A stretch of DNA of 64,000 bases from Qingshengfaniella alkalisoli (GTDB taxonomy: Bacteria > Pseudomonadota > Alphaproteobacteria > Rhodobacterales > Rhodobacteraceae), in NCBI RefSeq assembly GCF_007855645.1, contig NZ_CP042262.1, positions 186,001-250,000 on the forward strand, in the 5' to 3' direction. Below, one piece after another: positions 1 to 64,000 of the stretch (position 1 is its first letter; each line of letters starts with the position of its first letter). The notes beneath the pieces are model-generated. The model searched no databases. It saw only the letters and a list, made by a program, of their open reading frames with translations, and was not told the origin of the DNA. A program made the translations under genes and the position numbers.

Positions 1-1080
1 TCATCGCTGCTGAAGCGCCGGGACCGATACCCCCGTGGCAGCCCCACTTGCTTGCTTTCCGGCGCTCCGTGCCGCGATGCGTACCAGTGCGGTATGCGCT
101 GCGACCGGTAACGACAGCCCGAGCAGCATCAGGTTCGCCGGTATGTCCACCATCACGCCCAGGTAGCCTACAGCGCCACATACGAAGGCCGTTGCAGTGA
201 TCGCTGCCGATGCTTTCTGGTGAGACAATCCCAAATCAAGCAGCAAATGATGAATATGCCACCTGTCGGGTGAAAACGGGCTACGACGCGCGGCAATACG
301 TCTGATGATCAGGCTGACCGCATCAATGAGCGGCACTGCCACCAACCATAGCAATGCTGCGAAAGTTGGCGCGTTCTCTTTGCTTGCCAATCCCAGGATT
401 AAATAGGCGAGACCCGCGCCCAATGCCGTGCTGCCCGCATCGCCCAGAAAGGCAGAGGCTCTGGGTCGCCATGCGTTGCGCATATTGAACACCAAGAACC
501 CCGCTGTTGCCGCAATAGCGATCTCTGCATCACCGGCAATGCCAGCCTCGCCATTTGCAAGTGCAATAAGACACAGCCAGAACAGCGCTGATACTGTCAC
601 GCCACCAGCGAGGCCATCCAGGCCATCTATCATGTTGATGCTGTTAAGCAGGAGCAACGCGAAGCCAAAGGCCACAATCGTCCCAACCACAGGTGATATT
701 TGGGGTAAGGATGCGGTTAGGTCGCCCATGGGGACCCCGGCCACGTCTCCGGACACGAACAGCAAAAGTGCCGCGAGGCCATAGCTGACCAAACGTCCAA
801 GTGCAGGCAATCCGCGTAAGTCGTCGACCGCTCCGATGCAAGCGACGATCAAGACCCAAGCGCAGGCACTCGCGGGCGCGGACAACGCTCCGAAGGTCGC
901 AGCTACGGCCAGTGCCAGGAGGATTGCCACCCCTCCGCATGTTGGCGTCGCGGCCTCGTGCCGCTTACGTCCCATCGGCACATCCATGAAACCCAAGCGT
1001 GCCGCCAGCGGCTGAAAATAATGGATGACGACAACCACAACAAGAAAGACGTTCAGTAAAATGGTCGGCTGAATACTCAT
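1..1080 (-). CDS. Undecaprenyl-phosphate sugar-1-phosphate transferase (WecA/MraY family)
   Basis: This 359-residue polytopic membrane protein belongs to glycosyltransferase family 4 of the WecA/MraY type. Such enzymes move a sugar-1-phosphate, usually GlcNAc-1-P, from a UDP-sugar to undecaprenyl phosphate at the cytoplasmic face, starting O-antigen or exopolysaccharide synthesis. The sequence shows the family signatures in order: PTCGG near residue 47, the Mg-binding DDLRGL near 86, NMIDGLDGLAGG near 150, FLGDAGS near 212, and the His-rich HIHHLLLDLGLSHQ loop typical of WecA rather than MraY. About ten hydrophobic segments are visible. The gene is complete, with its stop at the window edge. 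It has no functional link with the catabolic genes to its right and probably belongs to a polysaccharide locus outside the window. Confidence 0.85.
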   Translation of the reverse strand: MSIQPTILLNVFLVVVVVIHYFQPLAARLGFMDVPMGRKRHEAATPTCGGVAILLALAVAATFGALSAPASACAWVLIVACIGAVDDLRGLPALGRLVSYGLAALLLFVSGDVAGVPMGDLTASLPQISPVVGTIVAFGFALLLLNSINMIDGLDGLAGGVTVSALFWLCLIALANGEAGIAGDAEIAIAATAGFLVFNMRNAWRPRASAFLGDAGSTALGAGLAYLILGLASKENAPTFAALLWLVAVPLIDAVSLIIRRIAARRSPFSPDRWHIHHLLLDLGLSHQKASAAITATAFVCGAVGYLGVMVDIPANLMLLGLSLPVAAHTALVRIAARSAGKQASGAATGVSVPALQQR

Positions 1081-1566
1081 GATCTGATCAACTCGTTTCT
1101 GGTCCGCAAACGCCAGAACGCAAAGGTCGGCTGCGCCATCGACCCTTCGTTCACGATCAGTTTAGAAGTACGATGACCCGCGAGCCGCTACCAATCCGAC
1201 CGAAGTTCGTTCCGTCGAAGGGACGAAGCTCGGGCAAACGTCGCCATGCAAAGTCATACTTTCGGACAGACTTGTCCTTATGTGCATGAGCGTCGTGCCC
1301 ACATCATGGCAGAAGGTCGGAGGCCTACGCTTTTCGATTCGATCCACGTCGTCTCTGCTTAAGCTTCGTCGACTCGAAGCGCTCGAAAAGTGGCCCTTGT
1401 CTTGGTTGGCGCTGCGGGAAAGTCAGCCGCCGGGCTGAAAGCGTGAATGCAGCCAAACAGCATAAGCTCTCACTGAGAGTGGAAAACTGCGGCGACTATA
1501 CATGCGAGTGTCGGTCATCTCGCCATGTTTCATTTCACCCTGCAACGGGCCATAATTTATAGCCTT
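1081..1566. other. Gene-poor interval with an IS6-family remnant
   Basis: No convincing gene lies between the WecA-like gene and the ribulokinase. The part from about 1423 to 1551 is a decayed IS6-family transposase start (listed separately). The stretch 1081-1420 holds only short reading frames without recognisable similarity, and I see no RNA gene or clear terminator in it. Confidence 0.6.
1423..1551 (-). mobile_element. IS6-family transposase 5' remnant, copy 1
   Basis: Read on the minus strand, the putative terminal repeat GGCCCGTTGCAGGGTGAAAT begins at 1551. An ATG follows 33 bases later (1518) and opens a 31-codon frame that begins MTDTRMYSRRSFPLS and contains AYAVWLHSRF, then stops at 1423. 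AYAVWL(Y)FRF is the conserved N-terminal block of IS6/IS26-type transposases. The same arrangement (terminal GGCC, 33 bases, MT(D/E)) recurs at 8680-8459 and, with a mutated start codon, at 62710 on the plus strand, so these are homologous fossil IS ends. The rest of the transposase is missing. Assignment to IS6 is from motif recognition only. Confidence 0.6.
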
Positions 1567-3147
1567 CTACGGATTGTGAACCGCAGTTCGAAACGAGCGT
1601 AATGCAGGCAGAAGGTTTGACAAATCGGCCTGACCTCCGCCTCCGAGCGCGTGATACGCGTTTTCAAAATGACCAAACAGCTCCGCATAGCGTGCCGCGC
1701 TATCTGCATTCGGAGTGAATACCCTTGCCGGGGGACAAAGCCTGTTCTGTGCGTCTTCGATTGAACAAAACTCCCGCGCTGCAAGTGCTGCGAACACGCA
1801 GGCTCCGACCCCGACCGGAGAGTGTTCAGGGACATGAACCGCTTTGCCCAACACATCGGCATAGACCTGATTCAGCACATTATTCTTCTGCGGGATGCCC
1901 CCGGCGTTCACGATCCGGTCGACCGATAAACCGCCCTGTGCCATACGGTCGACGATGATCTTCACATGCATTGCCATGCCTTCGATTGCGGCATGCATTT
2001 CATCGGCGGCAGAATGAGCAAGATCCCAGCCGAAGGTTACCCCGCCCAGATCGGAACGCACCAGAACGGTGCGATCCCCATTGTCCCACGTCAAGCGAAG
2101 TAACCCGCTTTGGCCCGGCCCGTAGCCGGCAATCTGACTGCATAGCGTGCCAACGTCCGTGCCTGCACGACGTGCGATGGCTTCGAACAGATCGCCGGTT
2201 GCGGATTGGCCTGCTTCGATACCCGTATAGCCGGGAATGACGCTGCCTGGTACCGCGCCGCATATGCCTTCCACCGGCGTGAAATGATCGCTGCCAAGCG
2301 CGATAATGCAGGTCGACGTGCCGATCACGTTCACGACGTCGCCCGGCTTGCATCCTGTGCCGATTGCGTCCCAATGTGCATCAAATGCGCCGATGGGGAT
2401 TGGAATGCCCGCCGAAAGGCCCATTGCATGGGCCCATTCGGGCGCAAGGTTACCGGCGATGTCCAGCGATGTGCCATAGCGACCGGTTAGACGGTCGTTG
2501 ATGCCGTCCAACAGCGGGTCAACCCTGGTCAGAAAATCCTGCTCGGGCAAACCGCCCCAGCCTTCACCCCACATCCACTTATGGCCCATCGCGCAGATGC
2601 TGCGAGGCAGATCGGCCAGGTCAGTGATCCCGCACAGGGTGGCGGCGACCATGTCGCAATGCTCCAGCGCGGTACCGACGTGGTCGCGACGGTCCGGGTT
2701 GTGGCGCAGAAAATGCAGAAGCTTCGCATAGCCCCACTCGTGCGAATAAACGCCACCGCACCAGCGCAGGGCTTCCAGACCCTCGGCGCGTGCAAGCTCG
2801 GTGATCTCCGCGGCTTCGTTATGCGCGGTGTGATCGCACCACAGGTAGTAGTCGGTGAGCGGTTGCATGTCCTTGTCGACCACAATCACGCTTGAGCCGG
2901 TCGTGTCCGCCGCAAATGCCGCGATCGTCGTGCCATCGACACCAGCCATCTCGATCGCCGTCCGGGTTGCGCGGACAAGCGCGTCCATCTGGTCCGTGTG
3001 GGACTGGCGCGCGAACAAGGGATCGGTCGGGCTGCGATGCAGGGGGTACTCTCCGATACCCGTGCCAAGCGTGCGCCCGTCATCGGTATCCATGATCGTT
3101 ACGCGCACACTTAGCGTCCCGAAATCCGCGCCTGCAACGAGCGTCAT
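1567..3147 (-). CDS. araB: Ribulokinase (FGGY carbohydrate kinase)
   Basis: This 526-residue cytoplasmic kinase phosphorylates a ketopentose, probably L-ribulose to L-ribulose 5-phosphate, at the expense of ATP. The N-terminal GADFGTLSVRVTIMD motif is the AraB form of the FGGY phosphate-binding loop. AFAADTTGSSVIVVD, DAHWDAIG and the C-terminal NAGGIPQKNNVLNQVYADVL also fit the family. An upstream in-frame extension exists, but the ATG at 3147 is preferred because GGGAGAA lies just ahead of it and the following residues begin the kinase fold. The gene follows the class II aldolase by 22 bases, in the usual kinase/epimerase pairing of arabinose, ribulose or ribitol catabolism. It is somewhat shorter than the Escherichia coli enzyme, so the exact sugar is uncertain. 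Confidence 0.8.
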   Translation of the reverse strand: MTLVAGADFGTLSVRVTIMDTDDGRTLGTGIGEYPLHRSPTDPLFARQSHTDQMDALVRATRTAIEMAGVDGTTIAAFAADTTGSSVIVVDKDMQPLTDYYLWCDHTAHNEAAEITELARAEGLEALRWCGGVYSHEWGYAKLLHFLRHNPDRRDHVGTALEHCDMVAATLCGITDLADLPRSICAMGHKWMWGEGWGGLPEQDFLTRVDPLLDGINDRLTGRYGTSLDIAGNLAPEWAHAMGLSAGIPIPIGAFDAHWDAIGTGCKPGDVVNVIGTSTCIIALGSDHFTPVEGICGAVPGSVIPGYTGIEAGQSATGDLFEAIARRAGTDVGTLCSQIAGYGPGQSGLLRLTWDNGDRTVLVRSDLGGVTFGWDLAHSAADEMHAAIEGMAMHVKIIVDRMAQGGLSVDRIVNAGGIPQKNNVLNQVYADVLGKAVHVPEHSPVGVGACVFAALAAREFCSIEDAQNRLCPPARVFTPNADSAARYAELFGHFENAYHALGGGGQADLSNLLPALRSFRTAVHNP

Positions 3148-3169
3148 TTCGTTCTCCCGAATTATTCTT

Positions 3170-3859
3170 TTACTGACCGTAGGTCGCGTTCGCGCCGTGT
3201 TTGCGCAGATAGTGCCGGTCAAGCAATGCTGGCTGGATTGGCGCGATATCAGGTCTGATCATCATCGTGTGCCATGCCATCCGCGCAACCTCTTCCAGAA
3301 TAAAGGCGTTATGGACCGCGTCTTCCGGTGTGCGTCCCCAGACGAATGAGCCATGCCCGGCCACAAGCGCTGCCGGAACCTGCATCGGGTCTCGGTCTTT
3401 GAAGGCTTCGACGATTACCTCTCCGGTAGCCGCGACATAGCGGGTCGCAATTTCTTGCGGCGTCAGTTGGCGGGTCACCGGAACCTCGCCATAGAAGTAA
3501 TCCGCGTGGGTCGTTCCGAGGGGCGGGATCGGCACAAGCGCTTGCGCCATGATCGTGGCGTAGGTCGAATGGGTGTGGATGACCGCGCCGATTTCAGGAA
3601 AGGCCCGATACAGCACAAGATGCGTGTCCAAATCCGATGATGGTTTGAGCTTATTGTCCAGCGTCTTGCCGTCCAAGTCAGTTACGACCATGCTATCGAC
3701 TGTCATCTCGTCATAGGGCACGCCGCTGGGCTTGATCACAATTCGGCCGTTGTCCCGGTCGATCCCGCTGGCATTGCCAAAAGTTGCCATCACAAGGCCG
3801 TGGCGAACTGTCGCCAGATTGGCATCCAGCACGGCTTCTTTGAGATCGTTCAGAGACAT
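3170..3859 (-). CDS. araD: L-ribulose-5-phosphate 4-epimerase-like class II aldolase
   Basis: This 229-residue enzyme of the zinc class II aldolase/adducin fold is close to the usual AraD length. It would interconvert L-ribulose 5-phosphate and D-xylulose 5-phosphate by retro-aldol chemistry, feeding the pentose phosphate pathway. Visible motifs are FGNASGID (phosphate loop), KPSGVPYDEM, the zinc ligands in VIHTHSTYA, and THADYFYGEVPVTR. The start at 3859 gives MSLNDLKEAVLDANL, preceded by AGGA; a longer in-frame extension upstream has no similarity and is rejected. The gene lies between the sugar-binding protein and the ribulokinase. Related fuculose- or rhamnulose-phosphate aldolases share the fold, but the epimerase is favoured by the motifs and by the kinase partner. 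Confidence 0.8.
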   Translation of the reverse strand: MSLNDLKEAVLDANLATVRHGLVMATFGNASGIDRDNGRIVIKPSGVPYDEMTVDSMVVTDLDGKTLDNKLKPSSDLDTHLVLYRAFPEIGAVIHTHSTYATIMAQALVPIPPLGTTHADYFYGEVPVTRQLTPQEIATRYVAATGEVIVEAFKDRDPMQVPAALVAGHGSFVWGRTPEDAVHNAFILEEVARMAWHTMMIRPDIAPIQPALLDRHYLRKHGANATYGQ

Positions 3860-3899
3860 CAAGGAATTCCTGTCACATTCTGTTTGGTTAGCAAAGAGT

Positions 3900-3924
3900 G
3901 GCGCGCCCGTTCTCTGGGCGCGCC
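3900..3924 (-). promoter_or_regulatory. Intercistronic hairpin after the sugar-binding-protein gene
   Basis: A perfect 9-bp inverted repeat, GGCGCGCCC and GGGCGCGCC, with a 7-base loop lies just 3' of the binding-protein stop and ahead of the epimerase gene. No run of T follows, so it is more likely an mRNA-stabilising or attenuating stem that raises binding-protein output than a full terminator. Comparable stems follow three other binding-protein genes in this window. Confidence 0.55.
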
Positions 3925-3932
3925 GGAATGGA

Positions 3933-4880
3933 TCAGCGTGCCGCTGTCCAGCCCTGATAGCTGTCGATATTGTCGGCAGTGATAAGTTGTGGCTCCAGAA
4001 GAACAGTGTCTTCTTCAGGCGTGTTGCCCATGAAGAAGTCATACCCCATCTTCAGCGCTTGACCTGCCATGACATACGGATCCTGCGATGCCGATGCCTT
4101 GATCAATGCGCCATCGCTGACCAGTGCTTCCTCAACATCGGGCGCACCATCGACGGCCGTGATGATGAATTCGTCGCGGCCCAGCTGCTTCGCGGCAAGC
4201 TGCGCGCCGATGCCGGTCGGATCGTTGATTGCGAACACTGCATCGATATTGTCATAGCGGGTCAACAGGCCCTGCATGACTTCCAGACCACCATCGCGTG
4301 AGCCTTTGCCATTCTGGTCATCTGACAGGACGTTGATGCCGTCATGGGCGTCGAACACCTCCTGGCACCCTTTTACGCGGTCAACGATCGACGACGATTG
4401 CGGGCCGTTGATAATGATGACATCACCGGCATTGCCTTCCAGATTATCAACAATGTACTGACAGGCCTTGCGACCTGCATCGACATTGTCGGTCATCACG
4501 GTCACGTCCGCGCCCGGCGCCGAAACGTCAAATGCGGCGACCACGATACCGGCGTTCTTCGCGCGCTTTACTGCCGGCGCGATCGCTTGTGCGTCAACGG
4601 CGTTCAGCATTATGATATCGACACCCGAAGCGATGAAATTGTCGATCTGGCTGACCTGCTTGTTCAGGTCGTAGTCAGCCGAAACCGAAGTGACCTCCAC
4701 GTCTGGATTGATTTCCTTGGCGCGGTCTTCGATTCCCTTGATTGTCGCGACAAAGAACGGGTTTCCCAGCAGGCCGACCGAAATGCCGATGCTTTCGAGC
4801 GTTTTATCCTGAGCGCTGGCTCCTCCAGCCATCGCTGTGGCCATGGCGGCCGAGCAAAGTAGGGTCTTGGTGATACGCAT
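3933..4880 (-). CDS. Sugar ABC transporter periplasmic binding protein (RbsB/LacI-like fold)
   Basis: This 315-residue periplasmic protein would capture a pentose or related sugar for the adjoining RbsC/RbsA-like importer. It opens with a signal peptide (MRITKTLLCSAAMATAMAGG, cleavage near ASAQ). The mature part has the Peripla_BP_4 layout: ISVGLLGNPFFVATIKGIED, DVIIINGP, AINDPTGIGA and ITAVDGAP. The start at 4880 is chosen because GGAGG precedes it by five bases; an ATG four codons upstream overlaps that site. It is followed by a stable hairpin and then the epimerase and kinase genes, so it lies mid-operon, downstream of the regulator, ATPase and permease. The ligand cannot be read from sequence; L-arabinose, ribose or a pentitol are all possible. 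Confidence 0.88.
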   Translation of the reverse strand: MRITKTLLCSAAMATAMAGGASAQDKTLESIGISVGLLGNPFFVATIKGIEDRAKEINPDVEVTSVSADYDLNKQVSQIDNFIASGVDIIMLNAVDAQAIAPAVKRAKNAGIVVAAFDVSAPGADVTVMTDNVDAGRKACQYIVDNLEGNAGDVIIINGPQSSSIVDRVKGCQEVFDAHDGINVLSDDQNGKGSRDGGLEVMQGLLTRYDNIDAVFAINDPTGIGAQLAAKQLGRDEFIITAVDGAPDVEEALVSDGALIKASASQDPYVMAGQALKMGYDFFMGNTPEEDTVLLEPQLITADNIDSYQGWTAAR

Positions 4881-4913
4881 GAATACCTCCATTGATATGC
4901 GTGTCGTGTCGTC

Positions 4914-5900
4914 TCAGGTGCGCACTGCCGCCCCTTTCAGGCGGTAGCGGTCAAGAGCAACGGCCACGATGATGACCAGCCCTTTGATGATGAATTGCCA
5001 GATGTCGGATACGCCGGACAGGATGAGCCCGTTGGACAGAACGGCGATGATCAGTGCGCCGATCAGCGTGCCCCAGATTGAGCCGACACCGCCGACAAAG
5101 CTAGTGCCGCCCAGAATAACCGCGGCAATCGCATCAAGCTCGTAGGCCTGCCCCAGCTGCAAGCCGTTGGCCGCATAAAGGCGTGCCGCCGACATCGCGC
5201 CGCCAAGACCGGACATAAGGCCGGACATACCGTAGACGAACAGCAGCACGAGCGAGACCTTGATGCCTGTCAAACGTGCCGCTTCATGATTGCCACCGAC
5301 AGCATAGATCCATGTGCCCAGCACGGTGCGGCGTAGAATGAACCATGACACAAGGATTACGCCGATCGCGATTATCGCCAGCCAGGGCACGCCGAAGAGC
5401 GTTCCGTTCCCGATGAATTCGAATGGTAGATCGGCGTTGAAGACCGTGGTGTCATCCCCCAGCAATCGCGCGACGCCGCGAACCGCCGTGAGCGACCCAA
5501 GCGTTACGATAAAGGGCGGCAAGCCCAGAAACGCGATCAGAACACCATTGATCAACCCGAAAGCCAAGCCGACCAGCATCGCGGCTGGAACGCCGAGCAT
5601 TCCGTATTCGGGGATCAGCGATACGATAACCGCGACCATGGCCGATGCTGCAAGGATGGAGCCGACCGAGAGGTCGATCCCGCCTGTCAGAATGACGAAG
5701 GTCATTCCTGCAGCCAGCACGATATTGATACTTGCCTGCTGCATCACGATCGACAAATTGTTGACGGACATGAATTTTCCGGTCAGCAATTCAAATCCGA
5801 TGGCCAGCAGGATCAGTACGGGCAACATGCCCATCGCGGTAAACATCGCTTTGACCTGCAGGGCAGTTTTAGCCTGATTGTTCTGGGTTCCGTCGTTCAT
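4914..5900 (-). CDS. Sugar ABC transporter permease (RbsC family)
   Basis: This 328-residue inner-membrane permease of the BPD_transp_2 (RbsC/AraH) family carries eight to ten hydrophobic segments and the typical GGIDLSVGSILA motif near residue 80, followed by FIVTLGSLTAVRG and AVILGGTSFVGGVGS. It forms the translocation path for the sugar delivered by the binding protein encoded just downstream. An ATG at 5912 is also possible, but GAGG sits at the right distance from the ATG at 5900 (MNDGTQNN). The gene starts 16 bases after the stop of the ATPase gene, consistent with one transcript from the DeoR gene through the ribulokinase. Confidence 0.88.
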   Translation of the reverse strand: MNDGTQNNQAKTALQVKAMFTAMGMLPVLILLAIGFELLTGKFMSVNNLSIVMQQASINIVLAAGMTFVILTGGIDLSVGSILAASAMVAVIVSLIPEYGMLGVPAAMLVGLAFGLINGVLIAFLGLPPFIVTLGSLTAVRGVARLLGDDTTVFNADLPFEFIGNGTLFGVPWLAIIAIGVILVSWFILRRTVLGTWIYAVGGNHEAARLTGIKVSLVLLFVYGMSGLMSGLGGAMSAARLYAANGLQLGQAYELDAIAAVILGGTSFVGGVGSIWGTLIGALIIAVLSNGLILSGVSDIWQFIIKGLVIIVAVALDRYRLKGAAVRT

Positions 5901-5916
5901 TACCGGCCTCATCGAT

Positions 5917-7482
5917 TCATATCACGGATACAACGGACTCTGGCCGCGCACCTGTTGAAAGCGTCATGATTTCTTCTTGGTTGATCGGACGGTCGGGTTG
6001 GGCCGTGACCTCGCCCGCGATCCGCCCTTCGCGCATCACCAGCACACGATCGGCAACCCCGATAATCTCGGGCAGCTCGCTGGAAATCATCACCACCGCA
6101 AGCCCCTTCTGCGCCAAAGTGTCGATCAGCCGATAGATTTCGGATTTGGCTCCGACATCCACGCCGCGCGTCGGTTCGTCCAAGATGACAACCTTTGGAT
6201 CGGCCTCAAGAAGTCTTGCCAGCAGCACCTTTTGCTGGTTCCCGCCAGAAAGCGCACCAGTTGCCAGACGTGCTGTCGGTGCTTTGATCCCCAAAGATGC
6301 CATCGCCCGTTTGGCGCGATCCACCGCTTTTGCAAAGTTGCGGCGCCCGGCGAAATGCGCGTCCCGCTCCAGAACCGCCATATTCGTATTGTCTGAGATG
6401 CTCATGTCCAGAAACAGTCCCAACGCCTTGCGGTCTTCTGTCAGATACGCGATCCCGCTAGCCAAAGCTTCGCGCGGCGAGCGGCAGGAGACTTCCTGAC
6501 CGTTCAGCAAAATGCGTCCCTTCGTTGCTGGGTCCGCACCGAAAATCAGCCGCGCCAGTTCGGTCCGTCCTGATCCGACAAGCCCCGCGATGCCCAGAAC
6601 CTCGCCGTGATGAACCTCGAGCGAGCAATCCTTGACCTTGATGTCATCGCCTAAATCCTCGACCGAGAGCACGACATCACGTACGTTGTCGCTCGGTTTG
6701 TGTTCTTTCTTGTAGAAACTGCTCAGATCCCGCCCAACCATCATCGACACCAATTTGGGTGCGGACAGCTCTTCGCGTTCCAGCGTGCCGACGTATTCAC
6801 CATCGCGCAGCACTGAACACCGATCCGAGAGTTTATAGATCTCTTCCATCCGATGACTGATGTAGATCACTGCGATTCCGTCTTGCTTCAGGGCAGCAAT
6901 GACTTCGAACAGTTTTTCGGTCTCTCGGGTCGACAGCGATGTCGTAGGCTCGTCCATCACGATGATCTTCGCCTCTGCCGAAAGAGCTCGCGCGATTTCG
7001 ACAAGCTGCCGCTCGCCCAGTGACAGGCTGCTGACCAATGTATGACCGGTGAAGGGGACATCCAGCCGATCCAGCACTGGCTGCGCGGCTCGGCCGATCG
7101 AACGGCGGTCGATCAAGCCCCAGCGCGCAGGTTCCACACCCAGGAAGATGTTCTGTGCGACGGTTAGGTTCGGAGCCAGCGACAATTCCTGATAAATGAC
7201 CGCCACGCCGCTTTCTTTCGAACGCCGCGGATCACCAAAAGCAAGCGGCACCCCGTCGATCAACACTTCGCCGCCCGAATCCGGCGTATATGCACCCGAC
7301 AGCACCTTCATCAGGGTCGATTTTCCTGCGCCGTTTTCGCCCATCAGCGCGTGCACTTCACCGCGATGCGCGACGAGCGATACACCCGAAAGCGCACGGA
7401 CTGCGCCGAAGGTCTTGCTGATGTTGCGCATCTCCAACGCTGGCACGTTGCTCTTATCTGTCAATGGAGGATTCCGAGACAT
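5917..7482 (-). CDS. Sugar ABC transporter ATPase, two nucleotide-binding domains (RbsA/AraG type)
   Basis: This 521-residue cytoplasmic ATPase carries two ABC domains in tandem, as in RbsA and AraG. Domain 1 shows Walker [10 protein letters not shown] near residue 52, the signature LSLGERQ and Walker [12 protein letters not shown]. Domain 2 has the degenerate Walker [11 protein letters not shown] normal for this family, the signature [15 protein letters not shown], and Walker [21 protein letters not shown]. It energises the RbsC-like permease encoded next. Its annotated start overlaps the end of the DeoR gene by 29 bases and lacks a strong ribosome site, so a start slightly further in cannot be excluded. 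Unlike its 42-kb counterpart, this copy is intact. Confidence 0.88.
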
Positions 7483-8245
7483 TGGCGACCATGTAGTTTA
7501 CCCCTTCTTCGTCCAGCATCTGGGCCGCGCGATCCGAAAGGCCATCATCGGTGATCAAGCGGTTGACCCTGTGCAGCGGCAGAACAACCGTGGGTGGCGC
7601 GGCTTCGAATTTCCGGCTATCGACGAGCACGATGATTTCGTTCGCTTGACCGCATATCTCGTTGATAAAACGCACCAACAGCGGATTGGATTCCAGTAAT
7701 CCTTCTGAACTAACGCCGAGCGCGCCAACGAAGAATTGCGACGCGTAGAAGCTGTAATCTTCGCGGGTCGGATCATACAGAACGCCTGGCTCACGATGCA
7801 GGTCGCCGCCACCGATGGTCAGCTGACAAGTGCCGTATTCGTTCAGATAGGCCGCAACGGGCATGGAATTGGTAAAGACTCGCACATTACGCTGCGCGAT
7901 TTCACATCCGAAATGGAAACAGGTTGATCCGGCGTGAATGATAATCAGACTGCCGTCGCGCACCAATTCTGCAGCTGTTCGGGCGATGGCCTTCTTCGCA
8001 TCAACTGCGATATCACGGTTTTCCACGAAGGGAAGCGCAGGTGCAACAGCGCCGGGCGAACTTTGCTCCAACGCGGCCACGCCCCCGTGAACCTTATGGG
8101 CCAGACCGGATGAAGCAAGCTTTTCGATGTCCCGTCGTATCGTAGCTGGAGAAACGCCGACCAGACCGCGCAATTCTCGCGCCGAAATAAATGGCCGCTC
8201 TCGCAATAGATCGGAAATAGTCGCCAGGCGATCCGATTCGCTCAC
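7454..8245 (-). CDS. DeoR-family transcriptional regulator of the pentose module
   Basis: This 263-residue regulator has an N-terminal DeoR winged-helix domain ([43 protein letters not shown]) and the family link sequence [10 protein letters not shown]-terminal sugar-phosphate sensing domain follows, with [29 protein letters not shown] and [11 protein letters not shown]. It probably represses the importer and kinase genes until a phosphorylated intermediate binds, as known for DeoR, GlpR and AgaR. The GTG at 8245 is chosen because GGAGG lies five bases ahead; ATGs at 8248 and 8266 are alternatives with poorer spacing. It is the first gene of the minus-strand pentose operon. Confidence 0.85.
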
Positions 8246-8705
8246 CATCTCCTCCCCAGATGACATTTATTGAGCAGAGGCTAGCGATAGTTCGAGTAAT
8301 GCGCAAGGTTTCTTTCATAGTGGCATCCTAAGTGACGTGTATTCGTCATCTAGTGGTGTCATTCAGTCATGTTGCCGATTTTTGATGCGGATGCAGACGC
8401 GTACGATCAGGCAGGTGTCACCCATGGGCGACCCAGCTATTCCGTTTGGCCGTAAGCTTCAGGTTAACCTTGGCCTCGACGCTGTTTTGGAAATGGCATC
8501 ACCCCACTTCTTCCAACGCACCCGGCCCAGATGCCGCGCTCGGCCAGCAGTTTCCTGATCGTCCGTCGGCTCAACGAACAGTGAGAGCGCAGTCCACGGC
8601 ATAGGCGGCCGGAATGGCGGCGGGCTGTACAGGTGAACCTCAGTCATCCCGCCATGTCCCATATCGCGCTGCGGCGGGCCATAACTCTACGTGCTGTCGA
8701 GAGTG
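8246..8705. other. Intergenic interval with IS6 remnant 2
   Basis: The stretch separates the DeoR gene from the GntR gene. Its GntR-proximal half (8459-8680) is a decayed IS6-family transposase start, listed separately. The remaining part, 8246-8458, must hold the promoter of the pentose operon, but I find no convincing symmetric operator in it. Confidence 0.5.
8459..8680 (-). mobile_element. IS6-family transposase 5' remnant, copy 2
   Basis: On the minus strand a terminal-repeat-like GGCCCGCCGCAGCGCGATAT begins at 8680. After 33 bases the frame MTEVHLYSPPPFRPP opens at 8647, matching copy 1 (MTDTRMYSRRSFPLS) in spacing and sequence. Allowing for frameshifts, later pieces fit IS6 transposases: a LLAERGI block (readable as RRTIRKLLAERGIW in another frame) and RWKKWGDAISK, where intact proteins have RRWxxKFGxxI. 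The remnant ends within 26 bases of the GntR stop codon. It points the same way as copy 1, so the pentose module lies between two direct fossil IS ends. It is clearly non-functional. Confidence 0.55.
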
Positions 8706-9428
8706 TTAAATTGCCATCCCGTCCGATAGTCGGCGATCTGCGGAAATATAGGACTGGATCTGCTTGACGATCTGATCGGCATGGGCTTTCGCGATCTTGT
8801 CAGCCCGCGCGACATCCCGGTCCATGATCGCCGCAACCATGACCTCGTGCTCATCCAGATAGATTTCCGGCAGTTCATAGTTGAACGACGAGTAATACAG
8901 CCGGAGCAATCGCCGCCCTTCATCCAGCAACCGCGTGAACAGATCGGTGTAATAACGGTTCTTGCCCGCTTTTGCGATTGCCACATGAAAGTCCCGGTTT
9001 GTCTCGATCATGTATTCGACATCCTTATCACCGACGGCTTGGGCATAGGCCTTCTGCAGGTCTCGGATGGCTGTTATTTCGGCCGGCGTATGGTTCTGTG
9101 CGGCCAAGCGAGTGGTGACGCGATACATCAAGGTAAGTGCATCGAAGAATTGGGACAGTTCCAGAAAATCGATAGGGGCAACAATTGTCGCTCGATTCGG
9201 CAGAGTAACAACCAGCCCGTCACTTGCCAGTTTGACCAGGGCCTCACGTATGGGCGTGCGCGACATGTTAAATCGCTGCGTCAGGCTCACTTCGTCCACC
9301 GGAGATCCGGGCGCTAGCGTCAGGTCGAGAATTTCTCGTTTGAGCGTTTCGTATGCGGTGGAGACCCCGCTACCCCTGCGTCGCTTAACCGATTGGGCTT
9401 CTGTCGATTTTTGATGCTCGGTATCCAT
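8706..9428 (-). CDS. GntR-family regulator with FCD domain
   Basis: This 240-residue regulator has an N-terminal GntR winged helix (STAYETLKREILDLTLAPGSPVDEVSLTQRFNMSRTPIREALVKLASDGLV). Its all-helical FCD ligand-binding domain keeps the metal-coordinating pattern (ETNRDFHVAIAKAGKN, LDEHEVMVAAI). It is transcribed divergently from the TRAP transporter genes, and a palindrome typical of an operator lies in the shared promoter. It therefore probably controls uptake and breakdown of the TRAP substrate. FCD regulators usually bind small carboxylates or amino acid derivatives, which fits hydroxyproline catabolism. AAGGA precedes the ATG. Confidence 0.87.
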   Translation of the reverse strand: MDTEHQKSTEAQSVKRRRGSGVSTAYETLKREILDLTLAPGSPVDEVSLTQRFNMSRTPIREALVKLASDGLVVTLPNRATIVAPIDFLELSQFFDALTLMYRVTTRLAAQNHTPAEITAIRDLQKAYAQAVGDKDVEYMIETNRDFHVAIAKAGKNRYYTDLFTRLLDEGRRLLRLYYSSFNYELPEIYLDEHEVMVAAIMDRDVARADKIAKAHADQIVKQIQSYISADRRLSDGMAI

Positions 9429-9544
9429 GGTCTACCCGGTCCTTTCCGTCGCACCACAGGTGCCATCGAAGTAAAATACGTGCCTGAGGCGTACTAGTCC
9501 TGCAGGCGACTATTCTGCCCCAGTCTAGAGATTCCACGGTATTT

Positions 9545-9558
9545 CAATATGTATATTG
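9545..9558. promoter_or_regulatory. Putative GntR operator, palindrome between GntR and TRAP genes
   Basis: CAATAT and ATATTG form a perfect 6-bp inverted repeat with a 2-base spacer. TTGT and ACAA (9556-9569) form an overlapping second symmetric element. The site lies 65 bases ahead of the binding-protein start and about 120 bases ahead of the divergent GntR gene. Short, AT-rich palindromes of this kind are common FCD-GntR targets, so it is the best candidate operator here. No DNA-binding evidence is available. Confidence 0.5.
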
Positions 9559-9622
9559 TATGTCGACAAAGAAAATGCAAACTGAAGCGAGCAACGACAG
9601 AGCATCAACAGGGAGAACAAAA

Positions 9623-10684
9623 ATGCTCGACCATCTACGAACGCTGGCGGCAGCGATCCCCATGCTGGCTGCAGCCGGCATGGCGCAGGCGCAAGACGTG
9701 ACATGGCAGATCCCGACATCCGTTCCGGAGGGTTCGCCCTATTTCGTGAACTTTCTGGAACGTTTCGCAGACAACGTGGACGCGCTGACAGCGGGCCGCG
9801 TCGAGATCGAACCGTTTGGTGCTGGCGTCTTGGTGCCCGCGCTTGAAGTCTACAAGGGTGTCCAGGACGGTGTCATCAAGGCAGGCCACTCAACGCCAAG
9901 CTACCTCGTCAACCAGAACCCTAAGAACGCGATCTTCTCGGGCTTCCCTGGCGGAATGGGACCAGAGGCCTACATCACCTGGATCTACGAAGACGGGGGC
10001 AAGGAAGCGCTTTACGAGATGCGTGCCGAGGAAGGCTTGAAGAGCCTTGTGGTTGGCATCGGCTCGTCCGAGATCATGGCCCATTCCAACGTTCCAGTGC
10101 AAACCGCCGAGGATCTCAAAGGTCTGAAATACCGCACATCCGGCCCGTGGGCGGAGGTGATGCGCGACTATTTCGGTGCCGTTCCGACCGTTGTGCCGCC
10201 CGGTGAAATCTATACGCTTCTACAGCGCAAGGGCGTTGATCTGATCGAATGGGGTCCGCCGTCGGGCAACCTGCCTGAAGGCTTCCACGAGGCGGCGAAG
10301 TACATCATCGTTCCCGGTGTGCATCAGCCGACCTTCCTGTGGGAAGTGGTCATGAAGCAGGAAACCTGGGACGCGCTTGACGACGATCTGAAGCCGCTGC
10401 TTGAAAAGGCCGCTGATCTGACGACCATGCAGGCTTTGCTGCATTTCTACAGCGAAGACCTGAAGGCGCTGGAAACCTATCGCTCCGGAAAAAACGAGAT
10501 CATCACGCTCGATCCTGCCTTTGTCGACGAGTTGTCGGAAGCTGGTGTCGATTGGATCACCAAGAAGGCTGCCGAGCAAAGCGATGCCGGTGCGCCTGAA
10601 ATGGCTGAGCTTCTTGAAAACTATCTGGCGTTTCAGACACGCTGGGAAGCCGAGAGCGCCTACCTGATCCGCAACGAAGACTGA
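9623..10684 (+). CDS. TRAP transporter solute-binding protein (DctP family)
   Basis: This 353-residue periplasmic receptor belongs to a tripartite ATP-independent transporter. It begins with a signal peptide (MLDHLRTLAAAIPMLAAAGMAQA) followed by QDVTWQIPTSVPEGSPYF, the start of the DctP fold. The region KGLKYRTSGPWAEVMRDYFGAVP contains the conserved arginine that usually salt-bridges a substrate carboxylate. The start at 9623 is preferred over an upstream ATG because GGGAG lies nine bases ahead and the signal peptide begins there. DctQ and DctM genes follow directly. The downstream proline-racemase homologue suggests an imino acid or hydroxyproline-type ligand, but this is inference. Confidence 0.88.
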   Translation: MLDHLRTLAAAIPMLAAAGMAQAQDVTWQIPTSVPEGSPYFVNFLERFADNVDALTAGRVEIEPFGAGVLVPALEVYKGVQDGVIKAGHSTPSYLVNQNPKNAIFSGFPGGMGPEAYITWIYEDGGKEALYEMRAEEGLKSLVVGIGSSEIMAHSNVPVQTAEDLKGLKYRTSGPWAEVMRDYFGAVPTVVPPGEIYTLLQRKGVDLIEWGPPSGNLPEGFHEAAKYIIVPGVHQPTFLWEVVMKQETWDALDDDLKPLLEKAADLTTMQALLHFYSEDLKALETYRSGKNEIITLDPAFVDELSEAGVDWITKKAAEQSDAGAPEMAELLENYLAFQTRWEAESAYLIRNED

Positions 10685-10705
10685 CCAATCAAGGAGGCGG
10701 CCGCA

Positions 10706-11221
10706 ATGAACCGCATATTAGGGGTCATCGATCGGATATCGGCGGTTCTGTCCCGAATTGCAGAGGCTGTGACCCTGATACTGGTCGCCTCCATGATCTA
10801 CGAAGTCGTTGCGCGCTATGTATTCGGGGCGCCAACGATCTGGGCCTTCGACATCTCGTATATGTGCACTGGCACCTTGTTCGTGTTGGGCGCGGCCTAT
10901 GCGTTGAAGCAGGACGCGCATGTCCGGATCGACTTTCTTGCCCAGAAGTTACCACCGGCGCTGCGACAAAAAATAGAAGGCGGTGTCTTTCTCTGCCTGC
11001 TGCTGCCGATCTTCATTGGATTGTCCTGGGTGGCCACCGGCCGTGCGTGGCGCGCCTTTGTTGAAGGCGAGGTCGAAATGGTCAGCCCTTGGGCTCCGCT
11101 GATGTGGCCGTTCTATTCGATGCTTGCGTTGGGCTTGATCGCCCTGACGCTACAAATCTTCGCGCAGGGCTGTCGTGCCTTTCTTGGTCGTTCGCGCTCC
11201 GATTTTGAACTTGAGGCCTGA
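10706..11221 (+). CDS. TRAP transporter small permease (DctQ family)
   Basis: This 171-residue membrane protein has four hydrophobic segments in the DctQ pattern. These include ILVASMIYEVVARYVFGAPTIWAFDISYM at residues 26-54 and ALKQDAHVRIDFL, the DctQ hallmark. It pairs with the large permease to form the sodium-driven membrane part of the transporter. A strong AGGAGG ribosome site sits before the ATG, 21 bases after the binding-protein stop. The last codons carry the GAGG used by the next gene, indicating translational coupling within one operon. Confidence 0.88.
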   Translation: MNRILGVIDRISAVLSRIAEAVTLILVASMIYEVVARYVFGAPTIWAFDISYMCTGTLFVLGAAYALKQDAHVRIDFLAQKLPPALRQKIEGGVFLCLLLPIFIGLSWVATGRAWRAFVEGEVEMVSPWAPLMWPFYSMLALGLIALTLQIFAQGCRAFLGRSRSDFELEA

Positions 11222-11224
11222 TTG

Positions 11225-12538
11225 ATGCTGGTTGCCGCGCTTATGTTTCCCGTCCTGTTCGTTCTGGTGCTGACGGGTATCCCGATTTCCTTTTCTCTGG
11301 CGGTCGTGTCGGCGGGAGCGGGGCTTATTGCCTTCGGTCCCCATGCGTTCGCGCAGCTTTTCGGGTCGTTCTACTCTGCCTCGACGAACTTTATCTTGGC
11401 CGCGATTCCGATGTTCGTCCTGATGGGCGCGCTTCTGGAGCGGTCAGGCATAGCGGAACGCCTGTTTCGTGTGATGCAGCTTTGGCTGGGCCGCTTACCA
11501 GGCGGCCTTGCCGTTGCGACCATCGCGATGGGGGCGGTATTCGCTGCGGCGGCAGGGGTCGTGGGCGCGGTCGAAGTGATGATCGGCATGATGGCCATAC
11601 CCGCCATGCAGCGCTTTAGGTACGATAACAGCCTGATTGCGGGCACGATCTGTGCGGGCGGGTCCCTCGGCACGATGATTCCCCCATCGGTGATCGCGGT
11701 CATGTATGCCTCGCTGGCGCAGATGTCTGTAGGTGAGTTGCTCGCTGCAATGATGTTTCCCGGACTGCTGATGGTCTGTCTGTTCATCGTGTTCATCATT
11801 ATCCACGGGAGCCTGTTTCCGCCTGCCACCCCGATCGAGATCAAAGAAGAGGATCAGGTGCCACTAGGTGAAAAGCTTCGCCTGACCATTACGTCATTGT
11901 TGCCGATCTGCGCCTTGATCTTCGCGGTTCTCGGATCGCTTCTGGCGGGTATCGCGTCCCCCACGGAAGCCGCCTCCGTAGGCGCATTGGGCGCGGTCCT
12001 GCTATGCCTGATGTATGGTCGCTTCAGTTGGTCGATGCTGGCCGAATCCTTGCAGATCACGGTTCGCATTTCCGCGATGATCCTGCTGATTGTGGCTGCA
12101 GGCACGATGTTCATGGGCACTTTTGCCGCGAATGGCGGTGCCAAGCTGATCCGAACGGCTGTTGAAACCGCAGGGCTTGGAAATGCAGGAATGATCGTCT
12201 TCTTCCTGCTAATCGTGCTGCTTCTGGGCTTCGTTCTGGATTGGACCGCAAATGTGCTGATCTGCGTGCCGTTGTTTACTCCGTTCATACGCTCCGCGGG
12301 AATTGATCCGGTCTGGTTCGGGACGATGGCCATCATCGTCATCCAGACCAGTTACCTGACGCCGCCGATGGCCTCATCAATCTTTTACCTGAAATCGATC
12401 GCACCACCGGACATGACATATGGTCAAATGTGTCGTGGTGTCGTGCCATTCATCGTTCTTCAACTGGTGACCCTTGCGCTGGTGGCATTCTTCCCTGCAC
12501 TGGCGACTTGGTTGCCGGATCAGATCGTCGGGTTCTGA
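11225..12538 (+). CDS. TRAP transporter large permease (DctM family)
   Basis: This 437-residue polytopic permease has about twelve hydrophobic segments. Recognisable DctM blocks are FILAAIPMFVLMGALLERSG near residue 58, CAGGSLGTMIPPSVIAVMYA near 143, and IASPTEAASVGALGAVLL near 242. It carries out sodium-coupled transport of the solute delivered by the DctP protein. The ATG at 11225 follows GAGG located in the tail of the small permease gene; a TTG one codon earlier is also open. It closes the three-gene TRAP unit, 59 bases before the proline-racemase-family gene. Confidence 0.88.
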   Translation: MLVAALMFPVLFVLVLTGIPISFSLAVVSAGAGLIAFGPHAFAQLFGSFYSASTNFILAAIPMFVLMGALLERSGIAERLFRVMQLWLGRLPGGLAVATIAMGAVFAAAAGVVGAVEVMIGMMAIPAMQRFRYDNSLIAGTICAGGSLGTMIPPSVIAVMYASLAQMSVGELLAAMMFPGLLMVCLFIVFIIIHGSLFPPATPIEIKEEDQVPLGEKLRLTITSLLPICALIFAVLGSLLAGIASPTEAASVGALGAVLLCLMYGRFSWSMLAESLQITVRISAMILLIVAAGTMFMGTFAANGGAKLIRTAVETAGLGNAGMIVFFLLIVLLLGFVLDWTANVLICVPLFTPFIRSAGIDPVWFGTMAIIVIQTSYLTPPMASSIFYLKSIAPPDMTYGQMCRGVVPFIVLQLVTLALVAFFPALATWLPDQIVGF

Positions 12539-12597
12539 TTGCAGGTTTCGTTAGCAGGGCTGTGCCTGGCTAGACAATTGAAGCAAAGGAGCAAGTC

Positions 12598-13629
12598 GTG
12601 CGAAGCAGCAAGGTCATTCATGTTGTATCCTGTCACGCCGAAGGCGAGGTCGGTGATGTTATCGTCGGCGGCGTGAACCCGCCACCGGGCGATACGATCT
12701 GGGATCAACGCAAATGGATCGCCGAGGACGACACCCTGCGCAACTTCGTCCTGAACGAACCGCGCGGCGGCGTGTTTCGTCATGTGAACCTGCTTGTGCC
12801 ACCCAGGAACCCCAAGGCGCAAGCCGCGTGGATCATCATGGAGCCCGAGGATACCCCGCCGATGTCGGGATCCAACTCGATCTGTGTCTCGACCGTGTTG
12901 CTCGATAGCGGGATTATCCCGATGCAGGAGCCGGTGACCGAAATGGTGCTGGAAGCGCCCGGCGGGCTGGTACATGTGCGCGCCGAATGTGCCAACGGGA
13001 AGGCGGAACGCATTTTCGTCGAGAACCTGCCATCTTTCGGAACACGTCTTGGTGTTCCGCTCGATGTGCCGGGGCTGGGCACGATCACTGTGGATACGGC
13101 CTTCGGGGGAGACAGTTTTGTCGTAGTGAATCCTGAAGACTTGGGCGTGACGCTGCACGCCGATGCCGCGCGTGACATCGCTGAGTTGGGTATCCGGATC
13201 ACGAACGCCGCGAACCGAGCTTTCCGTTTCGAGCATCCCGAAAAGCCCGATTGGGCGCATCATTCCTTCTGTCTGTTTGCGGGTAAGGTGGCCCGCGATG
13301 GCAACGCGTTGCACGCGCAATCGGTGGTAGCGATTCAGCCGGGCAAGCTCGATCGCTCACCGACGGGCACAGCAGTCTCGGCGCGTATGGCGCTGCTGCA
13401 CGCACGAGGCGAGATGACGCTCGAAGACCGGTTTACGGGTGTATCCATCATCGGATCGGAGTTTCAGGGCCGGATCCTGGGTGCTACCAAGGTGGGCGAA
13501 CTGAGCGCGATACGGCCCGAAATCAGCGGCCGTGGCTGGATCACCGGAACGCATCAGCACATGCTGGACCCAAGCGATCCATGGCCGGAAGGTTACCGGA
13601 TTTCCGACACCTGGCCGCGCTTGTTCTGA
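12598..13629 (+). CDS. Proline racemase superfamily enzyme with Ser/Thr active site (probable trans-3-hydroxyproline dehydratase-like)
   Basis: This 343-residue cytoplasmic enzyme has the proline racemase fold. In the family two catalytic residues act as acid and base: Cys/Cys in racemases and 4-hydroxyproline epimerases, and Cys/Thr in trans-3-hydroxy-L-proline dehydratases. Here the first position is Ser90 (MSGSN in place of MCGHG) and the second is Thr256 (DRSPTGTA in place of DRSPCGTG). Loss of the second Cys argues against racemisation and for a dehydratase or another one-base reaction. The GTG start has AAGGAG ahead of it. The gene ends the TRAP operon, so its substrate is probably what the transporter imports. 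The dehydratase product, pyrroline-2-carboxylate, would suit the Ldh2-type reductase at 19.5 kb. Confidence 0.75.
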
Positions 13630-13684
13630 GGACAGCTCTATATCAATACGCCTGATGCCGAAGACGACTGGAACCCGCCTGCCG

Positions 13685-14935
13685 TCAGAATCTGTTTGCG
13701 CGATAGGGCCGGAGCGGGATTTCGGGGTCTTGTCTTGAGGCGATCGCGTTGACCAGCTCTGCCGTTCCGGCCGATTGGGTCAGCCCCAGATGATTGTGTC
13801 CGAACGCGTAGATGACATCTTTCACCTTGGGTGATCTGCCGATCACTGGCAGGCTGTCGGGCAGGGACGGGCGGAACCCCATCCATTGTGTGCCACCTTC
13901 GGGATCGAAGCCGGGCAAGAACTGCGCGGCTTTCTGCACAAGCGTTTCGGCGCGCTTGAAATTGGGAGGCAGTTTCAACCCGCCCAACTCGACGGCACCG
14001 CCTACGCGCAGACCTTCCCCGATTTTGGAAACGACGAAGCCGTGCCCGCTGAAGGTCAGATGGGTGCGCAGGTCAAAGCTGGCCGTCGGGAAGGTCGTAT
14101 TGTAGCCACGTTCGGTTTCCAGTGGAAAGTGATCGCCGATGGTCCTGGCAAGATGATGCGACCATGCGCCGGCACAGACAACGATCTGTAGCGGGTGCAG
14201 AACGCCCCTTTCAGTAACAACGCCGGTCCCCGTTTCAGTTGTTTGCAATGCCTGCACATTGGCCGTTTCGATCTGTCCGCCACGCGCCACAAAGGCGTGC
14301 GCCAGGTGTTTTGTCCATCTTTCGGGATCGACGGTGTTCATCCAGTCGGGCGTAAACCCGGCATGGGTGAAGCGGCTGTGCAAGCCGGGTTGGATGTCCG
14401 CAATCGCGGCGGGGCTTTCCAGCAGTTGGAACGCGATGCCATGGTCGCGCCGCTTTTCCCACGCGGGCAGGCTGGCCCTGAATTGCCGGTCGCCCTCGTA
14501 TAGCTGCAGTTGCCCTTCGCGACGTATCAGCGCCTCGCCGGACACGGACGGGATCAGCCGTTCCAGCGCGGCGCGCGACAGCTTCATCATGTTTGCCTGC
14601 GCCTCAACCGCCGCAGCGTAGCGATCCGGCCAACTTGCTCTCCAAAAGCGTAGCATCCATGGCGCGATGTTGAGGGCATAGGCGGGCGGAACCGACAAGG
14701 GCCCCAGCGGATCGAGCAGCCATTTCGGGGCCTTGCGCATGATCCCGGGTGTCGCGAGGGGCTCGATATCGGTGTAGGCAAAGGCGCCTGCGTTCCCGCG
14801 CGAGGTCTCTGCCGCCACGCCGCTTCTGTCGAGGAGACATACCTGGTGCCCACCGGATTGAAGCGCCAGCGCGGTGGTGACGCCGATGACCCCCGCACCG
14901 ATTACGACAATTTCAGGCTGCGCGTTTTGCGCCAT
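13685..14935 (-). CDS. FAD-dependent D-amino acid dehydrogenase (DadA family; probable D-hydroxyproline dehydrogenase)
   Basis: This 416-residue flavoenzyme of the DAO/DadA family begins with the FAD-binding Rossmann motif VIGAGVIGVTTALALQSGGH. It ends with the second dinucleotide block GFRPSLPDSLPVIGRSP and GHNHLGLTQSAGTAELV. In hydroxyproline catabolism such an enzyme oxidises cis-4-hydroxy-D-proline, made by the epimerase, to pyrroline-4-hydroxy-2-carboxylate. That role is inferred from position: it is the last gene of a minus-strand run that also encodes the 4-hydroxyproline epimerase and the DapA-family deaminase. D-proline or another D-amino acid remains possible. It converges with the racemase-family gene, and no strong hairpin is seen between them. 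Confidence 0.82.
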   Translation of the reverse strand: MAQNAQPEIVVIGAGVIGVTTALALQSGGHQVCLLDRSGVAAETSRGNAGAFAYTDIEPLATPGIMRKAPKWLLDPLGPLSVPPAYALNIAPWMLRFWRASWPDRYAAAVEAQANMMKLSRAALERLIPSVSGEALIRREGQLQLYEGDRQFRASLPAWEKRRDHGIAFQLLESPAAIADIQPGLHSRFTHAGFTPDWMNTVDPERWTKHLAHAFVARGGQIETANVQALQTTETGTGVVTERGVLHPLQIVVCAGAWSHHLARTIGDHFPLETERGYNTTFPTASFDLRTHLTFSGHGFVVSKIGEGLRVGGAVELGGLKLPPNFKRAETLVQKAAQFLPGFDPEGGTQWMGFRPSLPDSLPVIGRSPKVKDVIYAFGHNHLGLTQSAGTAELVNAIASRQDPEIPLRPYRANRF

Positions 14936-15001
14936 GCGAATACCCCTGGATAAACGGACGGTTGGCCCGTGCCGATGCGTGTCGGCACCGGCGCTTTGGT
15001 C

Positions 15002-15934
15002 TTAAAGGACGATGCCGTCCCTGAACGGATCTGCCGGATTGAAGATCAGCCGCGCTTCGGCCATGACATGGGCCTGGCCGGTGATCGACGGAATGACACC
15101 ATCGTTCGGACCGTCCCGGTAGGAAAGGCGGTAGCTGCTGCCAATCACGCTTTCCTGAAGGATCTCTTCTCCATCCCGAAGTTTCCCGTCCGCCGCGAGG
15201 CAGGCCAACCGGGCCGAACAGCCGGTCCCGCACGGGGATCGGTCATAGGCGTTGTCCGGGCACAGGACGAAGTTGCGGCTATGCGCGTCCGGGTTGTCGG
15301 AAGGGCCATAGAAAATGACGTGGTCGATCGGGGCGCCTTCGTCGCCTGAAATCCCGGCGGCAATCAATGCTTCGCGTACGGCTATGGTGACGTCCGTGAG
15401 TTGCCGGATATTGTCGCTAGCGACCCGAACGGGGCTGGGATCGACGATGAAGAACCAGTTGCCGCCATATGCGACATCGCCTGTCACTGTGCCGATACCG
15501 TCCACTTCGACCGAGATGCCCTTACGTGTACGGCGGCTCTCGATATTCGTGACCTTGATCGTGTTGGGGTCTTGTACCTCGACCGACACCACACCCACCG
15601 GCGTTTCGATCTTGTGCACCCCGGGGCCGATACGCCCCATATGGACCAGAGTGGCGGCCAGCCCGATGGTGCCGTGACCGCACATGCCCAGGACCGCTTC
15701 GGCGTCGAAATAGATCACGCCGGTCACGCAGTCGGGATCGGTCGGCTCCACCAGCAGCGCGCCGACCATCGCAACCTGGCCACGTGGCTCCAGCATCACC
15801 GCGCGATAGAGATCGCGATGCTCGGTCGCCAGCAGACGGGCACGCGCCGACAGCGGCCCGGACCCAAGGTCCGGACCTCCATCGAGGATCACCCGCGTGG
15901 GTTCTCCGCCGGTGTGACTGTCGATCACATGCAT
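15002..15934 (-). CDS. 4-hydroxyproline 2-epimerase / proline racemase
   Basis: This 310-residue enzyme is a proline racemase superfamily member with both catalytic cysteines: Cys85 in MCGHG and Cys235 in DRSPCGTG. It would convert trans-4-hydroxy-L-proline to cis-4-hydroxy-D-proline, the first step of bacterial hydroxyproline use. The epimerase is favoured over plain proline racemase because the next genes encode a D-amino acid dehydrogenase and a DapA-family deaminase. The start overlaps the end of the DapA-family gene by 10 bases, with GGAGTGA ahead of the ATG, so the two are translationally coupled. It has no signal peptide. It is about 33 residues shorter than the Ser/Thr paralogue at 12.6 kb. 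Confidence 0.87.
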   Translation of the reverse strand: MHVIDSHTGGEPTRVILDGGPDLGSGPLSARARLLATEHRDLYRAVMLEPRGQVAMVGALLVEPTDPDCVTGVIYFDAEAVLGMCGHGTIGLAATLVHMGRIGPGVHKIETPVGVVSVEVQDPNTIKVTNIESRRTRKGISVEVDGIGTVTGDVAYGGNWFFIVDPSPVRVASDNIRQLTDVTIAVREALIAAGISGDEGAPIDHVIFYGPSDNPDAHSRNFVLCPDNAYDRSPCGTGCSARLACLAADGKLRDGEEILQESVIGSSYRLSYRDGPNDGVIPSITGQAHVMAEARLIFNPADPFRDGIVL

Positions 15935-16884
15935 TCAGCGATCACTCCGCCCTGCTTGGACCATGCGTCGAACCAGGTGTTGAACTGGTGGAACTGGGCT
16001 TCGCAGTATTTGGCCTGTGACTTGGACAGCTCATCCGTCTCGTTCAGGTTCAGCTTGTACTCGTTGTTGCCCTTCAGAACCATCAGGTGCTTGAAGTAGA
16101 GAACCAGGTCCACACCTTCGTCGAACTTGGCGAGCACGGAAAACGCCTCGGCCAGTTCGCGGGCGCGGATGTCGGCTTCGGGGTTGCCCTGCGCGGCGAG
16201 GCGCGACAGCGCAACCTGCAGCAGCGCCTCTTTCGGGAAGACCGACCCGATGCCGGTGATCGCACCCACCGCGCCGCATTTGACGAAGCCGTGGTAAACT
16301 TCGGTGTCGACGCCGACCATCAGGATCACGTCGTCATCCTGAGACGTGATGTATTCTGCCGCGTAGCTGAGATCGTCCTTGCCGCCGAATTCCTTGAAGC
16401 CGATCAGGTTCTTGTGCTCTTCGCGCAGCGCGAAGAACAAATCGGCCTTGGTGGAATAGCCGTAGTAGGGGCTGTTGTAGATGATCGCGGGAATATCCGG
16501 TGCGGCATCCAGGATCGCCTTGAAGTGGTTCCGCTGTGCCGCGACCGACAGGCCACGCGACAGGACACGCGGGATGACCATCAGGCCAGCGGCCCCGATT
16601 TTCTGCGCATGGGCCGCATGGGCGACGGCGGATTTCGAATTGATCGCGCCGGTGCCGACGATGACGGGAACGCCGGCCTTTGTCAGGTGCTCGACACCTT
16701 CCATGCGTTGCTCATCCGTCAGAAGGGGCCAGTCACCGCAGGAGCCGCAATAGACCACGGCGGACATGCCCGCATCGATCAGTTCCTTGCCCTTGCGCAC
16801 CAGGGCGTCGAAATCGGGCTGGCGATCCGCCGTACAGGGCGTCAGAAGGGCAGGGATCGTGCCGTGAAAGACATCTTTGTTCAT
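15925..16884 (-). CDS. DapA-family lyase/deaminase (probable pyrroline-4-hydroxy-2-carboxylate deaminase)
   Basis: This 319-residue protein is a class I TIM-barrel of the dihydrodipicolinate synthase / N-acetylneuraminate lyase family. The Schiff-base lysine is Lys164 in GFKEFGGKDD, and the catalytic tyrosine is Tyr136 in IIYNSPYYG. In the 4-hydroxyproline route a DapA relative deaminates pyrroline-4-hydroxy-2-carboxylate to 2-oxoglutarate semialdehyde and ammonia. The neighbours make that the best assignment here. The gene follows the aconitase-X gene by about 40 bases and overlaps the epimerase gene. The next enzyme, a semialdehyde dehydrogenase, is not found in the window and must lie elsewhere. 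Confidence 0.82.
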   Translation of the reverse strand: MNKDVFHGTIPALLTPCTADRQPDFDALVRKGKELIDAGMSAVVYCGSCGDWPLLTDEQRMEGVEHLTKAGVPVIVGTGAINSKSAVAHAAHAQKIGAAGLMVIPRVLSRGLSVAAQRNHFKAILDAAPDIPAIIYNSPYYGYSTKADLFFALREEHKNLIGFKEFGGKDDLSYAAEYITSQDDDVILMVGVDTEVYHGFVKCGAVGAITGIGSVFPKEALLQVALSRLAAQGNPEADIRARELAEAFSVLAKFDEGVDLVLYFKHLMVLKGNNEYKLNLNETDELSKSQAKYCEAQFHQFNTWFDAWSKQGGVIAECM

Positions 16885-16924
16885 CTGTTGGTCTCCGTGA
16901 AGATAGTGAAGAGATTAGCGGTGT

Positions 16925-18625
16925 TCAGGTTGGATTGTTTCGCGGCAGGGCCGGAATCCAGTTTGGCGGCATGGATGGGGCTTTCCCGGTGACTGCCGTT
17001 TCTGCACATTGCGCGAGCGATCCGAAGCGCACCTCGCGATTGCTCAGGCCCGGCGCATAATGGGCGTATTTCCCGGAATTGGTCATCAGAACCTTTGCGT
17101 CAGGCGGGAACACAGGTTCGGAAATGGAGCACCAGCACAAGTCCGGAACGATGCGAACCCCCGATGTGTGTAACCGTTTTTCGACGCCGTTTTCGCGCAC
17201 TGTGGCCAATGTGGACCGTCCCAACGTTATGATGGTCGTGATCCGGGGGTTTACTTCCCTGTCGTCCATCAGATCGGCAAACTGAGCGCATTCGCGGGCC
17301 GAAAAATGAGGACTGCCAAGCGCGACGAGATCCACCGTGTCGGCACCCTTGTTGAACTCAGCCCATAGCCGGGCAAAGTCCGCTGCAACAATGGATACAT
17401 GATCTGCTTCCGGCGCGGGAGGCAGATCAGCTTCCGGTGTAATCCCCGCGATGTGAAGTAAGGGCGAGGCTGATGTGGTGCCGTAGGCCGCGCAGAGCGC
17501 CTTGAGATCGTCTTCTGAAGGTGAGGTGTTTTCAAGTCCACGGATCAGCGGAATGCGGTCCGGAGCAGCTTGTCCGACCAGCCACCCGAGCATTGGCCAG
17601 AAGGCATCATCGATTTCGTTGGGAACCACCACATCGATCACGCGACGCGGCGCGCGGTTTTCCTGCAGATAGACGCCGGTCAGGGCCGCGCGTCCGGTCA
17701 GTGCGATACACAGATCCATGAAATCAGCGTGCTTGATCGTGCGGGCGCCAAGGACGCTATTGGCGTAGATGACGGCGTTGCTTTCGGCCCAAGCGATATC
17801 CTCGCCATGTTTGGGTTGGTTATCAAGTAGATACGGTGCGCAGGTAAAGCTTGGTTTTGCACCCATCTCGACATAGGCGTCGGCAAGTTGACTCGCCGGG
17901 GTTCCGAAACTCTCCGGCACACCCTGTGCTCGCCAGTTGGCGTGATCGACCGAAATGGCATTCATCGTCGTGGGGACGCAGACCTTGCCCCCTAAGTCTG
18001 CCATCTTGCGAGCGAAGGTGAGGAATGCGGGGCTGGCATAAATGCATCCGTCGATATGAACACGGGTTACGTCGGTCAGTCGTGGCGCGCCCTGCGCCGA
18101 TGCCATCGTGGTCAGGATTTCCATCGCAAGCTGTCTGGCGGGGCCATGCTGTCCGTCAAGCGTGGCACGATCATCATCGCTCAGTGCCAGTGCATCCGAG
18201 GCGACAGGGCTCAATGATAACTCGATGCTCCCCGCCGTTAGCAAACGAGGGGTAATCTCGACGCTGTTCTGTTGCGCCACACGATCATATTCGTCGTCTG
18301 ACAGGCGCAGGACGGCCATATCATGCCCGAACATCCGGTTGGCCACCAGAACGCCCAAGGTCAGGATGTCTTCCGATTCCCGAAATATCAATGCGCGTGG
18401 AGCCGTCCCAGCGAAAGCAAGTCCCAACAGCACACCGCTGCCAGTGCAGGAGCCGCGGCTTGTCGGCATCATGACGGCATGGCCCGCCAGCGTCTTTCCC
18501 TGCTGCGGATGCAGGGCATCGATAATGACGCCTGTTGCAGGGTCCACGCCGCCCCAGACGCTGAGTCCTTCATCGCAGACCAGCAAAGGTGCTTTTGTTG
18601 ATGCTGGCACGATGGAATGAGCCAT
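16925..18625 (-). CDS. acnX: Aconitase X, fused small and large domains (probable cis-3-hydroxy-L-proline dehydratase)
   Basis: This 566-residue protein joins a swivelling domain (DUF126-like, about residues 1-145, with the SRGSCTGSGVLLGL loop) to the aconitase-X catalytic domain (DUF521-like, about 150-560, with VHIDGCIYASPAFLTFARKMADLGGKV). Single-chain bacterial aconitase X proteins have been shown to dehydrate cis-3-hydroxy-L-proline to pyrroline-2-carboxylate. They use an iron-sulfur cluster held by cysteines; candidates here include the Cys in IDGCIYA and DLCWCS. The hydroxyproline context supports this reading. It is the first gene of the minus-strand enzyme operon, and its promoter is shared with the divergent XRE-cupin regulator. 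Separate-subunit forms of the family make mevalonate-pathway intermediates, which is unlikely here. Confidence 0.85.
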   Translation of the reverse strand: MAHSIVPASTKAPLLVCDEGLSVWGGVDPATGVIIDALHPQQGKTLAGHAVMMPTSRGSCTGSGVLLGLAFAGTAPRALIFRESEDILTLGVLVANRMFGHDMAVLRLSDDEYDRVAQQNSVEITPRLLTAGSIELSLSPVASDALALSDDDRATLDGQHGPARQLAMEILTTMASAQGAPRLTDVTRVHIDGCIYASPAFLTFARKMADLGGKVCVPTTMNAISVDHANWRAQGVPESFGTPASQLADAYVEMGAKPSFTCAPYLLDNQPKHGEDIAWAESNAVIYANSVLGARTIKHADFMDLCIALTGRAALTGVYLQENRAPRRVIDVVVPNEIDDAFWPMLGWLVGQAAPDRIPLIRGLENTSPSEDDLKALCAAYGTTSASPLLHIAGITPEADLPPAPEADHVSIVAADFARLWAEFNKGADTVDLVALGSPHFSARECAQFADLMDDREVNPRITTIITLGRSTLATVRENGVEKRLHTSGVRIVPDLCWCSISEPVFPPDAKVLMTNSGKYAHYAPGLSNREVRFGSLAQCAETAVTGKAPSMPPNWIPALPRNNPT

Positions 18626-18714
18626 TTGCTGCCCTCTGGCCTCAGTTTGAAACTTTCTTGCTCGCGACGCGCCTCTAAACAGGGAGATCGAACGAATCCG
18701 CGTTTATTTCTACG

Positions 18715-18743
18715 ATTGCGCAGAATGATGTCTGTTATTGCGC
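18715..18743. promoter_or_regulatory. Direct repeats in the divergent AcnX / XRE-cupin promoter
   Basis: ATTGCGC occurs at 18715-18721 and again at 18737-18743, 22 bases apart, or about two helical turns. The pair lies in the 169-base divergent promoter region between the aconitase-X and XRE-cupin genes. Spaced direct repeats could be the regulator target, but 7-base repeats may also arise by chance. Confidence 0.3.
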
Positions 18744-18794
18744 CCCGAGCAGACATATGCTTAAACGATCACGACTGGTAAGAAAAGAAAAATT

Positions 18795-19442
18795 ATGGCC
18801 CGAACGGAAAAAGACTCCAGGCTAGTTGATGCCGTTTCATCTGGCGCAGACTGGGAAGTCGAACGCCAGCATTTGCGTGCTCAATTGGGTGGCCGAATGA
18901 AGTCGGTGCGCCAGGCTTGCGGTTACACGCTGGAAATGGCGGCACAACGTACGGGCCTGGCACTGTCAACAATCCACAAGATTGAAAATGGCCGTGTGTC
19001 TCCCAGCTACGAAAACCTGGTGAGGATCGCGCGCGCCTATGACATCGGGATGGAACGGTTGTTCTGGGATGACAACGAGGCGCAGCAGACAACACGGCTG
19101 ACGGTGACGAAAGCCGGCGAAGGGCGCAAGGTTCAAGCAAAGAACTTCGAATACGAGGTTCTGTGTAATGCGCTGGCCGAGAAGAAAATCATCCCACTGG
19201 TGACCCGTATCGCCCAACGTCCCGAACTGACCATGGCGGATCTGGAATCCCATGACGGGGAAGAAACGATATTCGTACTCTCCGGAAGGGTCGAACTGAC
19301 GGTGGAGCATTACGAAACGGTTGTGCTCGAACCCGGTGATTGTGCCTATTTTGACAGCACGCTGAAGCATGGCGTGCGTGCGCTCGACGATGCCGAGACC
19401 AAGGTTTTCTGGGCTTGTACGTACATCGATGTGGATAAATGA
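18795..19442 (+). CDS. XRE-family regulator with C-terminal cupin domain
   Basis: This 215-residue regulator has a helix-turn-helix of the lambda-repressor/XRE type at about residues 28-90 (RLRAQ-like start, then GYTLEMAAQRTGLALSTIHKIENGRVSPSYENLVRIA). A small cupin barrel covers about residues 125-212, with VLSGRVELTVEHYETVVLEPGDCAYFDSTLKHGV. XRE-cupin proteins often sense a pathway intermediate in the barrel. Encoded divergently from aconitase X and just ahead of the Ldh2-type reductase, it probably regulates the hydroxyproline genes on both sides. The ribosome site before the ATG is weak (AAGAAAAG). Confidence 0.85.
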   Translation: MARTEKDSRLVDAVSSGADWEVERQHLRAQLGGRMKSVRQACGYTLEMAAQRTGLALSTIHKIENGRVSPSYENLVRIARAYDIGMERLFWDDNEAQQTTRLTVTKAGEGRKVQAKNFEYEVLCNALAEKKIIPLVTRIAQRPELTMADLESHDGEETIFVLSGRVELTVEHYETVVLEPGDCAYFDSTLKHGVRALDDAETKVFWACTYIDVDK

Positions 19443-19502
19443 TCCATCAGTCGCATTTATGCCACCGATCTGATCAATCTATAACAAGGAGACCGTCTGA
19501 CA

Positions 19503-20540
19503 ATGGCCGAGCCACAAACCGTGCCCGTTGATGTGCTGGAAGACCGCGTAAGAAAGATCTTCGAAAAGAGCGGTGTACGACCCGAAAGTGCGGCAGCCGT
19601 CGCCCATGTCATCGTTGCGGGAGAGCGCGACAACTGCAAATCCCATGGGATCTATCGGATCGAAGGGTGCCTGCGCGTTCTGGCCGCGGGCAAGGTTGAA
19701 CCCGATGCGGTGCCGGAGATCTTCGATCAGGGCAAATCCGTTATCGAGGTCGATGCGAAAGGCGGCTTTTCCAACCCTGCATTCTTTGCGGCCAAGGACA
19801 CACTGGTCAAACGGGCCCACGAGACGGGGATCGCCGCACTAGTGATCCGCGACTGCCTTCATTTTTCCGCGTTGTGGCATGACGTGGAAACGCTGGCTGA
19901 GGACGGCCTGGCGGCTTTGTCCATGTGTCCGAGCTACGCCTTTGTTGCGCCCGCGGGTGGAACCAAACCCTTGTTGGGCACCAACCCCTTTGCCTTCGGC
20001 TGGCCACGTGTGGACGGACATCCATATGTGTTCGATTTCGCAACCAGCGTCGCGGCGCGCGGAGAAATCGAACTGCACCGTCGCGCAGGCACGCCAATCC
20101 CGGAAGGCTGGGCCATCGATAAGGACGGCAACCCGACGACAGATCCCGATGCGGCTCTTGAAGGGGCGATGCTGACATTCGGCGCGCATAAGGGGTCGGC
20201 GATCTCGACGATGATCGAATTGCTGTCCGGCGCGATGCTCGGCGAATTCATGAGCAAGGAAGCGCTGGATTTCATGGGACGAACGGATCTCTTGCCGCGG
20301 CACGGCGCGCTGGTCCTGGCGCTGGACCCGCAGACATTCGCGGCGCGAAGCGGTCGCGATCCGCTCGCCGAAGGCGAGAAAATACTAACCGCTATAGGAG
20401 CCCAAGGAGCCCGGTTGCCCTCGCAGCGGCGCTTTCAGGCGCGCGACAAGGCCATGGTGAATGGCATCGCGTTGACGGATTCCGAACTGGCCCAGCTGGA
20501 CCGGTTCGAGGCGCAGGGGCTGGATGCTCTGAACGGCTGA
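19503..20540 (+). CDS. Ldh2-family NAD(P)H-dependent imine reductase (probable pyrroline-2-carboxylate reductase)
   Basis: This 345-residue protein belongs to the malate/L-sulfolactate/ureidoglycolate dehydrogenase (Ldh2/YlbC) family, which lacks a Rossmann fold. Family marks are AGERDNCKSHGIYRI near residue 40 (containing the conserved catalytic-region His), FVAPAGGTKPLLGTNPFAFGWP near 140, and DFATSVAARGEI near 178. Members such as DpkA reduce pyrroline- or piperideine-2-carboxylate to L-proline or L-pipecolate. That would complete conversion of 3-hydroxyprolines to proline after aconitase X or the Ser/Thr enzyme. A malate or lactate dehydrogenase role is less likely in this context. AAGGAG precedes the ATG by 11 bases. 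Confidence 0.8.
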   Translation: MAEPQTVPVDVLEDRVRKIFEKSGVRPESAAAVAHVIVAGERDNCKSHGIYRIEGCLRVLAAGKVEPDAVPEIFDQGKSVIEVDAKGGFSNPAFFAAKDTLVKRAHETGIAALVIRDCLHFSALWHDVETLAEDGLAALSMCPSYAFVAPAGGTKPLLGTNPFAFGWPRVDGHPYVFDFATSVAARGEIELHRRAGTPIPEGWAIDKDGNPTTDPDAALEGAMLTFGAHKGSAISTMIELLSGAMLGEFMSKEALDFMGRTDLLPRHGALVLALDPQTFAARSGRDPLAEGEKILTAIGAQGARLPSQRRFQARDKAMVNGIALTDSELAQLDRFEAQGLDALNG

Positions 20541-20558
20541 TACCCTCCGGGAAAATGC

Positions 20559-20588
20559 GAACGGCGCGGGTGTCTCACCGCGTCGTTC
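20559..20588. terminator. Bidirectional terminator-like hairpin
   Basis: GAACG and CGTTC enclose a GC-rich stem of about 12 pairs (one G-T wobble, one bulged G, 3-base loop). It lies between the convergent Ldh2-type reductase and amino acid ABC ATPase genes. Its position between two converging stops supports a shared terminator, although the flanking T-run is short. Confidence 0.5.
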
Positions 20589-20627
20589 TGTGTTTGGATG
20601 CCCTGACCGCCTGCGCGTTTTCGCACC

Positions 20628-21350
20628 CTATCTGGTGCCAGCCAGAAACTTCTGCGTCTCGGGGTGTTGCGGGTTCCCGAACAACTGCTCGGGTGTCCCG
20701 ATTTCAGCCATGATCCCCTTGTGGAAGAATGCGACCCGGTCGGACACATCGCGGGCGAATGCCATCTCGTGCGTGACGCAGATCATCGTCATGCCTTCTT
20801 CCGCAAGCATCTTCAGCGTCTCAAGAACTTCGCCTACAAGTTGCGGGTCGAGCGCGGACGTGACTTCGTCAAACAGCATATAGTCAGGTGACATCGCCAG
20901 CGCACGGGCAATCGCCATCCGCTGTTGCTGGCCGCCTGACAGACGACCCGGATAGGTGGTCAGCTTGTCACCAAGGCCCACATGCTTGAGCTGCTTTTCT
21001 GCTGTTGCTTCGGCGTCGGCCTTGCCCTTCCCCAACACCTTGCGTTGGGCAAGGGTCACGTTTTCCATCACCGTAAGGTGTGGGAAAGCGTTCCATTGCT
21101 GAAAGACAATACCGATCTTCTGGCGCAGCTTGTTGATATCGGTCGATTTGGCATGCACTTCGGTCCCGTCGATCGTGATCTTGCCGGAATCGATCGGCTC
21201 CAATCCATTGATGCAGGTCAGAAGCGTGGATTTGCCTGACCCGGAACCGCCGATCACGGTGACGACCTCGCCTTTTTCGACGGTCAGGTCGATCCCCTTG
21301 AGAACCTCGAGCGGGCCAAAGGATTTTCGGACGTTTTGAATATCAATCAT
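20628..21350 (-). CDS. Polar amino acid ABC transporter ATPase (GlnQ/HisP family)
   Basis: This 240-residue ATPase has a single ABC domain: Walker [10 protein letters not shown], signature [15 protein letters not shown], Walker [22 protein letters not shown] and the H-loop CVTHEM. It powers the pair of HisM/HisQ-like permeases encoded upstream. The start at 21350 ([12 protein letters not shown]) has AGGTGG ahead of it and overlaps the permease stop by 8 bases; a longer upstream frame is rejected. It is the last gene of a four-gene operon. The operon's position beside the hydroxyproline enzymes suggests an imino acid or hydroxyproline substrate. Confidence 0.9.
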
Positions 21351-21996
21351 TGGACCACCTCTTTTCGAGATACCCACCGAAGCGGGCAAGCGGGAAACTG
21401 ATGATGAAGTAGAACGCGCCACAGATCAGCAGAAGCAGCATCGGCTCCTGAAGGCGCGTGATGAGGATTTGCGTGGATTTCAGAAGCTCCGTGACCTGCA
21501 CGACGTAAACGAGCGCGGAATCCTTCATGACGCCAAGCGCAAGCCCGATCCAGGACGGCAGGGCCACGCGAGTAGCCAAAGGCATCACGATGTAGCGCAT
21601 GTCCTGGCCCCATGTCATGCCGAGCGAACGTGCAGCCCGCCGGACCGTGACCGGCACTGAATCAATGCCGCCCCGCACGATCTCGGCGCAATAGGCCGAG
21701 GTATAAAGCGACAGCACAAGGCACGCGACCGTGAAGCCCGAAATCTGCAACTGTAGCACCATGCCGACGAAGGCGTTGGCGAGGACGAGTTGGATCAGCA
21801 ACGGGATAGACCGGAAGATGTCCAGAAAGAAGGTCAGCGGTGCCGAGAACACCGGGCCAAGCTGGATGCGGATCACCCCGAAGGCGATACCAAGGATGGT
21901 TCCGATGGCAACCGATATCGCGGTGACGAGGATCGTGATCCCGGCCCCCTTTGCAAGGAAGATGAAATCGGCGGTGGTGAGAGCGGTGTCGAACAT
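21343..21996 (-). CDS. Polar amino acid ABC transporter permease (HisM/GlnP family)
   Basis: This 217-residue inner-membrane protein has about five hydrophobic segments. The cytoplasmic EAA loop reads [34 protein letters not shown], the contact site for the ATPase in this family. It pairs with the 221-residue permease encoded just upstream to form the import channel. GGGAGGA precedes the ATG by seven bases. The gene overlaps the ATPase gene, as is usual for these compact operons. Confidence 0.88.
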
Positions 21997-22009
21997 GATC
22001 GGTCCTCCC

Positions 22010-22675
22010 TCAGTACCGGAACAGGCGCGCAGCGATCAGGCGTGCGCTCAGGGTGATGACCTTGGTGATCACGTAGAAGATCACGGCGGCAATCGCGAAC
22101 AGCTCGAACGTGCGGAAGGTCAGCGCGTTCAGATCTTGCGTGACGCCGTACAGGTCCGTGTTCATCCCCACGGTTACGCCAAGCGAGGTCATCAGGATCG
22201 CCCAGACCATCTGGTTTGTCATTGGCAGGAACGAGATCCGCAACATCTGCGGCAGGATGATATAGCGAAACGCCTGAAGCTGGGACATGCCCAGGGACCG
22301 CCCTGCGCGGGTCTGCGTATCCGGGATGGCCTTCAGGGCACCGCGGAAGTTTTCAGCGAGATACCCGGCGTTGTTGAAGGTGATGCCAATGAGCAGCGAG
22401 ACGAACGGGCTGAAATGAATGCCGAAACTCGCGACGCCGAAATGCGCCATGTATATCTGGAAAAGGGCAGGCGTGTTGCGGGCGACTTCGACCCATGCCG
22501 TCGCGATTGCCATCAGGGGGCGGGACCCTGACAGACGCAGCAGCGTCAGAATGACCGCAAGCGCAATTCCGATGATCATCGACAGCACGGCGACCTGCAT
22601 GGTCACCACGGCCCCGTCGAGCATCTGGGGAAGGCGCACGAGCACCTGCTTCCACTGGAAAGTGTAATCGAACAT
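22010..22675 (-). CDS. Polar amino acid ABC transporter permease (HisQ/GlnP family)
   Basis: This 221-residue membrane protein is the second permease of the importer. The EAA loop is RGALKAIPDTQTRAGRSLGMSQLQAFRYIILPQ, and five or so membrane spans can be seen. It sits between the binding-protein gene, from which a strong hairpin separates it, and the other permease gene 13 bases downstream. The ribosome site is modest (GGAAC), in keeping with lower expression than the binding protein. Confidence 0.88.
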   Translation of the reverse strand: MFDYTFQWKQVLVRLPQMLDGAVVTMQVAVLSMIIGIALAVILTLLRLSGSRPLMAIATAWVEVARNTPALFQIYMAHFGVASFGIHFSPFVSLLIGITFNNAGYLAENFRGALKAIPDTQTRAGRSLGMSQLQAFRYIILPQMLRISFLPMTNQMVWAILMTSLGVTVGMNTDLYGVTQDLNALTFRTFELFAIAAVIFYVITKVITLSARLIAARLFRY

Positions 22676-22710
22676 ACCGTTCCGAATTCTTAGGAGAGCT
22701 GGAAGGAAAA

Positions 22711-22733
22711 GCGGCGCGGGAAAACCGCGCCGC
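22711..22733 (-). promoter_or_regulatory. Intercistronic hairpin after the amino acid binding-protein gene
   Basis: GCGGCGCGG and CCGCGCCGC form a perfect 9-bp stem with a GAAAA loop, placed between the binding-protein stop and the first permease start. As at 3900, it probably stabilises or partly terminates the transcript so that binding protein exceeds permease. Confidence 0.55.
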
Positions 22734-22752
22734 CGTGTCTGTGTCGCCTATA

Positions 22753-23559
22753 TCAGCGATAGGCGTTTGGAACCGTAAGCTGCGGCACGTCACCGCCAAC
22801 CCACTTTTCGTACAGCTCGTCATAGCGGCCGGTGCGAACCTGCTGGTTCACGAACAGGTCGAGATAGTTGATCAGGCCGTATTCGTCGCGCTTCGCGAAC
22901 AGGGCAACGTAGTCGATGTCGAACGGTGCCTTGCCAACGACGGAAATGCCGTCGAACTTGCCCGACTGGACGTTGGCCTGTGCAACGGTGGAGGTGGACA
23001 CGGTTGCGTCCAACTGACCTTGGCTGAGCGCAAGGAACACATCGGCCTGGGTCTGGTAAGGACGGAACGTGCCATCGCCCCACTCATTTACATACTCTTC
23101 CAGCGCGATGGCTTCGTAGGTGCCGGCCACGGCACCAACGGTGTGGCCCTTCATGTCCTCGAAAGACGCGATGCCCGTTTCGTCATTCGCGGTGACGGCC
23201 ATTTCAAAGGCGAAATAGGGGATCGAGAAACCAACCGTCTTGGCACGTTCCAGCGTATCAGAGGTCGACGCCACGCCTACATCGACGCGGTTTGACATCA
23301 AGGCAGGGATACGTTCGGGAAAGGGGGTTTCGACGATTTCGGCTTCGACGCCAAGCGCGGCGGCGAGGTCGTTACAGTAATCGACATCAAAGCCGATCGG
23401 TTCGTTGTTCTCGTCGCGCATGCCCATAGGTGGAAAGTCGAGCACAACAGCGCAACGCAGCGTACCGGACCCGATGATGTCGTCGAGCTTGTCAGCCTGA
23501 GCCACGCCCGCAACGCAGGACGCTGCGATGATGCCGGCGGAAAGTGCAATGGATTTCAT
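22753..23559 (-). CDS. Amino acid ABC transporter substrate-binding protein (family 3)
   Basis: This 268-residue periplasmic protein opens with a signal peptide (MKSIALSAGIIAASCVAGVAQA). The family 3 fold follows: GSGTLRCAVVLDFPPMGMRDENNEPIGFDVDYCNDLAAALGVEAEIVETPFPERIPALMSNRVDVGVASTSDTLERAK, abridged. The Asp in GFDVDYC and the Arg in this pattern normally bind the alpha-amino and carboxyl groups of an amino acid. The exact ligand is unknown; the neighbouring hydroxyproline genes suggest an imino acid. AGAGAGG lies ahead of the start, and the gene is the first of the importer operon. Confidence 0.9.
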   Translation of the reverse strand: MKSIALSAGIIAASCVAGVAQADKLDDIIGSGTLRCAVVLDFPPMGMRDENNEPIGFDVDYCNDLAAALGVEAEIVETPFPERIPALMSNRVDVGVASTSDTLERAKTVGFSIPYFAFEMAVTANDETGIASFEDMKGHTVGAVAGTYEAIALEEYVNEWGDGTFRPYQTQADVFLALSQGQLDATVSTSTVAQANVQSGKFDGISVVGKAPFDIDYVALFAKRDEYGLINYLDLFVNQQVRTGRYDELYEKWVGGDVPQLTVPNAYR

Positions 23560-23972
23560 TGATAATTACCTCTCTGTCGATTCCTTTCCGAGATATGAAA
23601 TAATTATCTCTTTAAGGCAATATTTTTCTTAAAGGCTAAAATCGAGCGGCTTTGCGTGATACCATACCGTTAGCAGCGCCAACGGGCCTGACTTTCGATT
23701 GCCAACTTGTATGCGCCTTCCTGAGAGGAGCGATATCCATAGACCATTTCAGCCACATAGCCGCGTGATAGGATGAAAGCCATCGGCCAGCGCGTGGCGG
23801 GATGCCATGGCAGGGAACTGATCACAGCGTGGATGAAAGACGGTGTTGATCTGGACGAAGTGGTGGTCTCAATCGGCGGCACATGGCACTGGCTTTGATC
23901 TCGCCGGTCCAGATTAAGCGCTGGACATCAAAGCTTCTATACCACGCCGACCGATCTCAACCGAACCCGGGA
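23560..23972. other. Promoter of the amino acid importer and a gene-poor IS6-scarred interval
   Basis: The segment next to the binding-protein gene carries AT-rich promoter sequence, including CTTTAAG (23610-23616) and CTTAAAG (23628-23634), a 7-bp inverted repeat that could be an operator. Further right, a plus-strand IS6-like scrap lies at 23848-23898. A minus-strand reading frame around 23690-23790 (AFILSRGYVAEM) looks like debris of an unidentified gene. No intact gene is seen. Confidence 0.5.
23848..23898 (+). mobile_element. IS6-family transposase mid-region remnant
   Basis: On the plus strand the 16-codon stretch DLDEVVVSIGGTWHWL followed by a stop matches the heart of IS6-type transposases, where intact proteins read WHLDEVVVxIxGKxHWLWRAVD around the first catalytic Asp. 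Only this patch survives; no terminal repeat or N-terminal block is recognisable nearby. It marks the boundary between the hydroxyproline module and the amidohydrolase/dipeptide-ABC module. Confidence 0.45.
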
Positions 23973-24641
23973 TTACGTGACATCGCCGCCTAGAAGGCCG
24001 ACGCGGTCTTCCAGGTTCAGAGACATTTCCAGATTATCCAGATGCCTTTGCATTTCAAGCATCGCCGCTTCCGAGTCTTCCTTCGCCAACAATTCAAGTA
24101 TCTTCTGGTGGTCTTCAAAATGGCACGGGCACTTATGGGATTTGCTATAAATAGAGCACACCAATGACGAGATACCCAAGATTTCTTGCAGGATGTGATG
24201 GCTTGTTTCGTTCTGGGTTATCCGGGAGATTTCAGCATGAAAATCCGAAGAATGGACAAGTGCTTCAGGGATCTTGTCATTCTGAACCGCAATGCGCTCT
24301 TTATCTATCATCTCCTGAAGTGCCTGAATCTGAGAGGGTGTTATCTTTGTGGCTGCGACTCTCACGCATTCCTTTTCCAGAACCTTTCGCAAGGAGATGA
24401 TCTCTCGGGCTTTTTTCAAACTCGGGGTAGATACAACAGCACCCCTGTTGGCGATGTGGGAAACTATACCTTCATGCGTGAGAACGAGCAAAGCTTGCCG
24501 TATGACTGCTCTGCTGGTTCCGAAGTCTTCCATAAGGTTCTTTTCGACGAGGCGGGTGCCCGGCGTAAGTTCAAGATTCCGGATCTTCTGCCGGAGCACT
24601 GAACAAACATCTTCGATTTCGACCGATGTTGCTTTCGTCAT
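23973..24641 (-). CDS. GntR-family regulator with FCD domain
   Basis: This 222-residue regulator has a GntR winged helix (VLRQKIRNLELTPGTRLVEKNLMEDFGTSRAVIRQALLVLTHEGIVSHI) and a helical FCD ligand domain (SSDFHAEISRITQNE, FEDHQKILELL). It is co-oriented with and downstream of two amidohydrolase genes, and it probably controls them and the divergent dipeptide-type ABC operon. A 7-bp palindrome lies just ahead of the gene and may be its own operator. The ribosome site is weak. By eye its base composition, like that of the next 9 kb, is AT-richer than the rest of the window. Confidence 0.85.
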   Translation of the reverse strand: MTKATSVEIEDVCSVLRQKIRNLELTPGTRLVEKNLMEDFGTSRAVIRQALLVLTHEGIVSHIANRGAVVSTPSLKKAREIISLRKVLEKECVRVAATKITPSQIQALQEMIDKERIAVQNDKIPEALVHSSDFHAEISRITQNETSHHILQEILGISSLVCSIYSKSHKCPCHFEDHQKILELLAKEDSEAAMLEMQRHLDNLEMSLNLEDRVGLLGGDVT

Positions 24642-24681
24642 CGCCTAAGTCTTTTCCCGGTACTGGATTACCATCGCCCCA

Positions 24682-24699
24682 ACATTCTCTTTAGAATGT
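24682..24699. promoter_or_regulatory. Putative GntR operator, ACATTCT-N4-AGAATGT
   Basis: A perfect 7-bp inverted repeat with a 4-base centre lies 41 bases upstream of the GntR gene. A related TTCTCTTGGTTAGAATGT occurs at 27492-27509, in the divergent promoter of the amidohydrolase and ABC genes; the two share TTCTCTT and TAGAATGT with three extra bases at the second. That recurrence supports autoregulation and control of the module by this GntR protein. The palindrome could instead act as a weak terminator of the amidohydrolase genes. Confidence 0.45.
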
Positions 24700-24763
24700 G
24701 GAAGTGCCTGTCTCCAGATTGGGGCGCGCATTCGATTTGGTATCATATTGCTTTGCACAAAAT

Positions 24764-26254
24764 TTATGCGTTTGCAGGCGATTGGGTGGTTCTAAAAGAT
24801 GGTTGGAAGATCTCGTCCAACGCTGGGGTGCCCGGGCATCTTTCCGGGAAGGTTCCCATGAATGTCTGATACTGATCTTGAGCTTTCGCATGTAGATGAG
24901 CCATGTCGTTCCCGTTCTTCAGCTTATGATTGTCGACCACCAAAATGCCGTCGACGATAACCGACCTGACATCCCGACCGTTTCCATTGATTACCAATGT
25001 CGTAATGGGATCGAAGAGTTGTCCCGTAAAGGGCGATGCAAAGTCAAACACGATGAGATCAGCTTTACTGCCACGACAAAGCCGCCCGATATCTTCGCGC
25101 CCCAAGGCTTTCGCGCCACCGATCGTGGCCGCTCTATAGTAATCTGCCGCTGACGCTTCCGTAATCGATTGTTCGGTCACGCGACTCAGGATGCAACCTA
25201 CATGCATGTTCTGGATCATGTCGACGGGGTAGGTATCCGTTCCCAATGCAATATTGATCCCTGCGGATTGGAACCGCGTCAGTCCAGAAAAGTATTTCGC
25301 GTGACGTCCCGCGACCAGAGGGCAGATGACTGCGCTGGCTCCCGCTTGCCCGATCAGTTGAAGCTCATCATGCACGCGGTCTTCAGTCGGGTTCTTACCT
25401 CCCAACAGCTGCAAATGAGGAAGTAGGGTCTTGTTGGACAGCAAGCCACAGCTATTGATCAGCTCAATGGAGGATTTGCCGTCGTGAAGCGCATCCACCA
25501 TATCCACTTCCAAGGGGCCTTGGCAGGAATGCAGCCGCAGAGTGCAATCGAGATCGTTCCGAACGGCTGCGCTTTCGCGAAGTAGCTTTGGTGTGCAGCC
25601 TTCTATGCGATCCGGTGCAAGCATACCGGTTATCCGGCTGGAGTAGTCGTTTTCCAGCAATGAAATGAATCTGGCAGCATCGCGCAGCCCTGCAAGCCCA
25701 CGCTCCTCGTTGAAGCGCATGGAAAACTTGCCGTCGTCGGAAGTTACTGAGTAGCCGGACATATATGCCGGGCCGAGAACGGCACGTATGCCGGTTTGCT
25801 CCGCTATATCCGCCGCCGTGACAAACTCATCATAGGTTTCCGCCCATTCCCGATACAGGATCGATGTTATGGGAGCAGCCGTCGTGATCCCGTTCATCAA
25901 AAGCATGTTGAAGGAATAGAGTTTATTGAACGCAAGCTGCTCAGGCGTGTAGGTTTCACGCCGTTGCCAGTTCTTGCTGGGCACACGACCTTTCTTCCAG
26001 CCCGGCTGATTGTCGAAAGCCAAAACTGTCGAATCCAGATCGACGATGGCATCGAGATCAATGAAGCCGGGGCCAATGAGCGCATTGCCCTCATCTATGT
26101 CGGTATCGATATGGCCCTCGTAATCATGCCCGACGAAAATAACGGTGTTGTCCTGATAGACGACCTCGCCATCTTGATAGATGTGATGATCGCCATCCTT
26201 GTATCCGACCACGTATTTGGCTTTACGCCGGATGACCGGGGAAGACGAACTCAT
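24764..26254 (-). CDS. Amidohydrolase-superfamily protein lacking the N-terminal HxH metal motif
   Basis: This 496-residue protein has the overall layout of the ATZ/TRZ-type amidohydrolases: an N-terminal beta-sandwich strand set, a TIM barrel, and the C-terminal GSKADLIVFDF return. However, where family members read GxIDxHxH after the first sandwich, this protein reads FIDLDAIVDLD (about residues 64-74), so the two histidines that bind metal are replaced by acidic residues. Other positions remain: LRLHSCQG, CPLVAGRH and LGTDTYPVD. It may be a metal-poor or re-tuned hydrolase. The ATG at 26254 overlaps the preceding gene by four bases (ATGA), showing translational coupling to the HxH-bearing paralogue. 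The substrate is unknown. Confidence 0.7.
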   Translation of the reverse strand: MSSSSPVIRRKAKYVVGYKDGDHHIYQDGEVVYQDNTVIFVGHDYEGHIDTDIDEGNALIGPGFIDLDAIVDLDSTVLAFDNQPGWKKGRVPSKNWQRRETYTPEQLAFNKLYSFNMLLMNGITTAAPITSILYREWAETYDEFVTAADIAEQTGIRAVLGPAYMSGYSVTSDDGKFSMRFNEERGLAGLRDAARFISLLENDYSSRITGMLAPDRIEGCTPKLLRESAAVRNDLDCTLRLHSCQGPLEVDMVDALHDGKSSIELINSCGLLSNKTLLPHLQLLGGKNPTEDRVHDELQLIGQAGASAVICPLVAGRHAKYFSGLTRFQSAGINIALGTDTYPVDMIQNMHVGCILSRVTEQSITEASAADYYRAATIGGAKALGREDIGRLCRGSKADLIVFDFASPFTGQLFDPITTLVINGNGRDVRSVIVDGILVVDNHKLKNGNDMAHLHAKAQDQYQTFMGTFPERCPGTPALDEIFQPSFRTTQSPANA

Positions 26255-27438
26255 ATCAAGACTCCGTCTTCGACAACACATTCTCCGCGCTTGAACACTG
26301 TTCTATCTACTGGACCTGCGACTATGGCCTCGGCGTGGTTGCGAGAGTTCAGAAGGACAAAATCCGCCTTGCATCCAGTCTCCAGGCCGTAGTCCTTGAG
26401 TTGCATGACATTGGCCCCCCCTTGCGTGATGGCATAGAGAGCCTTCTGGAGTTCGACGTCTTTGCGCCAACGATACTTCAAGCCCATAAACATGGCTCTC
26501 TGAAGCATGTCACCGGTGCCGTACGGACTCCAGGTGTCACGGATTCCGTCGTTCCCTGCAGTGATCTCGACGCCATGCTTGCGCAGCAGGTCGAATGGCG
26601 GAACCGTTCTGTTGGCTGGGGCCGTGGTCGCTATCGAGATGGAGTTCTCACCTAGATCGGCCGCGAGTTTCTCTTGATGCTCCTGGGAGACCTCGCCAAG
26701 GCAAAAAGCATGGCTGATCGTGACATTGCCTTGCATGGACAAAGCCTTGGTCCGTTCGATCATCAATTCGACGGAAAACGCTCCGAGCTCGCCCGGTTCG
26801 TGGAGATGCAGATCGACGCCCTTGCCGTATTTTTCGGCGAGCTTGAATACCTGGTCCAGATGTTCAACAGGATCGCGCTCGAATGTTGACGGGTCGATAC
26901 CACCCACGAGATCGCATCCTGCCTTCATCCCGGCATCCATCACATCGTAAGTGCCTGGGCGGACGATCATTCCGCTTTGTGGAAAGCAGACCAGTTCGAT
27001 GTCAATCTTATCCTTTAGCGCCTCTTTGGTCGCCAACACGCCCTCAACGTGAGCAATGCCGATTTCGGTGTCGACATCTATATGCGTACGGATATGTGTC
27101 GTTCCTTGCCGAAGGGCTTGCTCGGAAATCCGCTGAGACTGCTGGTGGGAGTCAAACGAATTCTCTCGCCGAAAGCGCCTTTCGTTTTCGACAATCGCTT
27201 CGAGGTTTCTGGGGACATCATTCTCATACCAGTCCATTCCCCATAGAGATTTGTCGATATGTGCATGACCATCGACGAAGCCTGGAAGCAGTAGCCGACC
27301 CCCCGCATCATAGCTCTCATGTCCATCTTTTGTCAGCTGCTCCGGAGGCGGGGTATCAATAAAAACACCGTCTTCAACCCAAAGGGTGGCAAGGTCATCA
27401 CCAGACTGTAGGCGAGCGTTTTTGACTTTGAGGATCAT
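26251..27438 (-). CDS. Cytosine-deaminase-like amidohydrolase
   Basis: This 395-residue metal hydrolase resembles cytosine deaminase and N-isopropylammelide hydrolase. It keeps the usual metal and catalytic set: HxH in FVDGHAHIDKS, THIRTHIDVD, LHLHEPG, ISHAFCLG and the Asp in ITAGNDGIRDTWSPYG. It would hydrolyse a cyclic amidine, amide or aminopyrimidine-like compound in the cytoplasm. The start at 27438 gives MILKVKNARL; the 52 extra upstream codons have no similarity and run through the promoter region. It is coupled to the DLD-type amidohydrolase downstream and is divergent from the dipeptide-type importer, which suggests that the imported compound is its substrate. Confidence 0.8.
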   Translation of the reverse strand: MILKVKNARLQSGDDLATLWVEDGVFIDTPPPEQLTKDGHESYDAGGRLLLPGFVDGHAHIDKSLWGMDWYENDVPRNLEAIVENERRFRRENSFDSHQQSQRISEQALRQGTTHIRTHIDVDTEIGIAHVEGVLATKEALKDKIDIELVCFPQSGMIVRPGTYDVMDAGMKAGCDLVGGIDPSTFERDPVEHLDQVFKLAEKYGKGVDLHLHEPGELGAFSVELMIERTKALSMQGNVTISHAFCLGEVSQEHQEKLAADLGENSISIATTAPANRTVPPFDLLRKHGVEITAGNDGIRDTWSPYGTGDMLQRAMFMGLKYRWRKDVELQKALYAITQGGANVMQLKDYGLETGCKADFVLLNSRNHAEAIVAGPVDRTVFKRGECVVEDGVLI

Positions 27439-27491
27439 GATTGTTCCCAGTTCTCCGTAGCTTAAATGGTATCGGATTAGGCATTCCGATG

Positions 27492-27509
27492 TTCTCTTGG
27501 TTAGAATGT
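27492..27509. promoter_or_regulatory. Second putative GntR site in the amidohydrolase/ABC divergent promoter
   Basis: TTCTCTTGGTTAGAATGT lies between the cytosine-deaminase-like gene and the binding-protein gene and resembles the site at 24682-24699. CATTC at 27482-27486 and GAATG at 27504-27508 provide dyad symmetry with a wider centre. It is the natural place for the linked GntR regulator to act on both operons. Confidence 0.4.
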
Positions 27510-27648
27510 TCGCAATATTTATCAGATTGTCAACAAAATGATTGACATTGTGTGCAGCAATTGCCGACAGTGGGTGGAGCCTCAGCCGGCGCATCCCAAC
27601 AGTGCGTCAGCAGGCTGAATTGGCTTTGTCCATTCGAGGGAGACACGA

Positions 27649-29235
27649 ATGAAATTTCTGAATACGGCACTGACAGGGGTATCGCTGTCGCTGGCATTCA
27701 CAACCATGGCTCACGCTAACGGCAACGATGTGACCTGGGCGACCAGTACGGATATCCCGACGCTTGATCCGTATGCATTTGCATCAACATCTGCGCTGGC
27801 GTTCCAAAATCATATCTATGAAGGGCTGGTTGGCTGGAACGCAGACTTCGAAATCGAGCCGGTTCTCGCGGAAAGCTATGAATACACCGACGACACAACC
27901 ATTCGCTTCAAGCTGCGCGAAGGCGTCACCTTTCATGACGGGGCGGCATTCACCGCCGATGATGTCGTCGCGTCGGTGAACCGGGCAACGAATGAGAATG
28001 CCGGCATCCGTGGGAACGTGTCGACCATAGCGTCGGCTGAGAAAATCGACGATTACACTGTTGATATCAAGCTCGCCGAACAAAGCCCGATTGCGATCAA
28101 TGAATTGACCGGTCTCTTGATCATGGATCAGGAGTGGCTGGAAGCGAACCGCGCACTCGAACCGACAAGCATGTCTGCCGGTACAGAGGGCTATGCGACG
28201 AACAATGCGAATGGCACCGGCCCGTTTTCTCTTGTGAGCCGCCGCCGGGATGTCGCCATGGAGTTGGCGGCCAATCCCGATTGGTGGAACAACGAGAACA
28301 AGACGCACAATATCGACACGATTACATTCAAACCGGTAACATCGGATGCGACTCGTCTGGCGGGTCTGCTGTCCGGTGAATATACGCTGGTGACGGATGT
28401 CCCCCTTCAGGATCTCGAACGCCTCGAGGCGAATGACAGTCTTGAGGTCAAGGTGTCGCCAACCTTGCGCGTGAATATGTTTTCGCTGAACATGGATGAC
28501 GAACTCAACGCTGGAAACGTGGACGGAAAGAACCCGCTGCAGGATGTCCGCGTTCGGCAGGCGATGATGATGGCTTTGGACCGCGAAGCGATCACGCAAA
28601 AGATCATGCGCGGCATGTCCGAACCAGCCAATTCATACATTGCGCCTGCCATCGTCGGTTTCGATGAGGCCAATCAGATTGATCTTGCTTATGATCCGGA
28701 AGGTGCGAAAGCCCTTCTTGAAGAAGCCGGATATGGCGACGGGTTCAAGCTGGCCTTTGACTGTGTCGAAGGGGCATATCTGAATGCGCGTCAATGGTGC
28801 CAGGCTGCACAGGCCTTCTGGGCCCGCATCGGGATCGAGGCGGAACTGAATGTTCATCCGCGCAGCACTTACTCCCAAATCCGGGATAACGGGCGAACGG
28901 ATATCGGCGTATTGGGTTGGGCTAATCTTCCGCTCATCGACGCCTACAGCATCAACCAGCAGCTGATCCACTCCAAGGATGGTGGCATCTACGGCGCATT
29001 CAACATTCCTCGCTACAAGAACGAGGAAGTGGACAGCTTGATCGAAGCGTCTGCTGTGGAGATGGACCAGGAGAAGCGCAAGGAACTGATCGGGCAGGTT
29101 ATGGCAAAATCACAAGCCGATCTGCCATTCATTCCGATGCACTATGAACCCGTCGCCTGGGTTTCCAAGACAGAATTCGGTGTTCCGATTTATCCGGACA
29201 ACGTTGTGCGCCTGTGGCGCGCCGGGTTCGAGTAA
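27649..29235 (+). CDS. Peptide/nickel-type ABC transporter substrate-binding protein (family 5)
   Basis: This 528-residue periplasmic protein is of the DppA/OppA type. A signal peptide (MKFLNTALTGVSLSLAFTTMAHA) is followed by the family 5 markers IPTLDPYAFAS, HIYEGLVGWN, IRFKLREGVTFHDGAAFTADDVVASVNR and TNNANGTGPFSLV. Family 5 proteins bind peptides but also opines, glycosides, metals and heterocycles, so the ligand cannot be named. The adjoining deaminase-like amidohydrolases suggest a nitrogen-containing ring compound. GGGAG precedes the ATG. It is the first gene of a five-gene plus-strand import operon. Confidence 0.9.
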   Translation: MKFLNTALTGVSLSLAFTTMAHANGNDVTWATSTDIPTLDPYAFASTSALAFQNHIYEGLVGWNADFEIEPVLAESYEYTDDTTIRFKLREGVTFHDGAAFTADDVVASVNRATNENAGIRGNVSTIASAEKIDDYTVDIKLAEQSPIAINELTGLLIMDQEWLEANRALEPTSMSAGTEGYATNNANGTGPFSLVSRRRDVAMELAANPDWWNNENKTHNIDTITFKPVTSDATRLAGLLSGEYTLVTDVPLQDLERLEANDSLEVKVSPTLRVNMFSLNMDDELNAGNVDGKNPLQDVRVRQAMMMALDREAITQKIMRGMSEPANSYIAPAIVGFDEANQIDLAYDPEGAKALLEEAGYGDGFKLAFDCVEGAYLNARQWCQAAQAFWARIGIEAELNVHPRSTYSQIRDNGRTDIGVLGWANLPLIDAYSINQQLIHSKDGGIYGAFNIPRYKNEEVDSLIEASAVEMDQEKRKELIGQVMAKSQADLPFIPMHYEPVAWVSKTEFGVPIYPDNVVRLWRAGFE

Positions 29236-29251
29236 GCAGGGCCTGTAACCG

Positions 29252-30226
29252 ATGGTGTTCTTCTTGATCCAGCGCTTCTTCCAGGCAACGGTATTGATGC
29301 TTGCGGTCGCGCTAATCGCTTTCACTATGTTCCAGTTCACGGGTGATCCGATTGACAACATGGTCACGGAGAACGCCACCCAAGCGGAGCGCGACGCGCT
29401 CCGCGAGGAACTTGGCCTCAATGACTCCGTCATCGTACAGTATGCCCGATTTGTGGGGAACGCGATCCGCGGAGAGTTCGGAATCTCCTATTACAATCAG
29501 AGTGATGTCTTTGATCTGATCATCGAGCGGCTACCGGCCACGCTAGAGCTTGTTCTTGTGGCGGTTGCCATATCCTTGGTTGTCGGAATACCTATCGGTG
29601 TCTGGATATCATTTTCGAACAACAGGTTCCTGACCGGGTTTGTTCAAGTGCTGTCGCTCGTTGGGATATCGCTGCCATCATTCCTTGTCGGCATCTTCTT
29701 GATCGTCGTCTTTGCTGTGTGGCTTGGCTGGTTGCCATCAAGCGGGCGGGGTGAGATCGTCGAATTCGGACCTTGGTCCACAGGTTTGCTGACCGGATCC
29801 GGCTGGGCTTCGATCTTGCTACCAGCGCTTTCGCTGTCGTTTTTTCTGATCACGATGATCATGCGTTTGATCAAGAGCGAGATGCAGGAAACACTGCAGA
29901 CCGAGTATATCAAATTCGCGCGTGCGAGAGGCATATCGGAACACAGCCTACGGTATCATCACGCGTTGAGGAATTCGATCCTTCCTGTGATCACAGTGGT
30001 TGGTTTGCAAATTGGCAACCTGATCGCATTCGCGGTGATTACCGAAACGATCTTCCAGTGGCCGGGCATGGGACTGCTCTTCATCCAGGCCGTAAACTTT
30101 GTCGATATACCGGTGATCTCTGCTTACCTCGTCTTCGTGGCGCTGATTTTCATCGTCGTGAACACAAGTGTCGACATTATCTATAGGCTCGTTGATCCGC
30201 GCATGCGGGCAAGCGCCGGAAAATAA
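29252..30226 (+). CDS. Peptide-type ABC transporter permease (DppB family)
   Basis: This 324-residue inner-membrane permease has six membrane spans. It has the DppB start (MVFFLIQRFFQATVLMLAVALIAFTMFQFTGDPID, abridged) and the EAA loop YIKFARARGISEHSLRYHHALRNSILPVITVVGL. It forms the channel together with the DppC-like protein encoded next. It begins 16 bases after the binding-protein stop. Confidence 0.9.
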   Translation: MVFFLIQRFFQATVLMLAVALIAFTMFQFTGDPIDNMVTENATQAERDALREELGLNDSVIVQYARFVGNAIRGEFGISYYNQSDVFDLIIERLPATLELVLVAVAISLVVGIPIGVWISFSNNRFLTGFVQVLSLVGISLPSFLVGIFLIVVFAVWLGWLPSSGRGEIVEFGPWSTGLLTGSGWASILLPALSLSFFLITMIMRLIKSEMQETLQTEYIKFARARGISEHSLRYHHALRNSILPVITVVGLQIGNLIAFAVITETIFQWPGMGLLFIQAVNFVDIPVISAYLVFVALIFIVVNTSVDIIYRLVDPRMRASAGK

Positions 30227-30228
30227 TC

Positions 30229-31173
30229 ATGATTACTCAAGTTGATCCAGTGACAAAGCCAGGTCGCTTCAAGAAGTTCTTCGATGGCGACTTCTTTTAT
30301 TCCTTCAGGACATCACCGATTGCTGTCATAGCTTCGGTGTTCCTTGTCACATTTCTCCTGTTGGGCCTATTCGCGCCATGGATATCGCCTACAGACCCAA
30401 CCAACGCCGCCTCGTTCAATCTTATGGACTCCGAGTTGCCTCCTGCTTGGACAGCCGGGGGTGACGGCCGGTATCTTCTGGGAACGGATGTTCAGGGAAG
30501 GGATCTGTTTTCATTGCTTCTCTACGGGTTGCGCATCTCTCTGCTTGTTGGGTTCATCGGCATGGGTGCCTCTGTTGTTCTTGGTGTGACACTTGGACTG
30601 CTGAGTGGATATTATAGAGGCTGGGTTGACACCGTGATCATGCGGACGGCCGATGCAATGCTGAGCTTTCCCACAATCATGTTTGCTTTGCTGATCAGCG
30701 GTTCTGCGAAAGTACTGTTGCCTCAGGACATACAGGGTGATCTGGCAATTTATATAATCATCCTGTCGATCACGCTGACCGGCTGGATGAAATATGCACG
30801 CACGGTCCGGGGCGCTGTCCTGCTAGAGGGGTCCAAGGAGTATGTGCTCGCTGCGAAGGCCATGGGCAGTTCCGCATATCGCGTCATGTTCCTGCATATT
30901 CTGCCGAACGTCCTGAACGCGGTATTGGTATTGGCGACGCTGCATGTGGCCTTGGCGGTGCTGATTGAAGCAACATTGTCGTTTCTCGGTGTGGGTCTGC
31001 CTCCCAATCAACCGTCCCTGGGAACGCTGATCAATGAAGGCAATACGTATCTTTTTGCCGGTCAGTGGTGGGTCATACTTTTTCCCGCATTGGTGCTGGT
31101 TCTGTTCGCCTTGTCGGTCAATCTCGTTGGCGACTGGCTGCGCGATGCCTTGAACCCGAAACTGAAGAAATAG
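30229..31173 (+). CDS. Peptide-type ABC transporter permease (DppC family)
   Basis: This 314-residue permease has six hydrophobic segments. Typical DppC features are the N-terminal cytoplasmic tail, LLGTDVQGRDLFSLLLYGLRISLLVGF near residue 83, and the EAA loop EYVLAAKAMGSSAYRVMFLHILPNVLNAVLV. It starts two bases after the DppB-like stop, indicating translational coupling, and pairs with that protein. Confidence 0.9.
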   Translation: MITQVDPVTKPGRFKKFFDGDFFYSFRTSPIAVIASVFLVTFLLLGLFAPWISPTDPTNAASFNLMDSELPPAWTAGGDGRYLLGTDVQGRDLFSLLLYGLRISLLVGFIGMGASVVLGVTLGLLSGYYRGWVDTVIMRTADAMLSFPTIMFALLISGSAKVLLPQDIQGDLAIYIIILSITLTGWMKYARTVRGAVLLEGSKEYVLAAKAMGSSAYRVMFLHILPNVLNAVLVLATLHVALAVLIEATLSFLGVGLPPNQPSLGTLINEGNTYLFAGQWWVILFPALVLVLFALSVNLVGDWLRDALNPKLKK

Positions 31174-31188
31174 GGCAGGGAGGCATCA

Positions 31189-32175
31189 ATGACCCAAGCA
31201 TCTCTACGCGTCGAAGATCTATCAATCGAGTTCCATCACCACCGGGGCAATCTGCAGGCTATCCACAAAGTATCACTTGAACTCCGTTCGGGAGAGATCC
31301 TTGGTGTCGTCGGTGAATCCGGCGCCGGGAAGTCGTTGACCGGGTCCGCAATAACCGGGCTTCTTGCACCTCCGGGCCACATCGTCGGCGGTGATATCAG
31401 CTACAACGGTCGCTCGTTGCTCAACATGGCCTATGGTGAACGCCAAAAGCTTCGCGGTAAGGAAATTGCGGCGATTTTTCAGGATCCTTTGACAAGCTTG
31501 AATCCAGTGCTCACCATCGGTGATCAGTTGGTCGAAACAATCCAGACCCATCTGCCGATTGGAAAAAAAGAAGCTCATAACCGCGCCGTGAAGATCCTGA
31601 AAGATGTTGGAATACCGGCGGCTGAGCAGCGCATGGCGCATTTTCCACATCAGTTTTCAGGGGGTATGCGGCAACGGGTCGTAATTGCGCTGGCGCTGTG
31701 CGTAGACCCGAAAGTTGTTATTGCGGATGAGCCAACTACGGCATTGGACGTGTCAGTGCAGGCTCAAATCCTGAAGCTCCTTCGAGATCTTTGCAGCAGA
31801 AATCAAACGGCCATCATGTTGGTCACACATGATATGGGTGTTGTAGCAGAGGTTTGTGATCGTGTTGCTGTGCTTTATGCGGGCCATCTCGTAGAGAGCG
31901 GGGATGTAAAACAGATCCTGAAAAACCCGCGACACCCCTACACGAAGGGGCTGATGGACTCGATCCCGAAGATCGGTGTCCGTCAGGAGAAGCTCTTTCA
32001 AATTCCGGGATCCATGCCGCGATTGAATGCGTTGCCTCCGGGGTGCAAATTCAATCCCAGATGTCCCTACGCGACTGATACCTGCCTTCGTGAAGTCCCG
32101 CCGTCCGAAACGACGCATACGGGGCATATAGCCTGCTGGAACCCCCTTGACGGAGGCGAAAATGACAACGCCTGA
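31189..32175 (+). CDS. Peptide-type ABC transporter ATPase (DppD family)
   Basis: This 328-residue ATPase shows Walker A GESGAGKSLT, Q-loop IFQDPLTSLNPVLTIGDQL, signature FSGGMRQRVVIALAL, Walker B VVIADEPTTALDVSVQAQIL and the oligopeptide-ATPase C-terminal region PGCKFNPRCPYATDTC. That cysteine-bearing tail binds an iron-sulfur cluster in some homologues. GGGAGG precedes the start. It acts with the DppF-like ATPase encoded next, whose start lies inside its last codons. Confidence 0.9.
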   Translation: MTQASLRVEDLSIEFHHHRGNLQAIHKVSLELRSGEILGVVGESGAGKSLTGSAITGLLAPPGHIVGGDISYNGRSLLNMAYGERQKLRGKEIAAIFQDPLTSLNPVLTIGDQLVETIQTHLPIGKKEAHNRAVKILKDVGIPAAEQRMAHFPHQFSGGMRQRVVIALALCVDPKVVIADEPTTALDVSVQAQILKLLRDLCSRNQTAIMLVTHDMGVVAEVCDRVAVLYAGHLVESGDVKQILKNPRHPYTKGLMDSIPKIGVRQEKLFQIPGSMPRLNALPPGCKFNPRCPYATDTCLREVPPSETTHTGHIACWNPLDGGENDNA

Positions 32176-33226
32176 TAGTCCCTATCTTGAACTGAAAGAT
32201 CTGTCGCTGGAATTTACGCTTCCGACACCGATGTCAGAACGTATCATGAAATTGAGAGGGCCACAGAAATTACAGGCTCTCAAAGGTATCGACCTGGCTA
32301 TCCCGAAAGGCGAAACCTTGGCGCTTGTTGGAGAGTCGGGCTGTGGAAAGTCGTCCCTAGCCCGCGTTCTGTCCGGCATCTATGAGCCGAATTCCGGTCA
32401 AATTCTTTTCGAAGGTGTGGACGTCAACAAAGCATCCAACGCGGCACGGCGTATCATGCGCCAGAAGTTCCAGATGATCTTTCAGGACCCGTATTCCAGC
32501 CTGAATCCGCGCTGGACCATCCAGTCTATTGTCGAAGAGCCGATGATACTCTTCAATCTGGTTTCCGGGGGAAAAAAGGCCAGGAGGGCGCGCGTGATAA
32601 GCCTGCTTGAACAGGTCGGACTGGGCGAAGGAGATCTTGCGAAGTTCCCTCACGAATTCTCTGGCGGACAGCGACAACGTATCTCTATTGCCCGTGCGCT
32701 TGCAAGTGAACCGGAATTCCTGATCTGCGATGAACCGACATCGGCACTGGATGTGTCGATTCAGGCGCAAGTCCTCAATCTGATGAAAGACCTGCAGAAG
32801 CAGTATAACCTGACATGTCTGTTCATCAGTCATGATTTGTCTGTTGTCTCGCATATCGCAGACAAGATCGGTGTAATGTATCTTGGCGAGATTATCGAAA
32901 TGGGAACGGTGGATGATATTTTTACATCGCCCTCACACCCCTACACACGAATGCTCATCAACGCGATCCCCGGTGCGACCAATCTTGGCATGGAACTGCA
33001 GGGCGTGGCGGATGTTGCGGTGGATGGTGAGCTTCCCAACCCGTTGAACCCGCCATCAGGTTGCAACTTCCATCCCAGGTGTGCTTTCAAATTGGACATT
33101 TGCGATCAGGAAGAACCCGCGCTGGTCGGTGTTGGCGGCGAAGCTGGAACAGACCACTTTGCGGCTTGCCATCTGTGCGAGCGCTACAATGGCAGAGCGA
33201 CGGACCAATCGTTACAAGCATCCTAA
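32162..33226 (+). CDS. Peptide-type ABC transporter ATPase (DppF family)
   Basis: This 354-residue second ATPase of the importer has Walker A GESGCGKSS, Q-loop IFQDPYSSLNPRWTIQSIV, signature FSGGQRQRISIARAL, Walker B LICDEPTSALDVSIQAQVL and the Cys-containing C-terminal motif PPSGCNFHPRCAFKLDIC. The ATG at 32162 is chosen because GGAGG lies six bases ahead; an earlier TTG in frame would place that site inside the gene. It overlaps the DppD-like gene by 14 bases and ends the operon. The GMC oxidoreductase gene converges from the other side. Confidence 0.9.
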   Translation: MTTPDSPYLELKDLSLEFTLPTPMSERIMKLRGPQKLQALKGIDLAIPKGETLALVGESGCGKSSLARVLSGIYEPNSGQILFEGVDVNKASNAARRIMRQKFQMIFQDPYSSLNPRWTIQSIVEEPMILFNLVSGGKKARRARVISLLEQVGLGEGDLAKFPHEFSGGQRQRISIARALASEPEFLICDEPTSALDVSIQAQVLNLMKDLQKQYNLTCLFISHDLSVVSHIADKIGVMYLGEIIEMGTVDDIFTSPSHPYTRMLINAIPGATNLGMELQGVADVAVDGELPNPLNPPSGCNFHPRCAFKLDICDQEEPALVGVGGEAGTDHFAACHLCERYNGRATDQSLQAS

Positions 33227-33272
33227 GCCCATGAAACGCAGGGCGCTTTTGGGTGTCCTGCTCGTTGTCGCC

Positions 33273-34889
33273 TTATCTCTGAACCTTAGGCCATTTGATC
33301 ATATCGCTTGCTTTCTCGGCGATCATCACGACCGGAGAGGCGGTGTTACCTGACACGATGTTTGGCATGATAGACGCATCGACCACACGCAGGCCGCTGA
33401 TGCCGCGCACCTTGAGACGCTCATCTACGACAGCACGATCATCTTGCCCCATCTTGCATGTGCCCACCGGATGGAAGATCGTTGTCGCGATATCACCGAT
33501 CGACGTCATAATCTGATCGGGTTTTGACAGGGAAGGGCCGGGCAGGATCTCTTCGGGGGCGTAGCGCGCAAGCGCTTTGGCTCCCATGATCTGCCGCGCC
33601 TGCTGAACAGAGGCCAACGCGATCTGCCGGTCTCGTTCCGCAGACAGGTAATTCAGCCGAATGTCGGGCGGGCTGTCAGGATCGGCACTGGCCAGATGGC
33701 ACGTACCGCGGCTTTCGGGGCGCAGATTGCATACCGATACGGTGATCGCGGGATAGGGATGTAGCGGATCGCCGAGCTTGTCCGTTGAAAGCGGCTGAAC
33801 ATGATACTCCAGATCCGGCGTCGCGACGTCAGGTGAACTGCGCGAGAAAATCCCAAGTTGGCTAGGCGCCATGGACAGCGGCCCGGTCCGACTGACGAGG
33901 TATTGCAACCCCATGCGCATCTTGCCCGCGACCGAGTTGGCGACCTGGTTGAGAGTCAGCGCGCCGGAGACGCGAAACACCGTTCGGATCTGAAGATGGT
34001 CCTGAAGGTTGCTTCCGACACCGGGTAAGGCATGGCGTACTTCTATACCATGCTTCCCAAGTATTTCGGGATCGCCGATCCCCGACAGTTCCAGCAGCTT
34101 CGGAGAGTTGACCGCGCCGGACGCCAGCAGAACTTCGCGCCTGGCTTTTGCGATATGTGTCTCCGCGCCCATCGTGAATTCGACGCGATTCACGTGGTTC
34201 CCGTCAAACAGAACCCGTTTGGTTAAGGCACCAGTCACGAGGCGCAAATTCGGCCGTTTCAATGCGGGTCGCAGGAAGCCCTTGGCGGCGCTCCACCGGA
34301 TACCTTTGCTCTGGTTGACATCGAAATAGCCCGATCCTTCGTTGCTGCCGTCATTAAAGTCGCCGCTGCGCGGGATACCGAATTCTTCGGCCGCATCGCG
34401 AAATGCGTCCAGAATGTCCCATTTCAGCCTCTGCCGCGAAACTTTCCATTCACCGCCCGTCCCGTGAAGATCGGACCCGCCGCGATAGCTGTCTTCAGAT
34501 TTCTTGAAATAGGGCAAGACATCATCCCAGCCCCAGCCAGCATTTCCCATCTGCCGCCAGCTGTCGTAATCGGCAGACTGTCCGCGCATGTAGATCATGC
34601 CGTTGATCGACGAACAGCCACCCAAAACCTTGCCGCGTGGATAGGCCAGTGATCTGCCGTTCAACTCCGGCTCCGGCGCGGTTGTCATCATCCAGTCGGT
34701 GCGCGGATTGCCCATGCAGAACAGATACCCCACCGGAACATGAATCCAGTGGTAATTGTCCTTGCCGCCTGCCTCCAGCAACAGCACACGCACTGACGGA
34801 TCTTCAGTCAGACGGTTGGCAAGAACGCATCCCGCCGTACCCGCGCCGACGATGATATAGTCGTATTCCCCTTCGATCATCGTCGTCAT
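33273..34889 (-). CDS. GMC-family FAD oxidoreductase (choline/alcohol dehydrogenase-like)
   Basis: This 538-residue flavoenzyme has the GMC layout: FAD-binding YDYIIVGAGTAGCVLANRL near residue 10, RGKVLGGCSSINGMIYMRG (GMC signature 1) near 80, GAVNSPKLLELSGIGDP (signature 2) near 250, and the catalytic IFHPVGTCKMG with a second conserved residue in NIVSGNTASPVVMIAEKASDMI. It would oxidise a primary alcohol or polyol to an aldehyde or ketone. The ATG at 34889 overlaps the kinase stop as ATGA, so it is the last gene of the long polyol operon. Choline dehydrogenases are close relatives, but no betaine genes are present, and a polyol or sugar alcohol is more likely here. Confidence 0.83.
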   Translation of the reverse strand: MTTMIEGEYDYIIVGAGTAGCVLANRLTEDPSVRVLLLEAGGKDNYHWIHVPVGYLFCMGNPRTDWMMTTAPEPELNGRSLAYPRGKVLGGCSSINGMIYMRGQSADYDSWRQMGNAGWGWDDVLPYFKKSEDSYRGGSDLHGTGGEWKVSRQRLKWDILDAFRDAAEEFGIPRSGDFNDGSNEGSGYFDVNQSKGIRWSAAKGFLRPALKRPNLRLVTGALTKRVLFDGNHVNRVEFTMGAETHIAKARREVLLASGAVNSPKLLELSGIGDPEILGKHGIEVRHALPGVGSNLQDHLQIRTVFRVSGALTLNQVANSVAGKMRMGLQYLVSRTGPLSMAPSQLGIFSRSSPDVATPDLEYHVQPLSTDKLGDPLHPYPAITVSVCNLRPESRGTCHLASADPDSPPDIRLNYLSAERDRQIALASVQQARQIMGAKALARYAPEEILPGPSLSKPDQIMTSIGDIATTIFHPVGTCKMGQDDRAVVDERLKVRGISGLRVVDASIMPNIVSGNTASPVVMIAEKASDMIKWPKVQR

Positions 34890-36409
34890 GCCTGGGCTGT
34901 TTCCTTCAACTCGTGCATGCGCGTCCAAACCGGCATCATGGCTTGGGTCAGATCCGCGAACAGTTCGGCGCGTGTCCGGTAATGCTGCGCCATCGTCGGG
35001 TCAGGCGTAAAGTGCTGTTTGGGGTTGGTCATGCGTGCCGAACCTTCCTCGAACCCTTCGAAGCAACCGATCCCGATGCCTGCCGCGATCGCCGCTCCCA
35101 AGGCGCCGGTTTCCTGGCAAACGGCGGTTGTCACGGGCAGCTCCAGAATATCCGCGAACATTTGTGGCCAGACGGGGCTTCGGGACCCACCACCTGAAAG
35201 AATGGCAGCATCGAAGCTCACTCCCGCGCGGCGCAGCGACGCGACGTGACGCAGATGTTCGAAAGTAACCCCCTCGAACAGGGCGCGAAGAAGGTGCCCC
35301 TCGCGATGCCAGCCGGCGATACCGTAAAAACCCGCCCGCATCTCCGCGCCAAGGGCGGACCCGTAGAGGTACGGATGATAGAGCGGATCGTCCAGCATAG
35401 GCACGACGCCAAGTAGCGTATCGTTGCACTGACCGAACGGGTTGTCATGATGATGCCCGCGTTCGATCAGTTCGCGCACGAACCATTCGAGATTTGCCGC
35501 TGACGTCGCGCTGGATTCGATGGCCATAAACCGATTGGGACCGAAGACTGAGGTCATGAAGATGCGATCGTCCACAACTGGCGCATCGGTAATGACCTGG
35601 TTGATGCTCCATGTTCCCGCGATGATCGAGGCTTGGCCGAGCTTTGCTGCGCCCGACCCGAGCGCGCTGGCAATCACGTCGAACAACCCACCAACGACAG
35701 GCGTGCCCTTGGTCAGCCCTGTCTGTGCAGCGGCCTTGGCGGAGATCCGCCCGATGACCTCTGTCGGTTGCGCGAGATCGGGCAACATGGCTCTGGCGTC
35801 GTCAAGTCCGTAAAGCCCGAGGAGATCATCGTCATAGCGGCCTTCGGGGAGCTTCAGCATCCCTGCGCCGCTCATGTCGGACACGTCGGACACCCGTCGG
35901 CCGGTAAGCTGGTAGGCGATGAAATCCTTGCACATGAACGCCGTTCCGATCTGTGCATACAGCTCCGGGCGGTTCTGTTTTACCCATGCCAGAAGGGTGG
36001 GCGTCTGTGACGGCCACGGGTTCTGAAGACAAATCGAACGAAGCGCCGGACCGGTGGTGCGATCAAGCCCGGACGCAAGCTGCGACGCGCGCGTGTCCAA
36101 TGACTGGATACCCAGCAGCGGGGCGTCCGCGCGATCCAGCAGATACAATCCGTTCCCATGTCCCGCGCAACCGATGCTCACGATATCCGATGCATCGACG
36201 CCCGCAGTTTCCACGCAGTTGCGAATGACTTTGGCCGCGTTGCGCCACAACTCGTTCAGGTCTCGCTCGACATGCCCGGGATGGGGCGTGTGGGATTGCC
36301 CATCCATTGCACTGGACGCGATCTGCATTCCGTCCAAATCGAACAGAACAGCCTTGATTACTGTATTTCCGGCATCGAGGCCCAGAAGATACGCGCCCTT
36401 GTCACCCAT
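34886..36409 (-). CDS. FGGY carbohydrate kinase (L-xylulokinase LyxK-like)
   Basis: This 507-residue kinase begins YLLGLDAGNTVIKAVLFD, the FGGY phosphate loop. It resembles LyxK-type kinases in several blocks recalled from that family: PGHVERDLNELW, GTPVVGGLFDVIASAL, PYLYGSALGAEMRAGFYGIAGWHREGHLLRALFEGV and SRSPVWPQMFADIL followed by CQETGALGAAIAA. It probably phosphorylates a ketose produced from a polyol. The start at 36409 (MGDKGAY) has GGAG ahead and overlaps the aldolase gene by eight bases; the longer upstream frame is rejected. Erythritol-type kinases belong to the same superfamily and cannot be ruled out. Confidence 0.8.
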   Translation of the reverse strand: MGDKGAYLLGLDAGNTVIKAVLFDLDGMQIASSAMDGQSHTPHPGHVERDLNELWRNAAKVIRNCVETAGVDASDIVSIGCAGHGNGLYLLDRADAPLLGIQSLDTRASQLASGLDRTTGPALRSICLQNPWPSQTPTLLAWVKQNRPELYAQIGTAFMCKDFIAYQLTGRRVSDVSDMSGAGMLKLPEGRYDDDLLGLYGLDDARAMLPDLAQPTEVIGRISAKAAAQTGLTKGTPVVGGLFDVIASALGSGAAKLGQASIIAGTWSINQVITDAPVVDDRIFMTSVFGPNRFMAIESSATSAANLEWFVRELIERGHHHDNPFGQCNDTLLGVVPMLDDPLYHPYLYGSALGAEMRAGFYGIAGWHREGHLLRALFEGVTFEHLRHVASLRRAGVSFDAAILSGGGSRSPVWPQMFADILELPVTTAVCQETGALGAAIAAGIGIGCFEGFEEGSARMTNPKQHFTPDPTMAQHYRTRAELFADLTQAMMPVWTRMHELKETAQA

Positions 36410-37244
36410 GGCTATACAGCTCCCATGCTGCGTCGCCGCTTGCTCCGTCATGGATTATACCCATCAATGCGCGCACGACTTTGCTGGGATTGTCGTGCTG
36501 GTAGATGTTGCGGCCATAAACCATCCCTTGAGCGCCTTGCGCCATGAGAGCCGCCGATTTGTCAAAAACGGCTTTCAAATCGGCTTTGCCACCGCCACGG
36601 ACGAGTACGGGCACACGTGCGGCTTCAATCACCCGGTGGAAGTCTTCAGCGTCATCGGTCGGATCGGCCTTGATGATGTCCGCGCCCATTTCCGCGGCAA
36701 GACGCACAAGTGTCACGATCTTGTCTGCGTCGCCATCCACCTGGTAGCCCCCACGCACGTCATTGGGCAGCATGACGAGCGGTTCGATCATCAATGGCAT
36801 CCCGTATTTGGAACACGCGGCGCGGGTGCGCGATATGTTTTCCACGCACTGCCGGAACAACTCCGGTTCATCGGGCAACATGAACAGGTTAACGACGACG
36901 CAGGCCGCGTCCATCTCAAGCGCTCCGATGATCGGCTCTTCCGCGTTCTGAAGCTGTGACCACATTACCCGGTGACGTTGATCATTATACGGGTTGCCCA
37001 TGTCGATACGCATCACCAGCGCGGGCTTGTCTCGCTCGGGCCGGGACTGCAGCAGATCGGCCTGCCCGTAATTCATCTGGATTGCGTCCGGCTTGGCTGC
37101 GATCAATTGGTCGACAACGCCGCCGATGTCTTCCAGACCGTTCATGAAGCTCGACTCATTGCAGACGCCGTGGTCAATCGCCACGTCTAGGCAGCCGCCA
37201 GTGTTGAACAGCCTGTTCATGCGTGCTTTGGGGCTTATGCGCAT
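36402..37244 (-). CDS. DeoC/FbaB/LsrF-like class I aldolase
   Basis: This 280-residue TIM-barrel aldolase carries CLDVAIDHGVCNESSF near the N-terminus, AAEMGADIIKADPTDDAEDF containing the likely Schiff-base lysine, and ARVPVLVRGGGKAD forming the phosphate site. This combination is characteristic of the DeoC/LacD and LsrF/FbaB group. It would cleave a phosphorylated ketose made by the adjacent kinase into triose-level products, which makes the GlpD-like neighbour understandable. It overlaps the kinase gene and its start overlaps the end of the GlpD-like gene by 10 bases. The exact substrate is not known. Confidence 0.78.
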   Translation of the reverse strand: MRISPKARMNRLFNTGGCLDVAIDHGVCNESSFMNGLEDIGGVVDQLIAAKPDAIQMNYGQADLLQSRPERDKPALVMRIDMGNPYNDQRHRVMWSQLQNAEEPIIGALEMDAACVVVNLFMLPDEPELFRQCVENISRTRAACSKYGMPLMIEPLVMLPNDVRGGYQVDGDADKIVTLVRLAAEMGADIIKADPTDDAEDFHRVIEAARVPVLVRGGGKADLKAVFDKSAALMAQGAQGMVYGRNIYQHDNPSKVVRALMGIIHDGASGDAAWELYSHG

Positions 37245-38983
37245 TTCTTCCTCCCTGAAGTATCGCGTTTGGTCAGTGTTTCGATGCCCAGCCCGTGCTT
37301 TCGATCAAGCAGGGCAAGAAAATCTGTTATTTCAGCCTGCGCTTCCGCTTCAGACCATCCCAGTTCATGCGCCAGTATGCCGGATGCCGTGTCGATCATT
37401 TCCCTGGACAGGACACCGGTGATCGCAAGTGAACAGCGCCGCTGCAGCAGGTCGTCCAGATGCCGCACATATTCGTGCCGGATGAGGTAACGAAGCTCGC
37501 CCGTCGTGTATTCGGTCAGGCAAGAAAGCGCCCGGTCGTCTTGATCGCGAGAGCAAAACTCGGCAACCCGCGTCGCAGTGCTGCCGTAGTGACCCAGCAG
37601 GTGTTCCGCGCGCGAGGTAGAAACCCCATGATCGATCCGTAGCGTCTGAAGCATCGCCTTCGCGTTGAAATTCGCACCGCCGCCGATCGGTTGGGCCAGC
37701 GTATCCAGGCGGCGGGCATGCCCCAAGAGGTCCAGGGTCATATCGGCAGATTGCTGGCCGAAGGCCCGGAATGTCGTCCATTTGCCCCCAACCATCGTCA
37801 GCATGGGCGGCGTACCCCCGATGTTACGGGTGAAATGATCGCGGCTGATGCGACCCGTGAAGCTGTCATCGCTGCGGGGCAGCGGGCGCACGCCGCTGTA
37901 GCGATAGACGATCTGGTCCGGCCTCACCTCGACCGAAGGAAAGACATAGGCAAGCGAATTCAGGATGTAATCGACTTCATCGTCTTCGCATCGCACATCG
38001 TCCAGGTCATTCACCCGAATGTCGGTCGACCCCACCAGAACCTTACCGAGATAGGGGAACATGATGCAGACACGCCCGTCTATGTTCTCGAAATAGATCA
38101 TGTGACCGCCCAGTTCCGCCAGCAGCGCGGGATGATCCAGGATCAGGTGCGATCCCTTCGTGCCTCCGACGAATTTCGGCGGCGTATCGCCCTTCATCAA
38201 CCCGGCATTGGTCTCGTCAACCCAGGCACCGGTTGCGTTGATCACGACCTTGGGCAGGATCGACACGGATTGCTTGCTTTCCTTGTCGCGAATGGTGAAG
38301 GCCCCGGACGGATCGCGTGCCACTTCTGCGTAGTTCAGCGCGGCGGCGTCGTCACATTCTTCACAGTCGCGGATCATCTCGACACCCAGCCTTTCGGGAT
38401 GGCTGATCCATGCATCGTGATACGTGGCGGTGAACCGCATTTTTGCATTCAACCGGGGCCAGCGCTGGCGGGTCGCGCGGGTGCCGGTGAAGCTGTGGCG
38501 GGGCAGGGCGCGCCGCCTGCGGGTGAACAGGTCATACAAGCTCAGGCCTGCCTTTATCGTCAGCGCGCCACGTTCCGACGGTTTGCGCTTTCCTCCAACG
38601 AAGCCGAGCGCACCGTTGAGAAGACCGGAAAACACCTTGCGGATGGGAACGGTCGTCGGCAGGGGCCGCACCATGTGTGGGACATTCCTGAGAAGAGCAT
38701 CCCGTTCGCGCAGGGATTCCCGCACCAGATCGAACTCGCCGTTTTCAAGATAGCGCAAGCCACCATGGATCATGCGCGACGGCGCTGAACTGCACGCCCC
38801 GCAAAAGTCACCGCGCTCGACCAACCGCACTCTGACACCCTGCAGGGCCAGTTCGCGATAGGTGCCGATCCCGTTGATCCCGCCGCCTATGACGAGCACA
38901 TCCACCTGCGGTGTCCGGATCAGATCCGCGATAATCTCGGCACGGGAATTGGCCATGGGGCTACCGTTCGCCGGTGCGGGCAC
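37235..38983 (-). CDS. GlpD-family FAD-dependent glycerol-3-phosphate or polyol-phosphate dehydrogenase
   Basis: This 582-residue flavoenzyme of the GlpD family has VDVLVIGGGINGIGTYRELALQGVRVRLVERGDFC as FAD site, CSSAPSRMIHGGLRYLE as GlpD motif, VINATGAWVDETNAG, and a C-terminal DAO_C-like helical domain (about 430-560). GlpD oxidises sn-glycerol 3-phosphate to dihydroxyacetone phosphate and reduces quinone; the related EryB oxidises erythritol phosphate. The kinase, aldolase and SorC neighbours argue for a polyol-phosphate role, though plain glycerol 3-phosphate is possible. A GTG at 38983 with AAAGG upstream is taken as start; the ATG at 38956 is the alternative. Confidence 0.82.
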   Translation of the reverse strand: MPAPANGSPMANSRAEIIADLIRTPQVDVLVIGGGINGIGTYRELALQGVRVRLVERGDFCGACSSAPSRMIHGGLRYLENGEFDLVRESLRERDALLRNVPHMVRPLPTTVPIRKVFSGLLNGALGFVGGKRKPSERGALTIKAGLSLYDLFTRRRRALPRHSFTGTRATRQRWPRLNAKMRFTATYHDAWISHPERLGVEMIRDCEECDDAAALNYAEVARDPSGAFTIRDKESKQSVSILPKVVINATGAWVDETNAGLMKGDTPPKFVGGTKGSHLILDHPALLAELGGHMIYFENIDGRVCIMFPYLGKVLVGSTDIRVNDLDDVRCEDDEVDYILNSLAYVFPSVEVRPDQIVYRYSGVRPLPRSDDSFTGRISRDHFTRNIGGTPPMLTMVGGKWTTFRAFGQQSADMTLDLLGHARRLDTLAQPIGGGANFNAKAMLQTLRIDHGVSTSRAEHLLGHYGSTATRVAEFCSRDQDDRALSCLTEYTTGELRYLIRHEYVRHLDDLLQRRCSLAITGVLSREMIDTASGILAHELGWSEAEAQAEITDFLALLDRKHGLGIETLTKRDTSGRKKCA

Positions 38984-39021
38984 CGACGCCTTTCAAATTC
39001 TCTCAAATGGATATGCGGGCG

Positions 39022-40023
39022 CTAGATGCCTGCGAGATGTGTGTCGGCCGCGGCAGAAATCGCTGCGATGTCATCCTTTGTCAGTCGGATCATGCCGGCC
39101 CTCGCATTCTCGATCGCCTGCTTTGGGTTCCTCGCGCCGCAAAGGGCCAAGGTGATACCGGGCTGCGCCAAGGTCCACGCGATGACGATCTGGGCAATGC
39201 TTGCGTGGTGGGCGTCCGCGATGGGCTGAATGTCGGCAACCATGCGCGCCACCTTCTGGCGGTTTTCGACGCTGAAACGCGGGTCGCCTTTGCGAAGATC
39301 ATCGCCTTCGAACGTCCGCTCCGGCCCGATCTTACCGGACAGAAGCCCCAGCGCGAGCGACGAATAGCTGAGCGTCGCAACATCGTGCTGTGCACAGATC
39401 GGCAGAAGCGTCGTCTCGATGTCGCGATGGACCATGTTGAACTGTTCCTGAATCGCGTCCAGCTGCCCAGCCGCGACATAGGCGTTTAGATCATCGGCGC
39501 TGACATTGCTTGCCCCGATGGCCCGGATTTTCCCGTCCGACTTCAGCTTCGTCAGTGCCTCCAACGTCTCTTCAATCGGCGTGGTCGGGTCCTGCCAATG
39601 TGTGATGTAAAGATCCAGGTAATCCGTGCCGAGCCTGCGCAGGCTCTGTTCGACCTCATGAACAATCGAGTCCGCACCCAGGTAGCGATGAACAGGCTTA
39701 TCCTGCTGATCGAAGAAATGATTGCCCTTCTGCGTATGCCAGACCAACCCGCATTTGGTCGCCAGAACGACTTTTTCACGCCGCCCCTTGATGGCCTGGC
39801 CAACGATTTCTTCGGACCGCCCCATGCCATAGGCGGGAGCGGTGTCGATCAGCGATACGCCCTCGTCGATGGAGGCCTGAATCGCGGCGATTGAATCCGC
39901 CTCATCCGTTCCGCCCCACATCCAGCCGCCAATGGCCCAGGTGCCCAACCCCACGACAGAGGCCTCGATTCCGGATTTACCGATGGGCCGTGTGGCCATT
40001 TCTGCGATCTGTGAGGTGCTCAT
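39022..40023 (-). CDS. Aldo-keto reductase
   Basis: This 333-residue oxidoreductase has an NADP-binding TIM barrel. The catalytic tetrad can be seen: Asp and Tyr in LIDTAPAYGMGRSEE, Lys in VVLATKCGL, and His in DYLDLYITHWQDP. It would reduce or oxidise an aldose or polyol in the same pathway as the neighbouring kinase and dehydrogenase. AGGAG precedes the ATG, which overlaps the SorC stop by four bases. The family has broad specificity, so the substrate cannot be given; it resembles the YajO/Tas-type bacterial reductases in length. Confidence 0.83.
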   Translation of the reverse strand: MSTSQIAEMATRPIGKSGIEASVVGLGTWAIGGWMWGGTDEADSIAAIQASIDEGVSLIDTAPAYGMGRSEEIVGQAIKGRREKVVLATKCGLVWHTQKGNHFFDQQDKPVHRYLGADSIVHEVEQSLRRLGTDYLDLYITHWQDPTTPIEETLEALTKLKSDGKIRAIGASNVSADDLNAYVAAGQLDAIQEQFNMVHRDIETTLLPICAQHDVATLSYSSLALGLLSGKIGPERTFEGDDLRKGDPRFSVENRQKVARMVADIQPIADAHHASIAQIVIAWTLAQPGITLALCGARNPKQAIENARAGMIRLTKDDIAAISAAADTHLAGI

Positions 40024-40994
40024 GAAGGCTCTCCTGCAAGTTCGATGATTTTGCGCGCGGTGGCTTCATCCGTCACAAGGGTGCTCAGATGCCCGCCACG
40101 CAGTACGCTCAGGATGGGCGCAGCCTTATGCGCGCCCGATGCAATCCCGATACGAACCGGGATGCGGTGAAAATCGTCGAGCGACAGCCCGACCAATGTG
40201 TCGTTCAGGGCAAACCCGCAGGGCTGACCTGCAACGTCGAGAAGATGCGCCAGAAGCTCCGACTGCGCACCGCTGGCCTCGATTTCACGGCGGTCGGTCT
40301 CGGTAAGCGGGTGCAGGTCGTAATAGCTCGAATCCTCGCTCAGGATCGACCCGATGCCGACCACCGCGACATCGGCGGCGCGGGCGCGATCGAACACTGC
40401 GCTGACGGAATTCATACCCATCAATGTATCGCGGATCTCGGGGGTTTCGGCGAACAGCGGCGCATGGATCTGATAGGCACGCCCCCCGAGTTTCTCTGCC
40501 AGCTGCCCGGCAATGAAATTCACATCCGTGTAATGCGCACCCTGCACCAGACCGGTCGCCGGGTAGATGTCGATAGGCTTTCTCTGCGCCTCCATCGCAC
40601 CGACCAGCGAGGTAACCCCTTTGCCACCTGTCAGACAAAGCGTGCCCTGATCCGGCATGGTTTCGATCAGGTAACGGGCTGCAGCTAGTCCAACGGCGTT
40701 GCTGATCGTTTGCGGATGTTCGGACACGGTCGGGGTCACGATGACCTTTCCGACCCCGCCAATCGCTTGCAGCGACGCTTCAAGGTCAACCACGTGATCG
40801 ACCGGCGACTTGATGCGGATCTCGACCAGACCGAGCTGCCGACCGCGTTTGATCAGACGGTTGACCGTTGCGTGCGACACCCCAAGCGCCTCGGCGATGT
40901 CCTTTTGCGCGCGCTCTTCCAGGAAATGCATGACCAGGGCCTGATGCATCATGCGGGCATTCTCGAATTCGGTCATGTGACGTGCTTTAACCAT
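40020..40994 (-). CDS. SorC-family sugar-responsive transcriptional regulator
   Basis: This 324-residue regulator has a helix-turn-helix near residues 30-60 (AQKDIAEALGVSHATVNRLIKRGRQLGLVEIRI). The SorC effector domain resembles a sugar isomerase (NAVGLAAARYLIETMPDQGTLCLTGGKGVTSLVGAM, VAVVGIGSIL, GIASGAHKAAPILSVLRGG). Regulators of this group (SorC, DeoR of Bacillus, LsrR, EryD) respond to phosphorylated sugars. It lies inside the polyol operon between permease and reductase genes and probably represses the whole transcript, whose promoter is near 44.6 kb. AGGCGAG precedes the start. Confidence 0.87.
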   Translation of the reverse strand: MVKARHMTEFENARMMHQALVMHFLEERAQKDIAEALGVSHATVNRLIKRGRQLGLVEIRIKSPVDHVVDLEASLQAIGGVGKVIVTPTVSEHPQTISNAVGLAAARYLIETMPDQGTLCLTGGKGVTSLVGAMEAQRKPIDIYPATGLVQGAHYTDVNFIAGQLAEKLGGRAYQIHAPLFAETPEIRDTLMGMNSVSAVFDRARAADVAVVGIGSILSEDSSYYDLHPLTETDRREIEASGAQSELLAHLLDVAGQPCGFALNDTLVGLSLDDFHRIPVRIGIASGAHKAAPILSVLRGGHLSTLVTDEATARKIIELAGEPS

Positions 40995-41009
40995 CGTTCT
41001 CGCCTGACC

Positions 41010-42020
41010 CTACCGTTTGCGCGTATGGACGAGGTGATCGACGGTAACGGCCGCCAAAAGGATACCGCCCTTGATCGCATCTTGCCAGAACACGGGGACA
41101 TCCAGAAGTTGCAGGCTGGACGTTACCAGCGACAAGAGCGCGATGCCCAGGATGGCACCCAGAACCGACCCGGACCCGCCCGTCAGGCTTGCCCCGCCTA
41201 TGACGGCCGCCGCGATCACGTTCAGTTCCATCCCGACGCCGAATTGCGGTGTCGCCGCGCCGAATTTCGACATGAAGATTACCCCGGCGAGCCCCGTCAG
41301 CGTGGAGCAAAGGATGATCGCCCCCGCTTTCACACGGTTCGTGCGGATACCGGAATACTCAGCCGCTTTTTCGTTGCTGCCGGTGTAATAAACCCGGCGG
41401 AACATGGTCGCGCGGCGCAGCAGGAAGTCGGCGATGATGACGATCGCGAAGAACAGGATCACGACGAAGGGAATGCCGTAGATGCTGCCCTGTCCGATAA
41501 ACTTGAACGATGGCGGAAGCGAGAACAGCGACAGTGGCGTGCCTTGCGTGACCACCAAAGTCATGCCGCGCGCGATACCCAGAAAGGCAAGGCTGACAAT
41601 GAAGTAATGCAGGCCGACACGCGTGACGAAGAAGCTCATGATCACGCCGATCATGGAAGCCGACGCGATGCCGATGATGCTCGCGAGCCATGGATCGACG
41701 CCCATCAGGAACAATTTGCCAGCCACAGCCATCGTCAGCGCCATGACAGACCCCACCGACAGATCGATGCCACCCGAGATCAGCAAGATCGTCATGCCGA
41801 CCACGACAATCCCTTCGGTGGAGAAGGACAACAGCACGGCGCGCATGTTTCCTTCTGTCAGGAAATAGGGCGACGCGAAGCTCATGCCGATGCAAAGCGC
41901 GAGAATGATCACGATCAGCGCGAATTCCCGCATCCGGATCATGCGCTTCAGGAAGCCTGCCATCAGATGCCCTTTCGCCTCGCTCGTGGATAAATCTTGG
42001 TTCGCAGTCTGGTCCGTCAT
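41010..42020 (-). CDS. Sugar ABC transporter permease (RbsC family)
   Basis: This 336-residue inner-membrane permease has the RbsC-type motif ISGGIDLSVGSVMALTMAVAG near residue 82. It continues with FIVSLAFLGIARGMTLVV and NVIAAAVIGGASLTGGSGSVLGA and has eight to ten membrane spans. It serves the binding protein encoded at 43.6-44.6 kb and needs the ATPase at 42.0-43.5 kb, which carries a frameshift in this sequence. It lies 15 bases ahead of the SorC gene in the same operon. Confidence 0.88.
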   Translation of the reverse strand: MTDQTANQDLSTSEAKGHLMAGFLKRMIRMREFALIVIILALCIGMSFASPYFLTEGNMRAVLLSFSTEGIVVVGMTILLISGGIDLSVGSVMALTMAVAGKLFLMGVDPWLASIIGIASASMIGVIMSFFVTRVGLHYFIVSLAFLGIARGMTLVVTQGTPLSLFSLPPSFKFIGQGSIYGIPFVVILFFAIVIIADFLLRRATMFRRVYYTGSNEKAAEYSGIRTNRVKAGAIILCSTLTGLAGVIFMSKFGAATPQFGVGMELNVIAAAVIGGASLTGGSGSVLGAILGIALLSLVTSSLQLLDVPVFWQDAIKGGILLAAVTVDHLVHTRKR

Positions 42021-42030
42021 TTCGGAACCC

Positions 42031-43537
42031 CTAGCTTGCGCGGTCCAGCCCGGAGGCCAGCGCGATAATGTTTTCTTCGGTCAGTCGGTCGCCTTCAACC
42101 TGTCCGGTAATCCGCCCTTCGCACATCACCAGAACGCGGTCGCACAACCCGATCACCTCGGGCAGTTCGGACGACACCACGATCACCCCGACACCCTGAT
42201 CGGCAAAGCGGCGAAGCAGGGCGTGGATTTCACTTTTTGCGCCCACATCGACGCCGCGTGTGGGTTCATCAAGGATAATGACATCCGGCTCCGCCGTCAG
42301 CAGCTTGGCAATCGCCCACTTTTTGCTGATTGCCACCAGACAGAGAGGATACAGGATCGTCCATTCCACCCGATTTCAAATTAAGATCATCCGTCAAGCG
42401 CTTGGCCTGACATACTTCTTTCTTGCGATCCATCATTCCAAGCGGCGTGGAAACCTGCGGCAGCTTCAGCGCCGACACGTTCTGCGCGATCGACAGATCA
42501 AGAAATACCCCTGCGCCCTTTCGATCCTCGGACAGGTAGACAAGGCCGCTATCGACGGCATCGCTGTAACTTCGGGGGGAAAGCGACTGGCCATTGAGTG
42601 CTACGTCACCAGATACGCGCTTTCGCAAGCCGCAGACGGTCTGCACCAGTTCTGAACGCCCCGCACCGATCAGGCCCGCGATTCCCAGGATTTCGCCTTT
42701 GCACAAGGTGAAGCTGGCATCGAAGACGCGCTGCCCATCCGATACGCGATCCACCGTCAGAATAGCGTTTCCCGCCGGACCCGCGAGCTTTCGCGGATAC
42801 ATATGAGTCATTTCCCGACCGACGAGCGCGTTGACGATCTGCTCAGGTGTCGTGTCGGTCACGGGGCTGTCCATCACATAGCGGCCGTCGCGCATGACGG
42901 TCACGTGGTCGCAGTGTTCGAAAACTTCGGCCATGCGGTGCGATATGAAGATGATCGCAATCCCGCGTTTCTTCAATTGGTACATGATGCGGAACAGAGC
43001 ATCGGTTTCCCGTTCGGTGAGCGCGGCGGTCGGTTCATCCATGATGAGGATTCGGCAGTCCAGCGTGAGGGCTTTCGCGATTTCGACCACCTGCTGGTTC
43101 GAGATGCTCAAGTCACCAAGCATTGCGTCCGGATCGATATCGGCCAGCAGATGCAGGACCTTCATCGCGTCCTGACGGACCTTTCGGTAGTTCACGAAAA
43201 AGCTGCGCGACGCGTTGATTTTCGCCATGCAGACATTTTCGGCGACCGTCGCGTCGGGACACAGTGCAATTTCCTGATGCACGAATCCGATACCGGCTTT
43301 TTGTGCCTCCAAAGGCGAGGTGAAACGCGCTTCGGAACCATCAAGCAGCATGCGTCCCTGATCGGCTTGCACGATCCCGTCGACCACTTTCATAAGGGTG
43401 GATTTACCGGCGCCGTTTTCTCCGGCCAGTGCGTGGATCTCTCCCGGGCGCAGGCGGAAGTTGACACCGTCGAGCGCACGCACCGGGCCGAAGCTCTTGG
43501 CGATGCCGTCAAGTTCCAGAACGTAGGGGCTGGTCAT
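42031..43537 (-). pseudogene. Sugar ABC transporter ATPase (RbsA type) interrupted by a one-base frameshift
   Basis: Two overlapping reading frames together encode an RbsA-like ATPase of about 502 residues. Frame 1 (43537 to about 42315) has Walker [10 protein letters not shown], signature LSISNQQ and Walker B ILIMDEPTAAL of domain 1, and runs to SGGNQQKV in domain 2. Frame 2 resumes with [31 protein letters not shown] and continues to the normal C-terminus at 42031. One extra C in the plus-strand CCC at 42315-42317 accounts for the shift: GTGGGCGATT is present where GTGGCGATT is expected. Without correction the protein lacks Walker B of domain 2. It may be a recent mutation or a sequencing error. 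The start at 43537 follows GGAG. Confidence 0.85.
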
Positions 43538-43555
43538 CTCATATCTCCGACGGGT

Positions 43556-43579
43556 GGGGTGCGGCGTAAGCCACACCCC
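43556..43579 (-). promoter_or_regulatory. Intercistronic hairpin after the 43.6-kb binding-protein gene
   Basis: GGGGTG and CACCCC enclose GGC and GCC with one mismatch and a 4-base loop. The stem lies between the binding-protein stop and the ATPase start, where the equivalent stems in the 3.9- and 22.7-kb operons lie. It probably limits read-through or protects the upstream mRNA. Confidence 0.45.
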
Positions 43580-43588
43580 GAACCCTTC

Positions 43589-44608
43589 TTACTCGTTGAT
43601 GCCCTTTGTTCCACGACGCTCCAGATACGCGTCCCAGTAAAAATCATCAGCATTGTCGGCAGTGATGATCGAAAAGCCGTTGTCCAGCACCGGGATACCC
43701 ATCGGGTTGAAGCCCGATCTTGCATGATCGTTCATCGGATCGATCAGTTCAGGGTGCGCGGCCATCCACAGAAGCATGAAGCCCCAGTATCCTTGCGCGC
43801 CCTGGTTGGGGTTCACAGCCGCGAAAATCTGGCCTTCCTTGATCATGTCGAGGATCTTGCCGTTCACATCGGCATTCGCGATCTTGATGTCCTTGCCGCT
43901 TTCCTGAACCGCTTGGGCTGCACCCAGAGCAGAGTTGGCTTCGGGCATCCAGATCGCGTCAAGCTCCGGATGGGCCTGGATCATCGACAGTGTCGCATTA
44001 TAGGCCTTGTTGGGGTCCTGGTTGGATGCGGCCCGCGCAACGAGCTCCATATCCGGCCAATTCTCTTCCATCCGGTTGATGAAGGCTGAAATGCGCAGGT
44101 CGTGGTTGTCCTGACCCGGGTTTTCCAGCACGGCATATTGTCCCTCGCCACCCATGGCTTCGGCAATCGCATCGGCGACGAACGTCCCCTCACGCGTGTT
44201 GTCGGATGTGATGTAGGAAACACGTTTGGAGTTCGGGGAATCTGCGGCAAAGGTCACGACCGGGATGCCCTGATCGACGGCACGGTTGATTGGTTCGATA
44301 AACGGGTCCGAGTTCATCGGATGAACCATGATGCCTGCGGGCTTCTTGGCCAGAACCTGCTCGAAGCTTGCGAGCTGCTGGTTCACATCATAGGCCGGGG
44401 TGCCGGTATATTCGGTTTCACAGCCAAATTGCTGGGCGGCCTGTTTGAACATCTCATAGACGGGGAACCAGTATTCGACCCCGGACACCATGACATTCAT
44501 CACATAGGTTTCGCCCGGTTCGCACTGGAATGGCGAGCCATTGGCATGAGCGGGGATAGCAGATGCGGCGAAGGCCGCACCCGCGAGTGCTGTCGCGAGC
44601 GTTTTCAT
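43589..44608 (-). CDS. Sugar ABC transporter periplasmic binding protein (RbsB/LacI-like fold)
   Basis: This 339-residue periplasmic protein has a signal peptide (MKTLATALAGAAFAASAIPA) and a Peripla_BP_4 fold with VMVSGVEYWFPVYEMFKQAAQ, IMVHPMNSDPFIEPINRAVDQGIPVVTFAADSP (abridged) and LDAIWMPEANSALGAAQAV. It is the first gene of the long polyol/sugar operon and delivers the substrate to the RbsC-like permease. The start at 44608 has GGGAGGA ahead and begins the signal peptide; 32 upstream in-frame codons are rejected. The ligand is unknown, but the downstream kinase, dehydrogenases and aldolase point to a polyol or ketose. Confidence 0.88.
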   Translation of the reverse strand: MKTLATALAGAAFAASAIPAHANGSPFQCEPGETYVMNVMVSGVEYWFPVYEMFKQAAQQFGCETEYTGTPAYDVNQQLASFEQVLAKKPAGIMVHPMNSDPFIEPINRAVDQGIPVVTFAADSPNSKRVSYITSDNTREGTFVADAIAEAMGGEGQYAVLENPGQDNHDLRISAFINRMEENWPDMELVARAASNQDPNKAYNATLSMIQAHPELDAIWMPEANSALGAAQAVQESGKDIKIANADVNGKILDMIKEGQIFAAVNPNQGAQGYWGFMLLWMAAHPELIDPMNDHARSGFNPMGIPVLDNGFSIITADNADDFYWDAYLERRGTKGINE

Positions 44609-44730
44609 AATTCCTCCCTGTGGCGCTTGGCCATCGGTTTGTTGGGGAAGCTGTGTGGTCACAGCCGTCCGGTGAGGCACCGATCCTCCTTCGGTAACCT
44701 GCACACAGCTTTGCGAGTTCGATCTCTTCT

Positions 44731-44762
44731 GTCAATATATTCCATAAAAAGAAATATATTTC
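44731..44762. promoter_or_regulatory. AT-rich repeat and palindrome upstream of the polyol operon
   Basis: GAAATATATTTC (44751-44762) is a perfect 12-base palindrome. A related GTCAATATATTCC lies at 44731-44743, so AATATATT occurs twice about 19 bases apart. The elements lie about 120-155 bases upstream of the binding-protein start. They are a plausible SorC operator or promoter core in an otherwise GC-rich region. No other candidate was seen in the 251-base gap. Confidence 0.4.
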
Positions 44763-44859
44763 GCAATTGAGCGGATAGAACAAATCTGAACGACAAAACC
44801 GTCCGGGTCGATTTGACAGGACCAGCCCGGTTCCTCGACAGCAGGATCGCGGCGTAAGC

Positions 44860-45768
44860 TTAGATTGCAGGCAGGATGTAGTCGGGGACGATCCCGGATA
44901 AGTTCAGGGCGCGGTCGATATCCATGTCCTTGAGTGATCCGTGGTTTGTGACCAAAGCAGTTGCGAATCCCATATTCTGGCCACCCAGAACATCGGTGTG
45001 CAGGGTGTCCCCCACCATCAGCACCCTGGATGGATCAAACGGATGGGGCAAACGGCCAAGGGCAAGTCGAAAAATCTCGGGGAAGGGCTTTCCGAGAAAT
45101 CGTGGGCAAACTGGGGTATTGTCCGCAACTCTGTGTGCAAAGTAACCCGGTTCCAGCGACAGGCCATTCTCGCGCGGGGCGACGATATCCGGGTTGCCAA
45201 CGAGAACATGACGCGGGTGTCGACGGAGTGTGGCTTCAAGCAGTGCTTGACGATGTTCGGTCCAACCCTGGGAGCCGATAAGCAAGAATCCCCGCGCAGC
45301 ATCATAGTGCGCAGGATCATCGGCAAGTAAAAGGGGGGCGCTGACGAAGTCGTCGAACGGGTGCTCTTCACCCAGAATCATGGCGAAATCGGTTAGCTCC
45401 TGCTCTGCTATCGCCTGAATCAGTGCTTCCCTGCTTGATGTGACCTCATCTGGCTGGAAGTCGAACCCGAGCCGCTGATATCGCGCCATCATGACCGCCT
45501 TGGGGTAGCCTGCCGAGTTGGACACGACCATCACCAATTTGCCCAGACGACGAAGCGTAGCAATTGCGTCTATCGAACCGGGTATCGCGGCTTCGCCCAC
45601 ATTCAACACGCCATAGGCATCAAGGAAAATGGCATCGTAAGGGGCTGCAATCGCGGCAAGGTTCGGTGCCCATATGGCTTTGCCCGCACGGGAGCAATTC
45701 GGCAATCGTGGGCGCACTTGCTGATATCGCTCAAAAGCCCAGGAACTGCTTGATGAAATGGCGTCCAT
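44860..45768 (-). CDS. HAD-superfamily phosphatase, subfamily IIA (NagD-like)
   Basis: This 302-residue phosphatase has the HAD motifs: I, YDAIFLDAYGVLNVGE near residue 43; II, VMVVSNSAGYP; III, the Lys in FLGKPFPEIF; and IV, VLMVGDTLHTDVLGG. The C2-type cap lies between II and III. Motif I has Asp followed by Tyr two positions on, where most HAD phosphatases have a second Asp; in the related IIA-hyp4 group the position is Trp, as I recall. The start at 45768 overlaps the last base of the PhnE-like stop, so it is the last gene of the phn-type import operon. It may release phosphate from the imported organophosphate. A long upstream frame inside the permease gene is rejected. Confidence 0.8.
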   Translation of the reverse strand: MDAISSSSSWAFERYQQVRPRLPNCSRAGKAIWAPNLAAIAAPYDAIFLDAYGVLNVGEAAIPGSIDAIATLRRLGKLVMVVSNSAGYPKAVMMARYQRLGFDFQPDEVTSSREALIQAIAEQELTDFAMILGEEHPFDDFVSAPLLLADDPAHYDAARGFLLIGSQGWTEHRQALLEATLRRHPRHVLVGNPDIVAPRENGLSLEPGYFAHRVADNTPVCPRFLGKPFPEIFRLALGRLPHPFDPSRVLMVGDTLHTDVLGGQNMGFATALVTNHGSLKDMDIDRALNLSGIVPDYILPAI

Positions 45769-46571
45769 TACAGAAGGCGGCGGCGCAGTAGGGCGGACAC
45801 GATCTCGCCGACCACGACAAGCGCAAGGATTGCCAGCAGAACCGTCGCGGCTTCGGGCCAGTTGAAGGTGTCTATCGCTCCCTGCAGGATGATCCCGATC
45901 CCCCCCGCGCCGACGAGGCCGAGAACCGTGGATTCGCGCAGGTTGATGTCCCATCGCAAGATAGCAACGGCCCAAAAGGTCGGCATGATTTGCGGCACGA
46001 TGGCATAGGCGATGACCTTGAATCGGGATGCGCCGGTGGCCTCTAACGCTTCCACCGGGCGAGGGTCAATTTCCTCGATGGCTTCGCCAAGCAGCTTGCC
46101 GATGAAGCCGATGGAGCGGAACATGATTGCGACGATCCCAGCCACGACGCCGGGCCCGAAGATGGCAACGAAGAGAAGCGCCCAGATGATGGTGTTGATC
46201 GAACGCGATGATACCAGAATGAAACGCCCGAGCCAAAGCGTTGCGCGGTTGGGTGTTGTGTTCTGCGCAGCGAGCCAAGCAACCGGCAGCGATATGAACA
46301 CCGCGAAGAAGGTGGCTATTGTGGCGATATTCACCGTTTCCCACAGCACCGCTAGGATCGAGGGCAGGTTTTCGGGGTCCGGCGGATACATCCGGGCGAA
46401 CAGATCACCCATTTGCTGTGGCGCGTCCCAGACCCATGGCCAGATCACATCAATCGAGGTGATCGCCCATGCAATAACCAGCCCGGTGGCCAGAAATGCC
46501 GCGTAGCGCATCATGCGCTGGCGCGGGGTAAAACGGGCCCAGTCGTCGCGTCTCAAATCCGAAAGCGTCAT
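45768..46571 (-). CDS. phnE: Phosphonate/organophosphate ABC transporter permease (PhnE family)
   Basis: This 267-residue inner-membrane permease has six hydrophobic segments and the PhnE pattern IRWDINLRESTVLGLVGAGGIGIIL near residue 205, preceded by EAIEEIDPRPVEALEATGASRFKVIAYAIVPQIMP, the EAA loop. It starts at an ATG overlapping the stop of the first permease gene by four bases, with AGGAAACGGA ahead. The two PhnE proteins presumably form a heterodimeric channel. Substrate may be a phosphonate, phosphite or phosphate ester. Confidence 0.87.
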   Translation of the reverse strand: MTLSDLRRDDWARFTPRQRMMRYAAFLATGLVIAWAITSIDVIWPWVWDAPQQMGDLFARMYPPDPENLPSILAVLWETVNIATIATFFAVFISLPVAWLAAQNTTPNRATLWLGRFILVSSRSINTIIWALLFVAIFGPGVVAGIVAIMFRSIGFIGKLLGEAIEEIDPRPVEALEATGASRFKVIAYAIVPQIMPTFWAVAILRWDINLRESTVLGLVGAGGIGIILQGAIDTFNWPEAATVLLAILALVVVGEIVSALLRRRLL

Positions 46572-47356
46572 ATCCGTTTCCTGATCTGGCCGCTGACGGC
46601 CTCGCTGATGAGGATTGCGCCGACAATGACCATGGTGATGGCCAACGCGAAGTCATAATCGTAGCGCCCGAAGGCGTTCGCCAGCGTCGAGCCGATGCCG
46701 CCTGCACCGACAATACCCACGACTGCCGAGGCACGCAGATTGCTGTCCAGTTGATAAATCGTCAGCCCGACCTGTCGGGGCAGGATCTGCGGGAAGATCG
46801 CATAAACCAGCGTGGACAGGAACGGTGCGCCCGCAGCGCGCAGCGCTTCGACCTGGCCGAAATCGATCTCCTCGATCCGCTCGGCCAGCATCTTGGCGAC
46901 AAAGCCGATGGAATAAACGATCAGTGTCAGCACACCGGCGAGGGGGCCGAACCCGACCGCTTTCACGAAGATGATCGCGACGATCACAGGATGGAAGCTG
47001 CGGGCAATGATGATGATCGCACGACCGAAGTAATAGATTGGCAAAGGTGCGATGTTCCTTGCGGCCATGAAAGCGATGGGGATCGACAGAAGTACACCCC
47101 CAAAAGTCGCGAGGATGGCGATTTTCAGGCTTTCCAGAAACCCGTCAATCAACAGGCCGCTGCGTTCGAAACTGGGCGGGAAGGCCCCGTTGAAGATGCG
47201 TTGAGCGCGGACAACGCCCTCGGTGACGCGCTCCCAATTGATCGGCAGGGTTGCCACTGTCCAGATGATGTAGGCGGAGAGACCAAGATAGACCGTCCAC
47301 CGCAGCACAGGGTTGGCGATGAAGGGGGGCCTGCGCCATGTGTCGGGGCGGCTCAT
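46568..47356 (-). CDS. phnE: Phosphonate/organophosphate ABC transporter permease (PhnE family)
   Basis: This 262-residue permease is a paralogue of the next gene. It has the EAA loop AERIEEIDFGQVEALRAAGAPFLSTLVYAIFPQILP followed by IYQLDSNLRASAVVGIVGAGGIGSTL, a PhnE hallmark. Its ATG overlaps the PhnC stop by four bases. Tandem phnE genes are common in alphaproteobacterial phosphonate operons. Confidence 0.87.
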   Translation of the reverse strand: MSRPDTWRRPPFIANPVLRWTVYLGLSAYIIWTVATLPINWERVTEGVVRAQRIFNGAFPPSFERSGLLIDGFLESLKIAILATFGGVLLSIPIAFMAARNIAPLPIYYFGRAIIIIARSFHPVIVAIIFVKAVGFGPLAGVLTLIVYSIGFVAKMLAERIEEIDFGQVEALRAAGAPFLSTLVYAIFPQILPRQVGLTIYQLDSNLRASAVVGIVGAGGIGSTLANAFGRYDYDFALAITMVIVGAILISEAVSGQIRKRI

Positions 47357-48135
47357 GACGCCTGCCTGGCGGGTTCGGCGGTGGCGCGATCGGCTGCCGG
47401 ACTGCCGGAATAGATCTTCTCCATCGCATCTTCGTCCAGTTCGCCCGGCAAGCCATCGAAGATGATCCGGCCATAGCGCATTCCGACGATGCGGTCGGTG
47501 TATTGCTTGGCTTCGTTGACGTTGTGAATGTTGATCAGAACCGGCAGTGACAGTTCACGCGCCAGATCGCGCAGGAGCGCCATGATCTGTTCAGAGGTTT
47601 TGGGATCAAGCGACGCGGTGGGTTCGTCGGCCAACAGGATTTCCGGCTTCTGCATCAACGCACGAACGACACCGACGCGCTGGCGTTCGCCGCCGGACAA
47701 TTCATCGGCACGCTTGTTCGCGTAATGCGCGATGCCGACGCGTTCCATAAGTTCGTATGCGCGGCGAATGTCCTCCTTGGGATATCTGCGGGTCACCGCC
47801 GCCCATGTGGAGATATATCCCAACCGACCCGATTGGACATTCTCCATCACCGTTAGCCGGTCCACAAGGTTGAAGCCCTGGAATACCATGCCGATGCGAC
47901 GCCGTGCTTCGCGCAGGCGGCTGCCGTGCAGACCGGTCAATTCCAGACCGTTCAGTTCGATTGACCCCGAGGTTGGCTCGACCAGCTTGTTGATGCAGCG
48001 CAGCAGCGTGCTCTTGCCGGCGCCGGATGAGCCGATAATCGAGACAACGCTTTCGCCTTCGACCGTGAGATCAAGGTTTTTCAGGACCGGATCGCCACTT
48101 CCATAGCGTTTCACCAGATCTGTGATCTGAAGCAT
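47353..48135 (-). CDS. phnC: Phosphonate/organophosphate ABC transporter ATPase (PhnC family)
   Basis: This 260-residue ATPase has Walker A IIGSSGAGKSTLLRCIN, Q-loop MVFQGFNLVDRLTVMENV, signature LSGGERQRVGVVRAL and Walker B ILLADEPTASLDPKTSEQIM. The HNVNEAKQYTDRIVGMRYGRIIFDG end is typical of PhnC. It drives the two PhnE-like permeases. It follows the binding-protein gene after a 61-base gap containing a strong hairpin. Confidence 0.9.
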   Translation of the reverse strand: MLQITDLVKRYGSGDPVLKNLDLTVEGESVVSIIGSSGAGKSTLLRCINKLVEPTSGSIELNGLELTGLHGSRLREARRRIGMVFQGFNLVDRLTVMENVQSGRLGYISTWAAVTRRYPKEDIRRAYELMERVGIAHYANKRADELSGGERQRVGVVRALMQKPEILLADEPTASLDPKTSEQIMALLRDLARELSLPVLINIHNVNEAKQYTDRIVGMRYGRIIFDGLPGELDEDAMEKIYSGSPAADRATAEPARQAS

Positions 48136-48150
48136 TCATTCCTCCGCAGA

Positions 48151-48177
48151 AAGGCCCGGCCCAATGGACCGGGCCTT
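48151..48177 (-). promoter_or_regulatory. Intercistronic hairpin between phnD and phnC
   Basis: AAGGCCCGG and CCGGGCCTT form a perfect 9-bp stem with a 9-base loop in the phnD-phnC gap. As with the other binding-protein genes in the window, it probably protects the phnD message or attenuates read-through into phnC. Confidence 0.55.
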
Positions 48178-48196
48178 CGACAGTTGTGTTGACCGG

Positions 48197-49177
48197 TTAC
48201 TCGGCAGCCAAACCTTCGGGCGTGTATTCAACGCCGTTGGCTTTCTGGATTTCGCGGATCACCGCCCATTGGTCCTGATATGTGATGGGGATGAATTTGC
48301 TGACACCGGTGAATTCTTCGCCAAGCGCTGTTCCGGTGAAATCGAAGCTGAAGAAGGCTTCCTCAATCTTTTCTTTCAACTCGGGAGTGAGGTTGTGGGC
48401 GTAGGCGTATGACGTTGTCGGGAAAGGATCGCTTTCCCAGATGATACGCACTTCTTCGGGATCATACAGACCGCGTTCGGCCATGCGATCGACGACCTCG
48501 GATGCCACCGGTGCCGCGTCGTAGTCGCCGGCAACAACACCCAGCATCGATTGATCGTGCGAGCCGGAATAGGTGACCTCGTAGTCCTCATCCGGCGTCA
48601 CACCGAGCGCAGGGAACAGGGCGCGCGGGGCAAGGTTGCCCGAATTCGACGTGGGCGACGTGTGCGCGATGCGCTTGCCTGCCAGATCGGGCATCTCCTG
48701 AATATCACTGTCGGCTTGCGTATAAACTTGCAGCGTGTAGCCGAAGCGACCGTCGTCAGACCCCATCAAGGCGAATGGCACCGCGCCCGCAAGGTTCACC
48801 GCGAAAGGTGTCGGACCTGTCGAGAAACCGGCGATATGCAGGCGGCCTGACCGCATTGCCTCGACTTCGGCAGAATTCGACTGAACGGCGAAAAACTGCA
48901 CGTCTTTACCGGTGACCTCTTCGAGATGCTCAATGAAGGGGTTCCATATGTCTTCGTAGATCGCGGGATCCTCGACCGGCGTATACGCAAAGACCAGCGT
49001 GCCGGGATCATCCAGTTCGCTTTCGTCGCTGGGGGCGTCCGCCACCAAGTCGCCGTCAGCGTCACAATACATCGCATCCAGTTGTCCACGCTCAGCGCAG
49101 TCCTGCGCCAGCGCGGTGCCGGCCATGGCGAGCGTTGCAAGTATCGTTGTGCCGAAGAGATTCGTGCAATGCAGCAT
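48197..49177 (-). CDS. phnD: Phosphonate/organophosphate ABC transporter binding protein (PhnD family)
   Basis: This 326-residue periplasmic protein starts with a signal peptide (MLHCTNLFGTTILATLAMAG). The PhnD fold follows: LVFAYTPVEDPAIYEDIWNPFIEHLEEVTGKDV, SGRLHIAGFSTGPTPFAVN, RIAHTSPTSNSGNLAPRALFPALGV and YSGSHDQSMLGVVAGDYDAAPVASEV. The conserved Ser/Thr/His positions of these blocks bind the phosphonate or phosphate group in characterised homologues. A short Cys-bracketed insert (DCAERGQLDAMYCDADGD) precedes the fold. The start at 49177 has GGGAGGAGG ahead. It is the first gene of the operon, divergent from a DeoR regulator. Confidence 0.88.
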   Translation of the reverse strand: MLHCTNLFGTTILATLAMAGTALAQDCAERGQLDAMYCDADGDLVADAPSDESELDDPGTLVFAYTPVEDPAIYEDIWNPFIEHLEEVTGKDVQFFAVQSNSAEVEAMRSGRLHIAGFSTGPTPFAVNLAGAVPFALMGSDDGRFGYTLQVYTQADSDIQEMPDLAGKRIAHTSPTSNSGNLAPRALFPALGVTPDEDYEVTYSGSHDQSMLGVVAGDYDAAPVASEVVDRMAERGLYDPEEVRIIWESDPFPTTSYAYAHNLTPELKEKIEEAFFSFDFTGTALGEEFTGVSKFIPITYQDQWAVIREIQKANGVEYTPEGLAAE

Positions 49178-49197
49178 TGGTTCCTCCTCCCTAGGAA

Positions 49198-49240
49198 TAT
49201 GTTGCAAACAACAACATTCTTTTGTGGTTCTTGCAACATA
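49198..49240. promoter_or_regulatory. Putative DeoR operator, inverted repeat TATGTTGCAA / TTGCAACATA
   Basis: A perfect 10-bp inverted repeat occupies 49198-49207 and 49231-49240, with centres 33 bases apart, or about three helical turns. A third half-site CAACAT lies at 49212-49217 and pairs with ATGTTG at 49199. The cluster sits in the 110-base divergent promoter between phnD and the DeoR gene. Its symmetry and position make it the strongest operator candidate in the window. Confidence 0.6.
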
Positions 49241-49287
49241 AATGCGACAAAGCTGAGATAAGCTGCAACCATGCAGAGGGCAGGGCG

Positions 49288-50052
49288 ATGCGGAAAGCAG
49301 ATCGACAGGATCGGATACTGGACGAATTACGGTGGAAACCCCATGTCCGGGCAAATGAACTGGCGGCGCGCTTCGGTGTGTCGACCGAAACGATCCGGCG
49401 AGACCTGAAAAGCCTCAGTGAGGCGGGGATGCTCGAACGGGCCTATGGCGGTGCCTCGCCGCTGGCACCGGGTGGCTGGCCAACTCTTGACCAACGCAAG
49501 CTGGAACGCGTTGACGAACGCGAGCAGGTGGCTGCGCTGGCGGAAACGATTGTGTCAGATGGCGATACGCTGATGGTTGATGCCGGCTCGTCGACACTTG
49601 CGTTCGCTCGGCAAATTGCGAGTTCGGGCAAGCGGCTTCGCATTCTAACAAACAGTTTGCAAGTGGCGGCTGTTGCGGGTCAATCGCCCAAGATCGATGT
49701 AAAGATCTGTCCCGGTGACTTTCTGGCGAGTGAGGCGGCAGCTATCGGGCCGGAAACCGTGGACTTCGTGTTTCGCCACAATGTCTCGCTATGTGTTCTC
49801 GGTGCCTCCGCATTGAATGAGGACGGAATTAGCGAAACGGTGCCCGGATTTGCCCCGGTCAAGCGCGCAATGATCCAGGCCTCGGAGCGAGCTGTGTTCT
49901 TGCTGGATCACAGCAAGTTTGGCCGAGCACATCTGGATAGAGTCGCAGCGCCTCGGCCCGGTATGACGCTTTGTTTGGATAAGGCCCCACCTCGCACGTT
50001 GAATACAGCATGGATTGAACGGGGTGCGGAAATACTGGTGACAAGACCCTGA
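49288..50052 (+). CDS. DeoR-family transcriptional regulator of the phn-type operon
   Basis: This 254-residue regulator has the DeoR winged helix (DRILDELRWKPHVRANELAARFGVSTETIRRDLKSLSEAGMLERAYGGA) and the sugar-phosphate sensing domain (VSDGDTLMVDAGSSTLAFARQIA, ILTNSLQVA, ERAVFLLDHSKFG). DeoR proteins usually sense phosphorylated sugars or glycerol phosphate, which suggests that the adjoining PhnCDEE importer carries an organophosphate ester rather than a true phosphonate. The ATG at 49288 is taken because AGAGGGCAGGG lies ahead and the HTH begins there. It is divergent from phnD. Confidence 0.85.
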   Translation: MRKADRQDRILDELRWKPHVRANELAARFGVSTETIRRDLKSLSEAGMLERAYGGASPLAPGGWPTLDQRKLERVDEREQVAALAETIVSDGDTLMVDAGSSTLAFARQIASSGKRLRILTNSLQVAAVAGQSPKIDVKICPGDFLASEAAAIGPETVDFVFRHNVSLCVLGASALNEDGISETVPGFAPVKRAMIQASERAVFLLDHSKFGRAHLDRVAAPRPGMTLCLDKAPPRTLNTAWIERGAEILVTRP

Positions 50053-50483
50053 TCCCGATTGGCAGGCGGCCATGGCCGGTCTCCTCAGCGGTGTGCTTGT
50101 GCAAAACCACTATTTAGGCCGGAGACCCGACAATGGCCACTCGCTGCGTCACATAAGGACTACGCAGGGGGCGATGAGCTCTCTGCGGCGCTCCTTCCGG
50201 ACATGCTACGGTCCGAAGTTTGTTGTGCATGCACGTCCGGGACTGGATCGGCAGCGGCGGCGCCAAGACCACCAACGTCGAGCGAGGATCACAGGGGGCA
50301 ATGGATACTACGAAAGCCGCAACGCCTGCTTCTGCGATGGGCTGCGGCAGAAGCAGGGGGCAAGATCCCCTTCTTGCCATACTTCATGTGCACTGTTGCA
50401 CACAGGCTGCGCTCGTATCGACCTTTCTGTTTTCGCCGCGACAACCTAGATCGTGGCTGGAAATTCAAAGATGAGAACACGCC
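50053..50483. other. Intergenic interval without a gene, containing hairpins
   Basis: No supported gene lies here; overlapping short frames on both strands lack recognisable motifs. Features are a 7-bp inverted repeat (GGTCTCC and GGAGACC near 50078-50132), a perfect 11-bp stem at 50325-50357 and, directly after it, GGGG-CAAGAT-CCCC. The last 30 bases hold the azoreductase promoter and ribosome site. Confidence 0.5.
50325..50357. repeat. Perfect 11-bp inverted repeat (hairpin)
   Basis: CCTGCTTCTGC and GCAGAAGCAGG flank an 11-base loop, followed at once by a shorter GGGG/CCCC hairpin. It lies about 270 bases after the DeoR stop, too far for an ordinary terminator of that gene. There is no T-run. 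It may be a transcript end, a recombination scar or an unknown RNA element. Confidence 0.45.
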
Positions 50484-51071
50484 ATGAATATCCTTCACAT
50501 AGATAGCGCAATTACCGGAGATGCGTCGGTGTCGCGTCTGCTTACCGCCGAAATAGTCGCGAAGCTCAAGGCCGGGCGTCGTGACGCCACCGTGACTTAC
50601 CGCGACCTTGCCGAGGGCGTGCCTGCCATCGATAATGACTGGTTTCACGCTGTCCGCCAATCGCCGGAGACCCCGACAGCCGATCAACAAGCGCTGATCG
50701 ACGTTTCGGATCGTTTCTTGGCGGAAGTGAAAGACGCCGATGTGTTGGTGATTGGTTTGCCGATCTACAATTTCACGCTTACGGCGCAGTTGAAGAACTG
50801 GTTCGACCAGATCGCACGGGCTGGCATCAGCTTCCGCTATACGGCCGAAGGTCCCGAAGGGCTGATGAAAGGCAAACGCGCGATTGTCGCCTATGCCGCC
50901 GCGGGTACTCCGATCGGCTCTGAACTGGATTTTGCGTCCGGCTATATCCGTCACATGCTGGGGTTCATAGGCATCACGGATGTCGAGTTCGTTCCGGCCG
51001 ACGGTCTTGCCTTTGACCGGGATGCCGGACTGGCACGCGCCCGGACTGCGTTGGACAAGATCGCAGCCTGA
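50484..51071 (+). CDS. azoR: FMN-dependent NADH azoreductase / quinone reductase
   Basis: This 195-residue flavodoxin-like oxidoreductase matches AzoR proteins in length and motifs: ILHIDSAITGDASVSRLLT for FMN phosphate binding, VLVIGLPIYNFTLTAQLKNWFDQIARAGISFRY (abridged) for the flavin ring and interface, and SGYIRHMLGFIGITDVEFVPADGL near the C-terminus. Such enzymes reduce quinones and azo compounds by two electrons and help against thiol or electrophile stress. It is monocistronic between unrelated loci. Confidence 0.88.
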   Translation: MNILHIDSAITGDASVSRLLTAEIVAKLKAGRRDATVTYRDLAEGVPAIDNDWFHAVRQSPETPTADQQALIDVSDRFLAEVKDADVLVIGLPIYNFTLTAQLKNWFDQIARAGISFRYTAEGPEGLMKGKRAIVAYAAAGTPIGSELDFASGYIRHMLGFIGITDVEFVPADGLAFDRDAGLARARTALDKIAA

Positions 51072-51396
51072 TTGGCACAGGGGCCAAGGATTCGGGCTGA
51101 CACATAATCCGCATGTGGGGTGTTTCCTGACCTCTCATGCGGCTGGCCCGCGGCGATAATCGGCGGCGTCGATGACGGTGTAGGGCGAAGCAGCGGAAGC
51201 GATTGTGCCCGACAGGTTCGGGGGCCCGGAACGATTTGTTAATTATGCCACACGTGGTTCAATCGTCGCACGATGGCTTGTCGCGTCGCAGTGGAAATTT
51301 CGATCGACTGCTCCGAAAGCTGGAACAAACCGTGCAAATGGTACGTCCCCCAAGCAAGCGGTCATCGTTTGCTCACTGCATTCCTCTTATCCAAGT
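51072..51396. other. Gene-free interval between azoreductase and response regulator
   Basis: The interval separates the convergent azoreductase and response-regulator genes. Small reading frames on the plus strand show no known motif. I see no tRNA, clear terminator or insertion-sequence signature, and nothing else that I can support. Confidence 0.5.
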
Positions 51397-52035
51397 TTAT
51401 ATCACACCGCGTCGGATCGCCTCTGCGACGGCCTGTACCCTGTTGGCGGCATCCAATTTCAAGGTGATTTCCTGGACCCGGCGTTTGACCGTGATTTCTG
51501 TCATGGCCAATTGATCTGCGATGTCTTGTGATCTTCCCCCCGCCGCCAGAATGCGCAGCATTTGTACGTCACGTGGACTAAGACCACTGTCACGGCGGAT
51601 CTGCTGCGTGGCAACGCGGCGGTATTCTTCCATCATGGTTGCGATCAGTTCATGCGACAGTGTGCGTTCGCCGCGGTGCACGGCGCGAATGGCGGATGCC
51701 AGCGTTTCGTAGGAATTGGACTTCAGCAGGTAGGCGTCGGCCTGCGCCGCCAAGGCACCGAGAAGGTATTCCTTGTCCTCGTAGGTCGACAGTACCACGC
51801 ATCCCGGTGGCGAAGGCAGGCTCTTCAGCCGTCGCACGAGTTGAATGCCATCTAGCCCGCCCAACCGGATATCGACGGTTACCACATCGGGACGCATGCG
51901 AGGAGCAAGCTCCAGCGCCTCCGCGGCATTGGCGGCCTCGGCAATGACGGTAATATCGCCTTCGTCCTCCAGGACGCTGCGCACGCCCTGACGAAAGATC
52001 TGATGATCATCAATGATCATGGCGCGAATGGTCAT
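51397..52035 (-). CDS. NarL/FixJ-family response regulator
   Basis: This 212-residue regulator has a receiver domain (about residues 1-120) with the acidic pair Asp9-Asp10, the phospho-acceptor Asp55 in VVTVDIRLGG, Ser/Thr at 82-83 and Lys104 in YLLKSN. A LuxR-type helix-turn-helix follows (SGLSPRDVQMLRILAAGGRSQDIADQLAMTEITVKRRVQEITLKLDAANRVQAVAEAIRRG, abridged). It overlaps the kinase gene by four bases and forms a two-component pair with it. Its targets are unknown; the pair stands apart from the catabolic operons. Confidence 0.9.
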   Translation of the reverse strand: MTIRAMIIDDHQIFRQGVRSVLEDEGDITVIAEAANAAEALELAPRMRPDVVTVDIRLGGLDGIQLVRRLKSLPSPPGCVVLSTYEDKEYLLGALAAQADAYLLKSNSYETLASAIRAVHRGERTLSHELIATMMEEYRRVATQQIRRDSGLSPRDVQMLRILAAGGRSQDIADQLAMTEITVKRRVQEITLKLDAANRVQAVAEAIRRGVI

Positions 52036-54284
52036 GCTGCAGTGCTCTCCGGGCTGAGTGTAAAGACAATTTTGGTTCCTCGGCCGGGTCTGGTTTCGAG
52101 GATCAGCTCGCCCCCGACGGAACGCGATCGTTCTCGCATACCAACCAGTCCGAGGCCCGGTTCGTCGGTGTCTTCGACGAAACCACGCCCGTCATCCGCG
52201 ACGCTCACCTGCAACTCGTTGTTGTTGAAATCGATTGCCACCCCGAGATGCGCGGCGCCGGAATGGCGAACGCAGTTCTGGCACGCCTCCTGCACGATCC
52301 GGTAGATGGCCAGCTCGACCTCCGGCGCGAGCGTCACCGGCGTGCCCCGGACGTCGAAGGACAGGTCGATCCCGACATGCCGCCTGATTGCGGAGGTATG
52401 ATTGTCCAGCGCAGCTACGAGGCCCATCTCGTCCAGCAGGGTTGGACGCAGCGCGTAGATGATCTGCTTCATTTCGTGATGAGAGTCGTCAAGCGTCTTT
52501 TGGCACTCCAGAATCCTCTGCTCCAGCTTGGGATCCTCGCCGACACGCCGGCGAATGCTTTGTAGCTGGTATGTCGCCGCCAGGATCGACTGGGCCACGC
52601 TGTCGTGTAGCTCATAGGCAATACGTTGGCGTTCGGATTCCTGTATCTGCACCAAGCGGCGGCAGAGCAGGCGCAGTTCTTCGGCCTTGGCACTGATATC
52701 CTGATGGGCAAGTTCCAATTGTCGGGTGCGCTGCGCAACCTCGCGTTCCAGGCCGCTGCTCAGGTGGCGCGCGCGCTCGAACAGGCGGGCGTTTTCTATG
52801 GCCACAACGGCCTGCTCCGAGAAGGCCCTGAGTATGCGCGCATGGTCTGCCGTAAAGAAATCCGGTTCGGGCCAGTCCACGCAGAGCCACCCGACGCAAT
52901 CACGCCCGTGAACCAGCGGCACGGCGAGCCATGACACGATCTGTTCGGTGCCGGGATGCCACGACCATTGCTTTTCGCGCCGCACGTCTTGGATTACAAG
53001 TGTTTCGTGCTGTTCGATCACGGGGCGCGACAGAGGGGCGGAATTCGGCGCGAAGCTGTGACTCATCACCCGCGCGTTGTCGGGAAAGCCCACTGCAGCA
53101 ACGGCGCGCATCAGACCGTCCTCGCCCTGCAGGGTGACGCGGCTGCCGCGGTAGGGCACGACGCGGCGCAGTTCGCGCAACACCGCGCCGAGCACATGAT
53201 CCTGCTCCAGCTTTGAGGAAATGATACGCGACACGTCGGCCAGTGTATCCGACAGCTCCCGCTCGCGCCGCTCGGCGGCAAACAACCGGTGCTGTTCGAT
53301 GGCGGGAGCGATCTGATCTGCGATCGTCTGTAGCAGGACCACATCCTCGCGGGGAAATGCGCTGTAGATGTCGCTTTGAATGTCCAGCACACCAATCACG
53401 CGTTGACCAAGACGCAGGGGCAGGGCCAGCTCGGATCGTGTATCCGGCAGAAGGCTGTTGGGCGCGAAATGAGCATCGCTGCGCACATCGGGCGAGTTCC
53501 ACAGCCGTCCCGACTGTGCCACCCGACCGATGATCCCGTGGCCCAGGGTGGCCGAGCATCCCGCAACGGCGAGCTTCTCCGCATACGGGCCGTCCGCATG
53601 CGCAAGTTCGACGCGGCTTGTGTCGTCGTCCGTCAGCAGCAACTGGATGTGTTCGTAGCCCAGGGATTGCCGGATCAGCCGTGTGATTTCGCGAAACAAC
53701 AGACTGCGGTCATGAATGGTCGTCATCTGCTGACCGAGTTGATGGATCAGCGACAAATGTCCCCGTATATGCGCGATCTGGCGCGCGTGACTCGCCACAT
53801 CGAGAAAGCCCACCAGATCATCTGCCGCGAGTTCAGCCAATTCAGCGGCATTCTCGGTAGAGCCAGCCGCACGAGGTATCGCAATGATGAGTGCTCCGAC
53901 TTGAGCCTCGATCGACAGCAATGGTGCGACGACCAATTTGTCGCCACTTGCCAGAGCCCGTTTGCGAACAACCTCTGGTGCGAAGTTGCCCAGTGAGGAT
54001 CTCAGATCCGTGAGAAGTCGGCGCATGCTATCGGGAGCCGGACCTCTGATAGTCAGTTGGCTGGCGCGCCCGCTGCCAAGCACCAGCGCCCCCCAGCTAG
54101 CACCGGCGACACGCAAGGCCCGGTCCAGCCGTGCTGTCAAACCTGAGCGTTCAGCCTCTTCCAGACCGACGGCGCCGATCCGCTGAAGGCGTGAGGCGTG
54201 AAGGCCCTCATCGTCATCGCGAAAACGAGGGTGCGCGGCCAGTGTCCCTTCAGGCAGTTCGGTTTCCGTGATAACTAGGCCCAT
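52032..54284 (-). CDS. Soluble NarX-type histidine kinase with three GAF domains
   Basis: This 750-residue sensor kinase has no membrane segment. Three GAF-like modules can be outlined at about residues 40-165, 190-335 (IIGRVAQSGRLW, LALPLRLGQRVIGVLDIQSD) and 355-500 (WLAVPLVHGRDCVGWLCVDW). A coiled linker follows, then a HisKA_3 domain with His560 in QRIAYELHDSVAQSIL, and a HATPase (N box EACQNCVRHSG, DDGRGF, GLGLVGMRERSRSVGG). It probably senses an intracellular small molecule or redox/gas signal and phosphorylates the NarL-like regulator encoded next. Three GAF domains in one soluble HisKA_3 kinase is less common than one or two. Confidence 0.9.
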   Translation of the reverse strand: MGLVITETELPEGTLAAHPRFRDDDEGLHASRLQRIGAVGLEEAERSGLTARLDRALRVAGASWGALVLGSGRASQLTIRGPAPDSMRRLLTDLRSSLGNFAPEVVRKRALASGDKLVVAPLLSIEAQVGALIIAIPRAAGSTENAAELAELAADDLVGFLDVASHARQIAHIRGHLSLIHQLGQQMTTIHDRSLLFREITRLIRQSLGYEHIQLLLTDDDTSRVELAHADGPYAEKLAVAGCSATLGHGIIGRVAQSGRLWNSPDVRSDAHFAPNSLLPDTRSELALPLRLGQRVIGVLDIQSDIYSAFPREDVVLLQTIADQIAPAIEQHRLFAAERRERELSDTLADVSRIISSKLEQDHVLGAVLRELRRVVPYRGSRVTLQGEDGLMRAVAAVGFPDNARVMSHSFAPNSAPLSRPVIEQHETLVIQDVRREKQWSWHPGTEQIVSWLAVPLVHGRDCVGWLCVDWPEPDFFTADHARILRAFSEQAVVAIENARLFERARHLSSGLEREVAQRTRQLELAHQDISAKAEELRLLCRRLVQIQESERQRIAYELHDSVAQSILAATYQLQSIRRRVGEDPKLEQRILECQKTLDDSHHEMKQIIYALRPTLLDEMGLVAALDNHTSAIRRHVGIDLSFDVRGTPVTLAPEVELAIYRIVQEACQNCVRHSGAAHLGVAIDFNNNELQVSVADDGRGFVEDTDEPGLGLVGMRERSRSVGGELILETRPGRGTKIVFTLSPESTAA

Positions 54285-54401
54285 TGGCCTATGCGATTGT
54301 GTTGTTCATCCATGTTCTGTTGTTCGCAGCCCATTAGTTTCATGCGGCCCTGATATGAACTGTCCCAGATCAGGCGTCTCAGAAAGCCTGCCATCCTTGA
54401 A

Positions 54402-54902
54402 CTAAGTTTGTCCACGCCGGAAAGTTCTGGCGACCTTACCTGCGCACTCTTTTCCGACATAGGCGCTGTGTGCGTTGCGGTATTGAAGATCAGACACGCG
54501 AAGACAAAACGCGCAGTCTGGGTCCACGATGACCAAATCCGCATCGCTTCCGGGACGGGCGGTTCCCATACGCGGATATATCCCCATGATCCTGGCCGGG
54601 CTGGTGCTTATCATCCCGGCAAGATAGGGTAGCGAGAGACCGTGTCGCACTACACCTTCGGTCAACATCGCGGACAGCACCGACTGGAGGTCCGAAATCC
54701 AGCCCCAGAGCATGTAATCGACGAGGCTTTGGTCTGGCCTGACTTTCAGGGCCAGCGCCTGTGTATTAACCGTCGGCGGTACGGCGTTGAGGGGCATCTC
54801 GACGGTAGTGCCGTCGTCCATCAGCGGGCTGCCCGAAAAAATCCTGTCGTCGGACATCAGCCTGGTGTTGCGCAGATAGGTGTCGGCGCTGGCCATGATC
54901 AT
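54402..54902 (-). pseudogene. Internally deleted allantoinase/dihydropyrimidinase-family gene
   Basis: The 166-codon frame reads as pieces of a cyclic-amidohydrolase of about 450 residues: an N-terminal strand (NTRLMSDDRIFSG), a jump to DDGTTVEMPLNAVPPTVN and SLVDYMLWGW from the barrel start, then a jump to the C-terminus LPYLAGMISTSPARIMG and PGSDADLVIVDPDCAF with YVGKECAGKVARTFRRG. The HxH, lysine and later His/Asp metal ligands are all missing, so it cannot be an active hydrolase. Intact reading through the joints suggests deletions in frame or a gene call across a decayed copy. It overlaps the preceding DUF6282-like gene by four bases and ends the operon, so its loss may have removed one pathway step. 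Confidence 0.75.
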
Positions 54903-55891
54903 TCCATCCCGATCAACCGCGCGGGGTTAGTGGCCGTCATCAGTCGCACTTCTTCGATGGAGAAACCGAAATACAGCAGCATCGAGATCATCATCCGCAT
55001 CCCTTCGATCGGCGAGGGGAGGACGCGAATGCCGTAATCGGTTGCAAGGACGAACTGCTCCGGGCCGACATCGCGGATTCCCTGTAACCATCGCATAGCC
55101 TTGCCGTGTACGACGGAATGCATATCCATCAGTTCCCGTTCGACGTAGTAATGTGTATGCGGCATCGCTGGGCCGCCGAAGTCAACAGCACAGGCTTCGA
55201 GAAACACACCTTTCTGAGCCAGAGATTTTTGTTCGTCAACTGACAGGAGCGTCCGGGCAGGGTGCGCGACAAGCACTTTTTCGATCCCCGCCGCCTGTGC
55301 CAGTTCGACGATCCGCAGGGCCTCGGGGCCTGACACGTGACCGGTGTTCAGATAGACCTCGGGCCGCTCGGCCACCATGTCCAGGATCTCCTTGAGCGCA
55401 TCAGGCACCGGACCGTCGAGTGGAATGCGGATGGCGCGCTCCAGCTCCCTTTCCCGGAAGCCGGGGATGGCATCCTTGAACGGCACGAGTTCGCCATCGA
55501 CGAACGCCGACTCCGCCATCGCCGAATGGTGTGTGCAGTGCGATCCGAAACTGATCATCCGACACCCATCGCCGAGATTCAGTGCAGTGCGCACAGCGCG
55601 CGGGTTCATCCCGTCATGACAGGAGTTCATCAGGTAGCCGCCATAGGTCCGGAAATCCTTCATGTAGCGGTTGACCATCCAGGCCGTGCCCGAAGCCCAT
55701 CCGAATACATCGTAGTACAGGATGCTCCGCAGCCCCGCATCCCGCGCCATCTGTGCAACCTGTATCGGGTCGAAATGACCGGGATTGGACCGAAGCACCG
55801 GCCCCGCGTGAACGTGACTGTCGATTGCGCCGACGAGCAATTCGTCGGGCAGTTCCATCGTGCGTCCGTAGAAGGGTTCGTAAGTTGCCAT
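54899..55891 (-). CDS. DUF6282-like TIM-barrel metal hydrolase, copy 2
   Basis: This 330-residue protein belongs to the amidohydrolase/PHP-like TIM-barrel group I recognise as DUF6282. It has the HxH metal motif in GAIDSHVHAGPVLRSNPGH near residue 22, ISFGSHCTHHSA near 118, YLNTGHVSGPEALRI near 188, VLVAHPARTLLS near 211 and FVLATDYGIRVLPSP near 280, with NPARLIG at the end. The reaction is unknown; hydrolysis of a cyclic amide, lactone or imide would suit the fold. GGAGG precedes the ATG at 55891. It is about half identical by eye to the adjacent copy, so the two arose by duplication. Confidence 0.75.
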   Translation of the reverse strand: MATYEPFYGRTMELPDELLVGAIDSHVHAGPVLRSNPGHFDPIQVAQMARDAGLRSILYYDVFGWASGTAWMVNRYMKDFRTYGGYLMNSCHDGMNPRAVRTALNLGDGCRMISFGSHCTHHSAMAESAFVDGELVPFKDAIPGFRERELERAIRIPLDGPVPDALKEILDMVAERPEVYLNTGHVSGPEALRIVELAQAAGIEKVLVAHPARTLLSVDEQKSLAQKGVFLEACAVDFGGPAMPHTHYYVERELMDMHSVVHGKAMRWLQGIRDVGPEQFVLATDYGIRVLPSPIEGMRMMISMLLYFGFSIEEVRLMTATNPARLIGME

Positions 55892-55901
55892 CCCGTGCCT
55901 C

Positions 55902-56906
55902 CTATTCCGGCTCGAGGCCAAGCAGGCGCGCCGGGTTGTGAGCGGTCATGGTGCGGATTTCCTCGGGCGTGAATTCATAATCCAGCAAGGTCGTGATCAG
56001 TGTTCGCATCCCCTGAACCGGGGTCGAGGCCGCGCGAATGCCGTAATCCGTTGCCAACACGAAATGTTCCGGGCCGACTTCACGGATATCGGCCATCCAC
56101 TGCGACGCGGTCGGGCGTTTGCGTGGCATGTCGCCGCTGCGATCCATGTATTCCTTTTCGACGTAGTAATGTGTGCGCGGGGCATGCGGATAGAGCCAGT
56201 CCACGAGGCACCCTTCAAGAAACACACCGCGCCGCGCGGCGTCCTTTTGCTGTTCTACGCTCAGTTGCTGGCGGGCGGGATGAGCGATCAGAACCTTCTG
56301 GATGCCGAACTCTTCAGCCAGGTCCAGCAGCCTGAGAACCTCTGGGCCGGAGACATGGCCGGTATTGAGGTAAACATCGGGATGGGCGGCGATCATCTCC
56401 AGAATTTCGGCCAGATCGTCTGAAATCGGTCCATCGACCGGAATCCTGACTGAACGTGGTATTTCTTCTGCGGCAAATTTCGGAAATGCATCCTTCAGTG
56501 GAACGAGTTCGCCATCGATGATCGTCGATTCCCTGCTTGCGGAGAATTCGGTGCAGTGCGAACCGAAGCTGATGAAACAGCAGCCTTGTTCCATGTAGAG
56601 CGCCGTTCTGACCGAGCGTGGATTCAGCCCGCCATGGCAGGAATTCATCAGGTACCCACCAAAAGTCCGAATGCCGGGAACATGGCGGTTCACCATCCAC
56701 GCCGTGCCGGACGCCCAGCCGAACACGTCGTAATAGACGATGGAACGCATGCCCGCATCGCGTGCTTCAACCGCCACTTCGAATGGGTCCTGATGCCCGG
56801 GGTTCGAGCGCAGGACAGGCCCGGCATGGACATGGCTGTCAATGGCACCCACGAGCAATTCGGAGGGCAGATCCATCGACCGGTCATAGAAGTTCTCGTG
56901 TATCAT
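55902..56906 (-). CDS. DUF6282-like TIM-barrel metal hydrolase, copy 1
   Basis: This 334-residue paralogue of the downstream gene carries the same motifs in the same order: DSHVHAGPVLRSNPGH, FISFGSHCTEFSA, VYLNTGHVSGPEVLRLL, KVLIAHPARQQLS and FVLATDYGIRAASTPVQGM. The ATG at 56906 aligns the start with that of the paralogue; an ATG at 56933 that overlaps the ABC ATPase stop is the alternative. Ten bases separate the two copies. Position after a complete dipeptide-type importer suggests that both act on the imported compound, perhaps on stereoisomers or successive intermediates. No characterised homologue is known to me. Confidence 0.75.
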   Translation of the reverse strand: MIHENFYDRSMDLPSELLVGAIDSHVHAGPVLRSNPGHQDPFEVAVEARDAGMRSIVYYDVFGWASGTAWMVNRHVPGIRTFGGYLMNSCHGGLNPRSVRTALYMEQGCCFISFGSHCTEFSASRESTIIDGELVPLKDAFPKFAAEEIPRSVRIPVDGPISDDLAEILEMIAAHPDVYLNTGHVSGPEVLRLLDLAEEFGIQKVLIAHPARQQLSVEQQKDAARRGVFLEGCLVDWLYPHAPRTHYYVEKEYMDRSGDMPRKRPTASQWMADIREVGPEHFVLATDYGIRAASTPVQGMRTLITTLLDYEFTPEEIRTMTAHNPARLLGLEPE

Positions 56907-56929
56907 CGGACCACAGTTTCCTTTCGTTG

Positions 56930-57916
56930 TCATGGGGTTGGTCGTGTTTTCCCGGCGGCGCGATCCTGCGCGAGCCAGCAAGTTGCAAAGTGATCCTGCC
57001 CTACCGACGTTCTGGGAGGGTCGGTGACACAGCGTTCATGCGCGAATGGACAGCGCGCCCTCATGGGGCACTCCCCGGGGCGCACGTTTCCCAGCACAAG
57101 TTCTCCGTGAAGGGCCACAGGGTCACGCTCCAGTGGATGGATGCGGGGGGACGCGTCCAGCAAGGCCTGCGTATACGGGTGCGCCGGTGACGTCAGGACG
57201 CGCTCGGCGGGGCCCTCTTCGACGATACTGCCCAGGTACATCACGATCACGCGTTCGCACATGTAACGTACAACCGCTATGTCATGGCTGATGAAGAGAA
57301 AGGCTGTGCCTGTTTCTTCACGTAGCTGTTTGAGCGTGCGAAGCACCTGGGCCTGAACCGATACATCCAGCGCCGAGGTCGGTTCGTCCAGCACCACCAC
57401 CTTGGGTTCACAAGCGAGCGCCCGCATGATGGCTACCCGTTGGCGTTCGCCACCCGATAGCTGGCGGGGGAAGCGGTCCAACATAGACGGATCCAGGCCG
57501 ACCAGCCGTGCAAGCTTTTCGATCCGCGCCGCTTCTTCACGACGCGGCACAACGGCAAAATTTCGCAGTGGCTGCGTCACGAACTGTCGAACGCTCATAC
57601 GCGGGTTCAGGCAGGTTTCCGGTCGTTGGAACACGATCTGGGTGTTCTTGCGAAACCGGCGCAGATCACGACCATTGAGATTGGTCAGATTGCGGTGTCC
57701 GATCAGGATCTCTCCCGTTTCGGGGCGGTCCAATCCGACAAGGCAACGCGCCAACGTGCTTTTGCCGCAGCCGCTTTCGCCGATGAGGCCCACTGTCTCA
57801 CCGGCAGAGATATCCAAGCTCACGTCACGCGCGCCAACACTGATCGCCTCGGGGTCGTCGGGATTGTTGAACAAGCGCGAAACCTGCCGAACGGAGAGCA
57901 CAGGGTCCATATTCAT
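56930..57916 (-). CDS. Peptide-type ABC transporter ATPase (DppF family)
   Basis: This 328-residue ATPase shows Walker A GESGCGKST, Q-loop IVFQRPETCLNPRMSVRQFV, signature LSGGERQRVAIMRAL, Walker B VVVLDEPTSALDVSVQAQVL and the Cys-containing tail PGECPMRARCPFAHERC. The ATG at 57916 is preceded by GAGGTGAG and overlaps the DppD-like stop as ATGA; 39 upstream codons in frame are rejected. It completes the importer of the DUF6282 operon. Confidence 0.88.
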   Translation of the reverse strand: MNMDPVLSVRQVSRLFNNPDDPEAISVGARDVSLDISAGETVGLIGESGCGKSTLARCLVGLDRPETGEILIGHRNLTNLNGRDLRRFRKNTQIVFQRPETCLNPRMSVRQFVTQPLRNFAVVPRREEAARIEKLARLVGLDPSMLDRFPRQLSGGERQRVAIMRALACEPKVVVLDEPTSALDVSVQAQVLRTLKQLREETGTAFLFISHDIAVVRYMCERVIVMYLGSIVEEGPAERVLTSPAHPYTQALLDASPRIHPLERDPVALHGELVLGNVRPGECPMRARCPFAHERCVTDPPRTSVGQDHFATCWLAQDRAAGKTRPTP

Positions 57917-58875
57917 TTGCTCACCTCGTCGTAGAGAACACACTGCACGCTTTGATCGCCTCGCCGTATCGAGGGTGGTCGGGCGGTGTTGCAGATCGGC
58001 TGGGCCTGTGGACAGCGATGCGAGAACCGGCAACGCGCCGCCCGTGCCGGGCCGCCCCAGACGCTGCCTTTGAGCGGCACCAGTTCATGGGGATTGTCGA
58101 CGTCCGGGACTGCCGCGATCAGTCCTTGCGTGTAGGGATGAAGGGGGTTTTTGAACAGCAGTGACCGTTTGCCTGTCTCGACGAGCTGACCCGCATGCAT
58201 GATCGAGATACGGTCGCAATAAACCGATACAAGGGACAGGTTGTGCGCGATCAGCACCAGCGCCATGCCACGTTCGCGGCACATGCCGGTGAGAAACCGC
58301 AGCAACTCCCCCTCTGTGGTTACGTCGAGCGCGGTCGTCGGTTCGTCGGCAATGAGCAGGCGCGGCTTCGTGGCGAGCGCGCATGCCATGGCCACGCGCT
58401 GCGCCTGGCCCCCGCTGATCTGATGAGGGTATTTTCGGCCGTGGTCGTGGTAGCTCAACCCGACGACGCGGAACAGTTCCTCGACCTCGGCGCGGCGGTC
58501 CCTGCCTCGTCCGGCCTTCCCCAGTGCGCGCTCGACCTGACGAGCCACCATCATATAGGGGTTCAGCGCGCCTTTGGCATTCTGGAACAGAAGCGATGCG
58601 CCGCGCGACAGCGATCCGCGCAGCCCCTTCTGGTCGCGTGCAGGAAGCGGGGTGGACCCGATGGAAACACTGCCGGCCACGACATCCAGCCCCCGCGCCG
58701 CCAAGCCAACGGAAGACATCATCGAGATGGATTTTCCCGATCCGCTTTCGCCAACCAGCCCGTAGACCTCGCCGGGATGCACGCGGAGTGACAGTCCATC
58801 GACGATCCGCCGGCGTTCGCCGCCGCGGGTGCTGTCGATGCACAAACCGTCTATGGTGAGCATCGGTTCGGCCAT
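57913..58875 (-). CDS. Peptide-type ABC transporter ATPase (DppD family)
   Basis: This 320-residue ATPase has Walker A GESGSGKSISM, signature ISGGQAQRVAMACAL, Walker B LLIADEPTTALDVTTEGELL and the tail ARCRFSHRCPQAQPIC. The Q-loop region reads LLFQNAKGALNPYMMV, slightly unlike the common form. The ATG at 58875 is chosen because GGAGGG lies six bases ahead; an ATG two codons earlier abuts that site. It starts two bases after the DppC-like stop. Confidence 0.88.
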   Translation of the reverse strand: MAEPMLTIDGLCIDSTRGGERRRIVDGLSLRVHPGEVYGLVGESGSGKSISMMSSVGLAARGLDVVAGSVSIGSTPLPARDQKGLRGSLSRGASLLFQNAKGALNPYMMVARQVERALGKAGRGRDRRAEVEELFRVVGLSYHDHGRKYPHQISGGQAQRVAMACALATKPRLLIADEPTTALDVTTEGELLRFLTGMCRERGMALVLIAHNLSLVSVYCDRISIMHAGQLVETGKRSLLFKNPLHPYTQGLIAAVPDVDNPHELVPLKGSVWGGPARAARCRFSHRCPQAQPICNTARPPSIRRGDQSVQCVLYDEVSK

Positions 58876-58877
58876 GG

Positions 58878-59771
58878 TCATCCCTCCGCCCGGCTTGGGT
58901 CGAGCCGGCCTTCCAGACAGTCACCCAGCAGATTCAGACTGAAGATCGCGGCAACCAAGACGAGACCGGGGCAGACGCTCATCCACCACGCACCCTGCAC
59001 AAGGTAGTTCGTACCTTCTGCCACCATCACGCCGAGATCTGGCGTCGGAGGGCGAATCCCGATTCCGAGAAAGGACAGCACCGCGACATTGCCGACCGCA
59101 GCTGCAAGGTTCAGGCTTGCGTGCACGATGATCGGCCCGAGCGTGTTGGGCATGAGATGGCGGAACAGGATAGAGGTCTCACTAGCCCCCGAACACCGTG
59201 CCGCGTCGATGTACTCCAGGGTCTTTTTGCGCAGCGCTTCGCCGCGAATGACCCGGGCATAGGTTGGGATGTTGATCAGAACCGTAACGACGACGATGGA
59301 GAACACGCCGGGGCCCAGCACCAGAACCAGAACCATCGCGACAAGCAAGAGTGGAAAGGACTGCACGATATCGACAAACCGCATGAAGATCTCATCCGCG
59401 AGCCCACCGACATAACCGCAGACCAGCCCGACGAAGGAGCCGATCAGGATGGCCCCCGCGACGCCAGTCGCCGCCACGGTGAAATCGATCCGCAGTGACG
59501 TGATCGTGCGCGAGAAGACATCGCGACCGAAATGATCAGTGCCTAACCAGTGCTCGGCCGAAGGCGGCTGAAGCGTATCCGGCGTCGTCAGCACCGGATC
59601 ATGGGTGACCAGTGCCGGGCCGAAGATCGACAGCAGCACCAGGATGGCCAGCACGACACTGCCAATCAGACCGAGCATGTCGCCACCGAACACGCCGCGA
59701 TAGAGCCGCGTCCACATCGAGCGCCGCGGCGCGGAACCTGCCGCGCGGGCCATGTTGCGTCCCGCCACCAT
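58878..59771 (-). CDS. Peptide-type ABC transporter permease (DppC family)
   Basis: This inner-membrane permease of about 297 residues has LGTDHFGRDVFSRTITSLRIDFTVAATGV near its first third and the EAA loop LEYIDAARCSGASETSILFRHLMPNTLGPIIVH. Six hydrophobic segments are seen. The start is uncertain: 59771 lies one base after the DppB-like stop, while ATGs at 59804 and 59753 are open; none has a strong ribosome site. It pairs with the DppB-like protein. Confidence 0.85.
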   Translation of the reverse strand: MVAGRNMARAAGSAPRRSMWTRLYRGVFGGDMLGLIGSVVLAILVLLSIFGPALVTHDPVLTTPDTLQPPSAEHWLGTDHFGRDVFSRTITSLRIDFTVAATGVAGAILIGSFVGLVCGYVGGLADEIFMRFVDIVQSFPLLLVAMVLVLVLGPGVFSIVVVTVLINIPTYARVIRGEALRKKTLEYIDAARCSGASETSILFRHLMPNTLGPIIVHASLNLAAAVGNVAVLSFLGIGIRPPTPDLGVMVAEGTNYLVQGAWWMSVCPGLVLVAAIFSLNLLGDCLEGRLDPSRAEG

Positions 59772-59772
59772 G

Positions 59773-60792
59773 TCAGTGCTGAATTCGGGGGTCGATAAGG
59801 ACATAAGCGAGATCCACAAGTAGATTGGTCAGCGCCACGCAGGACGCGATGAGCAGAATACAGGTCGAAACGGGGGCCATGTCGCTGGTCGTGATCGCCG
59901 TCACGACGTAGCGCCCCAGCCCCGGCCAGGCGAAAACGGTCTCCACGATGGCCGCCCCGGCCAGAACATTGCCCACGATGAATCCGAAGGTCGTGACGAT
60001 AGGTACCATCGCCCCGCGTAGCGCGTCGCCCAGAACAAGCCGCCACCAACTCAGGCCCAGGGCACGTCCGAAGGTGACGTAGTCTTCACCTAGTGCCTCG
60101 CTCATGGCCGAGCGGGTGATGCGCGCGATGGGTGAAACGACACCGAGGCCGAGGACGAAGGCGGGCAGCATCAACTGATGAAACGCGGTCCGGGCCACGT
60201 CCCAGTCGCCGGCTAGCATCGCGTCGATAGTCAGAAAACCGGTGACACTCGGCGGAGCAATGAGCATGGGCGAGAGCCGCCCGACCGGGGTCGGCACCAG
60301 GCGCCACTGGAAATACAGGTAGAAGATCAGGACGACGCCGAGCCAGAAGGCGGGGATGGACTGCGCCAGCAGGTTGAGGATGCGCATGATCGTGTCAGCC
60401 AGGCGGCCATAGGTGACCGCGCTGACGATTCCCATCGGCAATCCCACCAGCAGGCCGAACAGGATGCCGGCGAGGGCCAGTTCAAGCGTCGCGGGGATAC
60501 GGATAGCCAGATCGGCGGCCACCGTGTTTCCGGTGCCGAAGGAAACGCCGAAGTCCCCGCGGAACACAGATCCCAGATAGCGTGCGTATTGAACGATCAG
60601 CGGTTGGTCGAGGCCCATCTGGGCGCGGATCTCGGCGCGCAGCTCGTCCGTAACATCCGGGTACTTGCTTGTCACCGGATCGGAGGGCAGCAAATAAGCC
60701 ATGGAAAAGGCGATTGCGCTGACACCGATCAGGACAAGCAAGCTGATAAGAAGGCGACGCAGGACATAGCGCGCCAGCGGAGGTATCGACAT
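59773..60792 (-). CDS. Peptide-type ABC transporter permease (DppB family)
   Basis: This 339-residue permease begins with the typical DppB sequence RYVLRRLLISLLVLIGVSAIAFSMAYLLPSDPV (abridged) and has the EAA loop DYVTFGRALGLSWWRLVLGDALRGAMVPIVTTFG. Six membrane spans are visible. It lies 65 bases after the binding-protein stop; no hairpin was noticed in that gap, unlike the sugar and amino acid operons. Confidence 0.87.
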   Translation of the reverse strand: MSIPPLARYVLRRLLISLLVLIGVSAIAFSMAYLLPSDPVTSKYPDVTDELRAEIRAQMGLDQPLIVQYARYLGSVFRGDFGVSFGTGNTVAADLAIRIPATLELALAGILFGLLVGLPMGIVSAVTYGRLADTIMRILNLLAQSIPAFWLGVVLIFYLYFQWRLVPTPVGRLSPMLIAPPSVTGFLTIDAMLAGDWDVARTAFHQLMLPAFVLGLGVVSPIARITRSAMSEALGEDYVTFGRALGLSWWRLVLGDALRGAMVPIVTTFGFIVGNVLAGAAIVETVFAWPGLGRYVVTAITTSDMAPVSTCILLIASCVALTNLLVDLAYVLIDPRIQH

Positions 60793-60857
60793 GTCTGGCT
60801 ATTCTTCGTGAGGGAAGGATGGGAGCGGTGTGACGAGCAGCGCCAGGCTGATGCAGA

Positions 60858-62492
60858 TCATTCGCACGGGCGGAGCCAGGAGAAAGCGATCGTTCCCCAA
60901 GGGAACTTGTTGACGTTGCAAATATTGTTCGACACCGACATCGACCAGTTCACCTGATAGAGCGGCGCCGCGAGTCGTTCTCCCACGAGGATATCGAGGA
61001 CGCCGTCCTGAAGCTTCATGTATGCGGCTTCGTTCTCCTGCGGGATCAGAAGGGCCTCTACCACCGCTTGGTCGAGCGCTGCATCGGAGAACTGGATATG
61101 GTTCGTCGCGCTGTCGCTGCGATACATCCAGTAGGCCCAGTACATGAAGTCGTTCCACCAGGGTCCCATCGAATGGATTGATACGTCGAGATCACGCTTG
61201 CCCCAGGCGATGTCGTCAAACGCGTTCTGGGTCAGGGGTTTGATTTCCATGTCGATATCGATGCTGCGCAGCGCATCCTGGATAATGACCGCAGCGGCCA
61301 TATGTGTCGAGTTTTGTACGACAGGAACCTCGAAGGAGGGGACATCATCGCCGTAGCTGCTTTGCGCGACAAGTTCTTTTGCCATTTGTTGATCTTGCGT
61401 GAAGAGCGGGTCCGGTTCGTAACCGGGTGTGCTGACCCCGACGAGGTTCTGTACCGGTGTACAAAAACCGCGACAGACCTCGGTGACAAGGCGCTCGTAA
61501 GGGATGGCACGGATTACGGCTTCGCGGATTCTGGGGTCGTCAAAGGGCGGGTATTCAGGGTCCCAACGCATGACGGCTACATCCTGTTGGGAGGGAACGG
61601 AGAACACTGTAGCGTTCGACGAGTTCCGCAACACCGAGTATTCATTCGGTGTGAGGCTTGCAAAACTCGCCTCGCCGCTTTCCATGAGCAACATTCTTGT
61701 TTGCGGATCGGGCACCACGCGGAACATCACTTCGGAATAATAGGGTTTGGCTTCTCCCCAGTAGTTCTTGTTGGCAACGGCAGTCAGGTACTGACCCGAC
61801 TGACGGTCGCCCAACATGTATGGGCCGGAACCCATGGCGTTGTTCTTGATCCAGTCAACACACCAGATATCTTGCTCGGAGCGAGCGGCCTCGCAGGCGG
61901 CCTTGGACATGATGGTCAGCGACATGGACGCGAAATTGCGTAATGAGTATCGCCCAAGGCCGTCAGGATAGGTGATTTTGAGTGTTTGCGGGTCGACGAT
62001 TTCCATCTGCGAGATGTCATAGATCCCGCCCGTTTCGATCTGGGTTGTGCCCCAGCCCATTCGCCCGACAAGCGCGCGTTCGATCGACCAATAGACATCT
62101 TCGGCGGTTACGGGGGAGCCGTCCCAGAACTTGGCCGTCGGGTTGAGATGGAAGGTCAGTTCAGTATTGTCGTCCGAAATGTCCCAGCTTTCGGCCAGGC
62201 GCGGCACAATGCTCGTCTGATCGGCAACACCGGTTTCGGGGTCGATGGCGTAGGTGACAAGCGTGTCAAACAGTTCCATCGCAAGTTGGCCAACGAAGGC
62301 CGAGGTATTTTGCGGATCGAGCGTAGCGGGGTATTCGTGATGCAGATAGATCAGACGCGGTCCGGTGCCGACTTGATCGGCAGCCAGTTCTGAAGATGCG
62401 AAGACCTGAGCTGATGCGCCACCATTGATCAGAGCGACTGCGCCCGAGACAAGAAGGATTCTAAGATACGTTGTCGTCTGGTGATATCTCAT
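60858..62492 (-). CDS. Peptide-type ABC transporter substrate-binding protein (family 5)
   Basis: This 544-residue periplasmic protein starts with a signal peptide (MRYHQTTTYLRILLVSGAVA). The family 5 pattern follows: YPATLDPQNTSAFVGQLAMELFDTLV, LTFHLNPTAKFWDGSPVTAEDVYWSIER, NNAMGSGPYMLG and FDDPRIREAVIRAIPYERLV. The mature protein has two Cys pairs (SKAACEAARSEQDIWC and CRGFC) that could form disulfides. The start at 62492 has AGGGAA ahead; earlier in-frame ATGs are rejected. It is the first gene of the DUF6282 operon, and no regulator gene is adjacent. Confidence 0.87.
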   Translation of the reverse strand: MRYHQTTTYLRILLVSGAVALINGGASAQVFASSELAADQVGTGPRLIYLHHEYPATLDPQNTSAFVGQLAMELFDTLVTYAIDPETGVADQTSIVPRLAESWDISDDNTELTFHLNPTAKFWDGSPVTAEDVYWSIERALVGRMGWGTTQIETGGIYDISQMEIVDPQTLKITYPDGLGRYSLRNFASMSLTIMSKAACEAARSEQDIWCVDWIKNNAMGSGPYMLGDRQSGQYLTAVANKNYWGEAKPYYSEVMFRVVPDPQTRMLLMESGEASFASLTPNEYSVLRNSSNATVFSVPSQQDVAVMRWDPEYPPFDDPRIREAVIRAIPYERLVTEVCRGFCTPVQNLVGVSTPGYEPDPLFTQDQQMAKELVAQSSYGDDVPSFEVPVVQNSTHMAAAVIIQDALRSIDIDMEIKPLTQNAFDDIAWGKRDLDVSIHSMGPWWNDFMYWAYWMYRSDSATNHIQFSDAALDQAVVEALLIPQENEAAYMKLQDGVLDILVGERLAAPLYQVNWSMSVSNNICNVNKFPWGTIAFSWLRPCE

Positions 62493-63353
62493 GTCATTCC
62501 CTGTGCTTTGCGAAGCGTCTGCATCAGCCATTTGGCCCGCGCCTCTGTCATGCACTTAGTGTTGCGGGCGGACCTGATGTGCACCAGTTCCCTTTCGGTA
62601 CAATCGATGATCCCTTGAGATCAGAAATGCGTTCTGATGGCATCTATCGTTACCTGACAGGGGAGGTCCAAGCGCTCGACAAGGCGATGTGGCATTAACT
62701 TTGGATTATGGCCAGTTGCAGCGTGATGTGGGACGTGGCGGACGACTGACGCCCGCCTTTGCAACCACCACCATTTCCTACCCGATGTGATCGCTTATGC
62801 TGTTTGGCTGTATTTCCGCTTTCGACACTACAAGAAATTTCAGGAAGCAATCCTGAAATTGCTCTTCCGCCCAAGCTGCAAACTCGAGGCAACGTTTGGT
62901 CAAAGAAAGTGAAGTCTCTTCCTGGAAACTTCCTGCTTCGATTGTCAGAACTGTTTGCGCTGGATGGCCATAGGTGGGGGCGCCGTCAGAGACCGCTCCG
63001 AACATTTGGCCGGCGTACCCCCGGGCTAAAATTATTGCGTGGGCAACATGTCAAGTTACGGTGTTCCGGTTCCGGGCTATCCCATTCTTGCGGCTCGGCG
63101 TCCCGAGTTTGCGTAACCCTCGAACGGAGAATGCCGTGGGAGAGACCACCAAGCCAGTCAACTCACCCCGCGATCATCAGGTCTGAACACTGGCCCGAAT
63201 TTCCGTGACCACATCTCAGCGCGGCTGCGTTGCCAATAAACGAGGGTATTCTGTTCCGGCAATGCGATTGTCGATGACTGGGAGGGCGGGGTAAATGCAC
63301 TAGCCGCTGGACGAGCGGCCATGTAGATGACAGCCATGGCGAGATAGCCAAGC
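62493..63353. other. Gene-poor, IS6-scarred interval
   Basis: The left part (62493-62700) should hold the promoter of the DUF6282 operon; no clear operator was recognised. IS6-family fragments lie at 62710-62850 (plus) and about 63185-63358 (minus). Between them, a minus-strand frame near 62950-63050 (AIILARGYAGQMFGAV) may be debris of a metabolic gene, unidentified. No intact gene is supported. Confidence 0.5.
62710..62850 (+). mobile_element. IS6-family transposase 5' remnant, copy 4
   Basis: GGCCAGTTGCAGCGTGATGT at 62710 matches the terminal sequences of copies 1 and 2. ACG occupies the place of the start codon 32-33 bases later, followed by TDARLCNHHHFLPDVIAYAVWLYFRF. FLPDVIAYAVWLYFRF is a near-perfect form of the IS6 transposase N-terminal block, making this the best preserved of the remnants. 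After the FRF motif the sequence loses similarity. It points right (plus strand), opposite to copies 1 and 2. Confidence 0.7.
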
Positions 63354-63358
63354 TCAAA
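63185..63358 (-). mobile_element. Possible IS6-family remnant, copy 5
   Basis: On the minus strand a frame includes YLAMAVIYMAARP and, further on, EMWSRKFGPVF. The first corresponds in position and DNA sequence to the AYAVWLYFRF block (TCGCCATGGCTGTC against TCGCTTATGCTGTT in copy 4). The second corresponds to the RRWxxKFGPxF block that follows about 45 residues later in IS6 transposases. The order is right, but the spacing is several residues too long and the match is weaker than in copy 4, so the call is tentative. The fragment abuts the 3' end of the amidohydrolase gene. Confidence 0.35.
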
Positions 63359-64000
63359 TGTCGCGACTGTAGAGGTAGCTTGCCGCGCGATGTATCCTGA
63401 TCCAGTCACGGCCAGCGATATCGCGTATAATTTTCTGCCACTCCGAATCTGCCATTGGTGCCATCGTCAATTCGGTGTGCGGCCAATCGGTAGCAAACAG
63501 GCAGCGCTCAGGTGCCGTCTGAAGCAGCATAGTCGCTATCGCAAGCGCATCTTGATGAGGTGGCGGAAGCGCGGATATTCTGTACGGGGCAGAGAGTTTG
63601 ACATACGCGCGATGATTGGCCACCAGCCGGGTCAGGCTCTGCATAGCGCTGGCAGCAAGCCCTTTAGGCGGGAAGCCCATGTGATCAATTACGAGTTGAG
63701 GCGCGTCCGGTTGATCCAGCAAGTCTTCGATTTCAGGTTGTGCTGCGTTTACTTGGATTTGCAAATGCCAGCCGTTGTCCTTCATCCAGCTCCACCAAGC
63801 TCGTGTTTGCTCAAGTTTAAGCCCGCCCGGATTGATCAGGTTGCAGCGGACACCGCACACACCTGATCTGTCTAACGCGGCTAGATCCTGCAGACTGCTT
63901 TGGGGTGAAGGGACAGCAACGCCGACGCAACGATCATTCAACTCATCCAGCGCATCAAGAAGACATGAGTTGTCAAAGCCGTAAACACTGGGCTGAACGA
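63354..64000 (-). CDS. TIM-barrel amidohydrolase (amidohydrolase 2 family), 5' end beyond the window
   Basis: The reading frame stays open to the right edge: before a TTG at 63941 it continues upstream as VQPSVYGFDNSCLLDAL, a typical inner segment of amidohydrolase 2 family proteins such as 2-pyrone-4,6-dicarboxylate lactonase-like hydrolases. About 215 codons are visible. Family marks are GVRCNLINPGG, PQLVIDHMGFPPKG with the conserved His, VKLSAPYRIS, and FATDWPHTELT with the conserved Asp and His. The N-terminal HxH lies outside the window. The stop is at 63354, overlapping the IS6-like scrap, so the extreme C-terminus could have been altered. It would hydrolyse a lactone or similar ring compound. 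Confidence 0.78.
   Translation of the reverse strand, partial: VQPSVYGFDNSCLLDALDELNDRCVGVAVPSPQSSLQDLAALDRSGVCGVRCNLINPGGLKLEQTRAWWSWMKDNGWHLQIQVNAAQPEIEDLLDQPDAPQLVIDHMGFPPKGLAASAMQSLTRLVANHRAYVKLSAPYRISALPPPHQDALAIATMLLQTAPERCLFATDWPHTELTMAPMADSEWQKIIRDIAGRDWIRIHRAASYLYSRDI

Follow-up and report, generated by a model that had tools for sequence, protein, structure and literature searches.

An amidohydrolase-fold subfamily without the HxH zinc motif, usually encoded beside a PRK05985-type amidohydrolase

We identified, in a 64,000 bp stretch of the Qingshengfaniella alkalisoli genome (contig NZ_CP042262.1, positions 186,001 to 250,000; this whole stretch is called the window below), a gene for an amidohydrolase-fold protein in which the HxH motif is replaced, and the same replacement is found throughout its subfamily (Table 1). 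In amidohydrolases, zinc is normally held by the two histidines of this motif. On balance we think it probable, with moderate confidence, that these HxH-less proteins form a remodelled, still functional subfamily that lacks the canonical zinc site and is the pathway partner of a PRK05985-type amidohydrolase. Since the trait is conserved, the pocket appears rebuilt, and a normal-looking relative usually adjoins the gene, the protein is probably a re-engineered enzyme and not a damaged copy. The matter concerns about a hundred sampled species, in which these genes are named "chlorohydrolase" by an NCBI model yet lack the zinc-binding HxH of the known chlorohydrolases.

Table 1. Features of the HxH-less gene and its surroundings (positions in the window).
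Feature	Position	Strand	Remarks
HxH-less amidohydrolase-fold gene	26254..24764	minus	496 aa
GPGFIDLDAIVDLD, residues 61-74	26033..26074	minus	D68/I70 in the place of HxH; D72 and D74 specific to the subfamily
Asp215-Arg216, end of beta4	25607..25612	minus	DR in 23/23; HxH sisters mostly SQ, AQ, GQ
YREWAETYDE (134-143), insertion past beta2	25826..25855	minus	invariant Y134, R135, W137, E139, E143
Arg240, two residues N-terminal of the beta5 His	25535..25537	minus	candidate stand-in for the positive charge of the metal
His242 (RLHSCQ), beta5 metal-ligand position	25529..25531	minus	kept; invariant in HxH-less and HxH groups
Gln245, replaces the Glu of HxxE	25520..25522	minus	Gln throughout the subfamily set (23/23) and in most HxH sisters (20/23)
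His280 (LPH), beta6	25415..25417	minus	kept; invariant in HxH-less and HxH groups
Asp340 (GTDT), beta8	25235..25237	minus	kept; invariant in HxH-less and HxH groups
Partner gene, HxH-bearing amidohydrolase NF004636 (PRK05985)	26251..27438	minus	27438 is an inferred start; the ORF stays open up to 27594
ATGA overlap	26251..26254	minus	partner stop TGA within the start of the HxH-less gene
GntR-type regulator adjoining the pair	23973..24641	minus	84 bits to TIGR03338, under its cut-off
Dipeptide/oligopeptide/nickel-type ABC transporter, divergent	27649..33223	plus	binding protein, two permeases, two ATPases

The reading frame of the HxH-less gene is intact on the minus strand, with no stop and no frameshift. 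A longer ORF opens at 26281; we placed the start at 26254 because of the overlap with the upstream gene and because this overlap is conserved (see below). The protein matches Pfam PF01979 (Amidohydro_1) with 76.5 bits (gathering cut-off 25), the match beginning past beta1, and NCBIfam NF004801 (PRK06151, "chlorohydrolase family protein") with 605.6 bits (curated cut-off 416); no equivalog model of known function came near its cut-off, the best reaching 112 bits against 522. An HxH-bearing protein (L113, G190:C1:721153-722637, with FIDTHVHSG at the site) also exceeds the NF004801 cut-off, at 530 bits, so this model covers both proteins that have the zinc motif and proteins that lack it, and the annotation "chlorohydrolase" is unsafe for the HxH-less protein. 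Neither PRK06151 nor PRK05985 is mentioned in the literature we searched, whose coverage was partial, and a prior study is possible.

The AlphaFold2 model (pLDDT 86, pTM 0.89) is of low confidence in residues 71-100, which include D72, D74, and D81. Foldseek searches with this model gave E-values down to 6e-30, the closest solved folds being 7ww2 (isocytosine deaminase), 4f0r (MTA/SAH-deaminase relatives), NatAM, TrzN, and AtzA. The model has the (beta/alpha)8 barrel and small beta domain of the mononuclear-zinc cytosine deaminase/ATZ-TRZ branch, and our best reading is that the HxH-less proteins are a distinct subfamily of this branch, inside NF004801. AtzA/TrzN, the Vcz isocytosine deaminase (7ww2), and the MTA/SAH deaminase homologues (4f0r, 4dyk) have TM-scores of 0.72-0.77 to the model and share with it the beta5 His and the beta8 Asp. 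Members of this group have the HxH, and the characterised ones have the catalytic Glu. NatAM (6sj0) has the fold in common as well (TM-score 0.74); it is a zinc amidohydrolase-fold enzyme that carries out a benzoxazole ring closure, and non-hydrolytic dehydration is therefore feasible on this fold, but unlike the HxH-less protein it retains its zinc site of His75, His77, His253, and Asp345 (PMC7204872). His242 of the HxH-less protein would be the positional equivalent of His253 of NatAM.

At the site itself the protein reads LIGPGFIDLDAIVDLDST, as compared with HxH-bearing relatives such as PGLVNVHAHPTSEP. Alignment to the HxH relatives puts D68 at the first histidine and I70 at the second, so that D68-x-I70 ends beta1 (residues 64-70 in the model) where the mononuclear-zinc branch has HxH; D66 matches the usual Asn/Asp of the (N/D)xHxH context, and D72 and D74 lie two and four residues further on. 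The initial annotation, which reported the HxH as absent and an acidic stretch, FIDLDAIVDLD, in its place, was correct about the absence and about the acidic stretch; the DLD, however, lies just downstream of the positions that correspond to the two histidines, and this alignment rules out that DLD substitutes for HxH residue for residue. The DLD is conserved in the homologues examined: D72 and D74 are invariant across the aligned HxH-less subfamily, and so is D66. The later family positions said to persist do so (the His of RLHSCQ and the Asp of LGTDT), and His280 can be added to them. The Glu of HxxE, found in chlorohydrolases and deaminases (AtzA, TrzN, 8-oxoguanine, and SAH deaminases), is absent; since most of the HxH sisters also have Gln245, this change does not track the loss of HxH and is no sign of decay. 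Zinc would be unable to sit in the HxH-less site in the usual way.

We found 79 full-length close relatives in scans of public genomes, and whole-genome searches added more members. The alignment of all rows, a few of which repeat a gene already present, contains 115 D/N-x-L/I, 71 HxH, and 5 HxI rows. All 115 aligned subfamily rows have D/N-x-L/I, so the loss of HxH is not due to chance or sequencing error, and all 115 also carry Arg240, Asp215-Arg216, and Gln245. The hosts include Vibrionaceae, Pseudomonas, Marinobacterium, rhizobia, Rhodobacter, and a Chloroflexota MAG; additional members were found on plasmids of Pantoea and Sinorhizobium. In a tree computed with the motif (trait) columns excluded, the HxH-less proteins form a single clade (SH-aLRT 100), the HxH proteins all fall to one side of a branch, and there are three label changes overall; a single loss of HxH would be the simplest history. 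Asn at position 68 (L007-L009, L011, and L050) originated inside the HxH-less clade, which makes D68 doubtful as a necessary metal ligand.

The nearest neighbour of the HxH-less clade in this tree is an HxI gene (support 96), whose placement is less sure because its row sits on a long branch. The conserved HxI lineage (L146/L178, L179, and L180; five rows, three distinct genes) has the motif GLVNLHCIANLDAQVL. Like the HxH-less subfamily, it lacks the second histidine and has R240, D74, D81, and an insertion past beta2; unlike the subfamily, it keeps His68 and Glu245, and has Asn at 72 and Tyr-Gln at 215-216. It may be an extant form intermediate between HxH and D-x-L. The HxH sisters proper (L088-L092, L114-L116, and L145-L164 except L146) share 26-31% identity with the HxH-less protein. 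They have in common with it the beta5 His, mostly Gln245, E249, the beta6 His, and the beta8 Asp, and differ from it in having the HxH, Asp/Glu128, Gln/Thr/His240, and mostly SQ/AQ at 215-216, and in having no PRK05985 neighbour (within flanks of about 1.4 kb).

We compared non-redundant sets of 23 HxH-less and 23 HxH proteins. The polar residues invariant in, and particular to, the HxH-less group are D72, D74, D81, R90, Y102, Y134, R135, E139, E143, D215, R216, R240, D345, and N349; P128 and P279 are invariant and particular to it as well. The stretch that holds E139 and E143 is a gap in 19-22 of the 23 HxH sisters, and the DR pair directly follows beta4 (residues 208-214 in the model). The loops on the active-site face, in windows that we chose from the strand ends of the model, hold 19 of the 33 subfamily-specific invariants (8 expected, p=2e-5) and 10 of the 14 charged or polar ones (p=2e-4). 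In addition, across ten Pseudomonas loci the dN/dS is 0.124 for the HxH-less gene and 0.105 for its PRK05985 partner; the HxH-less gene is under strong purifying selection, similar to that on the partner. The best reading of these changes is that the pocket was rebuilt after the loss of HxH, rather than given up.

The partner gene directly upstream encodes a protein that scores 494 bits against NF004636 (cut-off 408), with 6nbo as its closest solved chain (362 bits), and its metal site (HxH, beta5 His, beta6 His, beta8 Asp) is intact in 109/109 rows. The initial annotation had called the two genes translationally coupled and the neighbour HxH-bearing and cytosine-deaminase-like, and this is borne out by the ATGA overlap and a widely conserved pairing: 17 of the 23 non-redundant HxH-less members have PRK05985 directly upstream, as do 68/68 Pseudomonas loci, 6/6 marine gammaproteobacterial loci, and most alphaproteobacterial members with Asp68, and the exact 4-base overlap (ATGA or GTGA) is found in 84 of 99 adjacent pairs. 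Similarly, an amidohydrolase gene occupies the position of the partner in Pantoea and on Sinorhizobium pSymB. PRK05985 is not adjacent in L007-L011, L050, L140, and L142, nor to the second copy in L169, and these members rule out its presence next door as an exceptionless rule; in L008, L009, and L050 a different HxH amidohydrolase is upstream. All six genomes with unpaired copies that we searched (L007-L011 and L050) encode PRK05985 relatives at other sites, and three of the six (L007, L008, and L009; G492, G495, and G496) have a second, Asp68 copy paired with PRK05985. Two long Pseudomonas ORFs (L049 and L076) were checked as gene fusions and rejected, since the partner has an ORF of its own in another frame. 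The source genome has a second pair on another contig (L101:6343-8411, about G000:C1:866342-868410), with Dpp-type transporter genes of its own alongside; the HxH-less gene of this pair is broken across two frames (a pseudogene or an assembly error) and the partner is open.

If the HxH-less proteins are a remodelled and functional subfamily, as we favour, a single loss would have removed the HxH part of the zinc site, and the pocket would have been rebuilt afterwards. The protein would still bind a small nitrogen-containing substrate and would most likely still do chemistry, either metal-free, with R240 and acidic residues in the role of zinc, or with one metal shifted to D215-H242-H280; it would act in the degradation pathway of its PRK05985 partner, either earlier or later than the partner or as part of a joint assembly. 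Because pocket residues are both retained and newly fixed, we think it likelier that the protein binds a ligand or catalyses a reaction than that it is a pure scaffold, with the caveat that a binding-only or regulatory protein can keep active-site residues too.

The metal-free form of this proposal is possible, if rather unlikely when taken alone. R240 would sit in the vacated zinc place, salt-bridged to D68, D66, or D340, and would polarise the substrate. It occurs in every D/N-x-L/I row (115/115) and every HxI row (5/5), thus in all 120 HxH-less rows, and in none of the HxH rows (0/71), and by strand geometry residues 66, 68, and 70 should lie on one face of beta1, and 240 and 242 on one face of beta5. 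The covariation of R240 with the loss of HxH, however, stems from one evolutionary event only, and position 68 can be Asn.

We regard the form with a moved metal site as unlikely. One metal would be bound by D215, H242, and H280, with D340 as the base. D215, a candidate ligand of such a relocated metal, is invariant in the HxH-less proteins, whereas most HxH sisters lack it there, and H242, H280, and D340 are invariant. NagA offers a parallel: the E. coli and V. cholerae enzymes have QxN where HxH would be and a single-metal site, and the E. coli enzyme still uses its one metal (PMC6016474). E. coli NagA is thus a natural case of HxH loss like the present one, but in another branch of the amidohydrolases. 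Against a moved metal, an invariant R240 (and R216) beside a metal would be unusual, and the HxI lineage has Tyr in place of D215. Asn68 in one subclade and R240 beside the beta5 His likewise weigh against the simplest idea of a metal swap.

A non-catalytic subunit, a pseudoenzyme that would stabilise, activate, or regulate the PRK05985 enzyme by assembling with it, is a rival we hold to be just as unlikely as the moved metal. Both the HxH and the HxxE Glu are gone, adjacency with the 4-base overlap is near-universal in Pseudomonas and marine gammaproteobacteria, and the superfamily offers a precedent: pDHO of P. aeruginosa, an inactive dihydroorotase-like chain, is essential for aspartate transcarbamoylase activity (PMC7053772), although its partner is a transcarbamoylase, whereas the partner of the HxH-less gene is another amidohydrolase. 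This rival fits less well with the invariance of the other ligands and the gathering of new charged invariants in the pocket, with Gln245, which is common to HxH sisters and so not decay, and with the members that lack an adjacent partner gene; the latter also weigh against an obligate complex. The fullest version of the arginine proposal, in which a metal-independent enzyme with Arg in place of zinc forms a fixed, co-expressed pair, and perhaps a heteromeric complex, with a conventional zinc amidohydrolase and the HxI lineage is the half-way record of the change, we hold to be a little more doubtful still. An ordinary amidohydrolase with its HxH at another site can be dismissed, as can a lone mutant or a frameshift among normal homologues: the trait is in all homologues, beta1 carries D68/I70 and no HxH in either the alignment or the model, and the frame is intact.

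The subfamily is a natural experiment in which metal ligands were given up but the fold and the remaining pocket stayed, and it includes a surviving half-way lineage and a clear candidate for the compensating residue, R240. If the HxH-less protein is active, it would bring new chemistry to a very well studied scaffold; an inactive protein would add a second type to the amidohydrolase pseudo-subunits.

The genes around the pair give some indication of its substrates. Counterparts of the divergent transporter flank the pair in L001-L003 (54-74% identity), and GntR-like genes also border it in Photobacterium and Vibrionaceae loci. Across loci, the neighbours include Asp/Glu/hydantoin racemases, flavin-reductase-like genes, other HxH amidohydrolases, and Dpp-type or Pot-type importers, which, together with the L172 genes described below, suggest that cyclic amide, ureide, or amidine compounds are taken up and degraded, and single out none of them. 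Our best reading is that the pair serves an uptake and degradation operon for nitrogen compounds; judging from the neighbour genes only, the substrates are probably cyclic amides, ureides, or amidines imported by the adjacent transporter. A literature search for substrate clues, partial in its coverage, found nothing relevant.

Several individual loci are worth describing. In L172:5967-14733, the HxH-less gene lies amid two Asp/Glu/hydantoin racemase genes, a CN-hydrolase gene, a D-hydantoinase gene (553 bits, cut-off 393), and a creatininase-family gene, and this cluster is possibly one for hydantoin or creatinine catabolism. L195:4073-19685, on pSymB of Sinorhizobium meliloti, contains two HxH-less genes, one paired and one alone, in a transporter-rich cluster with further amidohydrolase, flavin reductase, and racemase genes. 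In the window, a malate/lactate/ureidoglycolate-dehydrogenase-like gene (19503-20540, plus strand) lies near a polar amino acid type ABC transporter (20628-23559, minus strand), and may be part of the same ureide-type catabolism. The window also holds a second cluster matching Dpp/Opp-type transporter genes (56933-62555, minus strand), with ATPases, permeases, and a binding-protein-like ORF.
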